Virus record (IMG/VR): IMGVR_UViG_3300025889_018307
Location: 20,311-84,310 of that record
DNA length: 64,000 nt
From: a virus
Strand: one strand, 5' to 3'
Position numbers and translations under genes: made by a program. The notes beneath the pieces were generated by a model. It ran no database searches and was not told the DNA's origin. It saw only the letters and a program-made list of their open reading frames with translations. Positions 1 to 64,000 of the stretch are shown here, piece after piece. The number at the start of each line of letters is the position of its first letter. Within the stretch, counting starts at the first letter, position 1.

Positions 1-585
1 GGACAAAGAGAGTGTTTTATCCCTCGTAATGACAATTTCATTGAGTTTGACATTGGCGCTTATCATCCTACTTTGTTGGCTAAGTTGGTGGGTTATGATT
101 TTGGTGATAAAGACGTTCATATGGCCTTTGCGGAAATGTATGGAGTGGATTATAAAAAAGCAAAAGAATTAACATTTAAGCAACTGTATGGAGGAGTGTT
201 TGATCAATACAAGGACTTAGAATTTTTTCAAAAAGTACAAGTATATACTGATAATTTGTGGCAAGAATTTGAGGAAAAGGGCTGGATTGAATGTCCTATT
301 TCAAAACATCGATTTGAAAAAGATAAGCTTGGTGAAATGAAACCGCAAAAATTATTGAATTATTTACTGCAAAATTTGGAGACGTCAATGAATGTTCATA
401 TATTGTGGGAAATAATAAGGTTATTAAGAAATAAAAAAACAAAGATAGTTTTATATACTTATGATTCGTTTTTATTTGATGTTGATAAAGAAGAAGAAGA
501 TGTGTTGGGTGAGATAAAGAAACTATTTAATAAATACAAATTACAAATAAAAACATGCTATGGAAGCAACTACAATTTTAAATAA
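1..585 (+). CDS. Family A DNA polymerase, C-terminal part (5' end outside window)
   Basis: This is the polymerase domain of a DNA polymerase I-type enzyme that would copy or repair phage DNA. The reading frame is open from base 1, so the true start lies upstream. Motif A is seen as EFDIGAYHP, with the metal-binding Asp encoded at 49-51. The fingers helix (motif B) follows as KKAKELTFKQLYGG, and motif C is LYTYDSFLFDV, with TYDS in place of the usual VHDE. The 3' end overlaps the next gene by 26 bases. A T4-type family B polymerase is also present at 29839-32441, so two polymerase families sit in one phage. The family call is firm; the exonuclease content cannot be judged from this fragment. 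Confidence 0.82.
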   Translation, partial: GQRECFIPRNDNFIEFDIGAYHPTLLAKLVGYDFGDKDVHMAFAEMYGVDYKKAKELTFKQLYGGVFDQYKDLEFFQKVQVYTDNLWQEFEEKGWIECPISKHRFEKDKLGEMKPQKLLNYLLQNLETSMNVHILWEIIRLLRNKKTKIVLYTYDSFLFDVDKEEEDVLGEIKKLFNKYKLQIKTCYGSNYNFK

Positions 586-1033
586 AACTCCTAATATGTA
601 TACTATGGACGATTTTTCGGACATTACTAATCAAAACCTAGGAGATTTGAATAACAAGTTATTTTGTACATTTACAACCTTAGAGAATTTAGATTTACTT
701 CTAAAATCTATTACAGACAAATACAATATAATGTATAACAAAATATTTGTTTTGTATGTAAAGGAAAATGACGAGTATGTTTGCACATATAACATAGATC
801 AAGGTAATATCTCTGACTTACCAGAAAATACAATTTTAGTTCATAGGAAAAAAGAAACAAACACATTGTATACTATCAATGCTTTAAATGAACTTATCAA
901 AAAATTAAACGGAGGAGTAGTAGACACTAAGTTTCCTATAACTTGGGAACACTACAAAAACTCCGTATTATTAACTCAACATGATGAGTTAAAACAATTA
1001 AAAACAAAAATACATAAAATAATTGAACTATAG
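560..1033 (+). CDS. Conserved phage-type protein of unknown function
   Basis: The product is 157 residues, soluble and without a signal peptide or membrane segment. I do not recognise a named domain. The second half contains LYTINALNELI followed by a W-x-x-Y-x-N stretch and VLLTQ, then a Lys-rich C-terminal helix. It starts inside the end of the family A polymerase gene (26-base overlap) and ends just before the promoter for the gp32-like gene, so it is probably the last cistron of a replication operon. A role in replication or its regulation is only a guess from position. Confidence 0.6.
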   Translation: MEATTILNKTPNMYTMDDFSDITNQNLGDLNNKLFCTFTTLENLDLLLKSITDKYNIMYNKIFVLYVKENDEYVCTYNIDQGNISDLPENTILVHRKKETNTLYTINALNELIKKLNGGVVDTKFPITWEHYKNSVLLTQHDELKQLKTKIHKIIEL

Positions 1034-1065
1034 TTTGGTTACCCTAAGTATTTGTTGTATATTAC
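1034..1065 (+). promoter_or_regulatory. Bacteroidota-type promoter for gp32/uvsX
   Basis: TTTG at 1034-1037 and TATATTAC at 1058-1065 are separated by 20 bases. This matches the -33 TTTG and -7 TAnnTTTG layout of Bacteroidota vegetative promoters and recurs eleven more times in the window. The start of the gp32-like gene lies 33 bases downstream, after an A/T-rich leader. Confidence 0.75.
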
Positions 1066-1098
1066 TCACAGTTATAAAATAAATTAAAAGTTATTATT

Positions 1099-1923
1099 AT
1101 GGATTTAAATCAAATCAAATCGAAGTTAGAGTCACTTCAATCACAAACAAACTCAAATAAAGGAACAGGAAAATCATTATTTTGGAAACCTTCTGTAGGA
1201 AAACAACAAGTTAGAGTTGTTCCTAATAAGTACAATAAGTCATTCCCTTTTACTGAAATGATGTTTTATTATGGTATTGGTCAGAGAGTAATGGCTTCTC
1301 CCTTGAATTGGGGTGAAAAAGATCCAATTCAAGAATTTACAAAACAATTACGTGCTAGTGGAGATAAAGAAAATTGGTATTTAGCTAAAAAATTAGATGC
1401 TAAAACTCGTATTTTTGCACCTGTAATTGTAAGAGGTGAAGAAGAAGAAGGTGTTAAATTATGGCAATTTGGTAAAGAAGTTTATCAAGCATTCTTAAAT
1501 TTAGCAGCTGATGATGAAATTGGAGATTATACTGATGTATCAGGAGGAAGAGATATTAAATTAACAACTGTAGGTCCTGAAGTAACAGGAACTCCTTACA
1601 ATAAAACTACAATATCTCCATCAATGAAGCAATCACCTATTAGTGATAATGCTACTATAGTTGAAAGAGCTTTAGATACTCAACCTAACCCAAAAGAAGT
1701 ATTTAAAAGACTTACTTTTGATGAAGTTAAAGCTAATTTAGAAACATTTTTAAAACCTGAAGGTGGAGAAGAAGATGATATTATCTCTGAACCAGCAGTA
1801 GCTTTTGATGGTGAATCTAATAATTATTCACTTGAAGGTAAAGATACAACATCTAAAGAAGATAAATTTGATGCTTTATTTGATGATAAAAAGCCTGCTA
1901 TTGATGATGATTTACCATTCTAA
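1099..1923 (+). CDS. 32: gp32-like single-stranded DNA-binding protein
   Basis: This protein coats single-stranded DNA at the replication fork and recruits UvsX, helicase and polymerase in T4-type phages. The product is 274 residues, close to T4 gp32 (301). It has a basic N-terminal part and a core rich in aromatic residues (LFWKPSVGKQQVRVVPN, FYYGIG). The long acidic tail ends in DDDLPF, the type of tip that binds partner proteins in SSB-like proteins. T4 gp32 holds a zinc ion through Cys and His; no Cys is visible here, so the zinc site is probably absent. It is followed three bases later by UvsX, as expected for a recombination-replication operon. Confidence 0.85.
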   Translation: MDLNQIKSKLESLQSQTNSNKGTGKSLFWKPSVGKQQVRVVPNKYNKSFPFTEMMFYYGIGQRVMASPLNWGEKDPIQEFTKQLRASGDKENWYLAKKLDAKTRIFAPVIVRGEEEEGVKLWQFGKEVYQAFLNLAADDEIGDYTDVSGGRDIKLTTVGPEVTGTPYNKTTISPSMKQSPISDNATIVERALDTQPNPKEVFKRLTFDEVKANLETFLKPEGGEEDDIISEPAVAFDGESNNYSLEGKDTTSKEDKFDALFDDKKPAIDDDLPF

Positions 1924-1926
1924 AAT

Positions 1927-3000
1927 ATGGCTAGAAAAAAATCACTTACAGAAGCTGCCTCTAAGGAACTTAGATCAAAATTTGATCTAGGTGCCTTTAA
2001 GGATAAAAAAGGTTTAAGACAAAATGTTAAGTTTAAAGACCAGGAATGGATCCCTTTATCTTCAGCATTTCAAGATGTTACTTCAATCCCTGGTATTCCT
2101 ATGGGACATATTGTACTTCTTAGAGGTCATTCAGACACAGGTAAAACTACTGCATTATTAGAAGCAGCAGTATCCGCACAAAAAAGAAATATTCTACCTG
2201 TTTTTATTATTACAGAAATGAAATGGTCTTGGGATCATGCTAAAATGATGGGGATGGATGTTAATGAAGTAGTTGATAAAACTACAGGTGAAATTACTAA
2301 CTATGAAGGTAATTTTATTTATGTAGATAGAGAAACTATTAATTCTATTGAAGATGTAGCAGGATTTATTTTAGATTTAATGGATGAACAGAAAAAAGGT
2401 AATTTACCCTATGATTTACTTTTCTTGTGGGATTCTATAGGATCAGTACCTTGTGAAATGTCTATTAAATCAAATAAAAATAATAATGAGTGGAATGCAG
2501 GTGCTATGTCAACTCAGTTTGGTAATAGTGTAAATCAACGTATTACATTGTCACGTAAAGAATCATCTCCATATACTAATACACTTGTATGTATTAATAA
2601 AGTTTGGACGTTAAAAGCAGAATCCCCAATGGGTCAACCTAAATTAATGAATAAAGGAGGATATGCAATGTGGTTTGATTCTACATTTGTAGTTACCTTT
2701 GGTAACGTAATGTCTGCTGGTACCTCTAAAATAAAAGCTATTAAAGATGGTAAACAAGTTGAATTTGCTAAAAGAGTAAATATTCAAATTGATAAAAACC
2801 ATATTAATGGCGTTACTACAAGAGGTAAAATTGTTATGACTCCCCATGGATTTATTAATGATAATGACAGAGAATTAAAAGATTATAAAGATGCTAGAAA
2901 AGATGATTGGGCTGCTATATTAGGTGGTGGTGATTTCAGAGTAGTAGAAGAAGATCAATCCTACACTGATATAACATCTTTTGGAGAAGAACCACAATAA
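1927..3000 (+). CDS. uvsX: UvsX RecA-like recombinase
   Basis: This is the T4-type strand-exchange protein that loads on gp32-covered DNA and drives recombination-dependent replication and repair. The 357-residue product has a Walker A motif GHSDTGKTT at residues 67-75, a catalytic-type Glu in ITEMKW (residue 97) and a Walker B motif LLFLWDS at 164-170. Its length is close to T4 UvsX (about 390). It follows the gp32-like gene directly, sharing its promoter at 1034. The acidic C-terminus resembles that of RecA-like proteins. The family assignment is confident. Confidence 0.93.
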   Translation: MARKKSLTEAASKELRSKFDLGAFKDKKGLRQNVKFKDQEWIPLSSAFQDVTSIPGIPMGHIVLLRGHSDTGKTTALLEAAVSAQKRNILPVFIITEMKWSWDHAKMMGMDVNEVVDKTTGEITNYEGNFIYVDRETINSIEDVAGFILDLMDEQKKGNLPYDLLFLWDSIGSVPCEMSIKSNKNNNEWNAGAMSTQFGNSVNQRITLSRKESSPYTNTLVCINKVWTLKAESPMGQPKLMNKGGYAMWFDSTFVVTFGNVMSAGTSKIKAIKDGKQVEFAKRVNIQIDKNHINGVTTRGKIVMTPHGFINDNDRELKDYKDARKDDWAAILGGGDFRVVEEDQSYTDITSFGEEPQ

Positions 3001-3002
3001 AT

Positions 3003-3036
3003 TTTGATACCCGGAATATCTTTCGTATATTCCGGG
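3003..3036 (+). promoter_or_regulatory. Promoter with perfect 10-bp inverted repeat before rnh
   Basis: TTTG at 3003-3006 and TATATTCC at 3026-3033 are separated by 19 bases, matching the Bacteroidota promoter form. The -7 box lies in one arm of a perfect inverted repeat: CCCGGAATAT at 3010-3019 and ATATTCCGGG at 3027-3036, around the loop CTTTCGT. No T-run follows, so an operator is more likely than a terminator. Confidence 0.75.
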
Positions 3037-3052
3037 AATAAAATCACACCAT

Positions 3053-4084
3053 ATGAAACAAAAAGAACTATTTAGTCTTCTGGACAGTATCCAGGAGCAA
3101 GGCCCAGAGACTGAAACTCATGAAAGAATATTATTTATAGATGGTTTAAATTTATTCTTTAGAAATTTTGCTGTATTAAATATGGTAAACCCTTTAGGTA
3201 TTCATATTGGGGGTTTAGGTGGATTCTTTCGTTCTTTAGGAGCTATGATTAGACAAATAAATCCTACTCAAGTTTATGTAGTATTTGATGGTGCTGGTTC
3301 TGCTAATAATAGAAAAAATATAATGCCCGAGTATAAATCAGGTAGAGATCTTCAACGTATTACTAATTGGGATGCATTTGATGATAAAGATGATGAGGAT
3401 GATGCTAAGGTAGACCAAATGGTTAGAATCATTCAATATTTAAAGACATTACCTGTTAAAACTGTAAGTATTGATAAAGTAGAAGCTGATGATATTATAG
3501 CATATTTAAGTAAAACAATTCCCCAACATCCTAAAGATAAAGCATTTATTGTATCTTCAGATAAAGACTTTTTACAATTAGTTAGTGATAATATTATTGT
3601 TTACCGTCCTATGGAAAAGGAATATTACACAGCTCAAACTGTAATTGATAAATATAAAATATCTCCTCATAATTTTATTTTACACAAAACATTATTAGGT
3701 GATAATTCTGATAAAATTAAGGGTGTTAAAGGATTAGGTGAAAAAGGTTTATTAAAAAAATTCCCTGAATTAGTAGAAAAAGATATGAATTGGGATGATA
3801 TATTAAATATTTGTGAAAATAAAATATCTGACCATGTTGTATATGCTAGAATAATTCATGGTCAGGATGATTTAGAAAAAAATTATAAAATAATGGATTT
3901 AAGTAATCCTATGCTTAGTAAAGAAGACAAAGAATGGTTAGATAAGGTAGTAGAATCAAACGACCTTTCGTATTATCCAGATCAATTCGTAGCAATGTAT
4001 AATGAAGACCAAATGGGTGGTTTAATTAGAAATGTTGAGTTTTGGGTTAAAGATTGTTTTCAAAATTTAGTTGTAAAAAAATAG
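3053..4084 (+). CDS. rnh: RNase H / 5'-3' exonuclease (FEN family)
   Basis: This nuclease removes RNA primers and flaps from Okazaki fragments, like T4 RNase H. The 343-residue product shows the FEN pattern: FIDGLNLFFRNF with Asp30, VVFDG with Asp79, VEADD at 143-147, SSDKDF at 168-173, and the helix-three-turn-helix GDNSDKIKGVKGLGEKG at 216-232. The acidic residues would hold two metal ions. It is slightly longer than T4 RNase H (305). It has its own promoter and is followed four bases later by the helicase gene. Confidence 0.92.
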   Translation: MKQKELFSLLDSIQEQGPETETHERILFIDGLNLFFRNFAVLNMVNPLGIHIGGLGGFFRSLGAMIRQINPTQVYVVFDGAGSANNRKNIMPEYKSGRDLQRITNWDAFDDKDDEDDAKVDQMVRIIQYLKTLPVKTVSIDKVEADDIIAYLSKTIPQHPKDKAFIVSSDKDFLQLVSDNIIVYRPMEKEYYTAQTVIDKYKISPHNFILHKTLLGDNSDKIKGVKGLGEKGLLKKFPELVEKDMNWDDILNICENKISDHVVYARIIHGQDDLEKNYKIMDLSNPMLSKEDKEWLDKVVESNDLSYYPDQFVAMYNEDQMGGLIRNVEFWVKDCFQNLVVKK

Positions 4085-4088
4085 TTAT

Positions 4089-5462
4089 ATGACATTAACA
4101 AATTTAAATTCATATGGAACTAGCTTCCAGATTAAGGTAATTTCTTCTTTATTAACACATAAAGAATTTTTAGTAAACATTAACGATATGTTAGTTGAAG
4201 ATTACTTTGATAACCAAGCTCATAAATGGATTATTAAAGAAATACTAAGGTATTATGATAAATATCATACTACACCTTCAATGGAAACATTAGCTGTTGA
4301 ATTACAAAAATGTGGAAATGAAGTTTTACAAATATCTATAAAAGAACAACTTAAGGAAGCTTATAAAAGTTCAAGTGATGATTTAAAATATGTACAAGAA
4401 GAATTTGCTGCCTTTTGTAAAAATCAACAATTAAAAGGAGCTTTATTACAAAGTGTTGATTTATTAAAAGGTGGGGATTATGAATCTATTAGATCATTAA
4501 TTAATAATGCTATTAAAGCTGGACAAGATAAAAATATAGGACATGAATATGCTAAAGACGTTGAATCAAGATATAGAGAAGATAGTAGAACGACAATTAA
4601 AACCCCTTGGGATAAAATTAATCAATTACTTCAGGGAGGCCTCGGAAATGGAGATTTTGGCCTTATATTTGGTAATCCAGGGGGTGGTAAATCTTGGTCG
4701 TTAGTTGCATTAGGAGGACATGCGGTTAAATTAGGATATAATGTTTTACATTATACTTTAGAATTAGGAGAACAATATGTAGGAAGAAGATATGATGCTT
4801 TCTTTTCTAGGATAGGTGTAGATAAAATCCAAAAACATAAAGATAAAATTGAAACCTTAATGAGTGATATAAAAGGAAATTTAATAATAAAAGAATTTCC
4901 TACAGGTAAAGCAACAATTTCTACTATAGAAGCGCATATTCAAAAAGTAAAAGATATGGGAATTGAACCTGATTTAATTATAATTGATTATGTTGATCTT
5001 CTTTCATCAAAAAGAAGGACTGTCGATCGTAAAGGTGAAATTGATGATATTTATACTAGTACAAAAGGATTAGCTCGTGAGTTAGATATCCCAGTTTGGA
5101 GTGTTTCTCAAGTAAATAGAGCTGGTGCTAAAGATAATATTGTAGAGGGAGATAAAGCAGCTGGATCATATGATAAAATTATGATAACAGATGTTTGTAT
5201 TTCTCTTTCTAGACAACGTAAAGATAAAGTAGAAGGAACGGGAAGATTCCATATTATGAAAAATCGATATGGGATGGATGGATTAACATTTGGAGTTAAA
5301 GCAGATACATCTACAGGACATTTTGAAGTATCTAATGATCTTTATAATGAAGAAGAAGATAGTACTGATAATACTCCAATCCCACAAACCAATAGTTTTA
5401 GTGGAATAGATAAATTTGATAGATCTGAGTTGCAAAAGAAATTTTTTGAATTAAATTCGTAA
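4089..5462 (+). CDS. 41: gp41-like replicative DnaB-family helicase
   Basis: This ring helicase unwinds DNA ahead of the fork and would couple with a primase, which was not found in the window. The 457-residue product has a helical N-terminal domain, then a RecA-type core with Walker A GNPGGGKSW at 195-203 and Walker B LIIIDYVDLL at 296-305. SVSQVNRAG and SYDKIMITD follow as later core motifs. It matches the length of T4 gp41 (475). It lies between RNase H and NrdB. Confidence 0.92.
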   Translation: MTLTNLNSYGTSFQIKVISSLLTHKEFLVNINDMLVEDYFDNQAHKWIIKEILRYYDKYHTTPSMETLAVELQKCGNEVLQISIKEQLKEAYKSSSDDLKYVQEEFAAFCKNQQLKGALLQSVDLLKGGDYESIRSLINNAIKAGQDKNIGHEYAKDVESRYREDSRTTIKTPWDKINQLLQGGLGNGDFGLIFGNPGGGKSWSLVALGGHAVKLGYNVLHYTLELGEQYVGRRYDAFFSRIGVDKIQKHKDKIETLMSDIKGNLIIKEFPTGKATISTIEAHIQKVKDMGIEPDLIIIDYVDLLSSKRRTVDRKGEIDDIYTSTKGLARELDIPVWSVSQVNRAGAKDNIVEGDKAAGSYDKIMITDVCISLSRQRKDKVEGTGRFHIMKNRYGMDGLTFGVKADTSTGHFEVSNDLYNEEEDSTDNTPIPQTNSFSGIDKFDRSELQKKFFELNS

Positions 5463-5480
5463 CTTAATAAATAAAATAAA

Positions 5481-6467
5481 ATGGCAAGAAAAGACATAAC
5501 AAAAGAAAGAATAGTATATAAACCCTTTGAATATCCAACAGCATTTGATTATTGGTTAAAACAACAACAAGCACATTGGATTCATACAGAAGTTCCAATG
5601 ATGAGTGATATTAATGATTGGAAGCAAAATTTAACAGAAACCGAAAAAAATATTATAGGTTCGATTTTAAAGGGATTTGCCCAAACTGAAACAGTAGTTA
5701 ATGATTATTGGACTGGATTAGTTACAAAATGGTTTAGAAAACCAGAAATTATTGCTATGGCAACTGTATTTGGTGCTATGGAAACTATTCATGCTGAAGC
5801 TTATAGTCTATTAAATGAAGAATTAGGTTTAGATGATTTTTCTGAGTTTTTAGAAGATGAAACCACAATGGCTAAAATTGAAACATTAATGAATGTTAGA
5901 GATTCATTTAATGGTGAGGTAGATTGGCATGAAAGAGCTAAATCACTAGCTATATTCTCAGCATTTACAGAGGGAGTAAATTTATTTTCATCTTTTGCTG
6001 TCTTATTATCATTTAAATTAAGAAATAAATTAAAAGGTGTGGGTCAAATTGTTGAATGGTCAATTAGAGATGAGTCAATGCATTCAGATGCTGGGTGTTG
6101 GTTATTTAGAACATTATTAGAAGAAAAACCAGAATTAAAAACACCAGAATTAGAAGCAGCAATTAATGAAGCAGCTTTACTTTCATTACAATTAGAGTTA
6201 GATTTTATTGAAAAAGTATATGAGATGGGTGATTTAGAAGGTTGTAGTAAAGATGATTTAATTTCATTTATTAAACATAGAGTAAATACTAAAATGGGTG
6301 ATTTAGGTTATAGACCTATTGTAAATGGTATTGATGTTAAAGCAGTAGAAAGAATGAAATGGTTTGATCATCTATCAGCTGGAAAACAACATACAGATTT
6401 CTTTGCAAATAGAGTAACAAATTATAGTAAAGGAGTACAAGATTGGGATGCGTCCGCAATATTTTAA
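5481..6467 (+). CDS. nrdB: Ribonucleotide reductase class I small subunit NrdB
   Basis: This subunit makes the radical needed to reduce ribonucleotides to deoxyribonucleotides. The expected metal ligands are present: Glu70, Glu101, His104, Glu164, Glu198 and His201. Tyr108 occupies the position of the stable tyrosyl radical (E. coli Tyr122), so this looks like a normal class Ia-type subunit. The product is 328 residues, a little short of bacterial NrdB. It is next to nrdA, here in the order nrdB-nrdA. dNTP supply would support fast replication. Confidence 0.93.
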   Translation: MARKDITKERIVYKPFEYPTAFDYWLKQQQAHWIHTEVPMMSDINDWKQNLTETEKNIIGSILKGFAQTETVVNDYWTGLVTKWFRKPEIIAMATVFGAMETIHAEAYSLLNEELGLDDFSEFLEDETTMAKIETLMNVRDSFNGEVDWHERAKSLAIFSAFTEGVNLFSSFAVLLSFKLRNKLKGVGQIVEWSIRDESMHSDAGCWLFRTLLEEKPELKTPELEAAINEAALLSLQLELDFIEKVYEMGDLEGCSKDDLISFIKHRVNTKMGDLGYRPIVNGIDVKAVERMKWFDHLSAGKQHTDFFANRVTNYSKGVQDWDASAIF

Positions 6468-6478
6468 AAATATAAAAA

Positions 6479-8191
6479 ATGGATAATAATAGTTTAGTAG
6501 CAGATTACTCCCAATGGGAGAAGGGTAAAGATTACCCTGAATTTATGGATGAAGTAGCTTTATCAACAATTAGCAAAGGATATTTACTACCAGGAGAAAC
6601 ACCTAAAAAAGCATATAGAAGAGTTGCTCACGCAGTAGCAATTAGGTTAAATCGCCCTGATTTAGAATCAAAATTCTTTAAATATATTTGGAATGGTTGG
6701 ATTGGTTTAGCATCTCCTGTACTTTCAAATACAGGTACAGATAGAGGTTTACCTATTTCTTGCTTTGGTGTTGATACACCTGATTCAATTAGAGGAATTG
6801 GTTTAACTAATGCTGAACTAATGAAATTAACAGCAGCAGGAGGTGGTGTTGGTGTTTCTGTTTCTAGAATTAGACCTAGAGGAGCTGAAATTAGGGGTAA
6901 TGGTAAATCAGAAGGTGTAGTACCTTGGTGTAAGATTTATGATTCTGCTATTATTGCTACTAATCAAGGTAATGTAAGAAGAGGAGCAGCTTCTGTTAAT
7001 TTAAAAGTATCTCATCCTGATATTGAAGAGTATTTACAAATTAGAAGACCTAAAGGTGATCCTAATAGACAATGTTTAAATTTACATCAATGTGTTGTTG
7101 TTGATGATTCATTTATGAGAAAATTAAATGATAGAGATGAAACAGCAATGAAAATATGGTTAGAAATTCTAAAATCAAGAATGGAAACAGGAGAACCATA
7201 TATTATGTTTGAAGACAATGTAAATAAAGACAATCCTTTAGCTTATATGATGAATAATCTTAATGTTTCAATGACAAACATTTGCACAGAAATAACACTC
7301 TATACAGATGAGGAGCACTCATTTATATGCTGTTTATCTTCGTTAAATCTTGCAAAATATGATGAATGGAAGGACACAGATGTTATTGAAATTGCTACAT
7401 ACTTTTTAGATGGTGTTATGCAAGAATTTATTGATAAAACTAATGGAAAAGAAGCAATGAAGCGTACCCATAAACATGCTAAAAAAGGTAGAGCATTAGG
7501 TTTAGGAATAATGGGTTGGCATACTTTCTTACAAAAGAAAAATCTACCTTTTAATTGTATAGCTTCTACAGCTTGGACTCACACAATAATGTCTAAAATT
7601 AGAAGTGAAGCAGAAGCAGCATCAAGAAAATTAGCTCAAGAATATGGTGAACCTTTATGGTGTAAAGGAACAGGAATGAGAAATACTCATGTTTTAGCTA
7701 TAGCCCCTACAGTTTCAAATTCAAGAATAGGAGGATGCTCGGCTGGAATTGAACCACAACCAGCAAATGTTTATACTTTTAATGGTGCTAAAGGTACTTT
7801 TATTGTTAAAAATCCAGAACTAGAAAAATTACTAACAGAAAAAGGTAAAAATACAAGTAAAGTTTGGGATCAAATTTTAGCAGATGAAGGTTCAGTACAA
7901 AATTTACCTGCTGATATTTTAACTGAAGATGAAAAAGAAGTATTTTTAACATTTGCGGAAACAAACCAATTAGCATTAGTCCAACAAGCAGCAATTAGAC
8001 AAAAATACATTGATCAAACCCAATCACTTAATTTAGCATTTTCTCCAACAGATTCCCCAAAATGGATTAATCAAGTTCATATGGAAGCCTGGAAATTAGG
8101 TGTAAAAACATTATATTATTTAAGAACTGATTCAGTAATTAAAGGAGATTTAGGATCTCGTATGGCTGATTGTGTTTCTTGCGACGGTTAG
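6479..8191 (+). CDS. nrdA: Ribonucleotide reductase class I large subunit NrdA
   Basis: This is the catalytic subunit that converts ribonucleoside diphosphates to deoxy forms. Key residues are visible: Cys95 in ISCFG and its redox partner Cys284 in FICCLSSLNL, the active-site trio Asn267, Cys269 and Glu271 in NICTE, a Tyr pair in KTLYYLRT, and a C-terminal CVSCDG tail for re-reduction by thioredoxin or glutaredoxin. At 570 residues it is well below E. coli NrdA (761) and has no N-terminal ATP-cone, so dATP feedback inhibition is probably missing. A phage thioredoxin at 26234 may be its reductant. Confidence 0.93.
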   Translation: MDNNSLVADYSQWEKGKDYPEFMDEVALSTISKGYLLPGETPKKAYRRVAHAVAIRLNRPDLESKFFKYIWNGWIGLASPVLSNTGTDRGLPISCFGVDTPDSIRGIGLTNAELMKLTAAGGGVGVSVSRIRPRGAEIRGNGKSEGVVPWCKIYDSAIIATNQGNVRRGAASVNLKVSHPDIEEYLQIRRPKGDPNRQCLNLHQCVVVDDSFMRKLNDRDETAMKIWLEILKSRMETGEPYIMFEDNVNKDNPLAYMMNNLNVSMTNICTEITLYTDEEHSFICCLSSLNLAKYDEWKDTDVIEIATYFLDGVMQEFIDKTNGKEAMKRTHKHAKKGRALGLGIMGWHTFLQKKNLPFNCIASTAWTHTIMSKIRSEAEAASRKLAQEYGEPLWCKGTGMRNTHVLAIAPTVSNSRIGGCSAGIEPQPANVYTFNGAKGTFIVKNPELEKLLTEKGKNTSKVWDQILADEGSVQNLPADILTEDEKEVFLTFAETNQLALVQQAAIRQKYIDQTQSLNLAFSPTDSPKWINQVHMEAWKLGVKTLYYLRTDSVIKGDLGSRMADCVSCDG

Positions 8192-8235
8192 TATACTAGT
8201 AGTTATTCCCCATATATTTATAGTAAAACACTTAT

Positions 8236-8511
8236 ATGGAAAAGTTAACACAATTTTGGAATTGGCTTTTGAATAAGACAACTCTAGACGAGAAAGCTGT
8301 TGAAGTTTATGATGAAGTAAAAGATAGGGCTAAAGAAATGGCTGATGAATTTAAAGATGTAAAAAAAGCTTTAAAAAATGTAGCTACTCAATCTAAAGAT
8401 GTTGTTAATGCTTCTAAAGGTAAAAAACGAAGAGGTAGACCTAAAAAAAACAATACTACTACCTCAGAATGGGAAGCAAATAAGGGTAGACCTGCACCTA
8501 AAAAGAAATAA
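8236..8511 (+). CDS. Small basic protein with AT-hook-like tail
   Basis: The 91-residue product has a helical, charged N-terminal half with likely coiled-coil character (EKAVEVYDEVKDRAKEM). Its C-terminal tail is Lys/Arg-rich with KKRRGRPKK and a second GRP, the core of AT-hook DNA-binding motifs. It could bind AT-rich phage DNA, but this is inferred from the tail alone. The stop codon overlaps the next start (TAATG). No named family was recognised. Confidence 0.6.
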   Translation: MEKLTQFWNWLLNKTTLDEKAVEVYDEVKDRAKEMADEFKDVKKALKNVATQSKDVVNASKGKKRRGRPKKNNTTTSEWEANKGRPAPKKK

Positions 8512-9599
8512 TGATGAGAAACATATTACTATTACTTTTTCTACTTTTTTCTTTAAATTCTTATTCTCAAAATGAATTAAAGAAAATATTTAAATTTTCT
8601 ACATTCTATGCAGCAGTAAACGGAGGAACTTCTCTTTCTAATGTTGATGTTTATTCAGTTACAGATGGTTTAACAACAACTACAATTGAAACCCCATTTG
8701 ATTATACATTAGCATTAGGAGTTAGAAAAATAGCTAGAATGGGTTATGAACCTAAAGAAGCATTTAAAAAGGGTCAAGAAAACTCATTTTCAGATGCTGC
8801 TACTATTGGTAAAGTTAAAGGATTTGAATTTTTATTTGAGGTTGATTATAAAAGACAAGAAGGAATTGAATATTTAGATCAACATCATTTTTTAAGATAT
8901 GTATCTGAATGTGGAAATGATAAATGTACTAAACCCATATGTATTAAAAATTTTACTGCTAAAATTGAATATTTACAAGATGGGTTTGCTGACATAGAAT
9001 ATTTTGAAGCATCAGAGCGTTATAGATACAAATATAATAATAAATTATCATTTAATCTTGGTGCAGTTCAACGTTTATCTGAACCTTATGGTTATGATCC
9101 ATTAGAAGAGTGGAAATTATCAAATGGTAATTTGCACTACACATATCTAGCATTAGAAGAAGGTTATAATGTTAATTTTATTTCACATGATATTATTCAA
9201 TATCTAGACCCACAAGGAAATATAGTAGCAGAAAATAATGAAGTTTGGGAAGCAGTAGTTATCCCACAAATATTAGCTGACTATACTGAGAAAAAAAGAG
9301 ACCAACAAAACAACACTATACAACATTCATTAGTTATTGGATTTGATTATTATCATTATACTAAAACATTTTGGTTACACTCATGGGGTAATTTAATGCC
9401 GTGGCATTATGATGGTGGTAGTGAATTTTCATATCATAACTTTAATGATGGTGAACAGTGGTATGATTATTCAGGTGGTTTAATATTTGGATACAAATAC
9501 AATAAAAATTTAGGGGTATTTATAGAAGGAAAATACAATAAATACTGGAATAGAGAGTGGCATGACTTTTCTGTAGGGATGAATTATATAATATTTTAA
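8511..9599 (+). CDS. Secreted outer-membrane-barrel-like protein
   Basis: The N-terminus is a clear signal peptide (NILLLLFLLFSLNSYSQ), with a Ser-Gln end typical of Bacteroidota. The mature part of about 340 residues is rich in alternating aromatic/polar strands and ends in a strand with a terminal Phe (GMNYIIF), as in outer-membrane beta-barrels. Four Cys cluster in the middle (ECGNDKCTKPIC). Starts at 8511 or 8514 are both possible. It could alter the host surface, for example to block further infection, but no family was identified. It is the first gene of a run of envelope proteins. Confidence 0.65.
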   Translation: MMRNILLLLFLLFSLNSYSQNELKKIFKFSTFYAAVNGGTSLSNVDVYSVTDGLTTTTIETPFDYTLALGVRKIARMGYEPKEAFKKGQENSFSDAATIGKVKGFEFLFEVDYKRQEGIEYLDQHHFLRYVSECGNDKCTKPICIKNFTAKIEYLQDGFADIEYFEASERYRYKYNNKLSFNLGAVQRLSEPYGYDPLEEWKLSNGNLHYTYLALEEGYNVNFISHDIIQYLDPQGNIVAENNEVWEAVVIPQILADYTEKKRDQQNNTIQHSLVIGFDYYHYTKTFWLHSWGNLMPWHYDGGSEFSYHNFNDGEQWYDYSGGLIFGYKYNKNLGVFIEGKYNKYWNREWHDFSVGMNYIIF

Positions 9600-9602
9600 A
9601 AA

Positions 9603-9884
9603 ATGGCAAAAGAATTAAGTGAAAACACAAGTTTTAATGTTAGTATACAAACTCTAGTAGGTATAGGATTTGCCATTACTACAGTAGTAGGTATGTGGTT
9701 TGCATTACAAGCAGATATACAAGAAGCAAAAGAATTACCTGTACCCCCACCTCCAGCTATTACTAGAATGGAATTTGATATGAAAGACCAATTAGTAAGA
9801 CAAACCATTATGGATACTCAAAAAGATGTAGAAGAAATTAAAGAAACTTTAGAAAAAATAGAGGATAAATTATACGGTAGATAA
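9603..9884 (+). CDS. Single-pass membrane protein with coiled coil
   Basis: The 93-residue product has one hydrophobic segment around residues 15-38 (TLVGIGFAITTVVGMWFAL), a Pro-rich linker (PVPPPPA) and a charged C-terminal helix with heptad-like spacing (VEEIKETLEKIEDKL). The architecture is that of a membrane-anchored spacer or oligomerising protein. A lysis role such as a spanin is possible but not supported by any motif. It lies two genes before a similarly built protein at 9889. Confidence 0.55.
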   Translation: MAKELSENTSFNVSIQTLVGIGFAITTVVGMWFALQADIQEAKELPVPPPPAITRMEFDMKDQLVRQTIMDTQKDVEEIKETLEKIEDKLYGR

Positions 9885-9888
9885 TTAT

Positions 9889-10194
9889 ATGAAATTTTTT
9901 AATAAAAATATTTGCTTAACATCACCTACAACTATAATGATTATAGTTGCTTTATTATTCAGTACAATAGTACTTGCTAATGTTTGGTCAAAAGAAGAAA
10001 TTAAAATGATAGAAGTTAAAAGTAGTAATGAAGAGGAAATGTGGGTTCCTACTAAAGAAGATATAGCATATCAAGATAGTATGTATGTTATAATTAAAAA
10101 TACTCAAAATGATATAACAGACATTAAAAAAGATATAGTATATATTTTAGAAAGGTTAGATTACGAAGATGGTTCAAGGTGGGAAAATCGATAA
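9889..10194 (+). CDS. Single-pass membrane protein, related layout to 9603
   Basis: This 101-residue product has a hydrophobic segment near residues 13-32 (TTIMIIVALLFSTIVLANVW), an acidic linker and a C-terminal helix (NTQNDITDIKKDIVYILERL). The order of membrane anchor, linker and coiled coil is the same as in the preceding protein, so the two may be old paralogues or partners. No family recognised. Confidence 0.55.
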   Translation: MKFFNKNICLTSPTTIMIIVALLFSTIVLANVWSKEEIKMIEVKSSNEEEMWVPTKEDIAYQDSMYVIIKNTQNDITDIKKDIVYILERLDYEDGSRWENR

Positions 10195-10211
10195 ACGTAG
10201 AAACCAATAAT

Positions 10212-10592
10212 ATGGAAAAAGATTATACATCAATAAAAATATTTGGAGGATATTTATTAATATTACTCCTTATGTTAATTTCAAACACAGCAAATGGTCA
10301 ATCTCCTTGTGAAGATGAGGGTTTATGTGTAGTACAATTTAATGCTGGGTTTAATAAAGCAAATAAAGTACTTTGGATTGATGAATTAAATGATTGTTCT
10401 AAAAAATTTATTGATATTCAAACTGATACTGAAGCAGCAAGTAAATATAAAATAGTAGTTGTTCCTACAATTGTAATATATAGTGATGGAGAAGAAGTTA
10501 GAAGATTTCAGGCAAATATTATGATGCAAATGGAAGCAACTAAAAAAGATGTACAAGAGAAGATTGATGAAATTATAATGTCAGATTTTTAA
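10212..10592 (+). CDS. Exported thioredoxin-fold protein lacking the CXXC motif
   Basis: The start at 10212 is preferred over 10179 because it gives a clean signal or anchor sequence (IKIFGGYLLILLLMLISNTANGQ) and avoids most of the overlap with the upstream gene. The mature part has a thioredoxin pattern: a first strand CVVQFNAGFN, ASKYKIVVVPTIVIYSDGEEVRRF and a C-terminal helix, with the cis-Pro in VVPT. The active-site WCxxC is missing. It probably acts as a binding protein in the periplasm rather than as an oxidoreductase. Confidence 0.6.
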   Translation: MEKDYTSIKIFGGYLLILLLMLISNTANGQSPCEDEGLCVVQFNAGFNKANKVLWIDELNDCSKKFIDIQTDTEAASKYKIVVVPTIVIYSDGEEVRRFQANIMMQMEATKKDVQEKIDEIIMSDF

Positions 10593-10602
10593 AAATTAAA
10601 TA

Positions 10603-13596
10603 ATGAAAAAACTACAGTTATTATTACTAACACTTTTAATACCTTTTTTAGGTTACACACAGGGTTCTTGGATTCACATACAATTAATGACGGACAATTA
10701 TCCGTCTGAAACAAGCTGGAATATTACACCTCCTGGTGGTTCACCCATTATTATAGAAAATGGTAGCAATATGCTACCTAATACAATGTATGACACTATT
10801 GTTCAACTTAGTGGTACAATAATTGCTAGTATATATGATTCTTTTGGTGATGGTTTAGGTTCATCTCAATGGGGTGGAACTGATGGTTGGTTTATGATTA
10901 GTAATTCATGTCAAGATACTTTAATGTATGTTGCAGGAGATTTTGGAGACAGTTTAATACAGACTCTTACTGTTGCTCCCTGCGCCCCACCAACAGTTGG
11001 TTGTACAGACCCATCTGCATTGAATTATGATTCAACCGCTTATATTTCAGACCCTAGCTCATGTATATTTTCCCCATGTCAGGGTCTTTTAACTTCTACA
11101 GCATCACAAAACTGTTTACCTGGTGGCCAAACACTTGTTATATTTAATTGGACTTTAGATAGTAATACAAATTGTACACCTGTAAAATTTTGGTATTCAA
11201 ACGAAAATGGTGTTGGTCCTTTCCAATATGGACTTAATCCTAACGCATTAGATTTTGCAGTTTATGCTGGTAATGGTCAAATGCCACCTAATTGGTCAGT
11301 AGAACACTATGGTCAAGTTGAATTTTTAGATGGTACTTTATCTGATACTATATTTTATACACCTACTGCTTGTATAGCTGGTTGTACTGATCCTACACAA
11401 GTATCATACAATCCTTGGGCTACTTATGATGATGGTAGTTGTGCGGGGACAAATTGTGACACAGCAACACAATATCAAATAACAATGGAAATTACATTGG
11501 ACAATTGGCCTGGTGAAACATCATGGATAATGAATAGTTTAGGTGTAGTAGATGAAGCAACCCCGGGAACATATGATTTTAATGATATAGGTCAAACATA
11601 TACTTATACTTTTTGTATAGATCAAAACGCAGGATTTGAATTAATTGTAAACGATACTTACGGTGATGGTATGGCTGGTTCTACTTCTGGTGGTTCTATG
11701 GATGGTATGATTGTTATTTATGACTGTAATGGTGATACTATTTGGTATATGGATAATCCTGGATTTGGAAATATATTATATTCAGGACAACAATTTGGAA
11801 CACCTTGTCCTACTATACCCCCAGTTTTAGGATGTACAGATGATGACTATGTAGAATTTAATCCATTAGCTAATGTAGATGATAGTTCATGTGTTACACT
11901 ACACACTTATGGTTGTATAGATTCAACTGCATTTAATTACGATCCAAATGCAACTATAATGGATTTAATACCTGACTGTAATTACTTGTTAGAAATATTT
12001 GATGCAGCAGGAGATGGTTGGGGTAATTCTTATATTGGTGTTTATCAAAATGGTCTTAACCTTGGAACATATACAATGGGTCCTGGTAATTATGTTAATT
12101 CTTGGAATATTATTTTAGACCCAGGAATTCCAGTAGAAGTATTTTATTTTGAAGTAGGTGGACCACAACAACCACCTCAAGAAGTTCAATTCCAAACTTG
12201 GCATAATTCATTTAAACTTACAAACGCTGATGGTTTTGTATTAATACATGAAGGTCAAAATCCTTTTGCTAATAATGGTCAAGGAGCACTACAAAGCTTT
12301 GAAAGTCCATTTTGGACAAAATATGTAGATATACCTTTCTGTGGTAATACTTGCATACCAGTAGTTTTAGGTTGTATGGATACAAATTCATTTAATTATG
12401 ATTCATTAGCAAATGTAGATGATGGTTCATGTATGCCATTCTTATATGGATGTACTAATGTTTTTGCAATAAATTATGATCCACTAGCTAATGTTGATGA
12501 TGGTTCATGCATACCATTTATAAATGGATGTACTGACTCTACAGCAGACAATTATAATTCTCTTGCTAATACTGATGATGGTTCTTGTTACTACATTGGT
12601 TGTATGGATATAGCTGCTTGTAATTTTGATTCAACAGCGACAGTTAATAATGGATGTCAATATCCAGTACAATATTATGATTGTAATAATGTGTGTTTAC
12701 TGGATTCAGATGGTGATGGTATTTGTGATGAATTAGAAATACCGGGTTGTACTAATCCTATTGCTTTAAACTTTGATATTACAGCAACAGACGATGATGG
12801 AACATGTATTTTACCAATTTATGGTTGTACTGATCCTTTAGCTTTCAACTACGATCCTTTAGCTAACACAGACAACGGATCTTGCGTACCTGTAGTATAT
12901 GGTTGTACTGATCCAACTCAATTTAATTATAATCCACTAGCTAATACAGACAACGGATCTTGTATACCATTTATTTACGGGTGTACTGATGCAGCTGCTT
13001 TCAATTACGATCCTTTAGCTAATACAAATGACAATAGTTGTTGTTTAATTGCTGGTTGTACTGATCCTTTATCAGTTAACTATAACGAATTTGCTTGTTT
13101 TGATGATAATTCATGTATAACAGCAGTTCCTGGTTGTACTGATGTTTCAGCTTACAATTACAACCCAGCAGCTAACGTTTCAGATTCAACAGCATGTTTA
13201 TATGATGCTGGTTGTTATGGAGGACCTGGAATACCATATTGGTTAAATGATGGATGTTATGCTTGGGTAATTAGTGTAGATGATTATTGTTGTACTAACG
13301 ATTGGGATCCTACATGCCAATCAATGTATGATTATTGTCAATTAGGTTGGCCAACTAATATTCCTGATGTTTCGGCTTTAGGTATAGTTGTTTATCCTAA
13401 CCCAACAAGAGGATTAATTCATATAGAAACTAGATTAGAAATAGAAGTTGAAATTTATGATATGACTGGTAAATTATTAATTAAATCTAATAATGCTTCT
13501 AATAGAATTGATATAAATGATTTCCCTTCAGGTATTTATAATATGACAATAATACATGAAGATAAAAGATATAGTAAAAGAATAATTAAAAATTAA
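10603..13596 (+). CDS. Large secreted repeat protein with type IX secretion C-terminal domain
   Basis: This 997-residue protein starts with a signal peptide (KLQLLLLTLLIPFLGYTQ). The N-terminal half holds two or three copies of a domain with ETSW and a DxYGDGM-type strand. Fourteen Cys-bounded repeats of the form GCTDPxAxNYDP plus LANxDDGSC are spread over 10999-13200. The last 75 residues (VVYPNPTRGLIHIE, YDMTGKLL, FPSGIYNMTII, KRIIKN) form a type A sorting domain of the type IX secretion system. It should cross the host outer membrane and be released or attached to the surface. Such cargoes are typical of Bacteroidota; one in a phage is unusual. Adhesion or surface masking is inferred. Confidence 0.85.
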   Translation: MKKLQLLLLTLLIPFLGYTQGSWIHIQLMTDNYPSETSWNITPPGGSPIIIENGSNMLPNTMYDTIVQLSGTIIASIYDSFGDGLGSSQWGGTDGWFMISNSCQDTLMYVAGDFGDSLIQTLTVAPCAPPTVGCTDPSALNYDSTAYISDPSSCIFSPCQGLLTSTASQNCLPGGQTLVIFNWTLDSNTNCTPVKFWYSNENGVGPFQYGLNPNALDFAVYAGNGQMPPNWSVEHYGQVEFLDGTLSDTIFYTPTACIAGCTDPTQVSYNPWATYDDGSCAGTNCDTATQYQITMEITLDNWPGETSWIMNSLGVVDEATPGTYDFNDIGQTYTYTFCIDQNAGFELIVNDTYGDGMAGSTSGGSMDGMIVIYDCNGDTIWYMDNPGFGNILYSGQQFGTPCPTIPPVLGCTDDDYVEFNPLANVDDSSCVTLHTYGCIDSTAFNYDPNATIMDLIPDCNYLLEIFDAAGDGWGNSYIGVYQNGLNLGTYTMGPGNYVNSWNIILDPGIPVEVFYFEVGGPQQPPQEVQFQTWHNSFKLTNADGFVLIHEGQNPFANNGQGALQSFESPFWTKYVDIPFCGNTCIPVVLGCMDTNSFNYDSLANVDDGSCMPFLYGCTNVFAINYDPLANVDDGSCIPFINGCTDSTADNYNSLANTDDGSCYYIGCMDIAACNFDSTATVNNGCQYPVQYYDCNNVCLLDSDGDGICDELEIPGCTNPIALNFDITATDDDGTCILPIYGCTDPLAFNYDPLANTDNGSCVPVVYGCTDPTQFNYNPLANTDNGSCIPFIYGCTDAAAFNYDPLANTNDNSCCLIAGCTDPLSVNYNEFACFDDNSCITAVPGCTDVSAYNYNPAANVSDSTACLYDAGCYGGPGIPYWLNDGCYAWVISVDDYCCTNDWDPTCQSMYDYCQLGWPTNIPDVSALGIVVYPNPTRGLIHIETRLEIEVEIYDMTGKLLIKSNNASNRIDINDFPSGIYNMTIIHEDKRYSKRIIKN

Positions 13597-13600
13597 AACT

Positions 13601-13825
13601 ATGAGTTGGAAAGAAATTTTTAAAGATGAAAATGAATATAATGAAAAATCTATAGTTGGTTTCATTGCATTCCTAATGATGGTAGTTGTAATGGTAGCTG
13701 ATTTAATAACAGGATGGATTGGAAAAGACTTAGTAATAAATGAATATATTTATGATTCATTTGTAATAGTAGTACTGGGATGTTTTGGTATTGCTGGTTT
13801 AGAAAAATTCGCAAACAGAAAATAA
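13601..13825 (+). CDS. Small two-span membrane protein, holin-like
   Basis: The 74-residue product has two hydrophobic segments (SIVGFIAFLMMVVVMVADLITGW and YDSFVIVVLGCFGIAGLEKF) with short charged ends. Size and topology resemble class II holins, and a wall-enzyme candidate lies one gene further downstream. There is no sequence signature for holins, so lysis is a hypothesis. It starts four bases after the large secreted protein. Confidence 0.5.
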   Translation: MSWKEIFKDENEYNEKSIVGFIAFLMMVVVMVADLITGWIGKDLVINEYIYDSFVIVVLGCFGIAGLEKFANRK

Positions 13826-13826
13826 T

Positions 13827-14666
13827 ATGAAAGAATTAAAAAACTTTAGAGCATTTCTTAATGAAGCTAATCCAGATGGAACTGTTTCCCAAGGTGAAGA
13901 AAAACAAGCACAAGCTGTAATTGATCAATTTACTAGACAATTAATGGTTGAAATGAATAAAGCTGTAAAAGCTTTAGAACAAGTAGGAGGATCATTTAGA
14001 TCACCAGGGTATAAATTAGATTTATATAAAGCTGTAGATCAAATAGTTAATCAATTTAAACCTTCATATTTAGCTGAAGGTCATAGTTTAAGTGACTCTG
14101 ACATAGATTATTTAGAAGATTTTATTAATAGATCATCAAATGAAGATAATGTAATATTAAGACGTATTATTAAAAACATTATCAAAACTAATATTAAACC
14201 TGTAAAAGAACAAAAAACAATTACAGAATTTGTTGGTAAAGAATTAGAAGATAGAAACGAACCTTTATATGATAAATTAGTACCTGGACAAGGAGATGCT
14301 GAAACTATAGAAGGTGAAATGCTAAGAGCTATTAATAGAATTGTTTATCGTTTTTATAATGATGGAGATAAATATTTTGAAGGGTATGGTACTGAAACAG
14401 CAGGTCCTGCCCATTCATTTTTAGTTAATGCAAATCATCCTTTAAAATCAGCAATGGTTAAACTTTTTGATGAACCATCTGGAGATAATTCTTATGAAAG
14501 AATGCTTAAAGATGTATTAGATATGATTTTAGACTACATTGAATCAAGACAAGGTAAATATACTAAAAATACATTAGGTGGTATATTTGACTATGAACCT
14601 GAATTTGAAGATGATGAAGAGGATTATGATGATTATGATTATTATGATGATGAAGACGATTATTAA
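13827..14666 (+). CDS. Unknown protein with head-targeting-like N-terminus and acidic tail
   Basis: The 279-residue product begins MKELKNFRAFLNEA, which fits the L-x-E cleavage rule of T4 prohead protease (FLNE before Ala) and resembles capsid-targeting leaders of T4 internal proteins. The body is helical and charged. The last 30 residues are nearly all Asp, Glu and Tyr (DDEEDYDDYDYYDDEDDY), a tail that could mimic DNA or bind a basic partner. Function unknown; a packaged internal head protein is inferred from the N-terminus only. Confidence 0.55.
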   Translation: MKELKNFRAFLNEANPDGTVSQGEEKQAQAVIDQFTRQLMVEMNKAVKALEQVGGSFRSPGYKLDLYKAVDQIVNQFKPSYLAEGHSLSDSDIDYLEDFINRSSNEDNVILRRIIKNIIKTNIKPVKEQKTITEFVGKELEDRNEPLYDKLVPGQGDAETIEGEMLRAINRIVYRFYNDGDKYFEGYGTETAGPAHSFLVNANHPLKSAMVKLFDEPSGDNSYERMLKDVLDMILDYIESRQGKYTKNTLGGIFDYEPEFEDDEEDYDDYDYYDDEDDY

Positions 14667-14677
14667 TATTTAAAATT

Positions 14678-15286
14678 ATGGACTGTTATACAAGAGAACA
14701 AATAGAAAATGCTATGGCTTCAAAAGGCTATAGATATTTTAAATCAGGAGATCTTAACCTTAATATTATAGGAGTTAGAAATTCAGAAACAAAAAATAGA
14801 GTCACAAATGCTTTTGATGATTGTATTACTTTATCTTATAAATTAGATGGTGAATGGAAATTTCATTGTTTTAAATGTACAACAGATCCAGGAACTCATT
14901 GGGTTGAAAATTTACTTAATCCTAATGGAGTAGCAATATTAAAACCAAATCAATATAGAGGTTCTCACAAAATAGGTTTACATCAAGGTAAATATGAAGC
15001 ATTAAGACAACAAAAACCATTAGAAGTTTATCGTGATGATAACCAGGATGGGATTTATGATTGTTTAGAAGAAGATGTTGAAAATGGTATTTTTGGAATT
15101 AACATTCATAGAGCAACAGCTAAAACTGGGGGCAAATCAACAAGAATAGATAAATGGTCAGCTGGTTGTCAAGTAATAGCATCAAATGATGATTTTGCTG
15201 TGTTTATGAAAATATGTAATCAAGCAAAAGATCTTTGGGGTAATTCATTTACTTATACTCTTATTGAGTCAAAAGATATTATTTAA
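14678..15286 (+). CDS. Predicted cell-wall enzyme with YkuD-like H/SxGC motif
   Basis: The 202-residue product shows GINIHRA with His144 and KWSAGCQVI with Cys164, spaced as in the His and Gly-Cys active site of L,D-transpeptidase (YkuD) folds. DDNQDGIYD at 120-128 looks like a calcium-binding loop. It has no signal peptide. It may cut or remodel host peptidoglycan, as an endolysin or modulator, and sits near small membrane proteins. The fold assignment rests on motif spacing, so the reaction is uncertain. Confidence 0.55.
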   Translation: MDCYTREQIENAMASKGYRYFKSGDLNLNIIGVRNSETKNRVTNAFDDCITLSYKLDGEWKFHCFKCTTDPGTHWVENLLNPNGVAILKPNQYRGSHKIGLHQGKYEALRQQKPLEVYRDDNQDGIYDCLEEDVENGIFGINIHRATAKTGGKSTRIDKWSAGCQVIASNDDFAVFMKICNQAKDLWGNSFTYTLIESKDII

Positions 15287-15300
15287 TTAAAATTTAAGTT

Positions 15301-16506
15301 ATGTGGAAAAATATCCAAGTAAGATTATTTCCTCTGTTAATTGCATTTTCTGCATTATCAGTTTCATTATCAGCAGCATTTTATTCAATTAGTGGTTTAA
15401 GTAAATTATTTGCAGGAGCTGCACTTGCTGTCATAATAATGGCTGCATCATTAGAAATAGCTAAATTAGTTATAGCATCTCTTTTATATCAATATAGAAA
15501 GACACTACCTAAATTATTAAAATATTATTTATCTATAGCCTGTGTAGTATTAATTTTAATCACTTCTATGGGGATTTATGGGTTTTTATCTGCAGCCTAT
15601 CAAGAAACAGCTGCAAAAGCCGGAAATATAGATGCACAAATTACTTTAATAGAAACTAAAAGAGATAATATAAAAGAACAGTTAATTGTATATAATGAAG
15701 AAAAATCAAGTATAAATAAATCCGTAACGAGCTTACGTAATGGTTTAAGTAACAATATAATACAGTATACAGACACAAGTGGTAATATAGTTACAACAAC
15801 TTCATCATCAACACGTAGAGCTTTAGAAAAACAATTAGATCAAGCTATTGAAAGACAAACAATAATAAATTCTAAAGTTGATGATTTGAACGATAAAATA
15901 TTTCAATATGAAACTGAAATAGTTGAAGTAAGAACTAGTGATGCTGTTTCTAGTGAGTTAGGTCCTTTAAAATATCTATCGGGATTAACTGGAACTCCTA
16001 TGGACAAAATCATTAATTGGCTACTTTTAACCATTATTTTTGTATTTGATCCCCTAGCAATTGCTTTAGTAGTAGCAGCTAATTTTGCTTTTGATCAAAT
16101 TAAATCACCTAAATTTATTCCCCAACCTATAAGGATAAGACAGCCTAAAAAGGTAAAAATGTCAGTTCCTGAAGGTATGGAGTTTGATAAAGAATATCCA
16201 ATACCATCTGAAGATTTAAAACAACGAGTAAAAGAAAACCAAGAAAAATTAAAAGTAGTAATCCCAATGCCTCCTAATAGATATTTTCCAGAAGAAAAAA
16301 GAATGGATGTTATAGGCCAAAACGGAAATGATGGGTTACATTATGATAAGTATGATTTAAATAAAGATGGGATAATTGATAAAGAAGAAGAAAATTATAG
16401 AAATGCTGTAGAAGCATTAAAAAAAGAAAAATCAGATGGGGGATGGGATTCTAATTGGTATGCTGAAAAACTCTCAAAAATTCCAAAACCACCCTCAAAA
16501 TCTTAA
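15301..16506 (+). CDS. Multi-span membrane protein with coiled coil and EF-hand-like loop
   Basis: The 401-residue product has three hydrophobic segments in the first 105 residues, a long coiled-coil-like region (DAQITLIETKRDNIKEQL and KQLDQAIERQTIINSKVDDL), one more membrane segment (NWLLLTIIFVFDPLAIALVVAANFAF), and a cytosolic tail. The tail contains DLNKDGIIDKEE, a good EF-hand calcium loop. It may sense or organise the inner membrane during infection. No named family was recognised with confidence. Confidence 0.55.
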   Translation: MWKNIQVRLFPLLIAFSALSVSLSAAFYSISGLSKLFAGAALAVIIMAASLEIAKLVIASLLYQYRKTLPKLLKYYLSIACVVLILITSMGIYGFLSAAYQETAAKAGNIDAQITLIETKRDNIKEQLIVYNEEKSSINKSVTSLRNGLSNNIIQYTDTSGNIVTTTSSSTRRALEKQLDQAIERQTIINSKVDDLNDKIFQYETEIVEVRTSDAVSSELGPLKYLSGLTGTPMDKIINWLLLTIIFVFDPLAIALVVAANFAFDQIKSPKFIPQPIRIRQPKKVKMSVPEGMEFDKEYPIPSEDLKQRVKENQEKLKVVIPMPPNRYFPEEKRMDVIGQNGNDGLHYDKYDLNKDGIIDKEEENYRNAVEALKKEKSDGGWDSNWYAEKLSKIPKPPSKS

Positions 16507-16509
16507 TAA

Positions 16510-16701
16510 GTGAAAGAATTTATTAAATTTGTACTAATTTGGATTAGTCAACAATTAGCTATTCCATTTTGGATAGTAGGTCATATTCATTTATCATTAA
16601 ATACTTATGGAGATATTAAAGAAATAATTGCATCTTTGGGTATGAATATATTAGTTGCTATAGGATTTTGGTTAGATTGGTTGAAGACTTCCCGTAAATG
16701 A
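16510..16701 (+). CDS. Small membrane protein (GTG start)
   Basis: A 63-residue product read from a GTG codon two bases after the upstream stop. It contains two hydrophobic segments (FIKFVLIWISQQLAIPFWIVG and SLGMNILVAIGFWLDWL). The tight spacing suggests co-translation with the preceding membrane protein. Function unknown; the promoter for the next gene starts at its stop codon. Confidence 0.5.
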   Translation: MKEFIKFVLIWISQQLAIPFWIVGHIHLSLNTYGDIKEIIASLGMNILVAIGFWLDWLKTSRK

Positions 16702-16733
16702 TTTGGAAAAGCAAGATATCTTTCGTATATTTA
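16702..16733 (+). promoter_or_regulatory. Promoter with CTTTCG-extended -7 box
   Basis: TTTG at 16702-16705 and TATATTTA at 16726-16733 are separated by 20 bases, with CTTTCG just before the -7 box. The ATG of the next gene lies 20 bases downstream. The form is the same as in the other phage promoters. Confidence 0.8.
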
Positions 16734-16752
16734 TCCTATAAATAAAAATAAT

Positions 16753-17166
16753 ATGAGTAGAGGTAGACCATCAGAAAATATAGTTCACAAAACTAAATAT
16801 AAATTAGAATTTTTAGAATATCCTTCAAAACCAGAATTGGGTAGTAAATCTATTTGGCATTTTGATGATAAAAAATCTAAAAATGGTGCTTATAAAGTAG
16901 AACAATTTCCCCCTAAAGGAGAACGAACAGAAAAAATTAAAATAGAAAAAGGTAAGGCATATGGAAAAATGCCTGTTGTTATGGCTTTTAAAACATCAAA
17001 TCGTTCTAATGCTAAAACTAAAATAAAAGTATGGAATAATGAAAATATTGATTATATTTTAACAGCTAAAAAACTACCAGGTGTTCCTGAAAAAGCAATT
17101 ATATTAGATATTGGTGTAGGTTCATCATTTGTTGAGGAATATAGTAAAAAATATAATCTAGCTTAA
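16753..17166 (+). CDS. Unknown basic protein
   Basis: The 137-residue product begins MSRGRPSEN, with a GRP core like an AT-hook, and is rich in Lys throughout. It reads as a compact beta-rich protein without Cys or membrane segments. It is the first gene after a strong promoter, so it may be made early and in quantity. DNA binding is possible. No family recognised. Confidence 0.55.
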   Translation: MSRGRPSENIVHKTKYKLEFLEYPSKPELGSKSIWHFDDKKSKNGAYKVEQFPPKGERTEKIKIEKGKAYGKMPVVMAFKTSNRSNAKTKIKVWNNENIDYILTAKKLPGVPEKAIILDIGVGSSFVEEYSKKYNLA

Positions 17167-17197
17167 TTTTCACATATTTATAACAAAATATAAAAAC

Positions 17198-17917
17198 ATG
17201 GATAATTTTGATCTTAAAAAGTTTGTTAGCGAAAAAACGTTATTAAACGAAAATGCACCTGGATTCTATGATAGAAAAACAGGTGAACCATTACCAACAT
17301 TAGAAAGTGTACAAGCTGCTTATGAAGCTAAAAAAGCTGAGGAAGTAGTTGATGATAAAGATGTTGCGAAAAAAGTAGAAAAAGTACTAAAAGATGAAGG
17401 TGGAGCAGCAGGAAAAGATCCATTTGAAGATTTAGCAGATGAATTAGGTATATCAAAGTTAAAAATGATGAAAATCATTGATGCAATGTCTAAAGTTAAA
17501 AAACACAAATCTGGAGATTATATATTAACTCCAATTACTGAAGGTGTTATTAATGAAGGTAAAAAATCTGAATTAGATAAAAAATTAGCTGAAATAGATA
17601 AAGCAGGAGCTATTACTACTTTAGAAGCTAAAATTGCAGCTATTGATGAAGCTATTGAGGCTAAAAATAGTAGAATCAATATGGTTCAAGAAGATGAAAA
17701 TTTATCAGAATTAATAGATAAGAAAAGAGTTAAAGAAATGCAAAAAGAAATTAAACTCTTAGAAAGATCTAAAAAATTATATGAGAAACAATTAGATAAG
17801 GTTAATGGTAAGAAAAAAGCCAAGAAAGAAATTGTTGATGAGTATAATGTAGAACCACATGATGCACCAGATAATTCAATGAATTCTACAATGGATGAAA
17901 GAGAATATAAATACTAA
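17198..17917 (+). CDS. Coiled-coil protein with FDLKK-type head-targeting-like N-terminus
   Basis: The 239-residue product begins MDNFDLKKFVSEKTLLNE, close to the MDKFDLKKYLKE starts of 62692 and 62993. A Pro-poor, Lys/Glu/Ala-rich body contains a small helical domain (DPFEDLADELGISKLKMMKI) and a long C-terminal coiled coil (LEAKIAAIDEAIEAKNSRI, KEMQKEIKLLERSKKLYEKQL). LNE fits a prohead-protease cut site. It could be a scaffold-like or internal head protein. Function is not established. Confidence 0.6.
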   Translation: MDNFDLKKFVSEKTLLNENAPGFYDRKTGEPLPTLESVQAAYEAKKAEEVVDDKDVAKKVEKVLKDEGGAAGKDPFEDLADELGISKLKMMKIIDAMSKVKKHKSGDYILTPITEGVINEGKKSELDKKLAEIDKAGAITTLEAKIAAIDEAIEAKNSRINMVQEDENLSELIDKKRVKEMQKEIKLLERSKKLYEKQLDKVNGKKKAKKEIVDEYNVEPHDAPDNSMNSTMDEREYKY

Positions 17918-17923
17918 AATAAT

Positions 17924-18688
17924 ATGGCAACAAGAGCACTTATAGGATATTTTGATGATGATAGAGTATTAACTACTACTTATAATCATTATGATGGTTA
18001 TCCTGATCATTTAGGAAAAATGCTAGACAAATATTTTAGTAATGAAGAATTAGCTAAAAAAATAGCAGGTACTGGTTATATTTCATATATAGATGATGAT
18101 GGTAATATAGAAGCCAATAATAAAAGAAATCCTGATAAAACAGAACTTGGTAGAGATTTAGATTGGGAAGATGCGTTACTTGAAATGGCTAAAGAAATTG
18201 ATAATTATGGTGCCGATTATGCTTATATTTGGTATGAAGGAGATGGAGATTGGTCTGAAATAAAAAATACAGGAATTAGAAGTATGGTAGATCAATTAGC
18301 TAATCAATTAGCATCTGCAGCTACAATGTATGGTCCTGTTGATGAAAACAAAGAATTAAAAGAAGAAAATATGAATATAATATTAGACAAAGTTAAAGAA
18401 ATAAAACCATTATTTCCAGGAATGGATGATAAAATCTTAGTTGATTTTGTTAAAACTCATATAGAAGATATTAGAGGTGCTTCTGATGAAGATATTAAAG
18501 ATGAATTTGAAGAATTCTTCTCAGTTAACTATGAAACAGGAGCTGATTATATGGAAGAAAAGCTTTACACTGCAAATGAAATGGGTGATAAAGCTGTTGA
18601 AGATGAGTCAGCATCAGGGGCATTTGAAGAAGCAGTAAATTGGAGAGGTGAAACTCTTAAAGAACAATTTAAAAGATTATCAAAATAA
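17924..18688 (+). CDS. Unknown protein with N-terminal YNHYDGYPDHLG domain
   Basis: The 254-residue product opens with MATRALIGYFDDDRVL and TYNHYDGYPDHLGKML, a pattern I associate with a small conserved domain in phage and some bacterial proteins. The domain is followed by an acidic region and a separate C-terminal part with a helical bundle look (EIKPLFPGMDDKILVDFV, DEDIKDEFEEFF). It has no signal peptide or membrane segment. Function unknown. It ends 14 bases before the hairpins of the regulatory region at 18697. Confidence 0.6.
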   Translation: MATRALIGYFDDDRVLTTTYNHYDGYPDHLGKMLDKYFSNEELAKKIAGTGYISYIDDDGNIEANNKRNPDKTELGRDLDWEDALLEMAKEIDNYGADYAYIWYEGDGDWSEIKNTGIRSMVDQLANQLASAATMYGPVDENKELKEENMNIILDKVKEIKPLFPGMDDKILVDFVKTHIEDIRGASDEDIKDEFEEFFSVNYETGADYMEEKLYTANEMGDKAVEDESASGAFEEAVNWRGETLKEQFKRLSK

Positions 18689-18696
18689 AAATAATT

Positions 18697-18725
18697 ATGA
18701 ACCACGCATTGTTCATAGATGCGTG
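18697..18725 (+). promoter_or_regulatory. Two overlapping, mutually exclusive hairpins
   Basis: ATGAAC at 18697-18702 can pair with GTTCAT at 18711-18716, and CACGCAT at 18703-18709 can pair with ATGCGTG at 18719-18725. Each pairing uses the other's loop or arm, so only one can form at a time. The second hairpin has only a weak T-rich tail. It may be a weak terminator or an attenuator-like switch at the end of the upstream transcript. Confidence 0.4.
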
Positions 18726-18740
18726 AGTTTCTCAACTTAG

Positions 18741-18772
18741 TGTGGCTATGCGAATTTAAATTCGTATATTGC
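18741..18772 (+). promoter_or_regulatory. Promoter of the structured-RNA / barrel cassette
   Basis: TGTG at 18741-18744 and TATATTGC at 18765-18772 are 20 bases apart. A perfect 14-bp palindrome, CGAATTTAAATTCG, fills 18751-18764 directly before the -7 box and could bind a dimeric regulator. Transcription would begin near 18778 and run into the stem-loop at 18782. Confidence 0.65.
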
Positions 18773-18781
18773 ATAAATACA

Positions 18782-18842
18782 TTTTGGAAAAAATGTTAAA
18801 GGATGCCACACGAAAAGTGGCATTCGCTACGTTTTTCCAAAA
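18782..18842 (+). ncRNA. Candidate structured RNA (two-stem arm)
   Basis: TTTTGGAAAAA at 18782-18792 pairs fully with TTTTTCCAAAA at 18832-18842 (11 bp). Inside it, GGATGCCAC at 18801-18809 pairs with GTGGCATTC at 18817-18825 (nine pairs, one G-U) around the loop ACGAAAA. The internal loop is 8 and 6 bases. It lies just after a promoter and within the 5' leader of the barrel gene at 18903, so it may be a small RNA, an mRNA-stabilising leader or a protein-binding site. No Rfam family is recognised. Confidence 0.55.
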
Positions 18843-18853
18843 AGTATAAAAGT

Positions 18854-18876
18854 ATATATGGGACGGTCCCATATAT
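18854..18876 (+). promoter_or_regulatory. Perfect 23-base palindrome upstream of barrel gene
   Basis: ATATATGGGAC and GTCCCATATAT are exact inverse complements around one central G. The right arm runs into a TATATTTA (18872-18879) that resembles a -7 box, though no good TTTG lies 20 bases before it. It may be an operator for a dimeric protein. The gene start is 27 bases downstream. Confidence 0.5.
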
Positions 18877-18902
18877 TTATTTGTTTAATTAAAATCAAAA
18901 AA

Positions 18903-19313
18903 ATGAAAAGAATGATTTTATGTTTAACTTTAGGGCTAGGTTTAGCTTTTGGAGTGAACGCACAGGAGAAAGGTGACTGGTACATTGGTACAGGTGACAT
19001 TTCTAGCAAAGCATGGACTGAGTGGTCCGTAAATCCAACAGTTGGATATGGAGTAACTGATAACCTTATGATAGGTGTTAACATTTCTCAAGCTGATTCA
19101 ACTGCTGATCAAGTTATTGACGCGCATGCAAGATACTTCGTAAGAGGTTACTTTGTATATGCATCAGCACCAAACTTAGATACAGATATGCTAAGTATAG
19201 GTCTTGGTAAAATGTTTACAGTACACAAAGGAGTCTTTGTAGATCCTAAAGTTGTTTACAACACAGGTGAGAAAACGACTAATTTACAATTAGGCGTAGG
19301 TCTTAAATTTTAA
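18903..19313 (+). CDS. Small secreted outer-membrane barrel-like protein
   Basis: The start at 18903 gives a textbook signal peptide (MILCLTLGLGLAFGVNAQ), ending Ala-Gln as in Bacteroidota exports. The 115-residue mature part alternates short beta strands (NPTVGYGVTDNLMIGVNIS, ARYFVRGYFVYA, LSIGLGKMF, NLQLGVGLKF) and ends in Phe, like a small eight-strand barrel. Codon use is less AT-extreme than its neighbours, suggesting transfer from a host or selection for strong expression. A role in surface change or superinfection exclusion, like Lom/Ail proteins, is inferred from layout. Confidence 0.65.
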   Translation: MKRMILCLTLGLGLAFGVNAQEKGDWYIGTGDISSKAWTEWSVNPTVGYGVTDNLMIGVNISQADSTADQVIDAHARYFVRGYFVYASAPNLDTDMLSIGLGKMFTVHKGVFVDPKVVYNTGEKTTNLQLGVGLKF

Positions 19314-19340
19314 ACTAATTATTAACCAAAAACTAAAAAA

Positions 19341-19571
19341 ATGGAAAAGGTATTTTCGTATTTAAATGGATTTTTAGGTGGATTAGGGTCATTATTCTTG
19401 GCTTTAGTTCCTGTAACAATCCTATGGTTCGTCTTAACAGGTGGATCGGTTTTCGGGATGGATGTAGTAGCTAATATTACTGCTCTTGTAAGTGCACTAG
19501 GTAATGGTGGATTTGTAGGATTAGTAGTACTAGTAATTCTTGCATCTTTTTTCGTAGGAAACAAAAAATAA
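19341..19571 (+). CDS. Small two-span membrane protein of the cassette
   Basis: The 76-residue product is almost entirely hydrophobic, with two spans (GFLGGLGSLFLALVPVTILWFVL split by Gly/Pro, and GFVGLVVLVILASFFVG) and a basic end (NKK). It follows the secreted barrel gene and precedes a strong terminator, so the two genes form one transcript. Holin-like size and Gly-rich spans are noted, but its position outside a lysis block makes an envelope-modifying role as likely. No family recognised. Confidence 0.55.
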   Translation: MEKVFSYLNGFLGGLGSLFLALVPVTILWFVLTGGSVFGMDVVANITALVSALGNGGFVGLVVLVILASFFVGNKK

Positions 19572-19593
19572 GTTTAAAATAACATATTTTGGG

Positions 19594-19624
19594 AAAGGGC
19601 GCTATTAAGCGCCTTTTCTTTTTC
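19594..19624 (+). terminator. Intrinsic transcription terminator
   Basis: GGCGCT at 19598-19603 and AGCGCC at 19608-19613 form a GC-rich stem with loop ATTA, extended by AAAG/TTTT pairing, and followed by the T-rich tract TTTTCTTTTTC ending at 19624. This is the clearest rho-independent terminator in the window. The next promoter begins 11 bases later. Confidence 0.9.
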
Positions 19625-19634
19625 TATGAAAGCA

Positions 19635-19666
19635 TTTGGCTACCTGAAATATCTTTCGTATATTTA
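19635..19666 (+). promoter_or_regulatory. Promoter with conserved leader
   Basis: TTTG at 19635-19638 and TATATTTA at 19659-19666 are 20 bases apart, with CTTTCG before the -7 box. AAATAT and ATATTT form short arms around it. The downstream ACCCTGTAAAT and AATAAAGGTTATG leader are nearly the same as at 22733 and 61987, which fixes the start of the next gene. Confidence 0.85.
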
Positions 19667-19697
19667 CCCTGTAAATAATGATAAAAAAATAAAGGTT

Positions 19698-19913
19698 ATG
19701 ATAAGAAAAAAAATTGAGCAAGAGTTCGATATTATTGATTTAACAGGTTCAGATGGTAATGCTTTTTACTTACTAGGTAGAGCAAAAAGTTATGCTAAAA
19801 GATTAGGTTTAGATGAAAGTAAAATATTAAATGAAATGATGGAAGGAGATTATGAACATCTAGTAGAAACATTTGATAAGTATTTTGGTGCATTTGTAAT
19901 TTTAGAAAGATAA
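19698..19913 (+). CDS. Small protein of unknown function
   Basis: The start at 19698 is chosen because it follows the conserved promoter leader AATAAAGGTT; an upstream ATG at 19626 would run through the promoter. The 71-residue product is helical and acidic (AKSYAKRLGLDESKILNEMM, YEHLVETFDKYFGAFVIL). The short size and direct promoter control suggest an early regulatory or accessory protein. It is followed four bases later by the DNA ligase gene. Confidence 0.6.
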   Translation: MIRKKIEQEFDIIDLTGSDGNAFYLLGRAKSYAKRLGLDESKILNEMMEGDYEHLVETFDKYFGAFVILER

Positions 19914-19917
19914 ATAT

Positions 19918-21201
19918 ATGAAAGAATTAAAAGAATTTGTAGAACAAATGAGGGATACCTCAAGTAGCTTAGATAAAGTAGAAATACTAAAACAACAATC
20001 AGAATTCATACAAAAAGTACTTGAGTACACTTATAACCCTTACAAACAGTATTACGTTACTAGTAAAACATGTAAGAAAAACAGTGGACTATTTAAGTAC
20101 AACACACATGAAACTATATTTAGTTTATTAGATGATTTAACTAACAGAAAATATACAGGTCATGATGCCATAGCACAAATAAATGGTTTCATTACTGCTA
20201 ATCCAGGTTATGAAGATTTAATTTATAATGTAATTGATAAAGATCTTAAAACCAGAACAGGTGCTAAGGTAATCAATAAAGCATTTCCAAATTTAATTCC
20301 TGAATTCAATGTAGCATTAGCTCAAACATATGAACCTAAATTAGCTTCGTTTGGTGAAGATACAGATGAAGTATGGTATGCTAGTAGAAAATTAGATGGT
20401 GTACGTTGTTTAGCAGTTGTAGATGAAATGGGTAAATGTACATTGTATAGTAGAATGGGTAAAGAATTCACCACATTGAATAAAATTAAATACGCTATTG
20501 AAGCTACAGGTATTATCAATTATGTGTTTGATGGTGAAATATGTTTATTGGATAAAGATGGTAATGAAGATTTTCAAGGTGTAATGAAAGAACTTAGACG
20601 TAAAGATCATCAAATTGAAAATCCTACGTTTATGATATTTGATATGATTCATAAAACTGAATTTGATAAAGGTAAATCAACAGATATACTATCAGAAAGA
20701 TTACACACATTAAGAACATGGTTGGGTCCTAGATATGACACTAAAGAAACATTACGTTATTTAGATCAAGCAGTTATTACTGATGAAAGACATTTTGATA
20801 TGTGGAACCAAATGGCAAGTGATAATAATTGGGAAGGATTTATGTTACGTAAAGATACATTTTATGAAGGTAAACGTAGTAAAAATTTACTTAAAGTAAA
20901 ATCATTTCATGATGCTGAATATGAAGTATTAGGTTGGGATATTGATACACATGAAGTAGTTAGAGATGGTAAATCAGAGTCAATGACAATGTTATCACAA
21001 GTATGGATTAATCATAAGGGTTATATAGTAAAGGTTGGTAGTGGGTTTACTCAAGAACAACGTTTACAATACATGGATGGATCTATTCTTGGAAAAATAA
21101 TTACGGTTCAGTATTTTGAAGAAACTAAAAATGATAAGGGTGGTATTAGTTTAAGATTCCCAACTGTAAAAATAATTCATGGTGAAAAAAGAGAATTATA
21201 A
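19918..21201 (+). CDS. 30: ATP-dependent DNA ligase (T4 gp30-like)
   Basis: This enzyme seals nicks in replicating and recombining DNA. The 427-residue product has an N-terminal helical region and then the adenylation motif KLDGVR at 158-163, where Lys158 would carry AMP. The later motifs FDGEICLLD, EGFMLRK and LLKVKSF are in the expected order, and it ends in an OB-fold region. Length is near T4 ligase (487). It shares a promoter with the small gene at 19698. Confidence 0.92.
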   Translation: MKELKEFVEQMRDTSSSLDKVEILKQQSEFIQKVLEYTYNPYKQYYVTSKTCKKNSGLFKYNTHETIFSLLDDLTNRKYTGHDAIAQINGFITANPGYEDLIYNVIDKDLKTRTGAKVINKAFPNLIPEFNVALAQTYEPKLASFGEDTDEVWYASRKLDGVRCLAVVDEMGKCTLYSRMGKEFTTLNKIKYAIEATGIINYVFDGEICLLDKDGNEDFQGVMKELRRKDHQIENPTFMIFDMIHKTEFDKGKSTDILSERLHTLRTWLGPRYDTKETLRYLDQAVITDERHFDMWNQMASDNNWEGFMLRKDTFYEGKRSKNLLKVKSFHDAEYEVLGWDIDTHEVVRDGKSESMTMLSQVWINHKGYIVKVGSGFTQEQRLQYMDGSILGKIITVQYFEETKNDKGGISLRFPTVKIIHGEKREL

Positions 21202-21638
21202 TGAGAATACCTAAAAAACCAAGTGGTAGAAGAGCATTACCCTTTTATTGGTGGAGACGATTTAGAACACATAAAAATCTCCCTTATAAAGCATCTTTAA
21301 TTGATAAAATTAGAAATGGTGATTTTGAATGTTCTCCTTTTTTCGAACAAGCTAAATGGGAATTACATTGGATGAAAGAAGAACAAGAAGAATTCATTAA
21401 AAATTATCATGGTAAAGATTATGAACATGATAATCTATATACAGACATTGAAATTAGAGCAAGAAAACGCTATAATAAATTGTATGAAGATGGGATGAAA
21501 GATGAATTTGATAGAATGGAAAGATTAGTAAATGGTTTAAGTAAACATTTTAAAATTAAAAAAGACGATATTAAAAATATAATGGAAGAATTTGAAGGAA
21601 CTACAATTGAATTGTTTGAATATTTAAGATATGAATAA
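21201..21638 (+). CDS. Unknown charged protein
   Basis: The 145-residue product begins with a basic, Pro- and aromatic-rich stretch (RIPKKPSGRRALPFYWWRRF), then becomes helical and rich in Glu and Lys. Its start overlaps the final base of the ligase stop codon. It has no Cys cluster or membrane segment. It may be a DNA-linked or ligase-linked accessory protein from position, but nothing in the sequence names it. Confidence 0.55.
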   Translation: MRIPKKPSGRRALPFYWWRRFRTHKNLPYKASLIDKIRNGDFECSPFFEQAKWELHWMKEEQEEFIKNYHGKDYEHDNLYTDIEIRARKRYNKLYEDGMKDEFDRMERLVNGLSKHFKIKKDDIKNIMEEFEGTTIELFEYLRYE

Positions 21639-22359
21639 AAAAGAAATAGATTTTGATAATATTAATATTATTACTGTAGCTAAAGTAGCATCAGCTAATT
21701 TTTTAAGATGTAATTATAAAAATAAAATAAATGAAAAACATCATGGACATAGCTTGTTACATTTAAAAAATGTTTTAGAAAAAAGTAAAAACAGTTTAAT
21801 AATAGTAGGAATTAGAAACCCAATTGATAGGAATTTATCATATTTATTCCAAACTAAAGGTAATGATTTATTTAATGATGTAAAAACAAAAAATAATAAT
21901 TATAAAGGAGAATATTGCTATATCCCTGAAATTAAACCTAATACCTCTTATAAAGAAATTATTAAATTATATTTTAAACAAAATTATCATAATACCTTTA
22001 ATGAATGGTTCCGTGAGTTTTTGGAAATAACAAAAATCAATTCTTTTAATAGAAAAAAAGGATTAGATTTTTACAATTTTCCTAATAATAATACAATAAT
22101 GATTTACACGTTAGAAAAATTAAATGAAAATGAAAATGAAATATGTAATTTATTAGGTATAACAAATTTTCAAAATACAAATAATTCAAATAATAGAGAA
22201 TACAAAAACCAATATAAGGAAGTAAAGGATAACATAATATATAAAAAACAATACTTAGATAATTTATTAAATACAGAAATAATTCGTTTATTTTATAATA
22301 ACTCTGATATTGAAAAATTTTATTTAAAATATAAAACATTTGATGAAAAAAATACCTGA
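21631..22359 (+). CDS. Sulfotransferase / capsule-synthesis-like (NKWYS-type) protein
   Basis: The 242-residue product contains IIVGIRNPIDRNLSYLFQ, matching the R-x-P-x-x-R-x-x-S-x-x-F-Q motif of NKWYS capsular polysaccharide proteins and the PAPS-binding 3' region of sulfotransferases. An early AKVASANFL may be the first phosphate-binding part. It is very rich in Asn and Lys. It could sulfate or otherwise modify a glycan or protein. It stands alone here, away from the sugar island. The family fit is moderate and the reaction is not proven. Confidence 0.55.
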   Translation: MNKKEIDFDNINIITVAKVASANFLRCNYKNKINEKHHGHSLLHLKNVLEKSKNSLIIVGIRNPIDRNLSYLFQTKGNDLFNDVKTKNNNYKGEYCYIPEIKPNTSYKEIIKLYFKQNYHNTFNEWFREFLEITKINSFNRKKGLDFYNFPNNNTIMIYTLEKLNENENEICNLLGITNFQNTNNSNNREYKNQYKEVKDNIIYKKQYLDNLLNTEIIRLFYNNSDIEKFYLKYKTFDEKNT

Positions 22360-22729
22360 TAATGTAGTTTTTAATGATGGTAAATTTGATGCTAATACCA
22401 AAAAATATCCTACTACCATAGGCTCTCCTTCATTTGCTCCCATAAATGTAGATAAAAGTGATAGTATTAAAGCAAATAAATACTTTAATTCGAAATTAAA
22501 TGAATTAAAATCTGAGTATGAAAATTTAGTAAATGAATACAAATGGACTAATATCATTTATAATGCTTCATACAATTTTCAGCCAATATTAGGTGAGCCT
22601 TATTACTTATATTTAAATAAAAATAAAGAATATTTTTTAAGTATAATAGAACCAAGTGAATGGAATCAAACATATGTTGGTACTTTTAAATTATTAAATA
22701 GTGGAAAATGGGAAAAGATAAATGCATAA
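22343..22729 (+). CDS. DUF2452 family protein
   Basis: The 128-residue product shows the pattern I know from DUF2452 proteins: PTTIGSPSFAPI, then a helix with ELKSEYENLV, then IIYNASYNFQPILGEPYYLY, LSIIEPSEWNQ and a closing GTFKLLNSGKW. The ATG at 22343 is used; it overlaps the upstream gene by 17 bases. DUF2452 proteins are common in Bacteroidota and marine phages, and their function is unknown. It ends just before a promoter. Confidence 0.75.
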   Translation: MKKIPDNVVFNDGKFDANTKKYPTTIGSPSFAPINVDKSDSIKANKYFNSKLNELKSEYENLVNEYKWTNIIYNASYNFQPILGEPYYLYLNKNKEYFLSIIEPSEWNQTYVGTFKLLNSGKWEKINA

Positions 22730-22732
22730 AGA

Positions 22733-22764
22733 CTTGGATACCTGAGATATTTTTCGTATATTTA
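22733..22764 (+). promoter_or_regulatory. Promoter with conserved leader
   Basis: CTTG at 22733-22736 and TATATTTA at 22757-22764 are 20 bases apart, with TTTTCG before the -7 box. The following ACCCTGTAAATGAGTTAC and AATAAAGGTT leader is almost the same as at 61987. The repeat at DNA level shows that the ATG at 22773 lies in the leader. Confidence 0.82.
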
Positions 22765-22802
22765 CCCTGTAAATGAGTTACAAACAATCAAATAAAGGTT
22801 AT

Positions 22803-23066
22803 ATGAATATTAGAGAAAAATTGCAAAAAGGTAATGTTGAATTTTATATTAAAGGTGTTGTTGATTATCGTGAAGGTGATGATGGTGAATGGGGGGATCA
22901 TCCACAAATATTTAAGGTAAGTAAAGATGCAGGTGCAATTCATTCTGGATTTAGAGGAATGAATGTTACTAAATGGGGTCCTACCTGTGTTACATTATAT
23001 TCATTTGATATGTTAGGTAAAAAAACAATAGGTAAAATAAATTATAAAAATATTATATTAAAATAA
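22803..23066 (+). CDS. Unknown small protein
   Basis: The start at 22803 follows the conserved AAAGGTTAT leader; an in-frame ATG at 22773 would be almost at the transcription start. The 87-residue product is beta-rich (VEFYIKGVVDYREGDDGEW, VTLYSFDMLGKKTIGKI) with one Cys. No family recognised. It is the first gene after an early-type promoter and leads into the UV endonuclease genes. Confidence 0.55.
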   Translation: MNIREKLQKGNVEFYIKGVVDYREGDDGEWGDHPQIFKVSKDAGAIHSGFRGMNVTKWGPTCVTLYSFDMLGKKTIGKINYKNIILK

Positions 23067-23071
23067 AAGTT

Positions 23072-23263
23072 ATGAGATTACAATTAGAAATTTTAGCAAA
23101 ATGGTTAAAAAACCATAAAGAATCATTTGATGAAAGAGATGGAGCTTTAGAATCAGCAATTAAACGTAGTAAAGAAGATACTATGTTTCAAATAGGTGAT
23201 TTACTAGATGAAATCCTACAAATGGATCCTGATCAAATTGATAACGAAAGACGAGATAAATGA
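23072..23263 (+). CDS. Unknown small acidic protein
   Basis: The 63-residue product is helical and highly charged (LAKWLKNHKESFDERDGALESAIKR, IGDLLDEILQMDPDQIDNERRDK). It overlaps the start of the UV endonuclease gene by four bases (ATGA), so the two are translationally coupled. No motif or family is visible. Confidence 0.5.
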   Translation: MRLQLEILAKWLKNHKESFDERDGALESAIKRSKEDTMFQIGDLLDEILQMDPDQIDNERRDK

Positions 23264-24156
23264 ATTTAGGTTACGCGTGTATTAACACAGCATTAAAATC
23301 GGGTGGTATTTTTACAAATAGAACTATGCGTAGAAAAACATTTGAATCAAAGGGTTTAGATTATGTATCTGAATTAGCACTCCAAAATGTTAAAGATTTA
23401 GAAACACACATTCATTGGAATAATGAACATGGTATTAAATTATTTAGATTATCATCTCAAATATTTCCTTGGATGGAAGAATATGAATGGTCAGATCTAA
23501 AGGATTGGGATGAGATTTCAAGTAGAATGTTAAATATAGGTAAATTAGCTACAGAATCAGGTCAACGTCTTACTATGCATCCTGGTCCTTTTCATTGTTT
23601 AGCATCACCAACTCCTAAGGTTGTAGAAAGAACAATTAAAGGACTTAATAAACATGCTGAACAATTTGATATGATGGGTTTTGAACCTAGTAATTACAAT
23701 AAAATTAATATTCATGTAGGTGGTGCTTATGGTGATAAAAAAGCAGCACTAAAAAGATTTTGTGAAAATTTTGAATTATTAGGTGATAGTACTAAAAAAC
23801 GACTTGTAATTGAAAATGATGATTCTCCTAATGAATTTTCAGTAAAAGATTTATTTGATGGTATTTATCAAGTAATTGGTATTCCAATTACATTTGATTA
23901 TTTCCATCATAAATTTAATACTGGAGGTATGACTGAAGAAGAAGCATTAAAAATGGCTGCAATTACTTGGCCTAAGGGAATTACACAATGCTGTCATTAC
24001 TCAGAAAGTCGTAGAAAAGAAAAATTAGATGAGTCAATACGTCCTCAAGCTCACTCTGATATTATTTATGAAAAAATACAAACATATGGTCTTGAACCAG
24101 ATATTGTAATTGAGGCAAAATTAAAAGAACAAGCAATTTTTAAAAGAGTAATATGA
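23260..24156 (+). CDS. uvsE: UV damage endonuclease (UVDE/UvsE family)
   Basis: This enzyme nicks DNA next to UV photoproducts and abasic sites to start repair. The 298-residue product starts MNLGYACINTAL and carries the TIM-barrel metal-site motifs of the family: FRLSSQIFPW, RLTMHPGPFH, NIHVGGAYGDK, LVIENDD, ITFDYFHHKF and CCHYSESR. Length is normal. T4 uses DenV instead, so this is a different solution to UV repair, sensible for a surface-water phage. It overlaps its neighbours by four bases at each end. Confidence 0.88.
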   Translation: MNLGYACINTALKSGGIFTNRTMRRKTFESKGLDYVSELALQNVKDLETHIHWNNEHGIKLFRLSSQIFPWMEEYEWSDLKDWDEISSRMLNIGKLATESGQRLTMHPGPFHCLASPTPKVVERTIKGLNKHAEQFDMMGFEPSNYNKINIHVGGAYGDKKAALKRFCENFELLGDSTKKRLVIENDDSPNEFSVKDLFDGIYQVIGIPITFDYFHHKFNTGGMTEEEALKMAAITWPKGITQCCHYSESRRKEKLDESIRPQAHSDIIYEKIQTYGLEPDIVIEAKLKEQAIFKRVI

Positions 24157-24296
24157 TAGAATTTATTAAACATGCACTTGGACTTTGTGGTGAACACTGG
24201 CACCCAAATATTTGGACTCTCCTTTTAGGTGGGTTTGGATTACAACAATCATTTTCATATATTAAATATAAAGTAAAAAATTATGGTAAAGACTAG
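24153..24296 (+). CDS. Very small membrane-associated protein
   Basis: A 47-residue reading frame starts with ATGA overlap on the UV endonuclease stop and ends 14 bases inside the next gene. The product has a Cys/His-rich start (LGLCGEHWHP), one hydrophobic stretch (NIWTLLLGGFGLQQSFSYI) and a basic tail (KYKVKNYGKD). The tight overlaps at both ends support translation. Function unknown. Confidence 0.5.
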   Translation: MIEFIKHALGLCGEHWHPNIWTLLLGGFGLQQSFSYIKYKVKNYGKD

Positions 24297-25074
24297 TCAC
24301 GAACTTCCTATAAGTATGCTTTCTAGAAGTTATGATATTAATGATTATGAATATTGTCTTCCTCATTTATTAGATCAAAATGAAGTTTATAAAAATCATT
24401 TTTATAAAGCTAAAGAAGATGGTAGATATATTATAATGGATAATTCACTCCATGAATTAGGTGAAGCATATGATTCTGATAGATTAATGTATTGGATTAA
24501 TGAATTAGAACCAAATGAATTTGTTGTACCTGATGTTTGGCAAGATAAAACAGCAACATTAGTTAATGCTAAAAGGTGGCAATCTATAAAACTACCAAAA
24601 AGTGTAACTAAAGTAGCAGTAGTTCAAGCCCAAAATTATGAAGAGGCATTTGAATGTTACAATATATTAAAAATGCAAGGTTATAAAAAAATAGCATTTA
24701 GTTATGGGGCTGAATGGTATGCTGAAGCATTTCCTCATCCTAATCCTTTAGTTGGAAAAATGATGGGTCGTATAATGATGATATCAAGAATGTATAAATC
24801 AGGATTGATTGAAAAATCAGATAGGGTTCATTTATTAGGATGTGCATTACCACAAGAATTTGCTTATTATAAAGATTTTCCTTTTATTGAATCAATAGAT
24901 ACATCAAATCCTATTATTCATGGATTAGAAGGAGTAAAATATAGTACAAATGGGTTATTTACTAAATCATCAACTAAAATTGATACTATTGGTTTAACAC
25001 CTATGACCCAAGAAATATTATATAATATTAACCACAATTTAACACAATTTAAAAAATTTAAAGAATGCAATTAA
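24283..25074 (+). CDS. dpdA: DpdA-like DNA-guanine transglycosylase
   Basis: DpdA enzymes exchange guanine in DNA for a 7-deazaguanine base. The 263-residue product has the tRNA-guanine transglycosylase pattern in a short form: IIMDNS at 50-55 with a catalytic-type Asp53, FVVPDVWQD at 80-88, HLLGCALP at 183-190 and SIDTSNP at 204-210, where Asp206 fits the nucleophile. The zinc-binding Cys cluster of bacterial Tgt is absent. It overlaps queC by 10 bases and is in one operon with the other deazaguanine genes. The subfamily is not determined. Confidence 0.75.
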   Translation: MVKTSHELPISMLSRSYDINDYEYCLPHLLDQNEVYKNHFYKAKEDGRYIIMDNSLHELGEAYDSDRLMYWINELEPNEFVVPDVWQDKTATLVNAKRWQSIKLPKSVTKVAVVQAQNYEEAFECYNILKMQGYKKIAFSYGAEWYAEAFPHPNPLVGKMMGRIMMISRMYKSGLIEKSDRVHLLGCALPQEFAYYKDFPFIESIDTSNPIIHGLEGVKYSTNGLFTKSSTKIDTIGLTPMTQEILYNINHNLTQFKKFKECN

Positions 25075-25919
25075 AATTAGATTTACAAAAACAAGCAGTA
25101 TTGTCTCTATCAGGTGGAATGGATTCAAGTACAGTATTATTACACTTATTAGCTAATGATTATGAAGTTACAGCAGTTGCTTTTGACTATGGTCAAAAAC
25201 ATAAAGTAGAATTAGAACGAGCTCAAGAATTAGTAGATTACATTAATTCTAGTGATGCTTATCAAGGACATAATGTAAATTTTAGAGTAATTAAGTTAGA
25301 TGGTTTAGTTGATTTACTAAATTCAAATCTAGTTGAAGGTGGAGAAGATGTCCCAGAAGGACACTATGAAGAAGAAAACATGAAGGAAACAGTTGTACCT
25401 AATAGGAACAAAATGTTTTCATCAATTATACAAGCTGTGGCATTATCCATTGCTAATGAAAAAGATTGTCCTGTAAAAATTGCTATGGGTATTCATGCTG
25501 GGGATCATGCAATTTATCCTGATTGTAGGCAAGAATTTAGAGATGCTGATTATGAAGCATTTAAACAAGGTAATTGGGATGCTGATAAAATAACATATTA
25601 TACACCTTATTTAAATGGGGATAAGTTTGATATATTAAAAGATGGTGAAGTATGTTGTGAAAAATTAGGATTAGATTTTGATGAAGTTTATAAAAGAACT
25701 AATACATCATATAAACCTATTAAACATTATTACAGACCAGAAACTAATGCTTGGAAATGGTACTCAGATTATAAGTCAGCATCATCTGTAGAAAGAATTG
25801 AAGCTTTTATTAAATTAGGAAGACCTGATCCTGTAGAGTATGCTAATGAAAAAGGACCTGTTAAATATGATATAGCTAAATCCCATGTTGAAGAATTATT
25901 AACACAACACTCAGCTTAA
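25065..25919 (+). CDS. queC: QueC-like 7-cyano-7-deazaguanine synthase lacking the zinc site
   Basis: QueC converts carboxy-deazaguanine through an amide to preQ0, using ATP. The 284-residue product has the PP-loop SGGMDSS at 16-22, PNRN at 112-115 and the IHAGDH/YPDCR stretch near 144-155. In normal QueC a Cys cluster before the VERxEAF helix binds zinc; here residues 214-244 (TSYKPIKHYY, WKWYSDYKSAS, SVERIEAF) contain no Cys at all. The enzyme may still work, or may stop at the amide. It follows dpdA with a 10-base overlap. Confidence 0.8.
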   Translation: MQLKLDLQKQAVLSLSGGMDSSTVLLHLLANDYEVTAVAFDYGQKHKVELERAQELVDYINSSDAYQGHNVNFRVIKLDGLVDLLNSNLVEGGEDVPEGHYEEENMKETVVPNRNKMFSSIIQAVALSIANEKDCPVKIAMGIHAGDHAIYPDCRQEFRDADYEAFKQGNWDADKITYYTPYLNGDKFDILKDGEVCCEKLGLDFDEVYKRTNTSYKPIKHYYRPETNAWKWYSDYKSASSVERIEAFIKLGRPDPVEYANEKGPVKYDIAKSHVEELLTQHSA

Positions 25920-25925
25920 TATAAA

Positions 25926-25997
25926 TGTCCTTTGGTGTAATTGGCAGCACGTCTGGTTTTGGTCCAGGAGATTGAGGTTCGAACCCTCGAGGGACAA
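25926..25997 (+). tRNA. tRNA-Gln (anticodon UUG)
   Basis: A 72-base cloverleaf folds fully: acceptor TGTCCTT with AGGGACA, D stem GTGT/GCAC, anticodon stem TCTGG/CCAGG with loop TTTTGGT (anticodon TTG), and T stem TGAGG/CCTCG around TTCGAAC. The discriminator is A97 and no CCA is encoded. It lies six bases after queC. It reads CAA, the common Gln codon in this AT-rich genome. Not a target of queuosine itself, since Q goes into GUN tRNAs. Confidence 0.95.
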
Positions 25998-26011
25998 CAA
26001 AATAAAAAATT

Positions 26012-26218
26012 ATGAAAGAAAAAATGAAGAAAGAAAGATGGGATTATCCCGACACTAAAATAGATAAAATCCCAGATCCAAAACTACACCAACAAATTAG
26101 TTTTGTAAAATCAGGTGTTAGAATAGTAGGTTATGCAGCTATTCCATTTAGCTTGTTTTGGGCAGTTACTTTTCTTATCTTAAGTGAAGTAATAGGTATA
26201 ATAGAAGAATTAGTATAA
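26012..26218 (+). CDS. Small single-span membrane protein
   Basis: The 68-residue product has a charged N-terminal half (KERWDYPDTKIDKIPDPKL) and one hydrophobic C-terminal span (IVGYAAIPFSLFWAVTFLIL). A second start at 26024 is possible. It sits between the tRNA and the thioredoxin gene. No motif suggests a function. Confidence 0.5.
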   Translation: MKEKMKKERWDYPDTKIDKIPDPKLHQQISFVKSGVRIVGYAAIPFSLFWAVTFLILSEVIGIIEELV

Positions 26219-26233
26219 ATTAAAACAAAAATT

Positions 26234-26491
26234 ATGAATAAAGGAATTTTATTTTTTAATGCTCCATGGTGCCAACCTTGTCAAGTATTAAAACCCGTAA
26301 TAGAACAATTAGGAAGAGATGGTATTAATGTGAAAAGTATCAATACAGAGTATGATGCTATGAACTCAGAAAGATATCAAGTTAAAAGTATCCCAACATT
26401 AATTCTAACAGATTTAAATGGAAATGAAATTAAAAGAACTCAAGCTGGTGGGTGGACTAAAGAGCAAGTATTAAATTGGTTTAATAGTTAA
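26234..26491 (+). CDS. Thioredoxin
   Basis: The 85-residue product is a minimal thioredoxin with FFNAPWCQPC, active-site Cys13 and Cys16, and the cis-Pro in SIPTLILTD. It is cytoplasmic, with no signal peptide. It could re-reduce phage NrdA (CVSC tail) and so feed dNTP synthesis, in the same way that T4 uses its own NrdC. It is shorter than E. coli thioredoxin (109). It is placed two bases before queD. Confidence 0.88.
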   Translation: MNKGILFFNAPWCQPCQVLKPVIEQLGRDGINVKSINTEYDAMNSERYQVKSIPTLILTDLNGNEIKRTQAGGWTKEQVLNWFNS

Positions 26492-26493
26492 GT

Positions 26494-26982
26494 ATGTTTA
26501 CAAGCACAAAGGTTTTTGATGGTTTTAGTACTGTATTTCGTCAATGGAAAGCAGAAAATACACATTGTAGATTTTTACATGGGTATGGTGTTTCATTTAA
26601 AGTATGGTTTGAAGGTGAATTAGATCATAGAAATTGGGTTTGGGATTTTGGTGGAATGAAAAGAGCTAAAACTAAAATTGATGGTAAATCACCTAAAGAA
26701 TGGATGGATTATATGTTTGATCATACTGTAATTATTGCTGAAGATGATCCTTTATTACCTGAATTTGAAATGTTAGATAATCTCCCTAAATTTGGTGGTA
26801 CCCAAAATAAAGGAGCTATACAATTAAGGATAATCCCAGCTACTGGTGCAGAAAAATTTGCTGAATATATTTATAATAAGCTTAATGATTTTGTAAAAAC
26901 TGAAACTAATAATAGGGTTAAAGTAAAACAAGTAGAGTTTAGAGAACACGGAAAAAATTCAGCAATTTACTCAGAAAAATAA
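26494..26982 (+). CDS. queD: QueD-like 6-carboxytetrahydropterin synthase, atypical metal site
   Basis: QueD turns dihydroneopterin triphosphate into 6-carboxytetrahydropterin, the second step to 7-deazaguanine. The 162-residue product keeps the catalytic Cys25 (THCRFLHG), GELDHRNWVWDFGGMK, FDHTVI and a late VEFRE. Two of three zinc ligands differ from E. coli QueD: the His of F-x-A-x-H is Phe15, and the second His of HGH is Tyr31. From memory, similar forms occur in other marine phages. The enzyme may use a different metal arrangement. It lies next to queE. Confidence 0.72.
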   Translation: MFTSTKVFDGFSTVFRQWKAENTHCRFLHGYGVSFKVWFEGELDHRNWVWDFGGMKRAKTKIDGKSPKEWMDYMFDHTVIIAEDDPLLPEFEMLDNLPKFGGTQNKGAIQLRIIPATGAEKFAEYIYNKLNDFVKTETNNRVKVKQVEFREHGKNSAIYSEK

Positions 26983-27024
26983 GTTATTAATAGTGAATGA
27001 AAAACCACTTTAAAAAATTTACAC

Positions 27025-27798
27025 ATGCGAAAAAGAATAGAGGATTATAACAAAACACTACCCGTATTAGAAGTTTATAGAGCAGTACAATCTGAAGGTA
27101 GTAGATTTGGGAGACCAACAATTGTTATTAGAACAACAGGTTGTACACATAGATGTTATTTTGGAGAAGGAGGATGGTGTGACAGTTGGTATACATCTAT
27201 CCACCCAGAAAAGGGAATATTTACATTCCAAGACATAATAGATATTTATGATCAGAATCCACAAGTAAAAGAAATGATGTTGACTGGTGGTTCACCAACA
27301 ATGCATCCAGCATTAGTAAATGAGTTAACACACTTTGCAAATGAAAGAGATATTATTATTACTATTGAAACTGAAGGATCAGCTTTTGTTGAAACCGATT
27401 ATCCTATTGGTCTTATTTCTCTTAGCCCTAAGTTTAGTAATTCCGTTCCTGTTGTTGGGGCTGTTACTCCAGCTGGGAGAGTGGTTGACGAAAAATTCAT
27501 AAAAATACATAATAGAAAAAGACTTAATACTACAGCTATTAAGCAAATGATGGAATTCCATACAGATTATCATTATAAACCAGTTTGGGATGGTACACCT
27601 AAAAATTTAGAAGAAATTGAAGCTTACAGAGTAGAGCTTAATATTCCTAAAAATAAAACATGGGTAATGCCTGCTGGTGATACTAGAGAACAATTAATTA
27701 AAATGTATCCTCTTGTATTTGAAATGGTAGCTGAACATGGATATAATATGACAGGGAGAGATCACATAATTGCGTATAACACAGAAAGAGGAGTATAA
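27025..27798 (+). CDS. queE: QueE-like 7-carboxy-7-deazaguanine synthase (radical SAM)
   Basis: QueE makes the 7-deazaguanine ring using S-adenosylmethionine and a 4Fe-4S cluster. The 257-residue product has the N-terminal V-x-x-SEG (QSEGSRFGRP) and a Cys motif at Cys40, Cys44 and Cys52, with spacing x3 then x7 instead of the usual x3-x2. LTGGSPTMHP is the SAM-binding GGE-like strand. The CDSWYTSI following Cys52 is a QueE hallmark. It overlaps the next gene by one base. Confidence 0.8.
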   Translation: MRKRIEDYNKTLPVLEVYRAVQSEGSRFGRPTIVIRTTGCTHRCYFGEGGWCDSWYTSIHPEKGIFTFQDIIDIYDQNPQVKEMMLTGGSPTMHPALVNELTHFANERDIIITIETEGSAFVETDYPIGLISLSPKFSNSVPVVGAVTPAGRVVDEKFIKIHNRKRLNTTAIKQMMEFHTDYHYKPVWDGTPKNLEEIEAYRVELNIPKNKTWVMPAGDTREQLIKMYPLVFEMVAEHGYNMTGRDHIIAYNTERGV

Positions 27799-28190
27799 TG
27801 GAAAAATATATTTACAGAGCAAAATTAGACAGAGTAGTAGATGGCGATACAGTAGATGCCTTAATAGATGTTGGTTTTGATATTTGGTTTAAAAAACGAA
27901 TTCGTTTCGTAGGAGTAGACACTTGGGAATCAAGAACAAGAGATCTTGAAGAAAAGAAAAAAGGTAAATTAGCAGCAGAACGTACAAGACAACTATTAGA
28001 AGAAGTATCATCTAAACCAGGATATTTTAGAATTAAATCACATGGTTTAGGAAAATATGGTAGAGTATTAGGTGAATTATTTGTAATGGATAAAGATGGT
28101 AAGCAGTGGAATATTAATGAAACTTTAATTACTGAGGGTCATGCCTATGTTTATGATGGGGGTAAAAAAAAATTATTTAAAAATGAATAA
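27798..28190 (+). CDS. Thermonuclease-like (SNase fold) protein
   Basis: The 130-residue product matches the staphylococcal nuclease fold: VVDGDTVDALID with its calcium-type Asp, IRFVGVDTWES with Arg and Glu of the active site, and GLGKYGRVLGELFV with the second Arg. It has no signal peptide, so it would act in the cytoplasm, perhaps on host DNA or RNA. The usual catalytic residues seem complete. It overlaps the phosphoribosyltransferase gene by eight bases. Confidence 0.8.
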   Translation: MEKYIYRAKLDRVVDGDTVDALIDVGFDIWFKKRIRFVGVDTWESRTRDLEEKKKGKLAAERTRQLLEEVSSKPGYFRIKSHGLGKYGRVLGELFVMDKDGKQWNINETLITEGHAYVYDGGKKKLFKNE

Positions 28191-28575
28191 TAAAATCTAT
28201 GTAGGGTGGAATGAAATTGAAGAATTAGTTGACAATTTATGTTATCAAATTCGTCAAAAACACCCAGAAATTAAATATGTACATGGTTTAAAAAGGGGAG
28301 GATTAATTCCTGCTATTATGGTTTCTCATACTTTAGGGTTAGAGTATGTAGATACACCCCAACATTATGATAATTGTTTGATTGTTGATGACATATGTGA
28401 TAGTGGAGTAACTTTAAAAAAATGGAATGACTATGTTACTGCTGTTTTACATTATAAACCTCATACATCATGTGTAGAACCTACTATACATGCTTTTGCA
28501 CATGAAGGAGATGAATGGATAATATATCCTTGGGAGAGAGATGATAGCGAAACTATTCAAGATTATTTAAAATAG
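28183..28575 (+). CDS. Phosphoribosyltransferase
   Basis: The start at 28183 overlaps the upstream stop (ATGAATAA) and gives a 130-residue type I phosphoribosyltransferase. The PRPP loop is CLIVDDICDSGVTLKKW, and YVHGLKRGGLIPAIMV is the hood/early loop. It resembles short xanthine/guanine enzymes. It may recycle purine bases or free guanine released by the DNA transglycosylase, which is an inference from its place in the deazaguanine operon. Confidence 0.78.
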   Translation: MNNKIYVGWNEIEELVDNLCYQIRQKHPEIKYVHGLKRGGLIPAIMVSHTLGLEYVDTPQHYDNCLIVDDICDSGVTLKKWNDYVTAVLHYKPHTSCVEPTIHAFAHEGDEWIIYPWERDDSETIQDYLK

Positions 28576-28607
28576 TTTGGCTTTTTAAGTTAAATTTATT
28601 ATATTAC
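28576..28607 (+). promoter_or_regulatory. Promoter for folE and the polymerase genes
   Basis: TTTG at 28576-28579 and TATATTAC at 28600-28607 are 20 bases apart. The CTTTCG extension is absent here. The leader ACAAATAAAGAGTTATAA leads to the folE start at 28627. The TTTG begins right at the stop of the upstream gene. Confidence 0.72.
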
Positions 28608-28626
28608 AACAAATAAAGAGTTATAA

Positions 28627-29316
28627 ATGGCAGAAAATAAGAAAAAATACGATATAGAAGTAGTACAAGAAGGATTTGCTAATGGTGTTGCACCTGGTTT
28701 TCCTTTAAATGATCAAGAAAAATCAGATATGATTGAAGAAGCAACTGAAGCTTATGGTAAGTTTTTAGATGCATTAAAATGTGATTGGAGAAATGATCCA
28801 AATTCAAATGATACCCCAAGACGTGTAGCTAAAGCTTATGTACATGATTTATGGGCTGGTAGATACACTGAAATGACCCCTATTACTTCCTTTCCCTCGG
28901 ATGGTTATGATGGAATCGTTATTGAAAGAAACATCCCTCTAACCTCAATGTGTTCACACCACCACCAAACAATAGGTGGGGTGGTTCATATTGGTTATAT
29001 TACATCAGAAAAAGGAGCAGTTGTAGGTTTAAGTAAATTAAATAGAATTGTAGAACACTTTGGTAGAAGAGGTGCTATACAAGAACAATTAACATCTGCA
29101 ATACATAATGCAGTAAACAAAATTTGTGAGGATAACTTAGGTGTTATTATTACAATAGTAGCAACACATAATTGTGTAAGCTGCCGAGGTGTTAAACATA
29201 AAGGAGCTGCAATGGTTACAACAAAAGCTTCAGGTGTGTTTAGACACAATGGAAATGACGCAAGACAAGAGTTTTTTAACTCATTAAAAATTAATAACGG
29301 AGGACATCAAATTTAA
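28627..29316 (+). CDS. folE: GTP cyclohydrolase I
   Basis: FolE opens GTP to dihydroneopterin triphosphate, the first step toward 7-deazaguanines (and folate). The 229-residue product has PLTSMCSHHHQTIGG with the zinc Cys and His, GLSKLNRIVEHFGRR, LTSAIHNAV and THNCVSCRGVKHKGA with the second zinc Cys. Length is normal. It has its own promoter and completes the pathway with queD, queE and queC upstream. Confidence 0.92.
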   Translation: MAENKKKYDIEVVQEGFANGVAPGFPLNDQEKSDMIEEATEAYGKFLDALKCDWRNDPNSNDTPRRVAKAYVHDLWAGRYTEMTPITSFPSDGYDGIVIERNIPLTSMCSHHHQTIGGVVHIGYITSEKGAVVGLSKLNRIVEHFGRRGAIQEQLTSAIHNAVNKICEDNLGVIITIVATHNCVSCRGVKHKGAAMVTTKASGVFRHNGNDARQEFFNSLKINNGGHQI

Positions 29317-29321
29317 TAGTT

Positions 29322-29846
29322 ATGAGTGATAAAAAAGAAAAATTAGGAAACAAATATTGGAATGTACCTTTTGTAAATGAGGTAGAAGAATTCAATGAAA
29401 CATTTGGTAAACCAAATAATTATGAACCAACAATCCCTGAAAAAAAAGAATGGATGTTTGTTTATGATTTTATCCAAGAAGAACTAGCTGAATATAAAGA
29501 AGCTTGTGAGAAAGGTGATATTGTAGAAGTTTTAGATGCATTGTGTGATATTGCTTATGTTTCATTAGGTAATGGAACTATGTTACATGGTTTAAAAGGT
29601 CATATTTGGAAAGCATACCAAGAAGTTCAGGCATCAAATATGTCAAAATCTTGTGTTGATGAAGCTGAAGCTGAATTGACTGTAACTCAACGAGCTAAAG
29701 AACAAGGTGAAGATTGTCATTGGGAAAAAATAGGTAATCGTTATGTTGTTTATAGAACCCGTGATAGAAAAGTAATGAAATCAGTAAATTACTTCAAACC
29801 AGACTTACAACAATTTTTCTCAAAATCAGATTTAGATAATGTATAA
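29322..29846 (+). CDS. MazG-like nucleotide pyrophosphohydrolase
   Basis: The 174-residue product has the all-alpha NTP-pyrophosphatase pattern: FIQEELAEYKEACEKGD, then VEVLDALCDIAYVSLG, with Glu and Asp residues for magnesium. It would hydrolyse nucleoside triphosphates, for example to clear unwanted nucleotides or alter ppGpp. The C-terminal part (VTQRAKEQGEDCHWEKIG) is of HisE-like or phage-specific type. It overlaps gene 43 by eight bases, tying it to replication. Confidence 0.75.
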   Translation: MSDKKEKLGNKYWNVPFVNEVEEFNETFGKPNNYEPTIPEKKEWMFVYDFIQEELAEYKEACEKGDIVEVLDALCDIAYVSLGNGTMLHGLKGHIWKAYQEVQASNMSKSCVDEAEAELTVTQRAKEQGEDCHWEKIGNRYVVYRTRDRKVMKSVNYFKPDLQQFFSKSDLDNV

Positions 29847-31515
29847 AAAAGCATTTGCAAGAAAGCTTAAAGACAACAAATACTTAATACATTTATGGGA
29901 AGATGAAGGCTACAGTAAAGTAGAATGGGATAATCAAGCTTACATTGAATGTGATGAAAGTGAAGCTCAATATACAGGCCTAAATGGAGAACCATTAAAA
30001 AAAGTAAGAAATTGGAGATCTGATGATTCAAGACTTCATTTTCATGATATGCCTCCTTATCAAAAGTTTCTAGTTGAAAAATATGGTATTAATGATGAAC
30101 CATCTACTACTCATAGAGAAATATTTTTTGATATTGAGTGTGAAATGGGAGATGCTTTAACACCAGAATATATTCAATCTGCACCTAAAAGGATTACTTC
30201 AATTGCTTGGTATGATAAACAAGTAGACCAATGGGGAATTGTTATCTTAGATGATGATGGGCAATTAAAACGTACTAAAGCTAAAAATAAAGAGATTATT
30301 CCCTGTAGAACTGAAGAGGAATTATTAGCTAAATTTTTAGAAAGATTTAGGGATATGGATCCTGATATTATAGTAGGATGGAATAGTGATTATTTTGATA
30401 TTCCTTATTTATATTATAGAATGTGTAATGTATTGGGAAGTGATTTTGCTAGACATTTATCTCCTATAGGTTATGTAAGAGAAACACCATGGTTTAAAGA
30501 TCAATACATTCAAATAGCAGGTGTTGAATCTCTTGATTATATGCGTTTACATAAAAAATATAGTTGGGCTGATGAACCATCTATGAGATTAGATGCTATT
30601 GGTGAAAAGTATGTTGGAATGAATAAAATTGAATATGAAGGTAATTTAGATCAATTATTTAAAGATGATATTCAAAAGTTTATTAGGTATAATTTTGTTG
30701 ATGTTGAAATATTAAAATTATTAGATGAAAAATTAGATTATTTAGCATTAACTAAAAACTTATCCCATAAAGGAAAACATAATTATAGTGAAGTATATGC
30801 TAATACTAAAACACAAGATGGTGCTATTTCAGCTTATTTATTAAGTAAAAAAATTATTCCACCTGCTAAAGAACGTAATCCTATATCTAAAAAAGGATAT
30901 GCTGGTGGTTATTTATTTTGTCCTCAAGCTGGATTATACAATTATATGTTTGATGAAGATTTAACATCTCTATATCCTTCAATTATTATGACTGTTAATA
31001 TTGGTAAAGAAACAATGGTAGCTAGAATTATTGATGCTGATGATAGAAATAATAGATTAGGACTAAATGATTTAAAATCTAAGGATCCTGAAGAGGAAAT
31101 ATTAATTGAAAATGTTAAACGTAAACGTACTAAAGTTACTATTGGGGATTTAATAGGATTTATTGAAAAAAATAATTGGGCTATATCAGCAAATGGTGTT
31201 ATGTTTAGTACAAATCGTGAATCAGTATTATCAACTATATTAAATAAATGGTTTGATGAAAGAGTATTGTATAAAAATAAAATGAAAAAAGCATACAAAT
31301 CAGGTGATAATGAATTAGGAGCTGCTTACCATATGAAACAATATACAATGAAGATTTTATTAAATAGTTTATATGGTGCTACTGCTTTAGGTTCGTTTAG
31401 ATATGGTAATGTAGTGTTATCTGAAGCAATTACATTAAGTGGTCAACGCATTATCCAAGAAAGTGCTTTATGCGCTAATAGACACATGAATAAAGTAATT
31501 AAAGGAAACATATGA
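29839..31515 (+). CDS. 43: Family B DNA polymerase gp43, N-terminal fragment (exonuclease, palm motifs A and B)
   Basis: This is the first part of the replicative polymerase. The 558-residue product has the proofreading motifs FFDIE at 96-100, NSDYFDIP at 182-189 and YNFVD at 284-288, then motif A DLTSLYPSII beginning at Asp374, and motif B KILLNSLYG at 505-513. It stops 45 residues later, before motif C. The missing metal-binding motif is on the next gene, which overlaps by four bases. The gene is thus split inside the palm, with a fresh start codon and AAAGGA just before it. Confidence 0.9.
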   Translation: MYKKAFARKLKDNKYLIHLWEDEGYSKVEWDNQAYIECDESEAQYTGLNGEPLKKVRNWRSDDSRLHFHDMPPYQKFLVEKYGINDEPSTTHREIFFDIECEMGDALTPEYIQSAPKRITSIAWYDKQVDQWGIVILDDDGQLKRTKAKNKEIIPCRTEEELLAKFLERFRDMDPDIIVGWNSDYFDIPYLYYRMCNVLGSDFARHLSPIGYVRETPWFKDQYIQIAGVESLDYMRLHKKYSWADEPSMRLDAIGEKYVGMNKIEYEGNLDQLFKDDIQKFIRYNFVDVEILKLLDEKLDYLALTKNLSHKGKHNYSEVYANTKTQDGAISAYLLSKKIIPPAKERNPISKKGYAGGYLFCPQAGLYNYMFDEDLTSLYPSIIMTVNIGKETMVARIIDADDRNNRLGLNDLKSKDPEEEILIENVKRKRTKVTIGDLIGFIEKNNWAISANGVMFSTNRESVLSTILNKWFDERVLYKNKMKKAYKSGDNELGAAYHMKQYTMKILLNSLYGATALGSFRYGNVVLSEAITLSGQRIIQESALCANRHMNKVIKGNI

Positions 31516-32441
31516 AACATTTAGAAGATACTCCATGGTGGATTTGTGATCCAGGTGACACAAATTATTGTGCTTATGTTGATACAGATTCTAATTACTT
31601 TAATGCAGAACCTCTATTAAGACATTTATATCCTAATTTTGATGAAATGTCTGAAAAAGAAAAAGATGATGTTTTAGAAAAGGAAGCACTTAAATATCAA
31701 GACATTATTACTGAAGATTATGATAGGTTAGCTAAAGATTGTTTTAATGTTACTAATCATAGATTAGAAATGAAAACTGAATGTGTAATTAGATCAGCTT
31801 ATTTCAGAGCTACAAGGCGTTACGCACAGTGGATTACTAAACAAGAAGGAATTGAAAAAGAATCATTAGATGTTAAAGGATTAGAATTTAAAAAAGCCAA
31901 TTTCCCTCCAGTATTTGGTAAGTTTTTTAAAAGTTGTTTAGAACAAGTACTTAAGGGGGTACCCAAACATGAAATTGATTCTCAATTATTGGAATTTAGA
32001 AAACAAATATTAAGTGGAGAAATACCTATTGAGAAAATTGGTAACCCACAAGCAGTAAAAAAACTAAATAAATTCACTGAACGTAAAGCTAGAGCTGGAG
32101 AAATGTTTTCTTCAATAGGTAAAGGAGCTCCTGCAGCTGTTAAAGCAGCTATAATTTATAATGATTTACTAAGATTTTGGAAATTAGATAAAAAATATAA
32201 TTATATTACACAAGGGGAGAAAATTAAATGGATTTATTTAAAAAATAATCCTTATAGAATTGAAGCAATTGCTTTCCTAGATTATGATATACCAAAAGAA
32301 ATTCGTACATTTATCGAGAAATATGCTGATAGGCAAAAAGTATTCGATAGTATACTATTAAATAAGTTAGAAGGATTTTATAATGATCTAGGATGGGCAT
32401 TAAGTTTAAATCCTCATAGAAATAAATTTTTTAATTTTTAA
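31512..32441 (+). CDS. 43: Family B DNA polymerase gp43, C-terminal fragment (motif C, thumb)
   Basis: The 309-residue product starts with ATGA overlapping the upstream stop and carries motif C as YVDTDS at 22-27, the second metal site of the palm. The thumb follows (VKGLEFKKANFPPVFGKFF, IKWIYLKNNPYRIEAIAFLD), ending in NKFFNF, which could be a clamp-binding tip. It is inactive alone and must pair with the N-terminal part. Split gene 43 is known from some Aeromonas T4-like phages. The clamp gene follows two bases later. Confidence 0.9.
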   Translation: MKHLEDTPWWICDPGDTNYCAYVDTDSNYFNAEPLLRHLYPNFDEMSEKEKDDVLEKEALKYQDIITEDYDRLAKDCFNVTNHRLEMKTECVIRSAYFRATRRYAQWITKQEGIEKESLDVKGLEFKKANFPPVFGKFFKSCLEQVLKGVPKHEIDSQLLEFRKQILSGEIPIEKIGNPQAVKKLNKFTERKARAGEMFSSIGKGAPAAVKAAIIYNDLLRFWKLDKKYNYITQGEKIKWIYLKNNPYRIEAIAFLDYDIPKEIRTFIEKYADRQKVFDSILLNKLEGFYNDLGWALSLNPHRNKFFNF

Positions 32442-32443
32442 TT

Positions 32444-33190
32444 ATGATAAATAAATCAAAGTTACAATCAATAATATCTAAATATTATCTAAATGGATTA
32501 GTACAATCTGTAAGATGGGAAACTAAAGAAAATAAATTAAGTATTAGCTTTACATCAGAAAATAAAGATATAGCAGGAGATTTAATGTGTGAAAATTCTC
32601 CGGTTGAGGATAGTGAAATAGCAATATTTGACACAGCACAATTAAATAAATTAATATCAGTTACTAATGGAGAATTATTACTTACTTTAGAAAAAGAACA
32701 CAAAGTATTTTCTAAATTACATATTCAAGATAATTCATTTAATGTAGCTTATTCTTTAGCAGATTCATTATTAGTACCAAAAAGAGGAACTATTAATTTT
32801 CCAACTAAATATGATGTTACAATAGAATTAACACCTGAAATTGTAAGTAATTTTATTAAAGCTAAAAGTGCATTAACTGATATAAGTGATGTAATGATTA
32901 GTACTGAAGAAGATCCTGATAGAGGAACTATAGTACAATTTGCATTCGGAGATTTAAATAACTTTTCAAATAAAATCAAATATATTGTAGATGAAAATAT
33001 AACAATAAATAAAGAATTAAAATTACCTTTTAATTCAGATTCATTTAAAAATATATTAGCAGCAAATAAAGATTTAGAAAGTGGTAAACTTTCATTAACT
33101 GAAGAAGGATTTATGAAATTAGAATTCCAATCAGAAGATATAAAGACTTTATACTATATGGTAAGAAAAGAAGATGCCACATATGTATAA
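32444..33190 (+). CDS. 45: gp45-like sliding clamp
   Basis: The trimeric clamp holds the polymerase on DNA and, in T4, also activates late transcription. The 248-residue product matches T4 gp45 (228) in size, with a SKLQSIISKYYLNGL start, DTAQLNKLISVTNG, a repeat-like two-domain beta layout and YMVRKEDATYV at the end. It is placed directly after the polymerase genes. Sequence identity to T4 appears low, so the call relies on length, pattern and synteny. Confidence 0.8.
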   Translation: MINKSKLQSIISKYYLNGLVQSVRWETKENKLSISFTSENKDIAGDLMCENSPVEDSEIAIFDTAQLNKLISVTNGELLLTLEKEHKVFSKLHIQDNSFNVAYSLADSLLVPKRGTINFPTKYDVTIELTPEIVSNFIKAKSALTDISDVMISTEEDPDRGTIVQFAFGDLNNFSNKIKYIVDENITINKELKLPFNSDSFKNILAANKDLESGKLSLTEEGFMKLEFQSEDIKTLYYMVRKEDATYV

Positions 33191-33197
33191 TAAATTG

Positions 33198-33209
33198 ACC
33201 TAAGGGCGC
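33198..33209 (+). repeat. Left arm of inverted repeat flanking hsp20
   Basis: ACCTAAGGGCGC here is the inverse complement of GCGCCCTTTAGGT at 33696-33708, apart from one extra T. The pair brackets the small heat-shock gene. GC-rich sequence is rare in this window, so the match stands out. Its role is unknown. Confidence 0.45.
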
Positions 33210-33266
33210 AAGTTTTAAATTATTTATTAACCGCTGATCTTAATGACAGCATAAAAACAAAGTGAT

Positions 33267-33689
33267 ATGAGTACACATTTTTTAGAAAGATCATTCCATC
33301 CGTTTGATCTATTATTTCGAAATTTATTCGAAGCAAACACCCAATTCGTTCCGGCTATAGAAGCCAAACAACAATACCCAATTAATATTTACGAAGATGA
33401 TTCAGGTTTAACTTTTGAGTTAGCTTGCACTGGCATTCCTAAAGATGCTATTGAAGTTAAATTAGAGGGAGATATGATTATCTTCAATTATGATAAGGAG
33501 AAAACACCAGAAACTCCTAACCGAAATTATATTCATAGAGGAATTGCAAAACGTTCTTTTAATTTAGGATATAAAGTAGGAACTAAGTTCGACCTTAAAA
33601 AGGCAAAAGCAAATTTTAATGATGGTTTATTAATTGTGACTATTCCATTTGCTGAAGAAGCTAAGCCAAAAGTTTTGAAAATTAACTAA
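33267..33689 (+). CDS. Small heat-shock protein Hsp20
   Basis: The 140-residue product has an alpha-crystallin domain: PINIYEDDSGLTFELACTGI, KDAIEVKLEGDMIIF and the hallmark A-x-F-x-x-G-L-L in AKANFNDGLLIVTIPF. It ends in PKVLKIN, an I-x-I/V-type tail used for oligomer contact. It would hold unfolded proteins until GroEL acts. It is flanked by an inverted repeat and lies before groES/groEL. Small Hsp genes occur in several cyanophages and other marine T4-like phages. Confidence 0.9.
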   Translation: MSTHFLERSFHPFDLLFRNLFEANTQFVPAIEAKQQYPINIYEDDSGLTFELACTGIPKDAIEVKLEGDMIIFNYDKEKTPETPNRNYIHRGIAKRSFNLGYKVGTKFDLKKAKANFNDGLLIVTIPFAEEAKPKVLKIN

Positions 33690-33695
33690 CCAAAC

Positions 33696-33708
33696 GCGCC
33701 CTTTAGGT
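33696..33708 (+). repeat. Right arm of inverted repeat flanking hsp20
   Basis: GCGCCCTTTAGGT mirrors ACCTAAGGGCGC at 33198-33209. It begins seven bases after the hsp20 stop codon and its last bases overlap the -33 region of the next promoter. It may also weakly pair within AACC/GGTT of its own surroundings. Confidence 0.45.
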
Positions 33709-33738
33709 TGGTTTATCAGAATTTCTTTCGTATATTAC
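33707..33738 (+). promoter_or_regulatory. Promoter upstream of groES/groEL operon
   Basis: GTTG at 33707-33710 and TATATTAC at 33731-33738 are 20 bases apart, with CTTTCG before the -7 box. It drives the unknown gene at 33761 and, through overlaps, groES and groEL. Confidence 0.75.
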
Positions 33739-33760
33739 ACCATAATTAAAAAAAAGTTAT

Positions 33761-34057
33761 ATGACTATTATTAGAGATGAGTTGCTAGAGCCTTATTTTA
33801 TAGGCAAAGATGCGTATTGTTATACAGCATATGAAGTTATCACCCCACAGAAAAAATATTTAGCTAAAGGTAGTAAAGGTAAAAATTATGAAAAACCAAT
33901 TGGTCATTATGCTGATTTTGGAAATGCCTTATTAGCTATTATGAAACATCAATTAAACGAAAAAAACAAAGAATATTCATCTATCCAAGAATATTTGGAT
34001 AAATGGGATAACATTAAATTAAATTTAAATAACATTAAAGAAAAAATTGGAATATGA
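33761..34057 (+). CDS. Conserved phage-type protein of unknown function
   Basis: The 98-residue product has the pattern IRDELLEPYFIGKDAYCYTAYEV, TPQKKYL and KPIGHYADFGNALLAI, which I recall from other T4-like phages without a known function. It is soluble. Its stop overlaps the groES start (ATGA), so it is made together with the chaperonins. Confidence 0.6.
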   Translation: MTIIRDELLEPYFIGKDAYCYTAYEVITPQKKYLAKGSKGKNYEKPIGHYADFGNALLAIMKHQLNEKNKEYSSIQEYLDKWDNIKLNLNNIKEKIGI

Positions 34058-34392
34058 ATTTAGAAGCACTATTTAACGCTGTTATAGTTAAACCAATTGA
34101 GGCAGAAGAAACTAAGTATGGCTCAATTGTAGTTCCCGATATGGGAAAAGACGTAAATGAACATGGAGAGATAATAGCAGTAGGACCTGGCCAACATACA
34201 ATTTCAGGTACATTTATTGAAACTATAAGTAAAGTTGGAGATATAGTAATATTACCAACTCAAGGATTTACAAAATTACAACATGATGGAGAGGATTATT
34301 ATGTTGGTCCTGAAAATCAAATCTTAGCAAGGGTAAAAAAAGAAGTAGATTTAGAAAAAATATTAGAAGAAACTGAACCATTAAACGAATAA
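34054..34392 (+). CDS. groES: GroES-like co-chaperonin
   Basis: The product caps GroEL and helps fold proteins; T4 encodes gp31 for the same purpose. The 112-residue product has NAVIVKPIEAEE, the mobile-loop region TKYGSIVVPDM, HGEIIAVGPGQ and GPENQILARV. It is a little longer than E. coli GroES (97) through a C-terminal acidic tail (LEKILEETEPLNE). It is directly followed by groEL. Confidence 0.88.
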   Translation: MNLEALFNAVIVKPIEAEETKYGSIVVPDMGKDVNEHGEIIAVGPGQHTISGTFIETISKVGDIVILPTQGFTKLQHDGEDYYVGPENQILARVKKEVDLEKILEETEPLNE

Positions 34393-34394
34393 AA

Positions 34395-36029
34395 ATGAGT
34401 AAAATTATAGAATTTGGCCCTGAGGGTAGAGATAAATTAGTAAAAGGAATTGACACATTAGCCAATGCTGTAGTATCAACATTAGGTCCTAATGGAAGAA
34501 ATGTAGTAGTAGAAAGAACTAACCAATCACCGATTTCAACAAAAGATGGAGTTACAGTAGCTAAACATATAGCTGTAAGTGATCCAGTAGAAAATCTAGG
34601 TATAAATTTAGTTAGAGAAGCATCAATTAAAACTGCTGATAAAGCAGGTGATGGTACAACTACCTCAACACTTTTAGCAAGAGAAATGATTAAGGATGGC
34701 TTACAACATTTGGCTAATGGAGCTAATGCTGTTGAAATTAAAAGAGGAATTGATAAAGCTGTAAAAGAAGTTGTTAATAGTTTAAGAGAAAACATATCAG
34801 AAGACATTTCAGATGAAAATCAGCTAGAACAAATTGCAACTATTTCTGCTAATAATGATCCTGAAGTAGGTAAATTAATAGCTACTGCAATGGATAAAGT
34901 AGGAGTTGAGGGAGTAGTACACATTGAAGAATCTAAAACAGGTGATACTTATTTAGAAACTGTTGAAGGAATGCAGTTTGATAGAGGATATTTATCACAT
35001 TACTTTGTTACTAACAATAGTACAATGACCTGTACTTTAGAAGATCCTTATATTTTAGTACTTAATCAAAAATTATCCCAAGTTAAAGATTTATTACCTA
35101 TGTTAGAAGCAGTTTCTAATACTAATAAATCATTACTTATTATAGCTGAAGATGTTGATAGTGAAGCTTTAGCAACACTTATTGTAAATAAAGCTAGAGG
35201 TACTATTAAAGTAGCAGCTGTAAAAGCTCCAGATTTTGGTGAAAGAAGAAAATTAATCTTAGAAGATATAGCATCAGTAACTGGTGGTGTAGTATTTGAT
35301 AAAGATAAAGGAATGAAACTTGATAAATTTTCTTGGGAGTGGTTTGGTGAAGCTCGTACTGTAACTATTTCAAAAGAAAAAACAACAATTATTGATGGTA
35401 AAGGTAAAGAAGAAGATGTTAAACAAAGATTAGAAGAACTTACTACTCAAATTGATAAAGCTCAATCTAATTTTGAAATAGAAAAACTACAAGAAAGATT
35501 AGCTAAAATGGCTGGTGGTGTTTCTATTATTCATGTAGGTGGTTATACTGAAACTGAAATGAATGAAAAGAAAGATAGAGTTGATGATGCATTACATGCA
35601 ACTAAAGCAGCAATTGAAGAAGGTATTGTACCAGGAGGAGGAGCAGCTCTATTATATGCTAGAGAAGCTCTAAATACTAAATGTAAAAAATGTATAGGTA
35701 AAAATATTGTTTACAAAGCTTGTGGTAAACCATTTGAACAAATATTAGTTAATGCTGGTAAAGATTCAGTTGATGCTCAAATGATAGGTAAATATAATCT
35801 AATAGATTCAGGTAATGATACTTGGGCTGGGTATAATATTAAAAAAGATACTGTTGAAGATATGAAAAAAGCAGGTATTATTGATCCTACTAAAGTAACA
35901 AGAACAGCTCTTGAGAATGCTGCTGCTGTTGCTGGAACTGTATTACTTACAGAATGTATAGTTGTAGATGAACCAAAAGAAGAAAATTCACAACCACAAA
36001 TGGATCCATCAATGATGATGGGGATGTAA
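34395..36029 (+). CDS. groEL: GroEL chaperonin
   Basis: The 544-residue product is a full group I chaperonin: TLGPNGRNVVVE, the ATP site DKAGDGTTTSTLLAREM, ISANND, GGYTETEMNEKKDRVDDALHAT and EEGIVPGGGAALLYA, ending in a Met/Gly tail (MDPSMMMGM). Residues Cys430, Cys433 and Cys443 (TKCKKCIGK, KACGK) form an extra Cys cluster in the equatorial domain. It would fold capsid or other phage proteins. Phage GroEL genes are known but uncommon, and here both GroES and Hsp20 are also present. Confidence 0.93.
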   Translation: MSKIIEFGPEGRDKLVKGIDTLANAVVSTLGPNGRNVVVERTNQSPISTKDGVTVAKHIAVSDPVENLGINLVREASIKTADKAGDGTTTSTLLAREMIKDGLQHLANGANAVEIKRGIDKAVKEVVNSLRENISEDISDENQLEQIATISANNDPEVGKLIATAMDKVGVEGVVHIEESKTGDTYLETVEGMQFDRGYLSHYFVTNNSTMTCTLEDPYILVLNQKLSQVKDLLPMLEAVSNTNKSLLIIAEDVDSEALATLIVNKARGTIKVAAVKAPDFGERRKLILEDIASVTGGVVFDKDKGMKLDKFSWEWFGEARTVTISKEKTTIIDGKGKEEDVKQRLEELTTQIDKAQSNFEIEKLQERLAKMAGGVSIIHVGGYTETEMNEKKDRVDDALHATKAAIEEGIVPGGGAALLYAREALNTKCKKCIGKNIVYKACGKPFEQILVNAGKDSVDAQMIGKYNLIDSGNDTWAGYNIKKDTVEDMKKAGIIDPTKVTRTALENAAAVAGTVLLTECIVVDEPKEENSQPQMDPSMMMGM

Positions 36030-36030
36030 T

Positions 36031-36303
36031 ATGGAAACAAAAGTAATAGAACATAATAAGCTTATTGCTACTAGAGTACCACCTGGAGACAAGTGGACTT
36101 TAGTAGATGATAAGAAAAAAGTAGTACATGAATCTTTAACTGATGCTTTAGAAGCATATTTTAAATCAACAGGCACACCTAGTGAATTTAGATTAGCTCC
36201 TTTAGATAGCAAATTATATGCTATAGTAACTCACGAGGAAGAAATAATTCCAGATGAACCAAAGGAATTTAGTATGTATGGAGAGTTTAGACAAGGAGCT
36301 TAA
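36031..36303 (+). CDS. Unknown small protein after groEL
   Basis: The 90-residue product begins one base after the groEL stop. It has two beta-rich segments (NKLIATRVPPGDKWTLVDD, RLAPLDSKLYAIVTHEEE) joined by a helix (LTDALEAYFKSTG). No motif or named family is seen. Being the last cistron of the chaperonin operon, it may be a small partner, but this is only positional. Confidence 0.5.
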   Translation: METKVIEHNKLIATRVPPGDKWTLVDDKKKVVHESLTDALEAYFKSTGTPSEFRLAPLDSKLYAIVTHEEEIIPDEPKEFSMYGEFRQGA

Positions 36304-36335
36304 TTTGGGGATTTAAATAAAAGTTATTATATTCA
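36304..36335 (+). promoter_or_regulatory. Promoter for clamp loader, possibly leaderless
   Basis: TTTG at 36304-36307 and TATATTCA at 36328-36335 are 20 bases apart. The gp44 start codon at 36340 is only five bases after the -7 box, about where transcription should begin, so the mRNA may have no leader. Confidence 0.72.
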
Positions 36336-36339
36336 TAAT

Positions 36340-37263
36340 ATGAAAGAGCATAGTTTACTAGTTGAAAAATATAGACCTACTAATATAAACAATTATGTAG
36401 GAAATGAAAGTATCAAAAATACTATTAAGGGTTATATTAACCAAAATGATATTCAAAATTTATTATTTTATGGCCCCGCAGGAACAGGAAAAACAACTTT
36501 AGCTAAATTAATTACTAAAAATATTGATTGTGATGTTTTATATATTAATGCATCAGATGAAAGAGGTATTGAAACTATTAGAGACAAAGTATCTGGATTT
36601 GCAAGTACTATGTCTTTTAAACCTCTAAAAGTAGTTATTTTAGATGAAGCAGATTTTCTGACTATAATGGCTCAAGCATCATTAAGAAATGTAATTGAAA
36701 CATTTTCTCGTTCAACTAGATTTATATTAACTTGTAATTATTTAGAAAGAATAATTGATCCCCTACAATCAAGATGTCAAACATTAAAAATAATCCCGCC
36801 AGATAAATTAGATATTATTAATCATCTAATGAAAATTACAAATAAGGAAAGTATTAAACATAGTGTAAGTGATTTAGAAACTATTGTAAATAACAACTAC
36901 CCTGATGTGCGTAAAATGCTTAATACTATACAAATATCTACCGTAAATAACACATTAAAATTAGACGAGTCTACATTAGTAGAAAGTAATTATATGGATA
37001 AGATATTTATTGAACTAAAAAATAAAAAACCTAATTGGAGAACAATTAGGCAAATTATTGCTGATTCAAATGTAAACGACTTTGAAGGATTTTATCGTTA
37101 CCTTTATGATAAAAGTAGTGAATATGCTCCTGGAAAGGAAGGTATGATAGCATATTATATAAATGAATATTCATATCAATCAAATTTTAGAATAGACAAA
37201 GAAGTAAATTGTATGGCTTTAATGTCTAAAATTATAGAAACAATTAAACCAAATATTATTTAA
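36340..37263 (+). CDS. 44: gp44-like clamp-loader ATPase
   Basis: The clamp-loader large subunit opens gp45 and puts it on DNA. The 307-residue product has the RFC start LLVEKYRP, Walker A GPAGTGKTT at 45-53, a DEAD box (VVILDEADFL) at 98-107, sensor 1 LTCNY and the arginine-finger SRCQT. T4 gp44 has 319 residues. The gp62-type partner lies nearby at 37498. The start is fixed by the conserved N-terminus. Confidence 0.93.
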   Translation: MKEHSLLVEKYRPTNINNYVGNESIKNTIKGYINQNDIQNLLFYGPAGTGKTTLAKLITKNIDCDVLYINASDERGIETIRDKVSGFASTMSFKPLKVVILDEADFLTIMAQASLRNVIETFSRSTRFILTCNYLERIIDPLQSRCQTLKIIPPDKLDIINHLMKITNKESIKHSVSDLETIVNNNYPDVRKMLNTIQISTVNNTLKLDESTLVESNYMDKIFIELKNKKPNWRTIRQIIADSNVNDFEGFYRYLYDKSSEYAPGKEGMIAYYINEYSYQSNFRIDKEVNCMALMSKIIETIKPNII

Positions 37264-37274
37264 AATTATTAATT

Positions 37275-37517
37275 ATGCAAGCGCAACAACCAAACATTGA
37301 TTTAAAAAACACATCAGCTATAGAAACTGAAGGTGGAGGTAGAATTTGGCAACAAGGAGCTTTATTAAGAAAAGTATCTAAATTTGTAACAGGAACAGAT
37401 TCTGATGCTGTTATGCCAATTCCAGTATTTTATGATCCTGAAACAGGTAAAATTTTAGAGGACTCACTTCCTAAAGAATTAAGAGAAGAGTATAAGGATG
37501 TCCTTATTAAATCCTAA
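37275..37517 (+). CDS. Conserved phage-type small protein
   Basis: The 80-residue product shows ETEGGGRIWQQGALLRKVSKFV, DAVMPIPVFYDPETGKIL and LPKELREEYKD. I recall this pattern from other T4-like phages near the clamp loader but know no function. It is soluble. It overlaps the gp62 gene by 20 bases, which suggests joint expression with the clamp loader. Confidence 0.6.
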   Translation: MQAQQPNIDLKNTSAIETEGGGRIWQQGALLRKVSKFVTGTDSDAVMPIPVFYDPETGKILEDSLPKELREEYKDVLIKS

Positions 37518-37932
37518 AAATATATTTGAATGGCTAGAACATTTAACTTATAAAAAATCTAGCTATAATAGTTTTGAGGAAAAATCTTGGGAGAACTTTA
37601 ATGCTTATATGGTTCATAGATTTGTATCCATGTATGAGGGGTATATTGATATTGCTAATATAGCACAAAGGTTCCACCCTACAGATAAAAGGGGAATTTA
37701 TAATTTTTATTGTGAAATGTTACCTAAAAAGAAAATGTTTTTAAGGTATATTAAATCAAAAATAAAAACATCCCCCAAAGAAATAAAACAATATATTTCT
37801 AATTACTATAAATGTAGTTTGGCTGAGGCAAATGAATATATTATATTATTAAATAAGAGTGATATCAAAATAATTTTTGATAAATTAGGAGTGGAGATTA
37901 AAGAACAAAAACAATTACTTAAAAAATTATAA
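37498..37932 (+). CDS. 62: gp62-like clamp-loader small subunit
   Basis: The 144-residue product matches T4 gp62 in its ending (KEQKQLLKKL against KEQKQLKKLALEW) and in the ISNYYKCSLAEANEYI helix that parallels LAKRYQVNTNDAINY. It is a helical, basic protein that forms a complex with gp44. It lies one gene after gp44, as expected. T4 gp62 is 187 residues, so this version is shorter. Confidence 0.75.
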   Translation: MSLLNPKNIFEWLEHLTYKKSSYNSFEEKSWENFNAYMVHRFVSMYEGYIDIANIAQRFHPTDKRGIYNFYCEMLPKKKMFLRYIKSKIKTSPKEIKQYISNYYKCSLAEANEYIILLNKSDIKIIFDKLGVEIKEQKQLLKKL

Positions 37933-37934
37933 AA

Positions 37935-38153
37935 ATGGCACAATACAGAGTTATAACAATGCTTGAAAAAACTTTTGAAGCCCAAAGAGAAAGAGCATTA
38001 TTAACACTTGAATTATTAACAGAAAACCCTGCAGGTATAGGTGATCATTCAACAAGTGATTTCTATAATAATGCAGAGGAAGCAGCAAGAGCATTAGCTG
38101 AAGCTGAAGACGTTTTAGAAACATTAAAAAGACATTATGGGGACAATGAGTAA
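37935..38153 (+). CDS. Small helical protein of unknown function
   Basis: The 72-residue product is a helical, acidic protein (AQRERALLTLELLTENPAG, EEAARALAEAEDVLETLKR) with likely helix-hairpin form. It begins two bases after gp62 and overlaps the next gene by eight bases (ATGAGTAA). No family recognised. Confidence 0.5.
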   Translation: MAQYRVITMLEKTFEAQRERALLTLELLTENPAGIGDHSTSDFYNNAEEAARALAEAEDVLETLKRHYGDNE

Positions 38154-38493
38154 AGAAGAGATAGTAGAACTATTTGAAACAGAATATCCAGAATTATCCG
38201 AAGAGTATAAAAAGATAGGAATGGAAATGTATACTATGTTTGCTGCTAAACATATGGATTATGGGTTAAATAATATAGCTTTAGGAGGAGATATTTTACA
38301 TGATGATAATGATAAAAAATTCTCATTAACAGGTTTAGCTATTAGGTTAACTGATAAAATAAGTAGATTAAAAAACTTATTATTGAATGGTAAAAACTTT
38401 GTTCAAGGTGAAGGAATGGAAGATACTTTTATGGATATAGCTAATTATGGCATTATTGGATTATTGGTAGGAAGGAATAAGTGGAAAAAATAA
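38146..38493 (+). CDS. Nucleotide-modification-associated domain (DUF1599-like) protein
   Basis: The start at 38146 overlaps the upstream stop. The 115-residue product has MFAAKHMDYGLNNIALGGD, IRLTDKISRLKNLL and MDIANYGIIGLLV, the pattern of the domain linked by others to phage nucleotide modification (NMAD1/DUF1599). The conserved Asp, Asn, Lys and Arg may bind a nucleotide. Its presence agrees with the deazaguanine pathway. The exact role is unknown. Confidence 0.65.
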   Translation: MSKEEIVELFETEYPELSEEYKKIGMEMYTMFAAKHMDYGLNNIALGGDILHDDNDKKFSLTGLAIRLTDKISRLKNLLLNGKNFVQGEGMEDTFMDIANYGIIGLLVGRNKWKK

Positions 38494-38497
38494 TGTT

Positions 38498-39448
38498 TTG
38501 GCTAAAAAAATACCCCCAATTGTAAAAATAATAAGAAATTATAAACCTGAACCAATTAATTTTGGCTATCAGAAAAACATTTCTTACTCTCAACTTTCGA
38601 TGTTTAGAAGTTGTCCCCAAAAATGGGCTCTTCAGTATAAAGAAGGACATAAAAGGCAAACCCCTAGTATTCATACTGTATTTGGAACTGCGTTTCATGA
38701 AGTAGTACAATATTATTTAGATGTAATGTATGAAAAAAGTGGAGCCGCTGCTGATAGAGAAGATCTTGAGGAATTATTAGAAGAAAAATTAAGGGAAGAA
38801 TATCTTACTCAGTATAAAAAGAATAAAAATCAACATTTTAGTTCTTCAGAAGAAATTAGGGAATTTTATGATGATGGGGTTCAAATATTAAGATATCTTA
38901 AAAAACACAAAGGTAAATATTTTAGTAAAAAGGGATGGTTTTTAGTTGGTTGTGAGATACCCATATCAATTACGCCTAATAACGCGTATAAAAACGTTAT
39001 ATACAACGGTTTCTTAGATGTTGTGTTATACCATGAACCAACAGATACATTCCAAATAATCGATATTAAAACAAGTACTAAAGGGTGGAATTCATATGCT
39101 AAAAAAGATGAAGATAAACATTTTCAATTAGTATTATATAAAAAATTCTTTGCAGAACAATTTGGATTAGCAGAAAAGAGTATTGATATTGAATTCCTAA
39201 TTGTTAGAAGAAAAGTATACGAAGGTGGAGAATATCCTCAAAAACGAATACAAACATTCTCCCCAGCTTCTGGAAAGAATAAAACTAATAAAGCAACTAG
39301 AATTTTAAATGAATTTATAAATGAAGCATTTGACTATACAGGATACAAAGAAACACTTCACATTCCAAGACCGTCGAAATGGAACTGCACCTTTTGCCCT
39401 TTTAAAGAAGATGACGAATTATGTAACGTCATTGGTAAAAACTCATAA
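38498..39448 (+). CDS. RecB/Cas4-like PD-(D/E)XK nuclease
   Basis: The 316-residue product starts SYSQLSMFRSCPQKWALQY, then FGTAFHEVV, GFLDVVLYHEPTDTFQIIDIKTSTKGW (the Asp and D-x-K of the nuclease core) and a late Cys cluster CTFCPFKEDDELC that with the first Cys could hold an Fe-S cluster as in Cas4/AddB. The frame begins only at TTG 38498; an ATG at 38493 reads into it after a -1 step at A AAA AAA, so a frameshift or a base error is possible. It may process DNA ends. Confidence 0.8.
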   Translation: MAKKIPPIVKIIRNYKPEPINFGYQKNISYSQLSMFRSCPQKWALQYKEGHKRQTPSIHTVFGTAFHEVVQYYLDVMYEKSGAAADREDLEELLEEKLREEYLTQYKKNKNQHFSSSEEIREFYDDGVQILRYLKKHKGKYFSKKGWFLVGCEIPISITPNNAYKNVIYNGFLDVVLYHEPTDTFQIIDIKTSTKGWNSYAKKDEDKHFQLVLYKKFFAEQFGLAEKSIDIEFLIVRRKVYEGGEYPQKRIQTFSPASGKNKTNKATRILNEFINEAFDYTGYKETLHIPRPSKWNCTFCPFKEDDELCNVIGKNS

Positions 39449-39491
39449 TCCGCATATACGTATAGACAAATATAAACCAATAATTAAAACT

Positions 39492-39686
39492 ATGGCTGAA
39501 AAGAAAAACATGACACTTACAAGTGTTAAAGTAAAAAGTGATTTATTTGAAAATTTTAAAATTGAATGTGTAAGACGTAAATTCTCATTTCAGAAACTAT
39601 CTGATAGAGCTATTCACTTATACCTTACAGATGAAGATTTTAGGAAAAAAATACACAGTCACAATAATTTAGAAATTAATCAATAA
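39492..39686 (+). CDS. Small DNA-binding-like protein (ribbon-helix-helix type)
   Basis: The start at 39492 avoids the long overlap that an upstream ATG at 39321 would need. The 64-residue product has a strand-helix-helix order: MTLTSVKVKSDLFENFKIEC, then RRKFSFQKLSDRAIHLYL. This resembles ribbon-helix-helix repressors and plasmid partition proteins. It may be a phage transcription regulator. Confidence is moderate since no exact family is known. Positions 39449-39491 between genes show nothing special. Confidence 0.55.
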   Translation: MAEKKNMTLTSVKVKSDLFENFKIECVRRKFSFQKLSDRAIHLYLTDEDFRKKIHSHNNLEINQ

Positions 39687-39692
39687 ATAAAA

Positions 39693-41123
39693 ATGAAAGA
39701 AGGTTATATTAAAAAAGAAGATAGAAAAAAAATACTTCTTATAACAGATGATATTAGAGTTCATTCTGGAGTTGCCCAGATAGGTAGAGAAATTGTTTTA
39801 AATTCAAGTCATCGCTATAATTGGACTTGCATAGCAGGAGCAGTTGAACATCCTGAGGAAGGTAAAGTTATAGATATTTCACAAGAATTAAATAATTCTA
39901 ATGGATTAGAAGATTCCCATTGCCTTTTATACCCAGCTAAAGGTTATGGTAATATGGATTTAGTAAGAGTAATAATACATAGAGAAAAACCAGATGCGAT
40001 TTTATTAATTACTGATCCTAGATATTTTTCTTGGTTATTCCATAATGAAGACCAAATTAGAAAAGAAATACCAATTGGCTATCTTAATATTTGGGACAAC
40101 TACCCAGCTCCAATGTATAACAAAGAATTTTATGAATCTTGTGATTTACTAATGGGTATATCAAAACAAACAGTTAATATTAATAAGTTAGTTTTGGGTG
40201 ATAAAGGTAAAAATAAAATATTTAAATATGTTCCCCATGGGTTAAATAATAACAAATTTAACATATTAGAAGATGATGATATTGAATTAACTTCTTTTAA
40301 TAAGAATATAGGATTATCTGAAGATAACAAATTTCATTTATTATTTAATTCAAGAAATATTAGAAGAAAACAAGTATCTAATATTATAATGGCTTGGAAA
40401 TTATTTATAGATAAATTATCTCCTGAAGAGGCTAAAAAATGTCAACTTACATTAAAAACCGAAGCTATATTTGAACACGGAACAGATTTAAATGCTGTTA
40501 TAGAATATTTTTGCGATCCTGAAATTTGTAGAGTAGGAATTTTACAACATAAATTAACAACAGAGGAAATGAACTTATTATATAATTCTGCTGATGGTGT
40601 AATTCAAATATCAAATGCTGAAGGTTGGGGATTATCTTTAACTGAAGCTATGTTAACAGGTACACCTTTCATTGCTGCTGTTACTGGGGGTATGCAAGAC
40701 CAAATGCGTTTTGAAGATGAAAAAGGTAATTGGATTGAATTTAATGGTGAATTTCCTTCTAACCATCATGGTAAATATAAAAAACATGGTGAGTGGGCAT
40801 TACCTGTTTACACAGCAGCAAGTACGTTAGTAGGATCCCCTCCAACACCATACATATATGATGATCATCATAATCTTAATGATGTAGTTGATCAGATAAT
40901 GAAGTTGTATAAAATGAGTGATAAAGAAAGAAAATCAATTGGTAAAAAAGGATATGAATGGGCTACAAGTGATGAAGCTGGGTTTACTTCTGAAAAAATG
41001 ACTGAAAAAGTTATTGATGGGTTTGAAGAATTATTTCAAACCTGGAAACCAAGAGAAAAATATAATTTCTTAAAAGATACAGATTACGAAAAAAGAGTTT
41101 TACCACATAAATTAGTTTATTAA
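39693..41123 (+). CDS. Glycosyltransferase, GT4 type
   Basis: The first gene of the sugar island. The 476-residue product has a GT-B fold pattern: early ILLITDDIRVHSGVAQIGRE, VPHGLNNNKF, LLFNSRNIRRKQVSNII, and the donor-binding AEGWGLSLTEAMLTGTPFIA. It would transfer a sugar from a nucleotide donor to a growing glycan or to a protein or DNA. It is followed two bases later by a second GT-B enzyme. The acceptor is unknown. Confidence 0.8.
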   Translation: MKEGYIKKEDRKKILLITDDIRVHSGVAQIGREIVLNSSHRYNWTCIAGAVEHPEEGKVIDISQELNNSNGLEDSHCLLYPAKGYGNMDLVRVIIHREKPDAILLITDPRYFSWLFHNEDQIRKEIPIGYLNIWDNYPAPMYNKEFYESCDLLMGISKQTVNINKLVLGDKGKNKIFKYVPHGLNNNKFNILEDDDIELTSFNKNIGLSEDNKFHLLFNSRNIRRKQVSNIIMAWKLFIDKLSPEEAKKCQLTLKTEAIFEHGTDLNAVIEYFCDPEICRVGILQHKLTTEEMNLLYNSADGVIQISNAEGWGLSLTEAMLTGTPFIAAVTGGMQDQMRFEDEKGNWIEFNGEFPSNHHGKYKKHGEWALPVYTAASTLVGSPPTPYIYDDHHNLNDVVDQIMKLYKMSDKERKSIGKKGYEWATSDEAGFTSEKMTEKVIDGFEELFQTWKPREKYNFLKDTDYEKRVLPHKLVY

Positions 41124-41125
41124 AT

Positions 41126-42451
41126 ATGAAAAATACATTTATTATAAGTTGCCCAATTGACACATATAGTGGATATGGAGCAAGATCAAGAGATTTAGTT
41201 AAATCTATTATAGAATTAGATAAATATGATGTTAAAATTTTAAGCCAAAGGTGGGGGCAAACTCCTTTTGGATTTGTCAATGATCATCCTGAATGGCATT
41301 TTTTAAAAAATCATATGATTAATAGTCTTAACCAAAAACCAGATATCTGGGCTCAAATTACAGTTCCTAATGAATTCCAGGCTATAGGGAAATTTAATAT
41401 AGGGTTTACAGCAGGAATAGAAACTACATTATGTGCCGCTCCATGGATTGAAGGTATGAACAGAATGGATTTAAATATAGTTTCATCAGAACATTCAAAA
41501 CAAGTATTTTTGAATTCTAAATTTAATAAAGTAGACCCAAAAACTAATCAAAATATAGGTGTTGTAGAAATGCAAAAACCTATAGAAGTATTATTAGAAG
41601 GTGCTAATTTAAACATATATAAGCCTATTGAAGAAGATGAAATTACAGAATTAAATTTACTAAAGGATATTAATTCAATTCCTGAGGATTTTGCCTTTTT
41701 ATCTGTTGGACATTGGATGCAAGGGAGTATGGGTGAAGATAGGAAAAATATAGGAGTTACTCTTAAATCTTTTTATGAAACATTTAAAAATAAAAAGAAA
41801 CAACCAGCATTAATTTTAAAAACATCTTCAGTTAATTCTTCATATATGGATAGAAGAGAAATTATGAAAAGAGTAAATGCAGTTCGCAGTAGTTGTGAGG
41901 GAAAATTACCTAATGTTTATATATTACACGGTAATTTTACTAATGAAGAAATGAATGAATTGTATAATCATCCTAAAATTAAAGCAATGGTATCTCATAC
42001 TAGAGGAGAAGGATTTGGAAGACCTTTATTAGAATTTAGTTTAGTAAATAAACCTATTATATGTTCAGGATGGTCTGGACAATTAGATTTTTTACAAAAT
42101 GATTTTACATTATTATTACAAGGAGCTTTAACTAATGTTCATCCTTCTGCCCAACAGAAAGATATGATACTTGCAGAATCTCAATGGTTTCAACCTAACC
42201 CTCAAGAAATACATAGAGCTTATAAAGAAATATTTGATAATTATAAAACTTGGGTAATTAAAGCAAAAAGACAAGGATATTATAGTAGAACTTATTTTGC
42301 TTTTGAAAATATGAAAGCTAAAATTATAGAAATTTTAGACAAGAATGTTAAAATTGTAGAAGAAGTTGCTTTAAATTTACCAAAACTTAAAAAAATAGAA
42401 AATAAACAAAAATTACCTAAATTAAAACTACCTAAATTAAGCAAAATATAA
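41126..42451 (+). CDS. Glycosyltransferase, GT4 type
   Basis: The 441-residue product has FIISCPIDTYSGYGARSRD near the start, the middle FLSVGHWMQG and the donor motif RGEGFGRPLLEFSLVNKPII. The C-terminal 30 residues are Lys/Leu/Pro repeats (LPKLK, LPKLKLPKLS), possibly for membrane or partner binding. It overlaps the next gene by one base. Confidence 0.78.
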   Translation: MKNTFIISCPIDTYSGYGARSRDLVKSIIELDKYDVKILSQRWGQTPFGFVNDHPEWHFLKNHMINSLNQKPDIWAQITVPNEFQAIGKFNIGFTAGIETTLCAAPWIEGMNRMDLNIVSSEHSKQVFLNSKFNKVDPKTNQNIGVVEMQKPIEVLLEGANLNIYKPIEEDEITELNLLKDINSIPEDFAFLSVGHWMQGSMGEDRKNIGVTLKSFYETFKNKKKQPALILKTSSVNSSYMDRREIMKRVNAVRSSCEGKLPNVYILHGNFTNEEMNELYNHPKIKAMVSHTRGEGFGRPLLEFSLVNKPIICSGWSGQLDFLQNDFTLLLQGALTNVHPSAQQKDMILAESQWFQPNPQEIHRAYKEIFDNYKTWVIKAKRQGYYSRTYFAFENMKAKIIEILDKNVKIVEEVALNLPKLKKIENKQKLPKLKLPKLSKI

Positions 42452-42909
42452 TGGATGAATTAATACTATGCCCTAAATGTGGTTCTGATGCTTGTTACAA
42501 ACAAGAAGTAAATGAAAAAATTACTAATTATATGTGTTATGGTTGTGGTTTTATTTCAAATACTTTAATGAAAGATGGTGAAGAATATTGGGAACAACAA
42601 TTAATGTCACTTCCTGAGTTATACAAAGATTTAATATATAAAGATAAAAATGACCAATATTGGATTCCTAATACTGTAAACCAACCAGAATTAGGAATGG
42701 TGTTTGTTAATGGTTCAGATAAAGATAATTGGTCTTGGGCTGCTGTAAAAGCAATTGAAGTTGAGGAAAAAGATAAAATAAAATACCCAATTCCTGGAAA
42801 ATCCGGTGAATATTATAAACATAGAATGGATATGGAAAATTTAAAATCTTTCGACCCAGAACGTGGTTATATGGATGCACTTTCGTATATTGGGGTATTA
42901 CCTGAATAA
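42451..42909 (+). CDS. Zinc-ribbon protein of unknown function
   Basis: The 152-residue product begins with a zinc ribbon, ILCPKCGSDACYKQE and MCYGCGFIS (two Cys pairs). The rest has no family, with a mixed region DLIYKDKNDQYWIPNT, then VFVNGSDKDNWSWAAVKAI. It is inserted between glycosyltransferases. It may bind nucleic acid or a protein, but no role in sugars is evident. Confidence 0.55.
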   Translation: MDELILCPKCGSDACYKQEVNEKITNYMCYGCGFISNTLMKDGEEYWEQQLMSLPELYKDLIYKDKNDQYWIPNTVNQPELGMVFVNGSDKDNWSWAAVKAIEVEEKDKIKYPIPGKSGEYYKHRMDMENLKSFDPERGYMDALSYIGVLPE

Positions 42910-42917
42910 ATAATAAT

Positions 42918-43550
42918 ATGAAAATAAGTTATGCTATTCCTGTTTGTAATGAAATAAATGAATTACAAAGATTAGTTGATTTTTTATTAAAACATAAACG
43001 TGAAGAAGATGAAATTGTTATTTTATTTGATTCACAAAATGGTTCTAAAGTAGTTGAAGAATATTTAAGAGCTAAAACAATAAATACTAAATCACCATTT
43101 GTATGGTATTCTAACTCTTTAAATAATAATTTTGCTAATCAAAAAAATTATCTTGGTAAGATGTGTAATGGAGATTGGATATTTTTAATTGATGCAGATG
43201 AATACCCAGATGAATACCTTTGTACAGCATTGCCTTGGATGATAGAAAATAATCCAGAGGTGGAAGCATATGCGATTTCTAGAATAAACACAGTTTCAGG
43301 ATTAACAACAGAACATGTACAAAAATGGGGATGGGGTATTAATGATAGAGGTTGGGTTAATTTCCCTGATAAGCAAATGAGAATTTATAAAAATGATCCT
43401 GATAGAATTAAATGGATAAATCCAGTACATGAACAACTTACAGGTTTTAATAAATTTTCACATTTACCTAGTAATGAAGAATATTGCCTATATCACCCCA
43501 AAGACATAGAAAGACAAGAAAGACAAAATAATTTTTATGAAACACTCTAA
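42918..43550 (+). CDS. Glycosyltransferase, GT2 type
   Basis: The 210-residue product is a short GT-A enzyme: ISYAIPVCNEINELQRLVD, FANQKNYLGKMCNGDWIFLIDADE with the D-x-D metal site, and YHPKD at the end. It would add a sugar with inversion. It overlaps the next gene by 14 bases. The acceptor and donor are unknown. Confidence 0.78.
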   Translation: MKISYAIPVCNEINELQRLVDFLLKHKREEDEIVILFDSQNGSKVVEEYLRAKTINTKSPFVWYSNSLNNNFANQKNYLGKMCNGDWIFLIDADEYPDEYLCTALPWMIENNPEVEAYAISRINTVSGLTTEHVQKWGWGINDRGWVNFPDKQMRIYKNDPDRIKWINPVHEQLTGFNKFSHLPSNEEYCLYHPKDIERQERQNNFYETL

Positions 43551-44355
43551 AATAGGATTTACTTGTAGTACATTTGATCTTCTACACCCAGGACATATTT
43601 TAATGTTAAAAGATTGCAAAAATCATTGTGATTATTTAATAGTGGGGTTACAAACAGACCCTACTATAGATAGAAAGGATAAAAATAATCCTATTCAAAC
43701 TTTAGAAGAAAGATTTTTGATGATTAGTTCAATAAAATATGTTGATGAAGTTAGAATATATTCAACCGAAGAGGATTTAATTAAATTAATTAATAATATT
43801 AAACCTGATATTAGAATAATAGGATCAGATTGGGAAGGTAAAAAAATAACAGGATTTGATTTATCCCCTATTTATTTTCATAATAGGAATCATAATTATT
43901 CAACTACTAATTTAAGAAAAAAGATAGTAGATAATCAAAATCCAAGATTAAATGCTTCTGAAATACATAATAGTGTAAAAATAATAAATCCTGTAAATTT
44001 ATATGGATGTAAAATAGGAAAAGATAGTTTTATAGGTCCTTTTGTTGAAATACAAAATAATGTAAAAATAGGAAATAATACAAGAATAAGTAGTCATTCA
44101 TTTATTTGTAGTAGTGTTGAAATTGGAAATAATTGTTTTATAGCTCATGGGGTTATGTTTGTAAATGATAATTTTACTGAGGAGAGAGAAAATTGGATTG
44201 AAAGAAAGACAAAAATTGGTGATAATGTAAGAATAGGAAGTAACGCAACTATTTTACCCGTAAATATAGGAAATAATGTAGTAATAGGAGCTGGCGCTGT
44301 CGTAACTAAAGACGTCCCAGACAATTCAATAATAAAAGGAAATCCAGCAAAATAA
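43537..44355 (+). CDS. Fusion of a cytidylyltransferase-like domain and a hexapeptide-repeat acyltransferase
   Basis: The first half (to about residue 135) is a nucleotidyltransferase of the glycerol-3-phosphate/heptose type with STFDLLHPGHILML (HPGH motif) and the late YSTTNLRKKI. The second half (from about residue 145) is a left-handed beta helix of hexapeptide repeats (CKIGKDSFIGPFVEI, VEIGNNCFIAHG, IGDNVRIGSNATIL, VVIGAGAVVTKDV). It probably activates a sugar phosphate and acetylates the sugar. The fusion is unusual. It overlaps the next gene by one base. Confidence 0.78.
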   Translation: MKHSKIGFTCSTFDLLHPGHILMLKDCKNHCDYLIVGLQTDPTIDRKDKNNPIQTLEERFLMISSIKYVDEVRIYSTEEDLIKLINNIKPDIRIIGSDWEGKKITGFDLSPIYFHNRNHNYSTTNLRKKIVDNQNPRLNASEIHNSVKIINPVNLYGCKIGKDSFIGPFVEIQNNVKIGNNTRISSHSFICSSVEIGNNCFIAHGVMFVNDNFTEERENWIERKTKIGDNVRIGSNATILPVNIGNNVVIGAGAVVTKDVPDNSIIKGNPAK

Positions 44356-45137
44356 TGAAAATATCAATAATACATAATTTATATAAACGTAATCCTTATG
44401 TAAATGAATCCATACAATATAATATTTTAGCTTTAGAAGAAGCTAAAGTTGATTATCAATATATTCTTTTTAATGATAAGGGTGATAAAGATATCTATGA
44501 TGATGTTAAAAATCTCCTAAATAATAAAGTTGAATATTATTATAGTAAAACAAATTATGGGATGGGGAAATGTAGTGGGGGTTGGATAGGCGCAATTCCA
44601 TTATTAGAGGGAGATATTGTACATAATACAGGACAGGATGATGTGTTTGTAGCTGATTTTTATAAAAAAGTAAAAGAAACATTTTCAAATCCTGAAATAA
44701 TGTTTTTTAGTTGTAATGGTATAAGAACTGATGAAAATTTAAATCAACAGGGCCCTATGATTCCTCCTCAATATCAACCTGATTATTCAAAACCTTTAGA
44801 TAGATTTAAAGAATGGTTTGGAATTATTGGAAATGAAATTACTCAAACTAATAATGGTATGTTAGCTCCTGGTACTTTATATCGAAAAGAAATTCACGAC
44901 ATAATAGGTCCTCCTTCACTTAATGAATTTTTTGGAGTTTGTGATTTTGAATATTGGGCACGAATGTTATTTTTTGAAATTAAGGGATATTATGAATCTT
45001 CTCCTTTATGGTTATATAGAATATCAAACCATTCAATAAGTCATAGTGAAAAAATAGAAAATAAGGATCATAGACCTCCTTATTTACAAAAAGTTAAAGA
45101 AAAATATACACAGTTATGGAAAGAAAAAATGCAATAA
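44355..45137 (+). CDS. Glycosyltransferase-like, GT2 type
   Basis: The 260-residue product has an N-terminal Rossmann-like part (ISIIHNLYKRNPYVNESI), GKCSGGWIGAIPLLEGDIVHNTGQDDV with a D-D metal-type pair, and GVCDFEYWARMLF. This resembles a GT-A enzyme acting on a glycan. No closer family is recognised. It overlaps the next gene by 22 bases. Confidence 0.6.
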   Translation: MKISIIHNLYKRNPYVNESIQYNILALEEAKVDYQYILFNDKGDKDIYDDVKNLLNNKVEYYYSKTNYGMGKCSGGWIGAIPLLEGDIVHNTGQDDVFVADFYKKVKETFSNPEIMFFSCNGIRTDENLNQQGPMIPPQYQPDYSKPLDRFKEWFGIIGNEITQTNNGMLAPGTLYRKEIHDIIGPPSLNEFFGVCDFEYWARMLFFEIKGYYESSPLWLYRISNHSISHSEKIENKDHRPPYLQKVKEKYTQLWKEKMQ

Positions 45138-46045
45138 TAAGTGGAGGAGCAGGTTTTATAGGAGGACATTTATCATTAAGATTACTTAAAGAGGGTTTTA
45201 ATAAAGTTTATTTAATAGATAACTTAGTAAGAACTAATAGTTTAAGAAACATATCTAAAGATAAAAAAATTGAATTTATTTATGGTGATATTTGTAATTT
45301 TGACTTTACTGTATTAAATGATATCACTCATTTTTTTCATTTAGCAGCAACTCGAATTAATAGATGTGCTGCTTATAATAAGGAAGGACATGATTATATA
45401 GCATCTGGGGGATTTAACGTAGTAGATTATTGTGCTAAAAATAATATCAAATTATTTTTCTCTAGTACAGCTAGTGTATATAACAAACCAAAACGTCAAC
45501 CTATACAAGAAGATGATCCTTGTACACCCCATACAATATATGGAGCTGGAAAATATTATACAGAAAATTTAATACGCAGTTATGATAATATGGTGGGGTT
45601 AGATTATACTATTAATAGATTTTTTAGTGTATATGGAGTAGGAATGGATTGTGAAGGAGCATATACTGAAGTAATATTTAACTGGTTAAATAATATAAAA
45701 AATAATAATAAAAATATAAAAGTATTTGGGAATCCAGATAAAAAAATATTAGATTTAGTTTATGTTGATGATGTTATTGATGCTATTATGTTATCAACAT
45801 TTAACTCTAATAAAGAAGTATTTAATGTGTCTACTCAAAATGGAGTAACATTAACAAAACTAATTAGTACAATTGAAGATGTAACTAATACTAAATTAAA
45901 TGTTGAGATAGTTCCTGAAAATAGAACAGATATAGAAAATAAAAGAGTTGGAGATACAACAAAATTAAAAAAATTAGGATGGGATCCTAAGTACAATCTT
46001 AAAGATGGAATTATTAGTACTAATGATTGGATAAAAAATAATTAA
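45116..46045 (+). CDS. NAD-dependent sugar epimerase/dehydratase
   Basis: The 309-residue product has the short-chain fold: SGGAGFIGGHLSLRLL (Gly-rich NAD loop), FHLAATRINRC, FFSSTASVYNKPKR, and the catalytic TIYGAGKYYTENL Tyr and Lys. It modifies a nucleotide sugar, such as UDP- or ADP-sugar. The substrate cannot be fixed. It overlaps its neighbours by 22 bases and one base. Confidence 0.82.
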   Translation: MERKNAIISGGAGFIGGHLSLRLLKEGFNKVYLIDNLVRTNSLRNISKDKKIEFIYGDICNFDFTVLNDITHFFHLAATRINRCAAYNKEGHDYIASGGFNVVDYCAKNNIKLFFSSTASVYNKPKRQPIQEDDPCTPHTIYGAGKYYTENLIRSYDNMVGLDYTINRFFSVYGVGMDCEGAYTEVIFNWLNNIKNNNKNIKVFGNPDKKILDLVYVDDVIDAIMLSTFNSNKEVFNVSTQNGVTLTKLISTIEDVTNTKLNVEIVPENRTDIENKRVGDTTKLKKLGWDPKYNLKDGIISTNDWIKNN

Positions 46046-46710
46046 TGATACAAATAATAGACAAACCTTTAAAAGAATTAAAAATAGGAATTATAGGCTT
46101 TAGGAGAAGTTTTATAAAAACAGCTTTAAATAAATTTAATTTATCTTATACTTATATTAATAATAAGAATATAGAAGAAAATGAATATGATATTATTTTT
46201 GGGTCTGGAGTGTATAATATTCTTTCTGAAGAATTTATAAAAAAACCTAAATATGGATGTTTTTTTATCCATGAAAGTCCTTTACCCGAAGGAAGAGGAC
46301 ATGCTCCTATTCAATGGGCATTAGAAAATAAAAGAAAAAATTTAACATTATCCCTATTTAAGGTATTACCTGGAATTGATGATGGTAATATAGTTTACCA
46401 ACATAATAAAGAAATAAATAAATTTGATACTGTTGAGTCAATAGAACAAAAAAGACTAGAGGGAATTACTGAATGTTTTGAATTATTTTTAGAAGAATTA
46501 TCTAAGGGTGTGATAGTATTAAGAAAACAAACAGGTAAATCAAGTTATAACCCTAAACGCAATCCATCAAATTCAGAAATTAAATCTATCCCTAATGTTG
46601 ATTTATTTTGGGATGAATTAAGAATGTGTGATAATGAAAAATACCCAGCCTTTTTTAAAATAGGAAATAAAAAAATAACATTAAAATATTCTATAGATGA
46701 TTATAAGTAA
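46045..46710 (+). CDS. Sugar N-formyltransferase-like protein, catalytic Asn replaced
   Basis: The 221-residue product resembles formyltransferases that formylate amino-sugars: FIHESPLPEGRGHAPIQWAL, then PGIDDGNIVYQ and SSYNPKRNPSNSEI. His76 and Asp112 or Asp113 are in place. The Asn two residues before the His, seen in PurN-type enzymes, is Phe74 here. With Gmd and a DegT aminotransferase in the same island, it fits formation of an N-formyl amino sugar. Activity is uncertain because of the Asn loss. Confidence 0.65.
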   Translation: MIQIIDKPLKELKIGIIGFRRSFIKTALNKFNLSYTYINNKNIEENEYDIIFGSGVYNILSEEFIKKPKYGCFFIHESPLPEGRGHAPIQWALENKRKNLTLSLFKVLPGIDDGNIVYQHNKEINKFDTVESIEQKRLEGITECFELFLEELSKGVIVLRKQTGKSSYNPKRNPSNSEIKSIPNVDLFWDELRMCDNEKYPAFFKIGNKKITLKYSIDDYK

Positions 46711-47599
46711 ATGCCCATTAAGAGTTTCATTAGTAGGAGGATCTACTGATTTGCAATCTTTTATTAATAAATATGGGTATGGACAAGTAATTAGTTTTCC
46801 AATATCTTTGTATACTTATATTTCTTTATCTAAAAGATATGATAATAAGTATGTTATTAATTATACTAGGAGAGAAAATGTAAAATCACCTGATAAAATT
46901 AAAAATGATATAGCAAGAGAATTAATTAAATATTTTAACCTACCACCTCTTACAATTACATTTAATGCAGATATCCCAGCAGCTGGTAGTGGGTTAGCAG
47001 CATCCTCTTCATATATGGTTGCAGCTGTAGCAGCTGCTTGTAAGTTTAAAGAACTAAAATGGTCACAAGCTGAAATATGTAAAGTAGCTCATGAAATAGA
47101 ATTAAAATTTAACCCATTAACTGGTTATCAAGATACTTATGGTTGTGGTTTACCATCATCAAAATTAATGGTTTTTGAGGGTACTAATGTTAATGTAAAA
47201 TTTATAAAGCTCCCAGAATATAAGATGTATTTATATAATACAGAAGTAAAAAGATCATCAACTAATATTCTTAAAACTATTGATGTAATAAAAAGTTATC
47301 CTTTATTAGAATTAGTAGATAAAACTTATAATTCACTTAATAACCCTAATAAATTTTTTAAGTTATTAAGAGATTCTTGGAATACTAAAAAGCAAACATC
47401 AAACGAGATTTTAAATAATAAAGAATTATCTATTTTAGATGATAAATTAGAAAAAGATTCATCTATAAAATTTCATAAATTATGTGGAGCTGGGGGTGGT
47501 GGGTATTTTTTAACAATAGTAGATGGAAAAACCAACATTAAAAATAATAAAATAAAAATTAATATAGATAATAAAGGAGTAGTAGTATGGGAAATTTAA
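46697..47599 (+). CDS. GHMP-family sugar kinase (heptose 7-phosphate kinase-like)
   Basis: The 300-residue product begins SKCPLRVSLVGGSTDL, with the ATP motif NADIPAAGSGLAASSSYMVA and a late KLCGAGGGGYFLTIV. This is the pattern of HddA-type kinases for D-glycero-D-manno-heptose 7-phosphate and of related fucose/galactose kinases. With the SIS isomerase at 50289 and the cytidylyltransferase-like domain at 43537 it suggests a heptose-type sugar route. Overlaps on both sides. Confidence 0.75.
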   Translation: MIISKCPLRVSLVGGSTDLQSFINKYGYGQVISFPISLYTYISLSKRYDNKYVINYTRRENVKSPDKIKNDIARELIKYFNLPPLTITFNADIPAAGSGLAASSSYMVAAVAAACKFKELKWSQAEICKVAHEIELKFNPLTGYQDTYGCGLPSSKLMVFEGTNVNVKFIKLPEYKMYLYNTEVKRSSTNILKTIDVIKSYPLLELVDKTYNSLNNPNKFFKLLRDSWNTKKQTSNEILNNKELSILDDKLEKDSSIKFHKLCGAGGGGYFLTIVDGKTNIKNNKIKINIDNKGVVVWEI

Positions 47600-48315
47600 A
47601 AACAATAGTATTAGGTACCCCCTCAGGGGGAAGTTCATTTACCTATAAGGTAATAGAAGAGTATTTAAAAAAAATAAATCCTAATTTAAATAGTTGCCAT
47701 GAGCCTTCAATGATACAACCTTTAACTTATTGGTGGGAACAATTTAAATCTTTTAAAGAAGTAGAGGATAATTTTGACATAGCATTAAATCATTATAATA
47801 AATTTTCAAATTCTGATCTTATAAAAGTAAATTATTATACTAGATTTTTAAATAAAAATTTTATAAAAAATGAAAATTTAATATTTGTTATTAGAGCTCC
47901 TTGGCAGTGGGCTAAAAGTAGTTTAAGCATGAGATTTGGTGAAAATTACTTTTATTGGATGACTTATGATAATAAAAATTTAGGTAAAGATAATTTTAAA
48001 CATATTATAGATCTATGGATAGAAATATATAATCAGGTATGGAATAATATGAAAAACTATAACAATAATATTTTATATTTAAATTATTATGATTATGTTG
48101 ATAATTATAAATTTTTAGAAGAATTATTAAATAATTTTTATAAACCCCAAAATTATATAACAATAAATGATTACACAAATAAACAATTAGTTCATACAAA
48201 CAAAAGAAGATCTAAAGGTGAAACTATTAAGGATATAAATCCTAATTATAAAGATTATAGATTAGATGAAATAAAAAGTATATTTTCAAATTTTAAAATT
48301 AAGTTAGATGTCTAA
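47587..48315 (+). CDS. Sulfotransferase-like protein
   Basis: The 242-residue product has VLGTPSGGSSFTYKVI at the start, like the 5' phosphosulfate-binding loop, and LIFVIRAPWQWAKSSLSMRF like the 3' region. It may sulfate a sugar in the island, or be a kindred glycan-modifying enzyme. The gene is extremely AT-rich. A second, distinct protein of this kind lies at 21631. Overlaps by 8 and 13 bases with neighbours. Confidence 0.6.
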   Translation: MGNLKTIVLGTPSGGSSFTYKVIEEYLKKINPNLNSCHEPSMIQPLTYWWEQFKSFKEVEDNFDIALNHYNKFSNSDLIKVNYYTRFLNKNFIKNENLIFVIRAPWQWAKSSLSMRFGENYFYWMTYDNKNLGKDNFKHIIDLWIEIYNQVWNNMKNYNNNILYLNYYDYVDNYKFLEELLNNFYKPQNYITINDYTNKQLVHTNKRRSKGETIKDINPNYKDYRLDEIKSIFSNFKIKLDV

Positions 48316-49153
48316 AATATTATTAATAGGTTGTGGTTATTGGGGAAAAAATTGGTATAAAACCATAAAAAATTCTAAATATGATTTAGTAGGTGTTGTT
48401 GATCCTTCACCTGTTATAGACGTTGATATACCATTATTTAACAATATAAGTGATGTAAATATTGAGTATACTCATGTTATTTTAGCAGTAAATGCTAAAC
48501 TTCATAGTGAAATTGTAAAACAATTAAATATCCCACAAGAAAATATTTTAGTTGAAAAACCATGTGGAGTTAATATAAATGATGCAGAATTAATCAAGGA
48601 TTCATTCCCAGGATATATATTTTTATACTCAGATGAGTACCAATACATTAAAAAGAATTTAAACAAAATAGGAAAACCCCAATACTGGAAAAGTATTAGA
48701 GCATCAATGGGTCCTAAAGTTAGGTCTGATGTTTCTATTTTAGAAGATTATATGATTCATGATTTATACATTTACAGAGATTTATTTGGTGAATGTGAAG
48801 TATTTAATAAATATTGGAATAAAGAATTTGCTCCACCTATAAAATATAGTTCTTTACATTTAGAATTAAGGGGAAAAATTCCTGGTTATTTTTATTCTTC
48901 TTGGAATTATCCTATAAAAGAAAGAAAAATTATTATAAAGGGAGATAAAGGAAGTTTCATATGGGAAAATGATGATTTATATTATGATAGTACTCATTAT
49001 ATTAATAATGAGGTTATTGAAGGTATTTGTGAAAAAATTACAACTACTCCTAAATCAAATTTGGATCTTGAATTAGAATTTTTTATATTGGGGAGAAAAC
49101 CAAATGTGGATATTTTAGATATTTGGTCATTAATAAATGTTATAAATAAATAA
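48308..49153 (+). CDS. Gfo/Idh/MocA-like oxidoreductase
   Basis: The 281-residue product starts with the nucleotide fold MSKILLIGCGYWGKNWYKTI, then GVVDPSP, HVILAVNAKLHSEIVKQL and ENILVEKPCGVN (the EKP motif). Together these mark NAD(P)-dependent sugar oxidoreductases. It probably oxidises or reduces a nucleotide sugar intermediate. It is followed three bases later by the DegT aminotransferase, its frequent partner. Confidence 0.8.
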   Translation: MSKILLIGCGYWGKNWYKTIKNSKYDLVGVVDPSPVIDVDIPLFNNISDVNIEYTHVILAVNAKLHSEIVKQLNIPQENILVEKPCGVNINDAELIKDSFPGYIFLYSDEYQYIKKNLNKIGKPQYWKSIRASMGPKVRSDVSILEDYMIHDLYIYRDLFGECEVFNKYWNKEFAPPIKYSSLHLELRGKIPGYFYSSWNYPIKERKIIIKGDKGSFIWENDDLYYDSTHYINNEVIEGICEKITTTPKSNLDLELEFFILGRKPNVDILDIWSLINVINK

Positions 49154-49156
49154 ATT

Positions 49157-50302
49157 ATGAAAATACCATTAGGAAAACCTTATCTTAAAGAGGAAGCAGC
49201 ATTAGAAAAAATTAAAGAAGTACTAGAATCAAGATGGATCAGTGGTGGTCCTCGTATAAAAGAATTTGAAGATTGTATTCAAGAATATAATAATGATCCT
49301 GAAGGACATTATGTAGCAGTAGCTAATGGAACTGTAGCTATTGAAATGGGATTATTAGCAATTAATGGAGGTAAAAGACTAAAATCAACTGATGAAGTTA
49401 TAGTACCTTCTTGGAGTTGGGTTGCTAGTGGGTTTGCAGTTAATAATGCTGGAGGAACTCCAGTTTGGTGTGATGTAAATGAATATGGTGTTCCTTACAT
49501 AGAAGATATAAAATCTAGAATTACACCTAATACTAAAGCAATCATTTTAGTTCATCAAATGGGGATTCCTTGTGATTTAGATGCCTTTAAAGAATTAAAT
49601 ATTCCTATTATAGAAGACTCAGCATGTGCTTTAGGTAGTGAATATAAAGGAAGAAAAATAGGAAATAGTGATAACATAGTAACATATTCATTCCAAGCTA
49701 GAAAATGTTTAACAACTGGTGAAGGTGGAATGATAGTTGTAAGAGATAAAGACATAGCTGAGTGGTTAAAATCTTACAGAGCATTTGGTACTAATATCTC
49801 ACCATTAGCAAGAGATAAAGCTAAATTTTTACTTAAAGAACAATTTAATTTTATAGGTAATAATCTAAAAATGGCTGATATTCCCTGTGCATTAGGTATA
49901 TCACAAATAAGATTTTTTGATGAAGAAGTAGAATTAAGAAGTGAAGCAGGAGAATATTATAATTATTTAATCAATGAACAATTACATGATTATGGGGTTT
50001 CTATTGGTAATATTGTTCCTGACTATTGTACTAGATATAATTGGCAAAATTTTCATTTAATTTTAGATGATAAGTATAATAGAGATCAAGTTGTAGATTT
50101 ATTAAGAAAAAGAAATATAGGTTGTAAATGGGATATCCAAGCAATTCATGTTGAACCAGCTTATAATGCAAATGTAGATTTATCTCAAACTATGAAGTAT
50201 CATAATAATGGTATGTGGTTAGGATTTTATGCTGAAATAACAAGAGAAGAACAAGAATATGTTATTAATAATCTAAAAGAAGTATTAGATGAACTTAGAT
50301 AA
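49157..50302 (+). CDS. DegT/DnrJ/EryC1/StrS aminotransferase
   Basis: The 381-residue product is a full-length PLP-dependent sugar aminotransferase: SRWISGGPRIKEFE, VAVANGTVAIEMGLL, SWSWVASGFAVNNAGG, IIEDSACALGS and SFQARKCLTTGEGG, with the PLP-binding Lys. It adds an amino group to a keto-sugar, for example the product of Gmd at 54020, giving perosamine. A short second copy is at 53384. Substrate is not proven. Confidence 0.88.
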   Translation: MKIPLGKPYLKEEAALEKIKEVLESRWISGGPRIKEFEDCIQEYNNDPEGHYVAVANGTVAIEMGLLAINGGKRLKSTDEVIVPSWSWVASGFAVNNAGGTPVWCDVNEYGVPYIEDIKSRITPNTKAIILVHQMGIPCDLDAFKELNIPIIEDSACALGSEYKGRKIGNSDNIVTYSFQARKCLTTGEGGMIVVRDKDIAEWLKSYRAFGTNISPLARDKAKFLLKEQFNFIGNNLKMADIPCALGISQIRFFDEEVELRSEAGEYYNYLINEQLHDYGVSIGNIVPDYCTRYNWQNFHLILDDKYNRDQVVDLLRKRNIGCKWDIQAIHVEPAYNANVDLSQTMKYHNNGMWLGFYAEITREEQEYVINNLKEVLDELR

Positions 50303-50780
50303 ATTACAATTAGAAGTAAGTAAAATAACTGAGGATGAAAAAAATTTGTTAGGTTATTTTATAAATAACCATAATGAAATTATTATAATAGGAAATGGAG
50401 GTAGCAATTCTATTGCATCACATATATCTCAAGATTATACTAAAGTTTTAGATAAAAAATCATATAGCTTTTCTGATCCTTCAAGATTAACTTGTTATAT
50501 AAATGATTATGGTAGAGATAATGCTTATGCAGAATTTTTAGATGATTTTGCTGGTAAAGATACACTAGTTATTTTAATTTCTTCATCAGGAAATTCTATG
50601 AATATAATTAATGCAGCTAAGTATTGTGAAGATAATGGTATTGTGTATTTAGCTTTAACTGGTTTTGATAAAGATAATAAATTAAATAATATGAATCCTG
50701 TATGGAGATGGCATGTTGATTCAGATGATTATGGTATAGTAGAATGTGTTCATCAAATAATATTACACTCAATATTATAA
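50289..50780 (+). CDS. SIS-domain sugar isomerase (GmhA-like)
   Basis: The 163-residue product is a small SIS protein: IIIIGNGGSNSIASHISQDYTKVL, SFSDPSRLTCYINDYGRDNAY and LVILISSSGNSMNIINAAKY. The order and length fit phosphoheptose isomerase GmhA, which makes heptose 7-phosphate from sedoheptulose 7-phosphate. It supports a heptose-like route with the kinase at 46697. It overlaps upstream by 14 bases. Confidence 0.82.
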   Translation: MNLDKLQLEVSKITEDEKNLLGYFINNHNEIIIIGNGGSNSIASHISQDYTKVLDKKSYSFSDPSRLTCYINDYGRDNAYAEFLDDFAGKDTLVILISSSGNSMNIINAAKYCEDNGIVYLALTGFDKDNKLNNMNPVWRWHVDSDDYGIVECVHQIILHSIL

Positions 50781-51196
50781 TGGAAAAAATATATTCAAAA
50801 ATAGATGGTAGACTATTACATATTGTAAATAGATTATCTGAAATTGAAGGTAGAACTGAAATTATACCAGAAGATAATTTTATTCAATGTGCTACTTTGG
50901 AAATGGAAAATGGAAAAACATTTCCACCCCATAAACATATAACTAAAGATAGACATTATCCTGAACAAATAGCTCAAGAATCGTGGGTAATAATTAAAGG
51001 AAAAGTAAAATGTAAATTTTATGATATTGATGATACACTAATCGCAGAACCTATATTAGAACCAGGTGATGCTAGTTTTACCTTATATGGGGGTCATACT
51101 TATGAAATATTAGAAGATAATACTATTGTGTATGAATACAAAACAGGTCCATATGAAGGACAAAAACTAGATAAAACATTTATCAATGAAAAGTAA
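50780..51196 (+). CDS. Cupin-fold protein
   Basis: The start at 50780 (overlapping the upstream stop as TAATG) is chosen over an upstream codon at 50744. The 138-residue product has a cupin pattern: FPPHKHITKDRHYPEQIAQESWVIIKGKVKCKF and later EPGDASFTLYGGHTYEIL, with His residues for a metal. It could be a sugar isomerase-like or epimerase-like enzyme, or a small-molecule binder. No exact family. Confidence 0.6.
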   Translation: MEKIYSKIDGRLLHIVNRLSEIEGRTEIIPEDNFIQCATLEMENGKTFPPHKHITKDRHYPEQIAQESWVIIKGKVKCKFYDIDDTLIAEPILEPGDASFTLYGGHTYEILEDNTIVYEYKTGPYEGQKLDKTFINEK

Positions 51197-52136
51197 AAAA
51201 GTAGTATTTTCTTTAAAACATAGACATCACAAAAATTTAAATGATTATAGCTCAGCTATAATTTATTGGTATGGGGTTTTAGATAGATTAGGATATGAAG
51301 TATTATATTATGATTATGATGAATATAATATTGATGATTTATATAATACTATAAAAGAATTTGATGCTGATTTTTTTATTCATACTAATTATTTGGTGGG
51401 GGTCCATAAAGAATTTAATAAAATAAGAGAATTATGTAAAGTATTCCTTTTATCAAGTGATGCTTATAGATTCCATGATTCTCATCTAAAACATTGGATA
51501 CCTTTTGTTGATGGGATTATTACGTTTGAAGGGGTAAAAGAATGGTATTTAAGAGATGGTTTACCTGAAGAAGGATTTTTAAAAATGAAGTGGGGATTTA
51601 ACCCTAACACTATGTGTACTGAAGATGTTAATAATAAATCTATTAATATTCATCATTATGGGGGATTACATGGAGGAAGAGATTATAAAATTTCTCAATT
51701 TAATCAATTAGGTTGCAAAATTCATCAGGAAGATTTTATAACACATGATGAAATGAAAAAAAACCTAGCTAAATCAAAATATTCATTGTGTTTTAGTTCT
51801 AATGCTATTGGAACTAGAAATGAGTTAAAAGGTAGAGTAATAGAAATTCCTTCACAAGCAGTTTTACTAACCGAACCCGCACCTGAATTAGATACTTATT
51901 TTGATGAAGATGAAATTATTATATTTAATAGTGTAGAAGAAGCTGCAGATAAAATAAATTCTATTACAGATAAGGAATATAATAATATTTTAAGAAAAGG
52001 ACAAAAAGCATTATGGAATAGGAATACTGTATATCATGAATGGAATAAAATTTTACCACTAATGGATCCAGATTATAAACCTATAGATCCAATAGATATA
52101 ATTAAAAAATACCACAATGAGTACTATAAAGTTTAG
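51186..52136 (+). CDS. Glycosyltransferase-like protein (CgeB/GT-B type)
   Basis: The 316-residue product has the C-terminal pattern of a GT-B enzyme used in CgeB-like and spore-type transferases: KSKYSLCFSSNAIGTRNELKGRVIEI, SQAVLLTEPAPELDTYF and the late IIIFNSVEEAADKI. The N-terminal half has a Rossmann-type look. Its sugar is unknown. It overlaps the next gene by 20 bases. Confidence 0.65.
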   Translation: MKSKKVVFSLKHRHHKNLNDYSSAIIYWYGVLDRLGYEVLYYDYDEYNIDDLYNTIKEFDADFFIHTNYLVGVHKEFNKIRELCKVFLLSSDAYRFHDSHLKHWIPFVDGIITFEGVKEWYLRDGLPEEGFLKMKWGFNPNTMCTEDVNNKSINIHHYGGLHGGRDYKISQFNQLGCKIHQEDFITHDEMKKNLAKSKYSLCFSSNAIGTRNELKGRVIEIPSQAVLLTEPAPELDTYFDEDEIIIFNSVEEAADKINSITDKEYNNILRKGQKALWNRNTVYHEWNKILPLMDPDYKPIDPIDIIKKYHNEYYKV

Positions 52137-52539
52137 ACCTGTAGAGGAAAAAGATTGGAAAGATGTTTATTATCTTTTAAATCAACTAACAGAATTATTA
52201 GGAACGATTAGAGATAAAAAAGTATGTTGGAATAGATTTATATCAAATAATTCTAATAATGCTATTGTAGGTTTACATAATGATCAAATTATTGCTTATG
52301 GAAGTATAGTTATAGAAAATAAAATAAGAGGAGAACTAGCAGGTCATATAGAAGATATAGTTGTAGATAAAAAATTTAGAGGAAAAAATATTGGTGTAAA
52401 ACTTATTAAAGAATTAGTAAAAATTGGTTATAGTAAAGAATGTTATAGAATAACATTAACTTGTGATCAATCATTAATTAATTTTTATTATAAAAATGGT
52501 TTTAAAGTTAATAACATTGCAATGAAAAAACACTTATAA
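52117..52539 (+). CDS. GNAT acetyltransferase, GNA1-like
   Basis: The 140-residue product has GHIEDIVVDKKFRGKNIGVKL and CYRITLTCDQ followed by LINFYYKNGFK. This is the acetyl-CoA fold and closely parallels glucosamine 6-phosphate N-acetyltransferase (GNA1). It would acetylate an amino-sugar. It could equally use another amine. Ends one base into the next start. Confidence 0.78.
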   Translation: MSTIKFRPVEEKDWKDVYYLLNQLTELLGTIRDKKVCWNRFISNNSNNAIVGLHNDQIIAYGSIVIENKIRGELAGHIEDIVVDKKFRGKNIGVKLIKELVKIGYSKECYRITLTCDQSLINFYYKNGFKVNNIAMKKHL

Positions 52540-53384
52540 TGAATTACGGAAGAATACATTTTGAAGGAACTCCTAGTGCTGGGTTTTTTAGTAATTATTT
52601 TGGTGTAATGTCTACTATGTTAGATTTACATCATAATCATAAATTATTCCCCTATGTAGATAATTCGAATACTTGGTGGAATCCAACATTTAATTTTGAA
52701 ACCTTAACAGCAGAAGATTTAAATATTAATCCTTGGGATTGGTGGTTTCAACAAGATAAACCTCTTAATATTAAAGAATGTCCTAATATAAAAGTTAATT
52801 ATAGTAATATTTCTCATGTACCCAATCAATTCCATCAAAACCCATCATTACCCTATGCTAGAGAAATGGATTTAAAATATTGTAAATTACAATCTCATAT
52901 TACACTTGAAATAAATACATTATTTGAAAGATATTTTGCAAATAAAAATATTTTAGGGGTTATGGCACGAGGTACTGAAATGTTAAAATTCCATAAAGAG
53001 TATCCAAAAGTAAATTCTAATGTGTGGGGGCATATTATCAAAGATTTTTTAAATGACCATCCTGATATTGATAATATATTTTTAGTTACAGATGATAATG
53101 AAATATTAAGTAATATTTTAAAACATCATCCTCAAACTATTTATTTAAAAGATTTTTTTAGAAAAACAACCCAAACAAATGAGGAAATTAATAATAAATA
53201 TAAACCTTGGTGGTTAACATCTCCATCTAATGATCCTAACCACAGAAAAAGATTAGGTGAAGAATGTATAATTCAAGCAAAACTTCTTTCTAAATGTCAG
53301 TCTCTTTTAGGAACATATTCAGGGTTTACTAATGCCGCTCAATTTTTTAACCATAGTGGATTTAAAAGTTTTTATCTTATATAA
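52539..53384 (+). CDS. Fucosyltransferase-like GT-B protein
   Basis: The 281-residue product has GVMARGTEMLKFHKEYPKV, DNIFLVTDDNEILSNIL, TIYLKDFF and EECIIQAKLLSKCQSLLG followed by TYSGFTNAA. These are in the order of alpha-1,6/1,2-fucosyltransferases (NodZ-like), where an Arg and the final SGF motif bind GDP-fucose. Gmd in the same island makes a GDP-fucose precursor. The donor remains unproven. Confidence 0.58.
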   Translation: MNYGRIHFEGTPSAGFFSNYFGVMSTMLDLHHNHKLFPYVDNSNTWWNPTFNFETLTAEDLNINPWDWWFQQDKPLNIKECPNIKVNYSNISHVPNQFHQNPSLPYAREMDLKYCKLQSHITLEINTLFERYFANKNILGVMARGTEMLKFHKEYPKVNSNVWGHIIKDFLNDHPDIDNIFLVTDDNEILSNILKHHPQTIYLKDFFRKTTQTNEEINNKYKPWWLTSPSNDPNHRKRLGEECIIQAKLLSKCQSLLGTYSGFTNAAQFFNHSGFKSFYLI

Positions 53385-54016
53385 TGAGTTTTGAGAGTAT
53401 AAAAATATTTGAAAATAAAATAGCTGAATTTTTTGGTGCACCATATGCTGTGGCAGTAGATTGTTGCACTCATGGAATTGAATTATGTTTAAGATATAAT
53501 AATATTAGTTATATAAACTGTCCTACAAGAACATATATTTCAGTTCCTTTTTTATCAGAAAAATTAGGTATACAATTATTTTGGAGAGATGAAGAATGGA
53601 AAGATTATTACTATCTAACTAAAGATCTTACACCAGTAATAGATGCTGCTGTGTTATGGAAAAAAAATAGTTATATACCTGGAACTTTTATGTGTTTGAG
53701 TTTTCAATTTAAAAAACACTTGGCTTTGGGAAGAGGAGGTTGTATATTAACAGATAATAAAGAAGCAGCATTAGAATTAAAAAAGATGTCTTATGATGGA
53801 AGACACCCAGATATACCTTGGAGAGAACAAGATATAGAAACTATGGGGTATCATTACTATATGACACCTGAAACTGCTGAGTTAGGTTTAAAAAAGTTAC
53901 CTGATGCAATTGAAAAGAAACCAACACAATGGACAATTAATGATTGGCCTGATGTATCAAAAATGAAAGTTTTTAATAAAACAGAGGAAATAGATCCTTA
54001 TTTACAAACAAAATAA
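53384..54016 (+). CDS. Compact DegT-type aminotransferase homologue
   Basis: The 210-residue product is only about half of a normal DegT enzyme but keeps the core: IAEFFGAPYAVAVDCCTHGI, TPVIDAAVLW with the PLP-type Asp87, and SFQFKKHLALGRGG with Lys111 in the PLP position (GRGG for GEGG). The usual large C-terminal domain is replaced by a short tail. It may be a reduced enzyme or a lectin-like relic. It overlaps its neighbour by one base. Confidence 0.68.
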   Translation: MSFESIKIFENKIAEFFGAPYAVAVDCCTHGIELCLRYNNISYINCPTRTYISVPFLSEKLGIQLFWRDEEWKDYYYLTKDLTPVIDAAVLWKKNSYIPGTFMCLSFQFKKHLALGRGGCILTDNKEAALELKKMSYDGRHPDIPWREQDIETMGYHYYMTPETAELGLKKLPDAIEKKPTQWTINDWPDVSKMKVFNKTEEIDPYLQTK

Positions 54017-54019
54017 AAA

Positions 54020-55009
54020 ATGAAAAAAGCATTTATTACAGGAATTAATGGGCAAGATGGTAGTTATTTAGCTGAATATCTATTAGAATTAGGATATGAA
54101 GTACATGGTACTGTTAGAAGAAATTCAACCCCTGAAAATCAAGATACAAGAATAGAAAAAATACATAATCAAATTAATACTTATTATGCTGATTTATTAG
54201 ACCAAGGTAGTATTGAAAGATTATTGGATAAAATCCAACCAGATGAAATCTATAATATAGCTGCCCAATCCCATGTTAGGATTAGTTTTGATATACCTCA
54301 ATTTACAGTACAAACAAATTCATTAGGTGTTCTTAATATATTAGAAGCATATAGAAGAGCTTGTCCTAAAGCTAAATTCTACCAAGCAAGTTCTTCTGAA
54401 ATGTTTGGTTTATCTGTTGAAGAGGATAATTTTCAAAGAGAAACTACTGTAATGAACCCAGTATCACCTTATGGGTGTTCTAAGGTATTTGGTTATAATA
54501 TTGTAAGAAACTATAGACGTGCTTATGGATTACATGCTACTAATGGTATATTATTTAACCACGAATCACCTAGAAGAGGATCTAACTTTGTAACTAATAA
54601 GGTAGTAAAAGCAGCAGTAAAGATAAAACTAGGCTTACAGGATAAATTAGAATTAGGTAATATGGACTCTTATAGAGATTGGGGCCATTCATATGATTAT
54701 GTAAGAGCAATGCATTTAATGATGCAACATGATAAGCCTGGAGATTGGGTAGTTTCCACTATGGAAACTCATTCAGTAAGAGAAATGTGTGAATTAGTAT
54801 TTAATCATTTAGGTTTAAATTATAAAGATTATGTAGTACAAAATCCTAAGTTTTTAAGACCTGAAGAATTACCTTATCTAAAAGGAGACTCAACAAAAAT
54901 TAGAACTGAATTAGGTTGGAAACCAACATATACTTTTAAATCAATGATGGAAGAAATGGTTGATTATTGGTTAGATTATTTTACATTATATAAAAAATCT
55001 AATAAATGA
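54020..55009 (+). CDS. gmd: GDP-mannose 4,6-dehydratase
   Basis: Gmd makes GDP-4-keto-6-deoxymannose, the parent of GDP-fucose, rhamnose and perosamine. The 329-residue product has FITGINGQDGSYLAEYLLE, GTVRRNSTPENQDTRI, NIAAQSHVRISFDIP, SSSEMFG with the Ser-Ser-Glu site, YGCSKVFGYNIV with Tyr and Lys, and NHESPRRGSNFVTNK. Length is near the usual 350-370. It is one of the best-supported genes in the sugar island. Confidence 0.93.
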   Translation: MKKAFITGINGQDGSYLAEYLLELGYEVHGTVRRNSTPENQDTRIEKIHNQINTYYADLLDQGSIERLLDKIQPDEIYNIAAQSHVRISFDIPQFTVQTNSLGVLNILEAYRRACPKAKFYQASSSEMFGLSVEEDNFQRETTVMNPVSPYGCSKVFGYNIVRNYRRAYGLHATNGILFNHESPRRGSNFVTNKVVKAAVKIKLGLQDKLELGNMDSYRDWGHSYDYVRAMHLMMQHDKPGDWVVSTMETHSVREMCELVFNHLGLNYKDYVVQNPKFLRPEELPYLKGDSTKIRTELGWKPTYTFKSMMEEMVDYWLDYFTLYKKSNK

Positions 55010-55899
55010 AAATAGCATTTTTTACTGAAGGACAATACCAGGGTAAAGTTACTAGAAATAACCCTAATATGAGAACAGATTTAGCATGGATATGTTCTTT
55101 AGAAGCAGATCATTGGAATATAAATCAACCCCCAAATCAACAATATGATTTAGGAATCGTTATTATACCAAAGAAAAACCCACAATTTGATTTAAATAAA
55201 ATAAAACAATATTGTAATAAAGTAGCTGTAATGCAAGAGGGTCCTAATTGGTATTGGCAAGATTATCCACTACAACAACAAATATGGTATTATAATACTA
55301 TACAAGAAGCTGACTTTATGTTTGTTCATAATACATCAGATAAAAGATATTACGAGGGTTTAACAGGCAAGGAATGTAAAATTTTATCTAGTCTAATGAT
55401 TGAAGACTCAATTAAAGATTTACCCCAGGTAGAAAGAAAAGATATTATTATAGGAGGTAATTTTTGTAGTTGGTATGGTGGATTTGATTCTTATATAGTT
55501 GCTCAAGAAGCAGATTGTCCTATTTATATTCCTAGTATGGGAAGAAAAATCGAAGGTGAAGAACAAATGCCTAATTTAAATCATTTACCATATATGAATT
55601 GGGTAGAATGGATTAAAACACTTAATAATTTTAAGTATGGTGTTCATTTAATGCGTACACACGCTGCGGGTACATTCGCTTTAAATTGCGCTTACTTAGG
55701 TATACCTTGTATTGGTTATGAAGGATTAGACACACAAGAAATATGCCACCCTTACTTAACAGTTAAGTTGGGAGATTTGGCTACCGCGAAAGAAAAACTT
55801 ATACGACTTAAGTCAGATAAACAATGGTATGATAAATGTTCTATAACAGCTAAAGAACAGTATCAAAAACATTATCACGAAAGTAAATTTAAAATATGA
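55006..55899 (+). CDS. Glycosyltransferase-like protein, unassigned GT-B
   Basis: The 297-residue product begins KIAFFTEGQYQGKV and has VAVMQEGPNWYWQDYPL, IIIGGNFCSWYGGFDSYI, GVHLMRTHAAGTFALNCAYLG and IPCIGYEGLDTQEICHP, an order like the C-terminal half of GT-B enzymes. No clear family is assigned. It overlaps the next and previous gene by four bases (ATGA). Confidence 0.55.
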   Translation: MKIAFFTEGQYQGKVTRNNPNMRTDLAWICSLEADHWNINQPPNQQYDLGIVIIPKKNPQFDLNKIKQYCNKVAVMQEGPNWYWQDYPLQQQIWYYNTIQEADFMFVHNTSDKRYYEGLTGKECKILSSLMIEDSIKDLPQVERKDIIIGGNFCSWYGGFDSYIVAQEADCPIYIPSMGRKIEGEEQMPNLNHLPYMNWVEWIKTLNNFKYGVHLMRTHAAGTFALNCAYLGIPCIGYEGLDTQEICHPYLTVKLGDLATAKEKLIRLKSDKQWYDKCSITAKEQYQKHYHESKFKI

Positions 55900-57086
55900 A
55901 AATATCTTTAATACAACCAGGTAGAAATAATCTTAAGTACCTAAAATGGTCTTACGATTCAATTAGAAAAAATCAAGGTAACCACGAAGTAGAAATTTGC
56001 GTAGCAGACGATGCTAGTACAGATAGTACATGGGATTGGTGTTTAGAAATGATGGATAAAGATCCATTATTTAAGGCTTTAAAATGGGATGGACCCGAAA
56101 GAGTAGGACATACAATACTATATGACAGACTAGTTAACGAAGTAGCTACAAATGACATTTGTATGATATATCATGCAGACATGTATTTATGTCCTGGTGC
56201 CTTAGATGCCATTGAGGATGAGCTTAAAGAAAAAACAATTGTATCTTTAACTCGTATTGAACCACCTTTACACCCTGATGGTCCAGAAAAAATATTAAAA
56301 GATTTTGGTGTTGAACCCGAAGAATTTAAAGAACAAGAATTACTTGAATTTTTAGATTCTAGAGTCCCAAATGATGATATCACAGAAGGTATATTTGCAC
56401 CTTGGGCATTTTGGAAATCGGATTTTCAAGAAATAGGGGGACATGATCCTCTATACGCCCCTCAAAGTAAAGAAGATAGTGATATATTTAATCGTTTCCA
56501 ACTAAATGGAATTAAATTTATACAAACTTGGCATGGTTGTGTTTATCATATGACTTGTAGAGGTAGTAGAAGAAATACAGTTGATAAAGCTAAAAATATA
56601 TATGAAGATTCACCTGAATGGTTAGCACAAAACATGAGATCAACTCGTAATTTTATTCGTAAGTGGGGTCATTTTGTTAAACACGATGCTTTAATGAAAC
56701 CTATAATACCTTCTAAATATAATATAGGAATTATTTTATCTCAAAATGATCCAAAATTATTAAAAGAATTAGAACCCTGGTGTAGTAATATCTATTGTGA
56801 TAATGAATTAAGAAAACATTATATAGAATTAGAACAAAAAGATACAATTATGAATTTATCTGAAAGAGTATTACCCTTTAGTAATGAAAAAAATAATGAA
56901 ATTTTAGTTACTATAGGTAATGTATATTCACAACAAGATATAAACTATATATCTCAGCTCCCAGAAATATTAGATGCAGATAATGAATTAAGAGAAGAGG
57001 AATTTCCATGTAAATTTAAATTAGGTAATTTAGAAATAGAAATATTTAATTTAAATACTTTTGAATATGATTTAATTAATTTATAA
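55896..57086 (+). CDS. Glycosyltransferase, GT2 type with C-terminal extension
   Basis: The 396-residue product starts with a GT-A domain: ISLIQPGRNNLKYLKWSYDSI, VEICVADDASTDSTWDWCLE, VATNDICMIYHADMYLCPGA with H-A-D as the metal site, and FAPWAFWKSDFQEIGGHD. The last 120 residues have no known fold, with an IGIILSQNDPKLLKELEPWC start. It is the last sugar gene of the island. Acceptor unknown. Confidence 0.8.
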   Translation: MKISLIQPGRNNLKYLKWSYDSIRKNQGNHEVEICVADDASTDSTWDWCLEMMDKDPLFKALKWDGPERVGHTILYDRLVNEVATNDICMIYHADMYLCPGALDAIEDELKEKTIVSLTRIEPPLHPDGPEKILKDFGVEPEEFKEQELLEFLDSRVPNDDITEGIFAPWAFWKSDFQEIGGHDPLYAPQSKEDSDIFNRFQLNGIKFIQTWHGCVYHMTCRGSRRNTVDKAKNIYEDSPEWLAQNMRSTRNFIRKWGHFVKHDALMKPIIPSKYNIGIILSQNDPKLLKELEPWCSNIYCDNELRKHYIELEQKDTIMNLSERVLPFSNEKNNEILVTIGNVYSQQDINYISQLPEILDADNELREEEFPCKFKLGNLEIEIFNLNTFEYDLINL

Positions 57087-57120
57087 TATTTATAATCATC
57101 AACCCTCAAAATTTATTATT

Positions 57121-57441
57121 ATGGAAAAAGAAACGAAAAAAAGAAAGTTAACTGAAATTCAAATATCTTATAGTAATAAAAGGGAATTAAAAGAACTATC
57201 AAACGAAGAGGAATTTCGTAATATCATAATGAAAGATTCTTTTAAAGCTATCAAAGAAGCAATTAAAAAAAACTGGCAAACAGTAGAACTATTTAATATA
57301 GTAAATTTATCAGTAATAATTAAAATATCTTCATTATATTATCCTTCAGCATTAAGAAAAATTAGTAAATATTTTGAAGAAAATGAAGAATATGAAAAGT
57401 GTGCTGAAATAAAACAAATAATAAATAAATTAAAACAATGA
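57121..57441 (+). CDS. Helical protein with UVR-like C-terminus
   Basis: The 106-residue product is helical and basic. Its end (ENEEYEKCAEIKQIINKL) resembles a UVR/UvrB-UvrC contact motif. It may bind a partner protein. It overlaps the T9SS cargo gene by four bases. No named family. Confidence 0.5.
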   Translation: MEKETKKRKLTEIQISYSNKRELKELSNEEEFRNIIMKDSFKAIKEAIKKNWQTVELFNIVNLSVIIKISSLYYPSALRKISKYFEENEEYEKCAEIKQIINKLKQ

Positions 57442-59261
57442 AAAAATTATATATAATAATATTAGTCTTGCTTGGACTACAAACACAAGCACAAACTTTT
57501 GTAAGTACAACACCTGAAAATAGAAATGTTGTACTCGAAGAATTTACAGGCATATATTGCCAATTTTGTCCTGATGGACATTTAATAGCACAAGGTTTAT
57601 ATAATGCTAACCCAAATGATGTATTCTTAATTAATATACACACTGGTGGTTATGCTAATCCAAATGGACCTAATGATCCTGATTTTAACTGTTTATACGG
57701 AGCTGCAATTGCAGCTAATTCGGGTTTAGCAGGTTATCCAGCTGGTACTGTTAATAGAGCAACATTTAGTGGAATATCTCCTCAAGGTAGTCCAGGTACT
57801 ACGGCTTTAAGTAGAGGAGATTGGGCAGCAGCATCAGCTGATATTATGTCACAACCATCTTATGTTAACGTTGGAGTTCAAGCAAGTTATGATATGGTAA
57901 CAGGTATTTTAACAGTTAATACGGAAACATATTACACACAAACTACTACAAACATAAATGTGTTACATGTAGCAGTAGTACAAAATAACGTACCAGGTCC
58001 TCAAACAGGTGCTACAACATATAACCCAGGAGCAATAATAACAGGACCTTGGAACCCAACTTATAACCATCAACATATGTTTAGACATTTAATGGATGGT
58101 GCTAATGGTTTAGAATTTAATGTTACAACTGCTGGTACATTTGTTCCTAATACACATACATGGCAAATGCCTACTAATTTAGCTAGTGGTCAATCAACTA
58201 ATGGATTCTTTCCTGATTTAGATCCTACAAATTTAGATGTTGTAGCTTATATAGCTGAAGGTCCAGGTGAAATTATTACTGGTTATCAAGCTAATGTAAT
58301 ACCAATATTCCCAAATGCTTATGATGCTAATGTAACCAACTCAACTGCAGAAGATGTTATTTGTGAAAGTGAAACAGATATTTCAATTACATTTAGAAAC
58401 TATGGAAATCAGCCATTAACTTCATTAGATTTAACTTATGATATTAACGGTGGAACTCCTGCTGTGTATAATTGGACTGGTAATTTAATTTCAGGTGCAC
58501 AAGAAACAGTAATAATTAATAGTGTTACTTTTACACCACAAGCAAATAATACAGTTACTTGGGTAGCTAGTAATCCTAATGGACAAGTAGACCAAAATAC
58601 AACTAATAATTCTAGTACTTCAACATTTAAACACTTTAACTTATCTGGTGATGTAATAACAGGAATTACTGCTGGCACAATTGATGTATCTATTTTAACT
58701 GATGGGTATGGAAATGAAACTACTTGGGAAATTATAGATGAATTTGGACAGGTATATGGTTCTGGAGGACCATATTCAAATAATACTCAGTATAACGAAA
58801 TGGCATATGTAGCTATATTTCCTAGTTGTTTTGAATTAAAATTATACGATTCATATGGTGATGGAATGTGTTGTGCACAAGGTGTAGGTTCAGTGTTAGT
58901 AACTGATCAAAATAATAATATTATATTTGAAGGTGATCCTACTAATTTACAAAACTTCTCTGAAATTAGTGTTTATTTTGAAACAGGAATGGGAAGTAGT
59001 AATTCATGGGAATGTACGCCATTTGGATGTGCTGACGTAGGAATGGGTAATGGTTCGTATGCTACACAATATGATTGTGAATCAGATTCATCTAATGTAA
59101 ATACACCTTGTTTTGTTGTAACAAGTATAAATGAAATAGAATTATCTAATAGTTATAATAAAATACATGATATTTTAGGTAGAGAATATAAATCTAAAGT
59201 TGGAGAATTAAAAAAAGGTTTGTATATTATAGATAATAAAAAAATATTAATTATTGAATAA
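57438..59261 (+). CDS. Omp28-like secreted protein with degenerate T9SS sorting domain
   Basis: The 607-residue product has a signal peptide (KLYIIILVLLGLQTQAQ), then VVLEEFTGIYCQFCPDGH with Cys41 and Cys44, the thioredoxin-like fold of Omp28 proteins. A domain near residues 420-510 (ETTWEIIDEFG, YDSYGDGMCC) is shared with the large protein at 10603. The end (KIHDILGREYKS, LKKGLYIIDNKKILIIE) looks like a short type IX sorting tail. It would be exported to the host surface. Confidence 0.78.
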   Translation: MKKLYIIILVLLGLQTQAQTFVSTTPENRNVVLEEFTGIYCQFCPDGHLIAQGLYNANPNDVFLINIHTGGYANPNGPNDPDFNCLYGAAIAANSGLAGYPAGTVNRATFSGISPQGSPGTTALSRGDWAAASADIMSQPSYVNVGVQASYDMVTGILTVNTETYYTQTTTNINVLHVAVVQNNVPGPQTGATTYNPGAIITGPWNPTYNHQHMFRHLMDGANGLEFNVTTAGTFVPNTHTWQMPTNLASGQSTNGFFPDLDPTNLDVVAYIAEGPGEIITGYQANVIPIFPNAYDANVTNSTAEDVICESETDISITFRNYGNQPLTSLDLTYDINGGTPAVYNWTGNLISGAQETVIINSVTFTPQANNTVTWVASNPNGQVDQNTTNNSSTSTFKHFNLSGDVITGITAGTIDVSILTDGYGNETTWEIIDEFGQVYGSGGPYSNNTQYNEMAYVAIFPSCFELKLYDSYGDGMCCAQGVGSVLVTDQNNNIIFEGDPTNLQNFSEISVYFETGMGSSNSWECTPFGCADVGMGNGSYATQYDCESDSSNVNTPCFVVTSINEIELSNSYNKIHDILGREYKSKVGELKKGLYIIDNKKILIIE

Positions 59262-59262
59262 T

Positions 59263-59430
59263 ATGGTAGAATACGGTTTATTTACAAAAAATGGTAGTGA
59301 AGTTATAACTAGAAAATCATTTAATTCTTTAGATGAAGCTTATGATTGGTTTGCTCAATTAAAAAAAATGCCGTTAGATCAATTTAAAAAAGTATTTATT
59401 GTAACCAAAACATATAAAAATGAAATTTAA
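59263..59430 (+). CDS. Small soluble protein of unknown function
   Basis: A 55-residue frame starts one base after the upstream stop. The product has a beta-hairpin then helix look (EYGLFTKNGSEVITRKSF, LDEAYDWFAQLKKM, KVFIVTKTYKN). It ends 11 bases inside the next small gene. Nothing names its function. Confidence 0.5.
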   Translation: MVEYGLFTKNGSEVITRKSFNSLDEAYDWFAQLKKMPLDQFKKVFIVTKTYKNEI

Positions 59431-59596
59431 ACCAGGACAGAGTAAAACACAAAAACAATATGAAGATAGCGCAAAATTCGCATGGTATGGTGTTATAGGT
59501 ATGGTAGCTTTAGTAATTATACTTACTTTATTTAGTAGTTGTGCTACTACTAAAAAAGTAGATGAGTGTTGTTCTAAAAAAGAATCTATAAAATAG
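59420..59596 (+). CDS. Small membrane or lipoprotein-like protein
   Basis: A 58-residue frame overlaps both neighbours by a few bases. A charged N-terminal part (FKPGQSKTQKQYEDSAKF) is followed by a membrane segment (YGVIGMVALVIILTLFSSC) whose end, FSSCATTKK, resembles a lipobox followed by a Lys/Cys-rich tail (VDECCSKKES). It may be anchored in the inner membrane or lipid-modified. Function unknown. Confidence 0.5.
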   Translation: MKFKPGQSKTQKQYEDSAKFAWYGVIGMVALVIILTLFSSCATTKKVDECCSKKESIK

Positions 59597-59997
59597 TGGG
59601 TGAATTATTTGAGGGTGAAGATAACATCAGAGATTTATTTAAACAGATGTTAGGAAGTGATATTATTATTAAAGATAATATTAAGGAAAGTGAGGAAAAA
59701 TTATTTATCTTATTTGTAGAGCAATTAGAAAAAGCTAAAGACTTAGAAGATAAAGTTGTTGAAATAGGATTAGATATACATCCATTAGTTGATCCTCTTT
59801 GGATAGTAATAGAAAATATGTTAAAACTCCAATTTGGGTTAGATACAACTAATCTTATTATGTTTTATTTATATGAAAGGATAGGACCTGATGGTAAAAT
59901 TATCCCATTAGTTGAGGAAGGATCAGATAAAAAATTTATATTAAAGAATCCTAAAGATCTATTTTCATATATAAAATTTAGATACTCCGATAAATAA
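59596..59997 (+). CDS. Unknown acidic protein (GTG start)
   Basis: Read from a GTG overlapping the upstream stop (TAGTG). The 133-residue product is helical, acidic and soluble (IIIKDNIKESEEKLFILFVEQL, VDPLWIVIENMLKLQFGL, MFYLYERIGPDGKIIPLVEEG). It could be a small regulatory protein; the coupling with the membrane protein before it suggests shared expression. No family. Confidence 0.55.
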   Translation: MGELFEGEDNIRDLFKQMLGSDIIIKDNIKESEEKLFILFVEQLEKAKDLEDKVVEIGLDIHPLVDPLWIVIENMLKLQFGLDTTNLIMFYLYERIGPDGKIIPLVEEGSDKKFILKNPKDLFSYIKFRYSDK

Positions 59998-60029
59998 TTT
60001 GGATATTTTAAATACTTTTCGTATATTTA
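59998..60029 (+). promoter_or_regulatory. Promoter
   Basis: TTTG at 59998-60001 and TATATTTA at 60022-60029 are 20 bases apart, with TTTTCG before the -7 box. The ATG of the zinc-finger protein is 22 bases downstream. It belongs to the same promoter set as the others in this window. Confidence 0.8.
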
Positions 60030-60050
60030 TTTAATAAACATTACAGAGAT

Positions 60051-60293
60051 ATGGAAATGATAAATTGCTCCAGATGTGGAGATGATATGCCTGAATTAAG
60101 ATTATCAAAATTTGGATATGACTTTTGTATTAATTGTTCAACAGAAAGACCAAAAAAAGCAATTAATGTAACTGGGGGTAGTGGTGATCATACTTATAAT
60201 ACTATTAAAATTGTAACATCAGAACAATATGATGTTTATAAAAAACAACAAGAATTAAATAAAAAAGTTAAATTCGGAGATGCCGAAAGCTAA
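60051..60293 (+). CDS. Small zinc-finger protein
   Basis: The 80-residue product has two Cys pairs (NCSRCGDDMPELRL and DFCINCSTERPKK), forming a zinc ribbon of DksA/TraR style, and a charged tail (YDVYKKQQELNKKVKF). It may bind RNA polymerase or nucleic acid. Starts at 60051 or 60057 are possible. It overlaps the next gene by 14 bases. Confidence 0.65.
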   Translation: MEMINCSRCGDDMPELRLSKFGYDFCINCSTERPKKAINVTGGSGDHTYNTIKIVTSEQYDVYKKQQELNKKVKFGDAES

Positions 60294-60903
60294 ACCTTTA
60301 AGTAAGGAACAAATTATAGCTGCAATGTCTCAAACTCTAAGTAATAGAGCTGCAGCTAGATATCTTAATGTAAGTTATATACATTATAAAAAATGGGCTA
60401 AATTATATGAGAGTAATACCCATGACAATTTATTTGAACAACATAAAAATCAGTGTGGTAAAGGTATTCCTAAATTTTTAAGAGGAAAAGGAAAAGAACC
60501 AGCATTAATAGATATAATTGAAGGTAGAGTTGATGCATCATCATTCTCCCCTGATAAAATAAAATATAGATTAATTACAGAGGGTCATTTATTAGAAGAA
60601 TGTGCTGTATGTAAATTTAATGAACGTAGGGTAAATGATTATAAAATACCTTTATTGTTAAACTTTAAAGATAATAATAAAAAAAATTATAGAAAAGAAA
60701 ATATTGAATTATTATGTTATAATCATTATTTTCTTACAGTAGGGGATATTTTTACTGATAAACAAATTAAAGGTATTGAGGATCATAAACCAGTAAACCA
60801 AGGAAGTGTTGAATGGGAATTAGATGATTATCAACTTGAACAATTAGAAAAATTAGGTTTAGGTAATAATAATGATGAAGAAGATTATATATCAAGAATA
60901 TAA
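60280..60903 (+). CDS. HTH plus HNH-like zinc-finger protein
   Basis: The 207-residue product begins with a helix-turn-helix (LSKEQIIAAMSQTLSNRAAARY, LNVSYIHYKKW). The C-terminal half has CAVCKFNERR, PLLLNFKDNNKKNYRKENIELLCYNHYF, resembling the Cys-Cys and Asn-His part of HNH endonuclease or related DNA-binding modules. It may be a DNA-binding regulator or homing-like nuclease. It overlaps DUF2061 by one base. Confidence 0.68.
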   Translation: MPKAKPLSKEQIIAAMSQTLSNRAAARYLNVSYIHYKKWAKLYESNTHDNLFEQHKNQCGKGIPKFLRGKGKEPALIDIIEGRVDASSFSPDKIKYRLITEGHLLEECAVCKFNERRVNDYKIPLLLNFKDNNKKNYRKENIELLCYNHYFLTVGDIFTDKQIKGIEDHKPVNQGSVEWELDDYQLEQLEKLGLGNNNDEEDYISRI

Positions 60904-61115
60904 TGAAAAAAATCGCTAGAAAGAGACACATAATTAAAACTATTACATGGAGAATAGTAGGGACTTTAGATACTATAATATTAGGATGGTTAATAAGTGG
61001 TAATCCTTTAGTAGGATTTAAGATAGGGGGTTTAGAATTAATTACAAAAATGGTATTATATTATTTCCATGAAAGAGCTTGGTACAGATATAGACCAAAT
61101 AGGAAGAAAAAATGA
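60903..61115 (+). CDS. DUF2061 membrane protein
   Basis: The 70-residue product matches DUF2061: HIIKTITWRIVGTLDTIILG, WLISGNPLVGFKIGGLELI and KMVLYYFHERAWYRY. It has one or two hydrophobic stretches. DUF2061 proteins are small inner-membrane proteins with unknown function, found in marine bacteria and phages. It overlaps the next small gene by four bases. Confidence 0.8.
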   Translation: MKKIARKRHIIKTITWRIVGTLDTIILGWLISGNPLVGFKIGGLELITKMVLYYFHERAWYRYRPNRKKK

Positions 61116-61267
61116 AAAATAAAAAACATAACAAGATTGTTAAAAATTATGATAAACAAAAAGAAAAACATCTTGAAAAGTTAGCTACTAAGATTTTAAA
61201 AAATGATGAAAAAGCAGAAAAATTAAAATCTAAACATATTAAAGGAGATTTTTTAACCAATTTTTAA
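61112..61267 (+). CDS. Small Lys-rich protein
   Basis: A 51-residue frame starts with ATGA overlap and ends two bases before the lysozyme-like gene. It is nearly all Lys/Asn/Glu with a helical look (KLATKILKNDEKAEKLKSK). It may bind nucleic acid. No family; coding is supported by tight spacing. Confidence 0.45.
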   Translation: MKNKKHNKIVKNYDKQKEKHLEKLATKILKNDEKAEKLKSKHIKGDFLTNF

Positions 61268-61269
61268 TT

Positions 61270-61800
61270 ATGGATTATAGAACAACAGTACCAGTTATAT
61301 TGTTAATAATGGTTTTATTTATGTTTATAAATGAAACATCAACAATAGATCAATTAAAACACCAAATTGATACTAAGGATTTAATTATAGACAGTTTAAA
61401 ACATGAAATAGACACATTACAATGGGAATATGAAATATATGACTATAATTATATAAATAATACAACTCATCTAATATCAGCTATTATGTTTGTTGAAAGT
61501 AGTTATAATAATTTAGCTTATAATGCTAGTGAAGATGCTGTAGGTTGTTTACAAATTAGAAAATGTATGGTAGATGATATTAATAGAATATTAAAAAAAC
61601 AAAATCTACCAGTAAGATATTCTTATAGTGATAGATGGTTAAGAAATAAATCAATTCAAATGTTTGATATTTACTGTAAATATTATAAACTAAATACAGC
61701 TGAAGAAATTGCTAGATGTTGGAATGGAGGACCTAATGGGATGCAAAATGAAATGACTGTGGGTTATTGGGAAAAAGTAAGTAATAAATTAGACATATGA
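61270..61800 (+). CDS. Membrane-anchored lysozyme-like (SLT-type) enzyme
   Basis: The 176-residue product has an N-terminal membrane anchor (VPVILLIMVLFMFI), a coiled spacer, and a lysozyme-like domain with LISAIMFVESSYNNLAYN, where Glu76 fits the catalytic acid, then AVGCLQIRKCMVDD and ARCWNGGPNG. It could cleave glycan strands of peptidoglycan from the inner-membrane outer face, as a signal-arrest endolysin or entry/remodelling factor. It overlaps the next gene by four bases. Confidence 0.72.
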   Translation: MDYRTTVPVILLIMVLFMFINETSTIDQLKHQIDTKDLIIDSLKHEIDTLQWEYEIYDYNYINNTTHLISAIMFVESSYNNLAYNASEDAVGCLQIRKCMVDDINRILKKQNLPVRYSYSDRWLRNKSIQMFDIYCKYYKLNTAEEIARCWNGGPNGMQNEMTVGYWEKVSNKLDI

Positions 61801-61982
61801 TGGGTTCAGTAGATCATTTAAGGTATATTTTTAGTAATATGGATGGGGAATTAGCAGCTAATATTGAAGAGAATACACCTGGTGGTTTAAAAATGTTATG
61901 TAATTTATATTCACTCCAACTACAATTAGAAAAGGAACGTTATAAAACTTCACGTAGAAGCGTATTTGAATATCTCGCATAA
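61797..61982 (+). CDS. Unknown small protein
   Basis: The 61-residue product starts by ATGA overlap (61797 or 61800) and is helical (HLRYIFSNMDGELAANIEE, LKMLCNLYSLQLQLEKERY). It ends just before a promoter. No family is recognised and no motif is visible. Confidence 0.5.
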   Translation: MMGSVDHLRYIFSNMDGELAANIEENTPGGLKMLCNLYSLQLQLEKERYKTSRRSVFEYLA

Positions 61983-61986
61983 AATA

Positions 61987-62018
61987 TTTGGATACCTGAG
62001 ATATCTTTCGTATATTTA
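61987..62018 (+). promoter_or_regulatory. Promoter with conserved leader
   Basis: TTTG at 61987-61990 and TATATTTA at 62011-62018 are 20 bases apart, with CTTTCG in between. The following ACCCTGTAAATGAGTTAC and AATAAAGGTT is nearly the same as at 22733, and shows that the ATG at 62027 is in the leader. Confidence 0.85.
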
Positions 62019-62053
62019 CCCTGTAAATGAGTTACGAACAAAAAATAAAGGTT

Positions 62054-62221
62054 ATGCAAGTATTAAGATTTTTTACAGATGAGTTAACAGGAGATGAATG
62101 TGCAATCGCTTGGAATGGTACAGAAGAGATTTGTATCACTGAAGATGAAGCATATGATATTATGGCTATTGAGCAAGCCAAGCAAGATGCGTATGAATTA
62201 AGATGTGAAATAGAAAGTTAA
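62054..62221 (+). CDS. Unknown small acidic protein
   Basis: The start at 62054 follows the AAAGGTT leader; an in-frame ATG at 62027 sits almost at the transcription start. The 55-residue product is acidic with one beta part and one helix (VLRFFTDELTGDECAIAWNG, DIMAIEQAKQDAYELRCEI). No family. It is followed by the esterase gene one base later. Confidence 0.55.
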   Translation: MQVLRFFTDELTGDECAIAWNGTEEICITEDEAYDIMAIEQAKQDAYELRCEIES

Positions 62222-62222
62222 T

Positions 62223-62708
62223 ATGAAATCAGTAATATATTTTCACGGATTAGAAAGTAAACCAGGTGGTATTAAGGTTGAATTTTTAGATAATGCAGCT
62301 GACATTGTTGAAGCACCTGCTATGGATTATACACAAAAAGGTGTATTTAAAGAGTGGTTAGATTATGTTAAAACTGAACAACCTGATTTAATTATAGGAT
62401 CTAGTATGGGTGGTTATTTTGCTTTAGCATTAGCTAGTCATACTGGTATTCCTGTTTTAGCATTCAACCCAGCAGTTCATAGTAGATCATTTGAAATTGA
62501 TGGTTTGACATCAGGTAAAGAAAGAGTAAAAGGTATAGTAGCTTTAGGTGCTGCTGATGATGTTGTTTCACCTGGTAAAACATTTAATATGTTAAGAGGA
62601 GATTGGAATGATCTTTACATGCATTTAGAAAATAATATAGGTCATAGAATACCACTTAGTTTTTTTATTGATATGTATAATAAAATACATGATGAAGGAT
62701 ACATTTGA
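62223..62708 (+). CDS. YqiA-like alpha/beta-hydrolase (esterase)
   Basis: The 161-residue product is a small hydrolase of the YqiA type: SVIYFHGLESKPGGIK, IIGSSMGGYFALALA with the nucleophile Ser, VALGAADDVVSPG with the Asp, and GHRIPL with the catalytic His. Full triad visible. It may cut an ester in the cell envelope or a small molecule. It overlaps the next gene by 17 bases. Confidence 0.8.
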   Translation: MKSVIYFHGLESKPGGIKVEFLDNAADIVEAPAMDYTQKGVFKEWLDYVKTEQPDLIIGSSMGGYFALALASHTGIPVLAFNPAVHSRSFEIDGLTSGKERVKGIVALGAADDVVSPGKTFNMLRGDWNDLYMHLENNIGHRIPLSFFIDMYNKIHDEGYI

Positions 62709-62991
62709 TTTAAAAAAATATCTTAAGGAAGCCAAAGAAGATGAAGGTAATAGAGTACCTAGTGCTGAACTTATTTTACCTAGAGGTAAAAAAGTTGTTC
62801 TACAAGCTGAAGAAGAAGATTATAAAAGAGGATTAATTGTTGAATTAACTGAAGAAGGTGGTTATAAAATAAACTACTGGTATGGTGATGATGTAAAAAT
62901 ATACCCTGCTGAGGTAGAAGTAGATGGTGATTCTATTAAAAAAGATGCAAATGAAGTTTATATAAAATTTCATCCTGAATTAGATAAATAA
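62692..62991 (+). CDS. Protein with FDLKKYLKE head-targeting-like leader
   Basis: The start at 62692 (MKDTFDLKKYLKEA) is chosen since it puts the conserved N-terminal motif at the start; starts at 62668 and 62689 are also open. YLKE before Ala fits the L-x-E rule of the T4 prohead protease. The rest of the 99-residue product is beta-rich and acidic, with no known family. The first 34 bases are almost the same as those of the next gene. It may be packaged into the head. Confidence 0.55.
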   Translation: MKDTFDLKKYLKEAKEDEGNRVPSAELILPRGKKVVLQAEEEDYKRGLIVELTEEGGYKINYWYGDDVKIYPAEVEVDGDSIKKDANEVYIKFHPELDK

Positions 62992-62992
62992 A

Positions 62993-63553
62993 ATGGATAA
63001 ATTTGATTTAAAAAAATACCTTAAGGAAGGTAAATTATATGAAGATTTACCTAAGGGTAAGTGGGTAGATTTAGATGATACTGAACAGGCAGAATATGCA
63101 GGTGATATATTTGATTTAATTAACACAGCTTATGCTTCAATAGGTGGTCATTCTAATTATAAATCTCCTGATGATATAGTTGATAGTGAAGGTGAAGCGG
63201 ATTATGAAGTAATTAATTTAGATGATGATCCAGATATTGAAGCAGTATCTGTAAGTAAGAAAAAGCCATCAGGTGATAAATTTGTAGCAACAGGGCATGA
63301 TGGTTCTAAAATAGCTAAATCCGCAGTAGTAAATCATAAAGCTGATAAATTAAAGAAAAGTGGCCATTACGTAGAAGTATCAGGTAGGATAAAAGACATA
63401 ATGTTGGGTAAAGGAGTACCTATGGTAACAGATGAAGACACAATAAAAAAAGCATTAAAAGGTAAAGAAATTGAAATGAATGATGATGGTTCATATCAAA
63501 GAAAAATTGCAGGAAAAATGTATACTAAAGTATTATTAGGAAAACCATTATAA
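62993..63553 (+). CDS. Protein with FDLKKYLKE leader and acetyltransferase-like body
   Basis: The 186-residue product begins MDKFDLKKYLKEG, again with L-K-E at a possible cut site. The body (DLINTAYASIGGHSNYKSPDDI, EVINLDDDPDIEAVSV, FVATGHDGSKIAKSAVV, SGHYVEVSGR) resembles phage proteins of an acetyltransferase-like type that I recall from T4-like phages. If packaged, it would be injected with DNA and could modify a host protein. This is an inference. Confidence 0.6.
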   Translation: MDKFDLKKYLKEGKLYEDLPKGKWVDLDDTEQAEYAGDIFDLINTAYASIGGHSNYKSPDDIVDSEGEADYEVINLDDDPDIEAVSVSKKKPSGDKFVATGHDGSKIAKSAVVNHKADKLKKSGHYVEVSGRIKDIMLGKGVPMVTDEDTIKKALKGKEIEMNDDGSYQRKIAGKMYTKVLLGKPL

Positions 63554-63554
63554 A

Positions 63555-63716
63555 ATGAATGAAGAAACCAAAAACCAAGTCATAGAATACGTTTACAACA
63601 ACTATAAATCATACAAAAATAAAGAATTAATAGTTGAAGAATTTGATAATTGTTTTCGTATTAAAATAAATAAAGATGAATCACCTTTAATATTAGGTAA
63701 AGGAATAATTAAATAA
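63555..63716 (+). CDS. Unknown small protein
   Basis: A 53-residue frame starts one base after the upstream stop and ends three bases before the next gene. It has a helix followed by short strands (NQVIEYVYNNYKSYKNKELI, NCFRIKINKDESPLILGKG). No family; supported by spacing only. Confidence 0.45.
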   Translation: MNEETKNQVIEYVYNNYKSYKNKELIVEEFDNCFRIKINKDESPLILGKGIIK

Positions 63717-63719
63717 GTT

Positions 63720-63845
63720 ATGAATAAAGACGAGTTATATAGAAAATTAAGACAAATACAAGAATTACTTGATGAAGATGTACGTGAAGCTAAACGTGAA
63801 TTAGAATATTTAATTCAAGAAGTACACGGTCTAACAACAAGATAA
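63720..63845 (+). CDS. Very small helical protein
   Basis: A 41-residue frame with a strongly charged single helix or coiled coil (ELYRKLRQIQELLDEDVREA, KRELEYLIQEVHG). It lies just before the last promoter. It may be a small regulator. Supported by spacing and the continuous + strand operon. Confidence 0.42.
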   Translation: MNKDELYRKLRQIQELLDEDVREAKRELEYLIQEVHGLTTR

Positions 63846-63862
63846 AGACTCCCGCGAAAATA

Positions 63863-63894
63863 TTTGGTTCCCCGAAGGAGCCTTCGTATATTTA
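63863..63894 (+). promoter_or_regulatory. Promoter with palindromic operator-like box
   Basis: TTTG at 63863-63866 and TATATTTA at 63887-63894 are 20 bases apart. The perfect inverted repeat CGAAGG / CCTTCG at 63873-63886 lies right before the -7 box. A longer leader with AATAAAGGTTATG leads to the gene at 63943. Confidence 0.82.
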
Positions 63895-63942
63895 CAACGT
63901 AAATAAGGCGCAGAGCCGGAAAACAAAATTAAAATAAAGGTT

Positions 63943-64000
63943 ATGAATTTAAAAAACAATCACAAAGAAATTTATCAAAGATTATCAAATGAAGATACAG
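63943..64000 (+). CDS. Start of a gene running off the window
   Basis: ATG at 63943 follows the conserved AATAAAGGTT leader of the last promoter and opens a reading frame (NLKNNHKEIYQRLSNEDT) that continues past base 64000. The product is unknown. Confidence 0.55.
   Translation, partial: MNLKNNHKEIYQRLSNEDT

Follow-up and report, generated by a model that had tools for sequence, protein, structure and literature searches.

What a phage gains from carrying a compact block of envelope genes, and where it would obtain them, is the question raised by one short locus in the 64,000-nucleotide stretch of viral DNA analysed here (the window), which is part of an 84.3-kb IMG/VR virus record. The block sits between an upstream gene that ends at 18688 and a downstream gene that starts at 19626, and comprises, in this order, a folded leader, an outer-membrane barrel gene, a small membrane-protein gene and a terminator (Table 1). 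An initial annotation had read it as a moron, that is, a gene block gained by the phage and acting apart from its main programme, with a plausible role in superinfection exclusion or surface change. No description of such a cassette was found in our literature searches.

Judging by its replication genes (UvsX, DnaB, ribonucleotide reductase, DNA polymerase, ligase) and by GroEL, the virus would be a phage of the T4 type. Among isolated phages, the closest relative found was Flavobacterium phage immuto (NC_055915), which shares 53.5% identity in DnaB and 57% in GroEL and has T4-type head genes. Elsewhere in the window, a long gene run at 39693-57086 including glycosyltransferases and an aminotransferase, similar to one annotated in immuto downstream of groEL, probably makes or alters surface polysaccharide. 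Furthermore, a 74-aa protein with two hydrophobic segments (13601-13825), near an endolysin-like gene at 14678-15286, is a candidate holin of this phage.

Table 1. Features of the block, in coordinates of the window.
Feature	Position	Strand	Basis or remark
First leader hairpin (CACGCAT/ATGCGTG)	18703-18725	+	fold; 2 pairs changed on both sides, 5 relatives
Folded leader core	18740-18842	+	6 pairs changed on both sides (count takes in the hairpin at 18854), 5 relatives; 95% of cells paired
Core: GTGTGGC with GCCACAC	18740-18746 with 18805-18811	+	proposed pseudoknot
Core hairpin	18747-18768	+	
Core helix: TTTTGGAAAAA with TTTTTCCAAAA	18782-18792 with 18832-18842	+	
Core pairing: GTGGC with GCTAC	18817-18821 with 18826-18830	+	
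Last leader hairpin, ATATATGGGA-CGG-TCCCATATAT	18854-18876	+	96% of cells paired
136-aa outer-membrane barrel with signal peptide (type 1, GDWYIGTGD)	18903-19313	+	AlphaFold2, homologues
76-aa inner-membrane helical hairpin protein	19341-19571	+	AlphaFold2, homologues
Intrinsic terminator	19591-19620	+	13-bp stem and T-run; sole strict plus-strand match in window

A structured leader precedes the barrel gene

The RNA upstream of the barrel gene is structured, as had been claimed. The interval 18690-18905 has a folding energy of -67.3 kcal/mol, compared with -36.3 +/- 4.3 in shuffled sequences (z -7.26), and none of 200 shuffles folded as well; the strongly folded region extends over about 18700-18880 and thus begins some 40 bases upstream of the start first assigned to it. 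In relatives the barrel gene is preceded by a gap of median length 144 nt, other genes by one of 5 nt, and these upstream regions are more folded than controls. Among leaders of the window's class (class A) 6 pairs are changed on both sides, a count drawn from only five distinct sequences, whereas slid controls gave 0-1. The last hairpin is present in one or two copies among relatives, with a G-C to A-U change in two of them.

The pairing of GTGTGGC with GCCACAC would form a pseudoknot with the TTTTGGAAAAA/TTTTTCCAAAA helix, and it competes with a local GCCAC/GTGGC hairpin given by the energy model. In the leader of contig L131 three pairs of the local hairpin are broken, while all 7 proposed pairs are kept, one of them compensated. 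Covariation and the L131 pattern thus support the structure, with the pseudoknot as a proposal.

A second class of leaders (class B; pattern drawn from L040, L066, L118, L127, L130 and others) shows one 7-pair helix with 99% of cells paired and 2 pairs changed on both sides in at most five sequences. A long-range helix, P3, was also considered for class B and not adopted; it is well kept, yet shows no both-side changes and several broken pairs. The class B model finds class A leaders weakly (E 0.006 for the window, in 401 bases, and 0.24 for L004), which suggests, rather than shows, common descent of the two classes. When both patterns were searched in viral contigs, a barrel gene lay downstream in 29 of 29 readable cases; since class B leaders sit behind different upstream genes, leader and barrel travel together. 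The class B model gave no match in 52 host genomes under stricter filters, and an Rfam search of the leader gave none at or above the curated score. In other leader classes a different short motif, CAATAAAG, occurs in 30 of 68 leaders and in 5 of 237 controls. The motif CAATAAAGGTTA is common to the leaders upstream of the barrel gene in other phage groups (L005, L009, L012, L115 and others), and those of L115, L121 and L132 hold a helix that would cover an AAAGGAG ribosome-binding site. The leader may act in mRNA stability or translation control.

Terminator, promoter and codon use

The block has its own terminator, and the earlier statement that this is the only clear one in the window holds for the plus strand by a strict definition. 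A terminator-like site follows the membrane-protein gene in 44 of 56 relatives (79%), against 38 of 1090 other genes (3%; Fisher p 2e-45). The promoter also assigned to the block was not recovered: no promoter-like site stands out near 18741-18778, and the T4-late, sigma-70 and Bacteroidetes consensus sequences are not enriched before the barrel gene in relatives, although the promoter type of these phages may differ. The T4 late promoter TATAAATA is rarer in the window than expected (19 against 29) and likewise not enriched before the barrel gene.

The unusual codon use is real, as third-position GC ranks the barrel gene 2nd and the membrane-protein gene 7th among 83 window genes, and for the barrel gene its mean excess over the other genes of the contig is 2 s.d. 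(n = 69). Its reading as a mark of foreign DNA fared less well. The major capsid gene is also raised in five contigs, though less than the barrel gene, so that the GC-richer codons of the latter fit high expression better than foreign origin.

Two envelope proteins

The secreted barrel stood, with a corrected start. The ATG at 18858, chosen originally, falls within the last leader hairpin, and in most relatives the start corresponds to 18903, which we therefore take as the true start. The AlphaFold2 model comprises a signal helix and eight strands at moderate confidence (mean pLDDT 76), and thus predicts the eight-strand outer-membrane barrel and signal peptide that characterise the OmpX/Ail/Lom family. 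The closest solved structures are minimal 8-strand barrels with weak scores; a profile search of solved structures gave no significant match to OmpX/Ail (best E 0.63). Against Pfam OMP_b-brl the best member reaches 7e-6, with the window protein below the cut-off. Among viral contigs 119 stretches are related to the barrel, and the phage barrels fall into two types, type 1 including the window and type 2. Values of dN/dS (0.15-0.28) indicate purifying selection. The predicted surface loops are short, loops 3 and 4 alone vary more than the strands, and no sign of diversifying selection was seen.

The membrane protein was confirmed as an open reading frame with two hydrophobic segments. Its model consists of helices 2-33 and 42-72 (mean pLDDT 83), and a fold search with it gave no match. 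Viral contigs contain 99 stretches related to it; its identity between widely differing phages is 51-99%, and it is under purifying selection (dN/dS about 0.07-0.36 where computable). In the isolated-phage collection there was no match to the barrel, of either type, or to the membrane protein.

The block moves as a unit among marine phages

The four parts of the block, from leader to terminator, are found together again and again in many gene neighbourhoods. Relatives of both proteins are adjacent in about 100 marine viral contigs and at least 8 neighbourhoods; the two genes are neighbours in nearly all relatives, with a gap mostly of 19-99 nt. The barrel was found without its partner in L051, L053, L066, L075, L078, L079 and L080, and the partner alone in L114. 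In one neighbourhood the pair is flanked on one side by the prohead protease gene and on the other by the gene preceding the major capsid gene, within a T4-type capsid operon (portal, protease and major capsid named by PHROGs); elsewhere the cassette is beside ligase, baseplate or DNA polymerase genes. A scan with the gene upstream of the block (window 17924) returned two contigs only.

Among contigs with enough sequence at the capsid-operon site, 50 of 59 have both genes, 3 the barrel and 6 neither; four of these six end inside further inserted genes and weigh little. In L313 and L315 the interval from protease to next head gene is free of the cassette and holds a small reverse gene. The capsid operon of immuto is colinear with the cassette-holding neighbourhood; the same interval is also empty in this phage, which has no homologue of the barrel or of the membrane protein. 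The comparison of relatives called for by the initial annotation thus finds conserved phage genes on both sides of the block or of its empty site, with the block present or missing as a whole, as expected of a moron, and no single gene order shared by all.

Parts of the cassette also exchange. L131 has a leader of the window's class and a membrane-protein gene like the others, yet carries a type-2 barrel, which indicates that the barrel is exchangeable. The leader of L003 is identical over 260 nt to that of L001 (window type), and its membrane-protein gene has no synonymous difference from that of the window, whereas in the flanking genes about 20% of synonymous sites are different; this points to a recent recombination event that involved part of the cassette. 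Contig L145, which had been binned as the archaeon Nitrosopelagicus, carries the phage barrel-membrane pair with phage genes and is probably a mis-binned phage contig.

Host homologues and origin

Homologues of the membrane protein occur in Flavobacteriales MAGs, mostly at 43-49% identity, with weaker ones in Planctomycetota. In hosts they are single chromosomal genes, most of them followed by a terminator-like hairpin. In one Flavobacteriales family (L333-L338) the gene lies beside polA, with a gene for a second small hydrophobic protein after it; these polA-side genes are perhaps a family of small membrane proteins. The host homologues of the barrel lie elsewhere on the chromosome, unlinked to those of the membrane protein. 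In the G006 family the barrel is found in 42 of 52 genomes and the membrane protein in 42 of 52. In the G002 family 14 genomes have both, 5 and 4 a single one and 58 neither; this co-occurrence (p 1.5e-8) may reflect shared descent, not joint function.

In the barrel trees type-2 phages form a supported clade beside the barrels of the G006 family, and type-1 phages, including the window, group with those of the G002 family across a long branch. As each type stands beside a different host clade, two separate captures from hosts, one per barrel type, would be the simplest reading, with the direction of transfer read from long-branched trees in which a large distance separates the type-1 host barrels from those of the phages. 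The idea of a gained block thus survives in a more specific form, as acquired envelope genes, since homologues of both proteins are encoded on the chromosomes of marine Flavobacteriales.

Discussion

Taken together, we tentatively favour the block as a transferable cassette with which T4-type phages of marine Flavobacteriales would remodel the host envelope, superinfection exclusion being the likeliest benefit. In the proposed mechanism two genes would have been captured from hosts, in separate events for each barrel type, and then joined; leader and codon choice would give strong expression. In the infected cell the barrel would be delivered to the outer membrane and the helical hairpin to the inner one, where both would displace or supplement the host versions, and the altered entry sites at the two membranes would keep competing phages out. 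Beyond the location in both membranes, envelope remodelling is what we infer as function, and exclusion would be its leading, plausible benefit. Short loops free of diversifying selection speak against it, since an arms race might be expected to leave such a trace, and the host homologues of the barrel may simply be structural proteins.

These conserved loops, together with purifying selection, agree better with envelope upkeep, in which the phage supplies abundant host envelope proteins after shut-off of host transcription, so that the cell would stay intact during a long lytic cycle, and excludes nobody. We consider this possible, if less probable; the resemblance of both proteins to near-universal proteins of one host family, the signature of strong expression and the capsid-operon position in one phage group all agree with it. 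By itself, however, upkeep explains neither the joining of the membrane protein with the barrel nor the exchange of barrel type behind the same leader class in L131. Because the pair targets both membranes at once and one barrel type can replace the other, we place exclusion slightly ahead.

The remaining readings are much less probable. A strict moron, expressed in lysogens to the benefit of the host cell like lambda lom and bor, would account for the terminator, the long leader gap and the variable insertion sites, a layout which does fit the term; the cassette, however, belongs to T4-type phages, in one group of which it is nearly fixed and located within the capsid operon, and no integrase was found among the part of the window genes that was searched. 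We thus hold this reading to be improbable. Near-fixation within the capsid operon indicates that the block is probably part of the lytic programme, contrary to the earlier view that it acts apart. A lysis module, with the 76-aa protein as a class-II-like holin and the barrel weakening the outer membrane, is a still weaker candidate: size, two helices and a basic tail recall small holins and the window has an endolysin-like gene, yet the homologues are ordinary chromosomal genes in Flavobacteriales, and the identity of the membrane protein across very different phages is high for holins, which are usually poorly conserved. Furthermore, a homologue of the holin annotated in immuto is present in four relatives with the barrel cassette (L130, L066, L078 and L079), in L130 together with the membrane protein itself, which makes a holin role unlikely. 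Least probable is a virion or assembly component; the pair is beside head genes in one neighbourhood, but beside ligase, baseplate or DNA polymerase genes in others, and signal peptide and host homologues also argue against it.

Known systems offer partial parallels. Lambda Lom, an OmpX/Ail-type 8-strand barrel moron, is likewise a small phage-borne outer-membrane barrel in its own block. It is expressed from the prophage (PMC7067206). The cassette differs in having no significant OmpX/Ail match, an inner-membrane partner and a T4-type rather than lambdoid setting. The Lc porin of phage PA-2 is a phage-encoded version of a host outer-membrane protein and reportedly changes the receptor profile; PA-2 is temperate and Lc a large trimeric porin, whereas the cassette encodes a minimal barrel and a partner protein. 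In T4, Imm and Sp provide superinfection exclusion, Imm by blocking DNA injection (PMC11436027). Imm resembles the 76-aa protein as a small membrane protein of a T4-type phage, but it has no barrel partner, and no sequence link of the 76-aa protein to Imm or Sp was shown. We know of no host homologue of T4 Imm.

A more far-reaching version of the favoured mechanism would be a two-membrane exclusion system built from captured host proteins under a new pseudoknotted leader family, traded as a unit by uncultured phages of the T4 type that infect marine Flavobacteriales, the barrel being swapped to match the host; as a whole we regard this as rather unlikely. The cassette proteins may serve as a host marker, pointing to marine Flavobacteriales for these viruses. 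Two bacterial-type envelope genes, unlinked on chromosomes, have been joined and have spread as a unit; the ocean phages that carry them are abundant, and most of the hosts are uncultured. The cassette also offers a candidate new structured RNA and a two-gene route to how lytic phages may alter the flavobacterial envelope.
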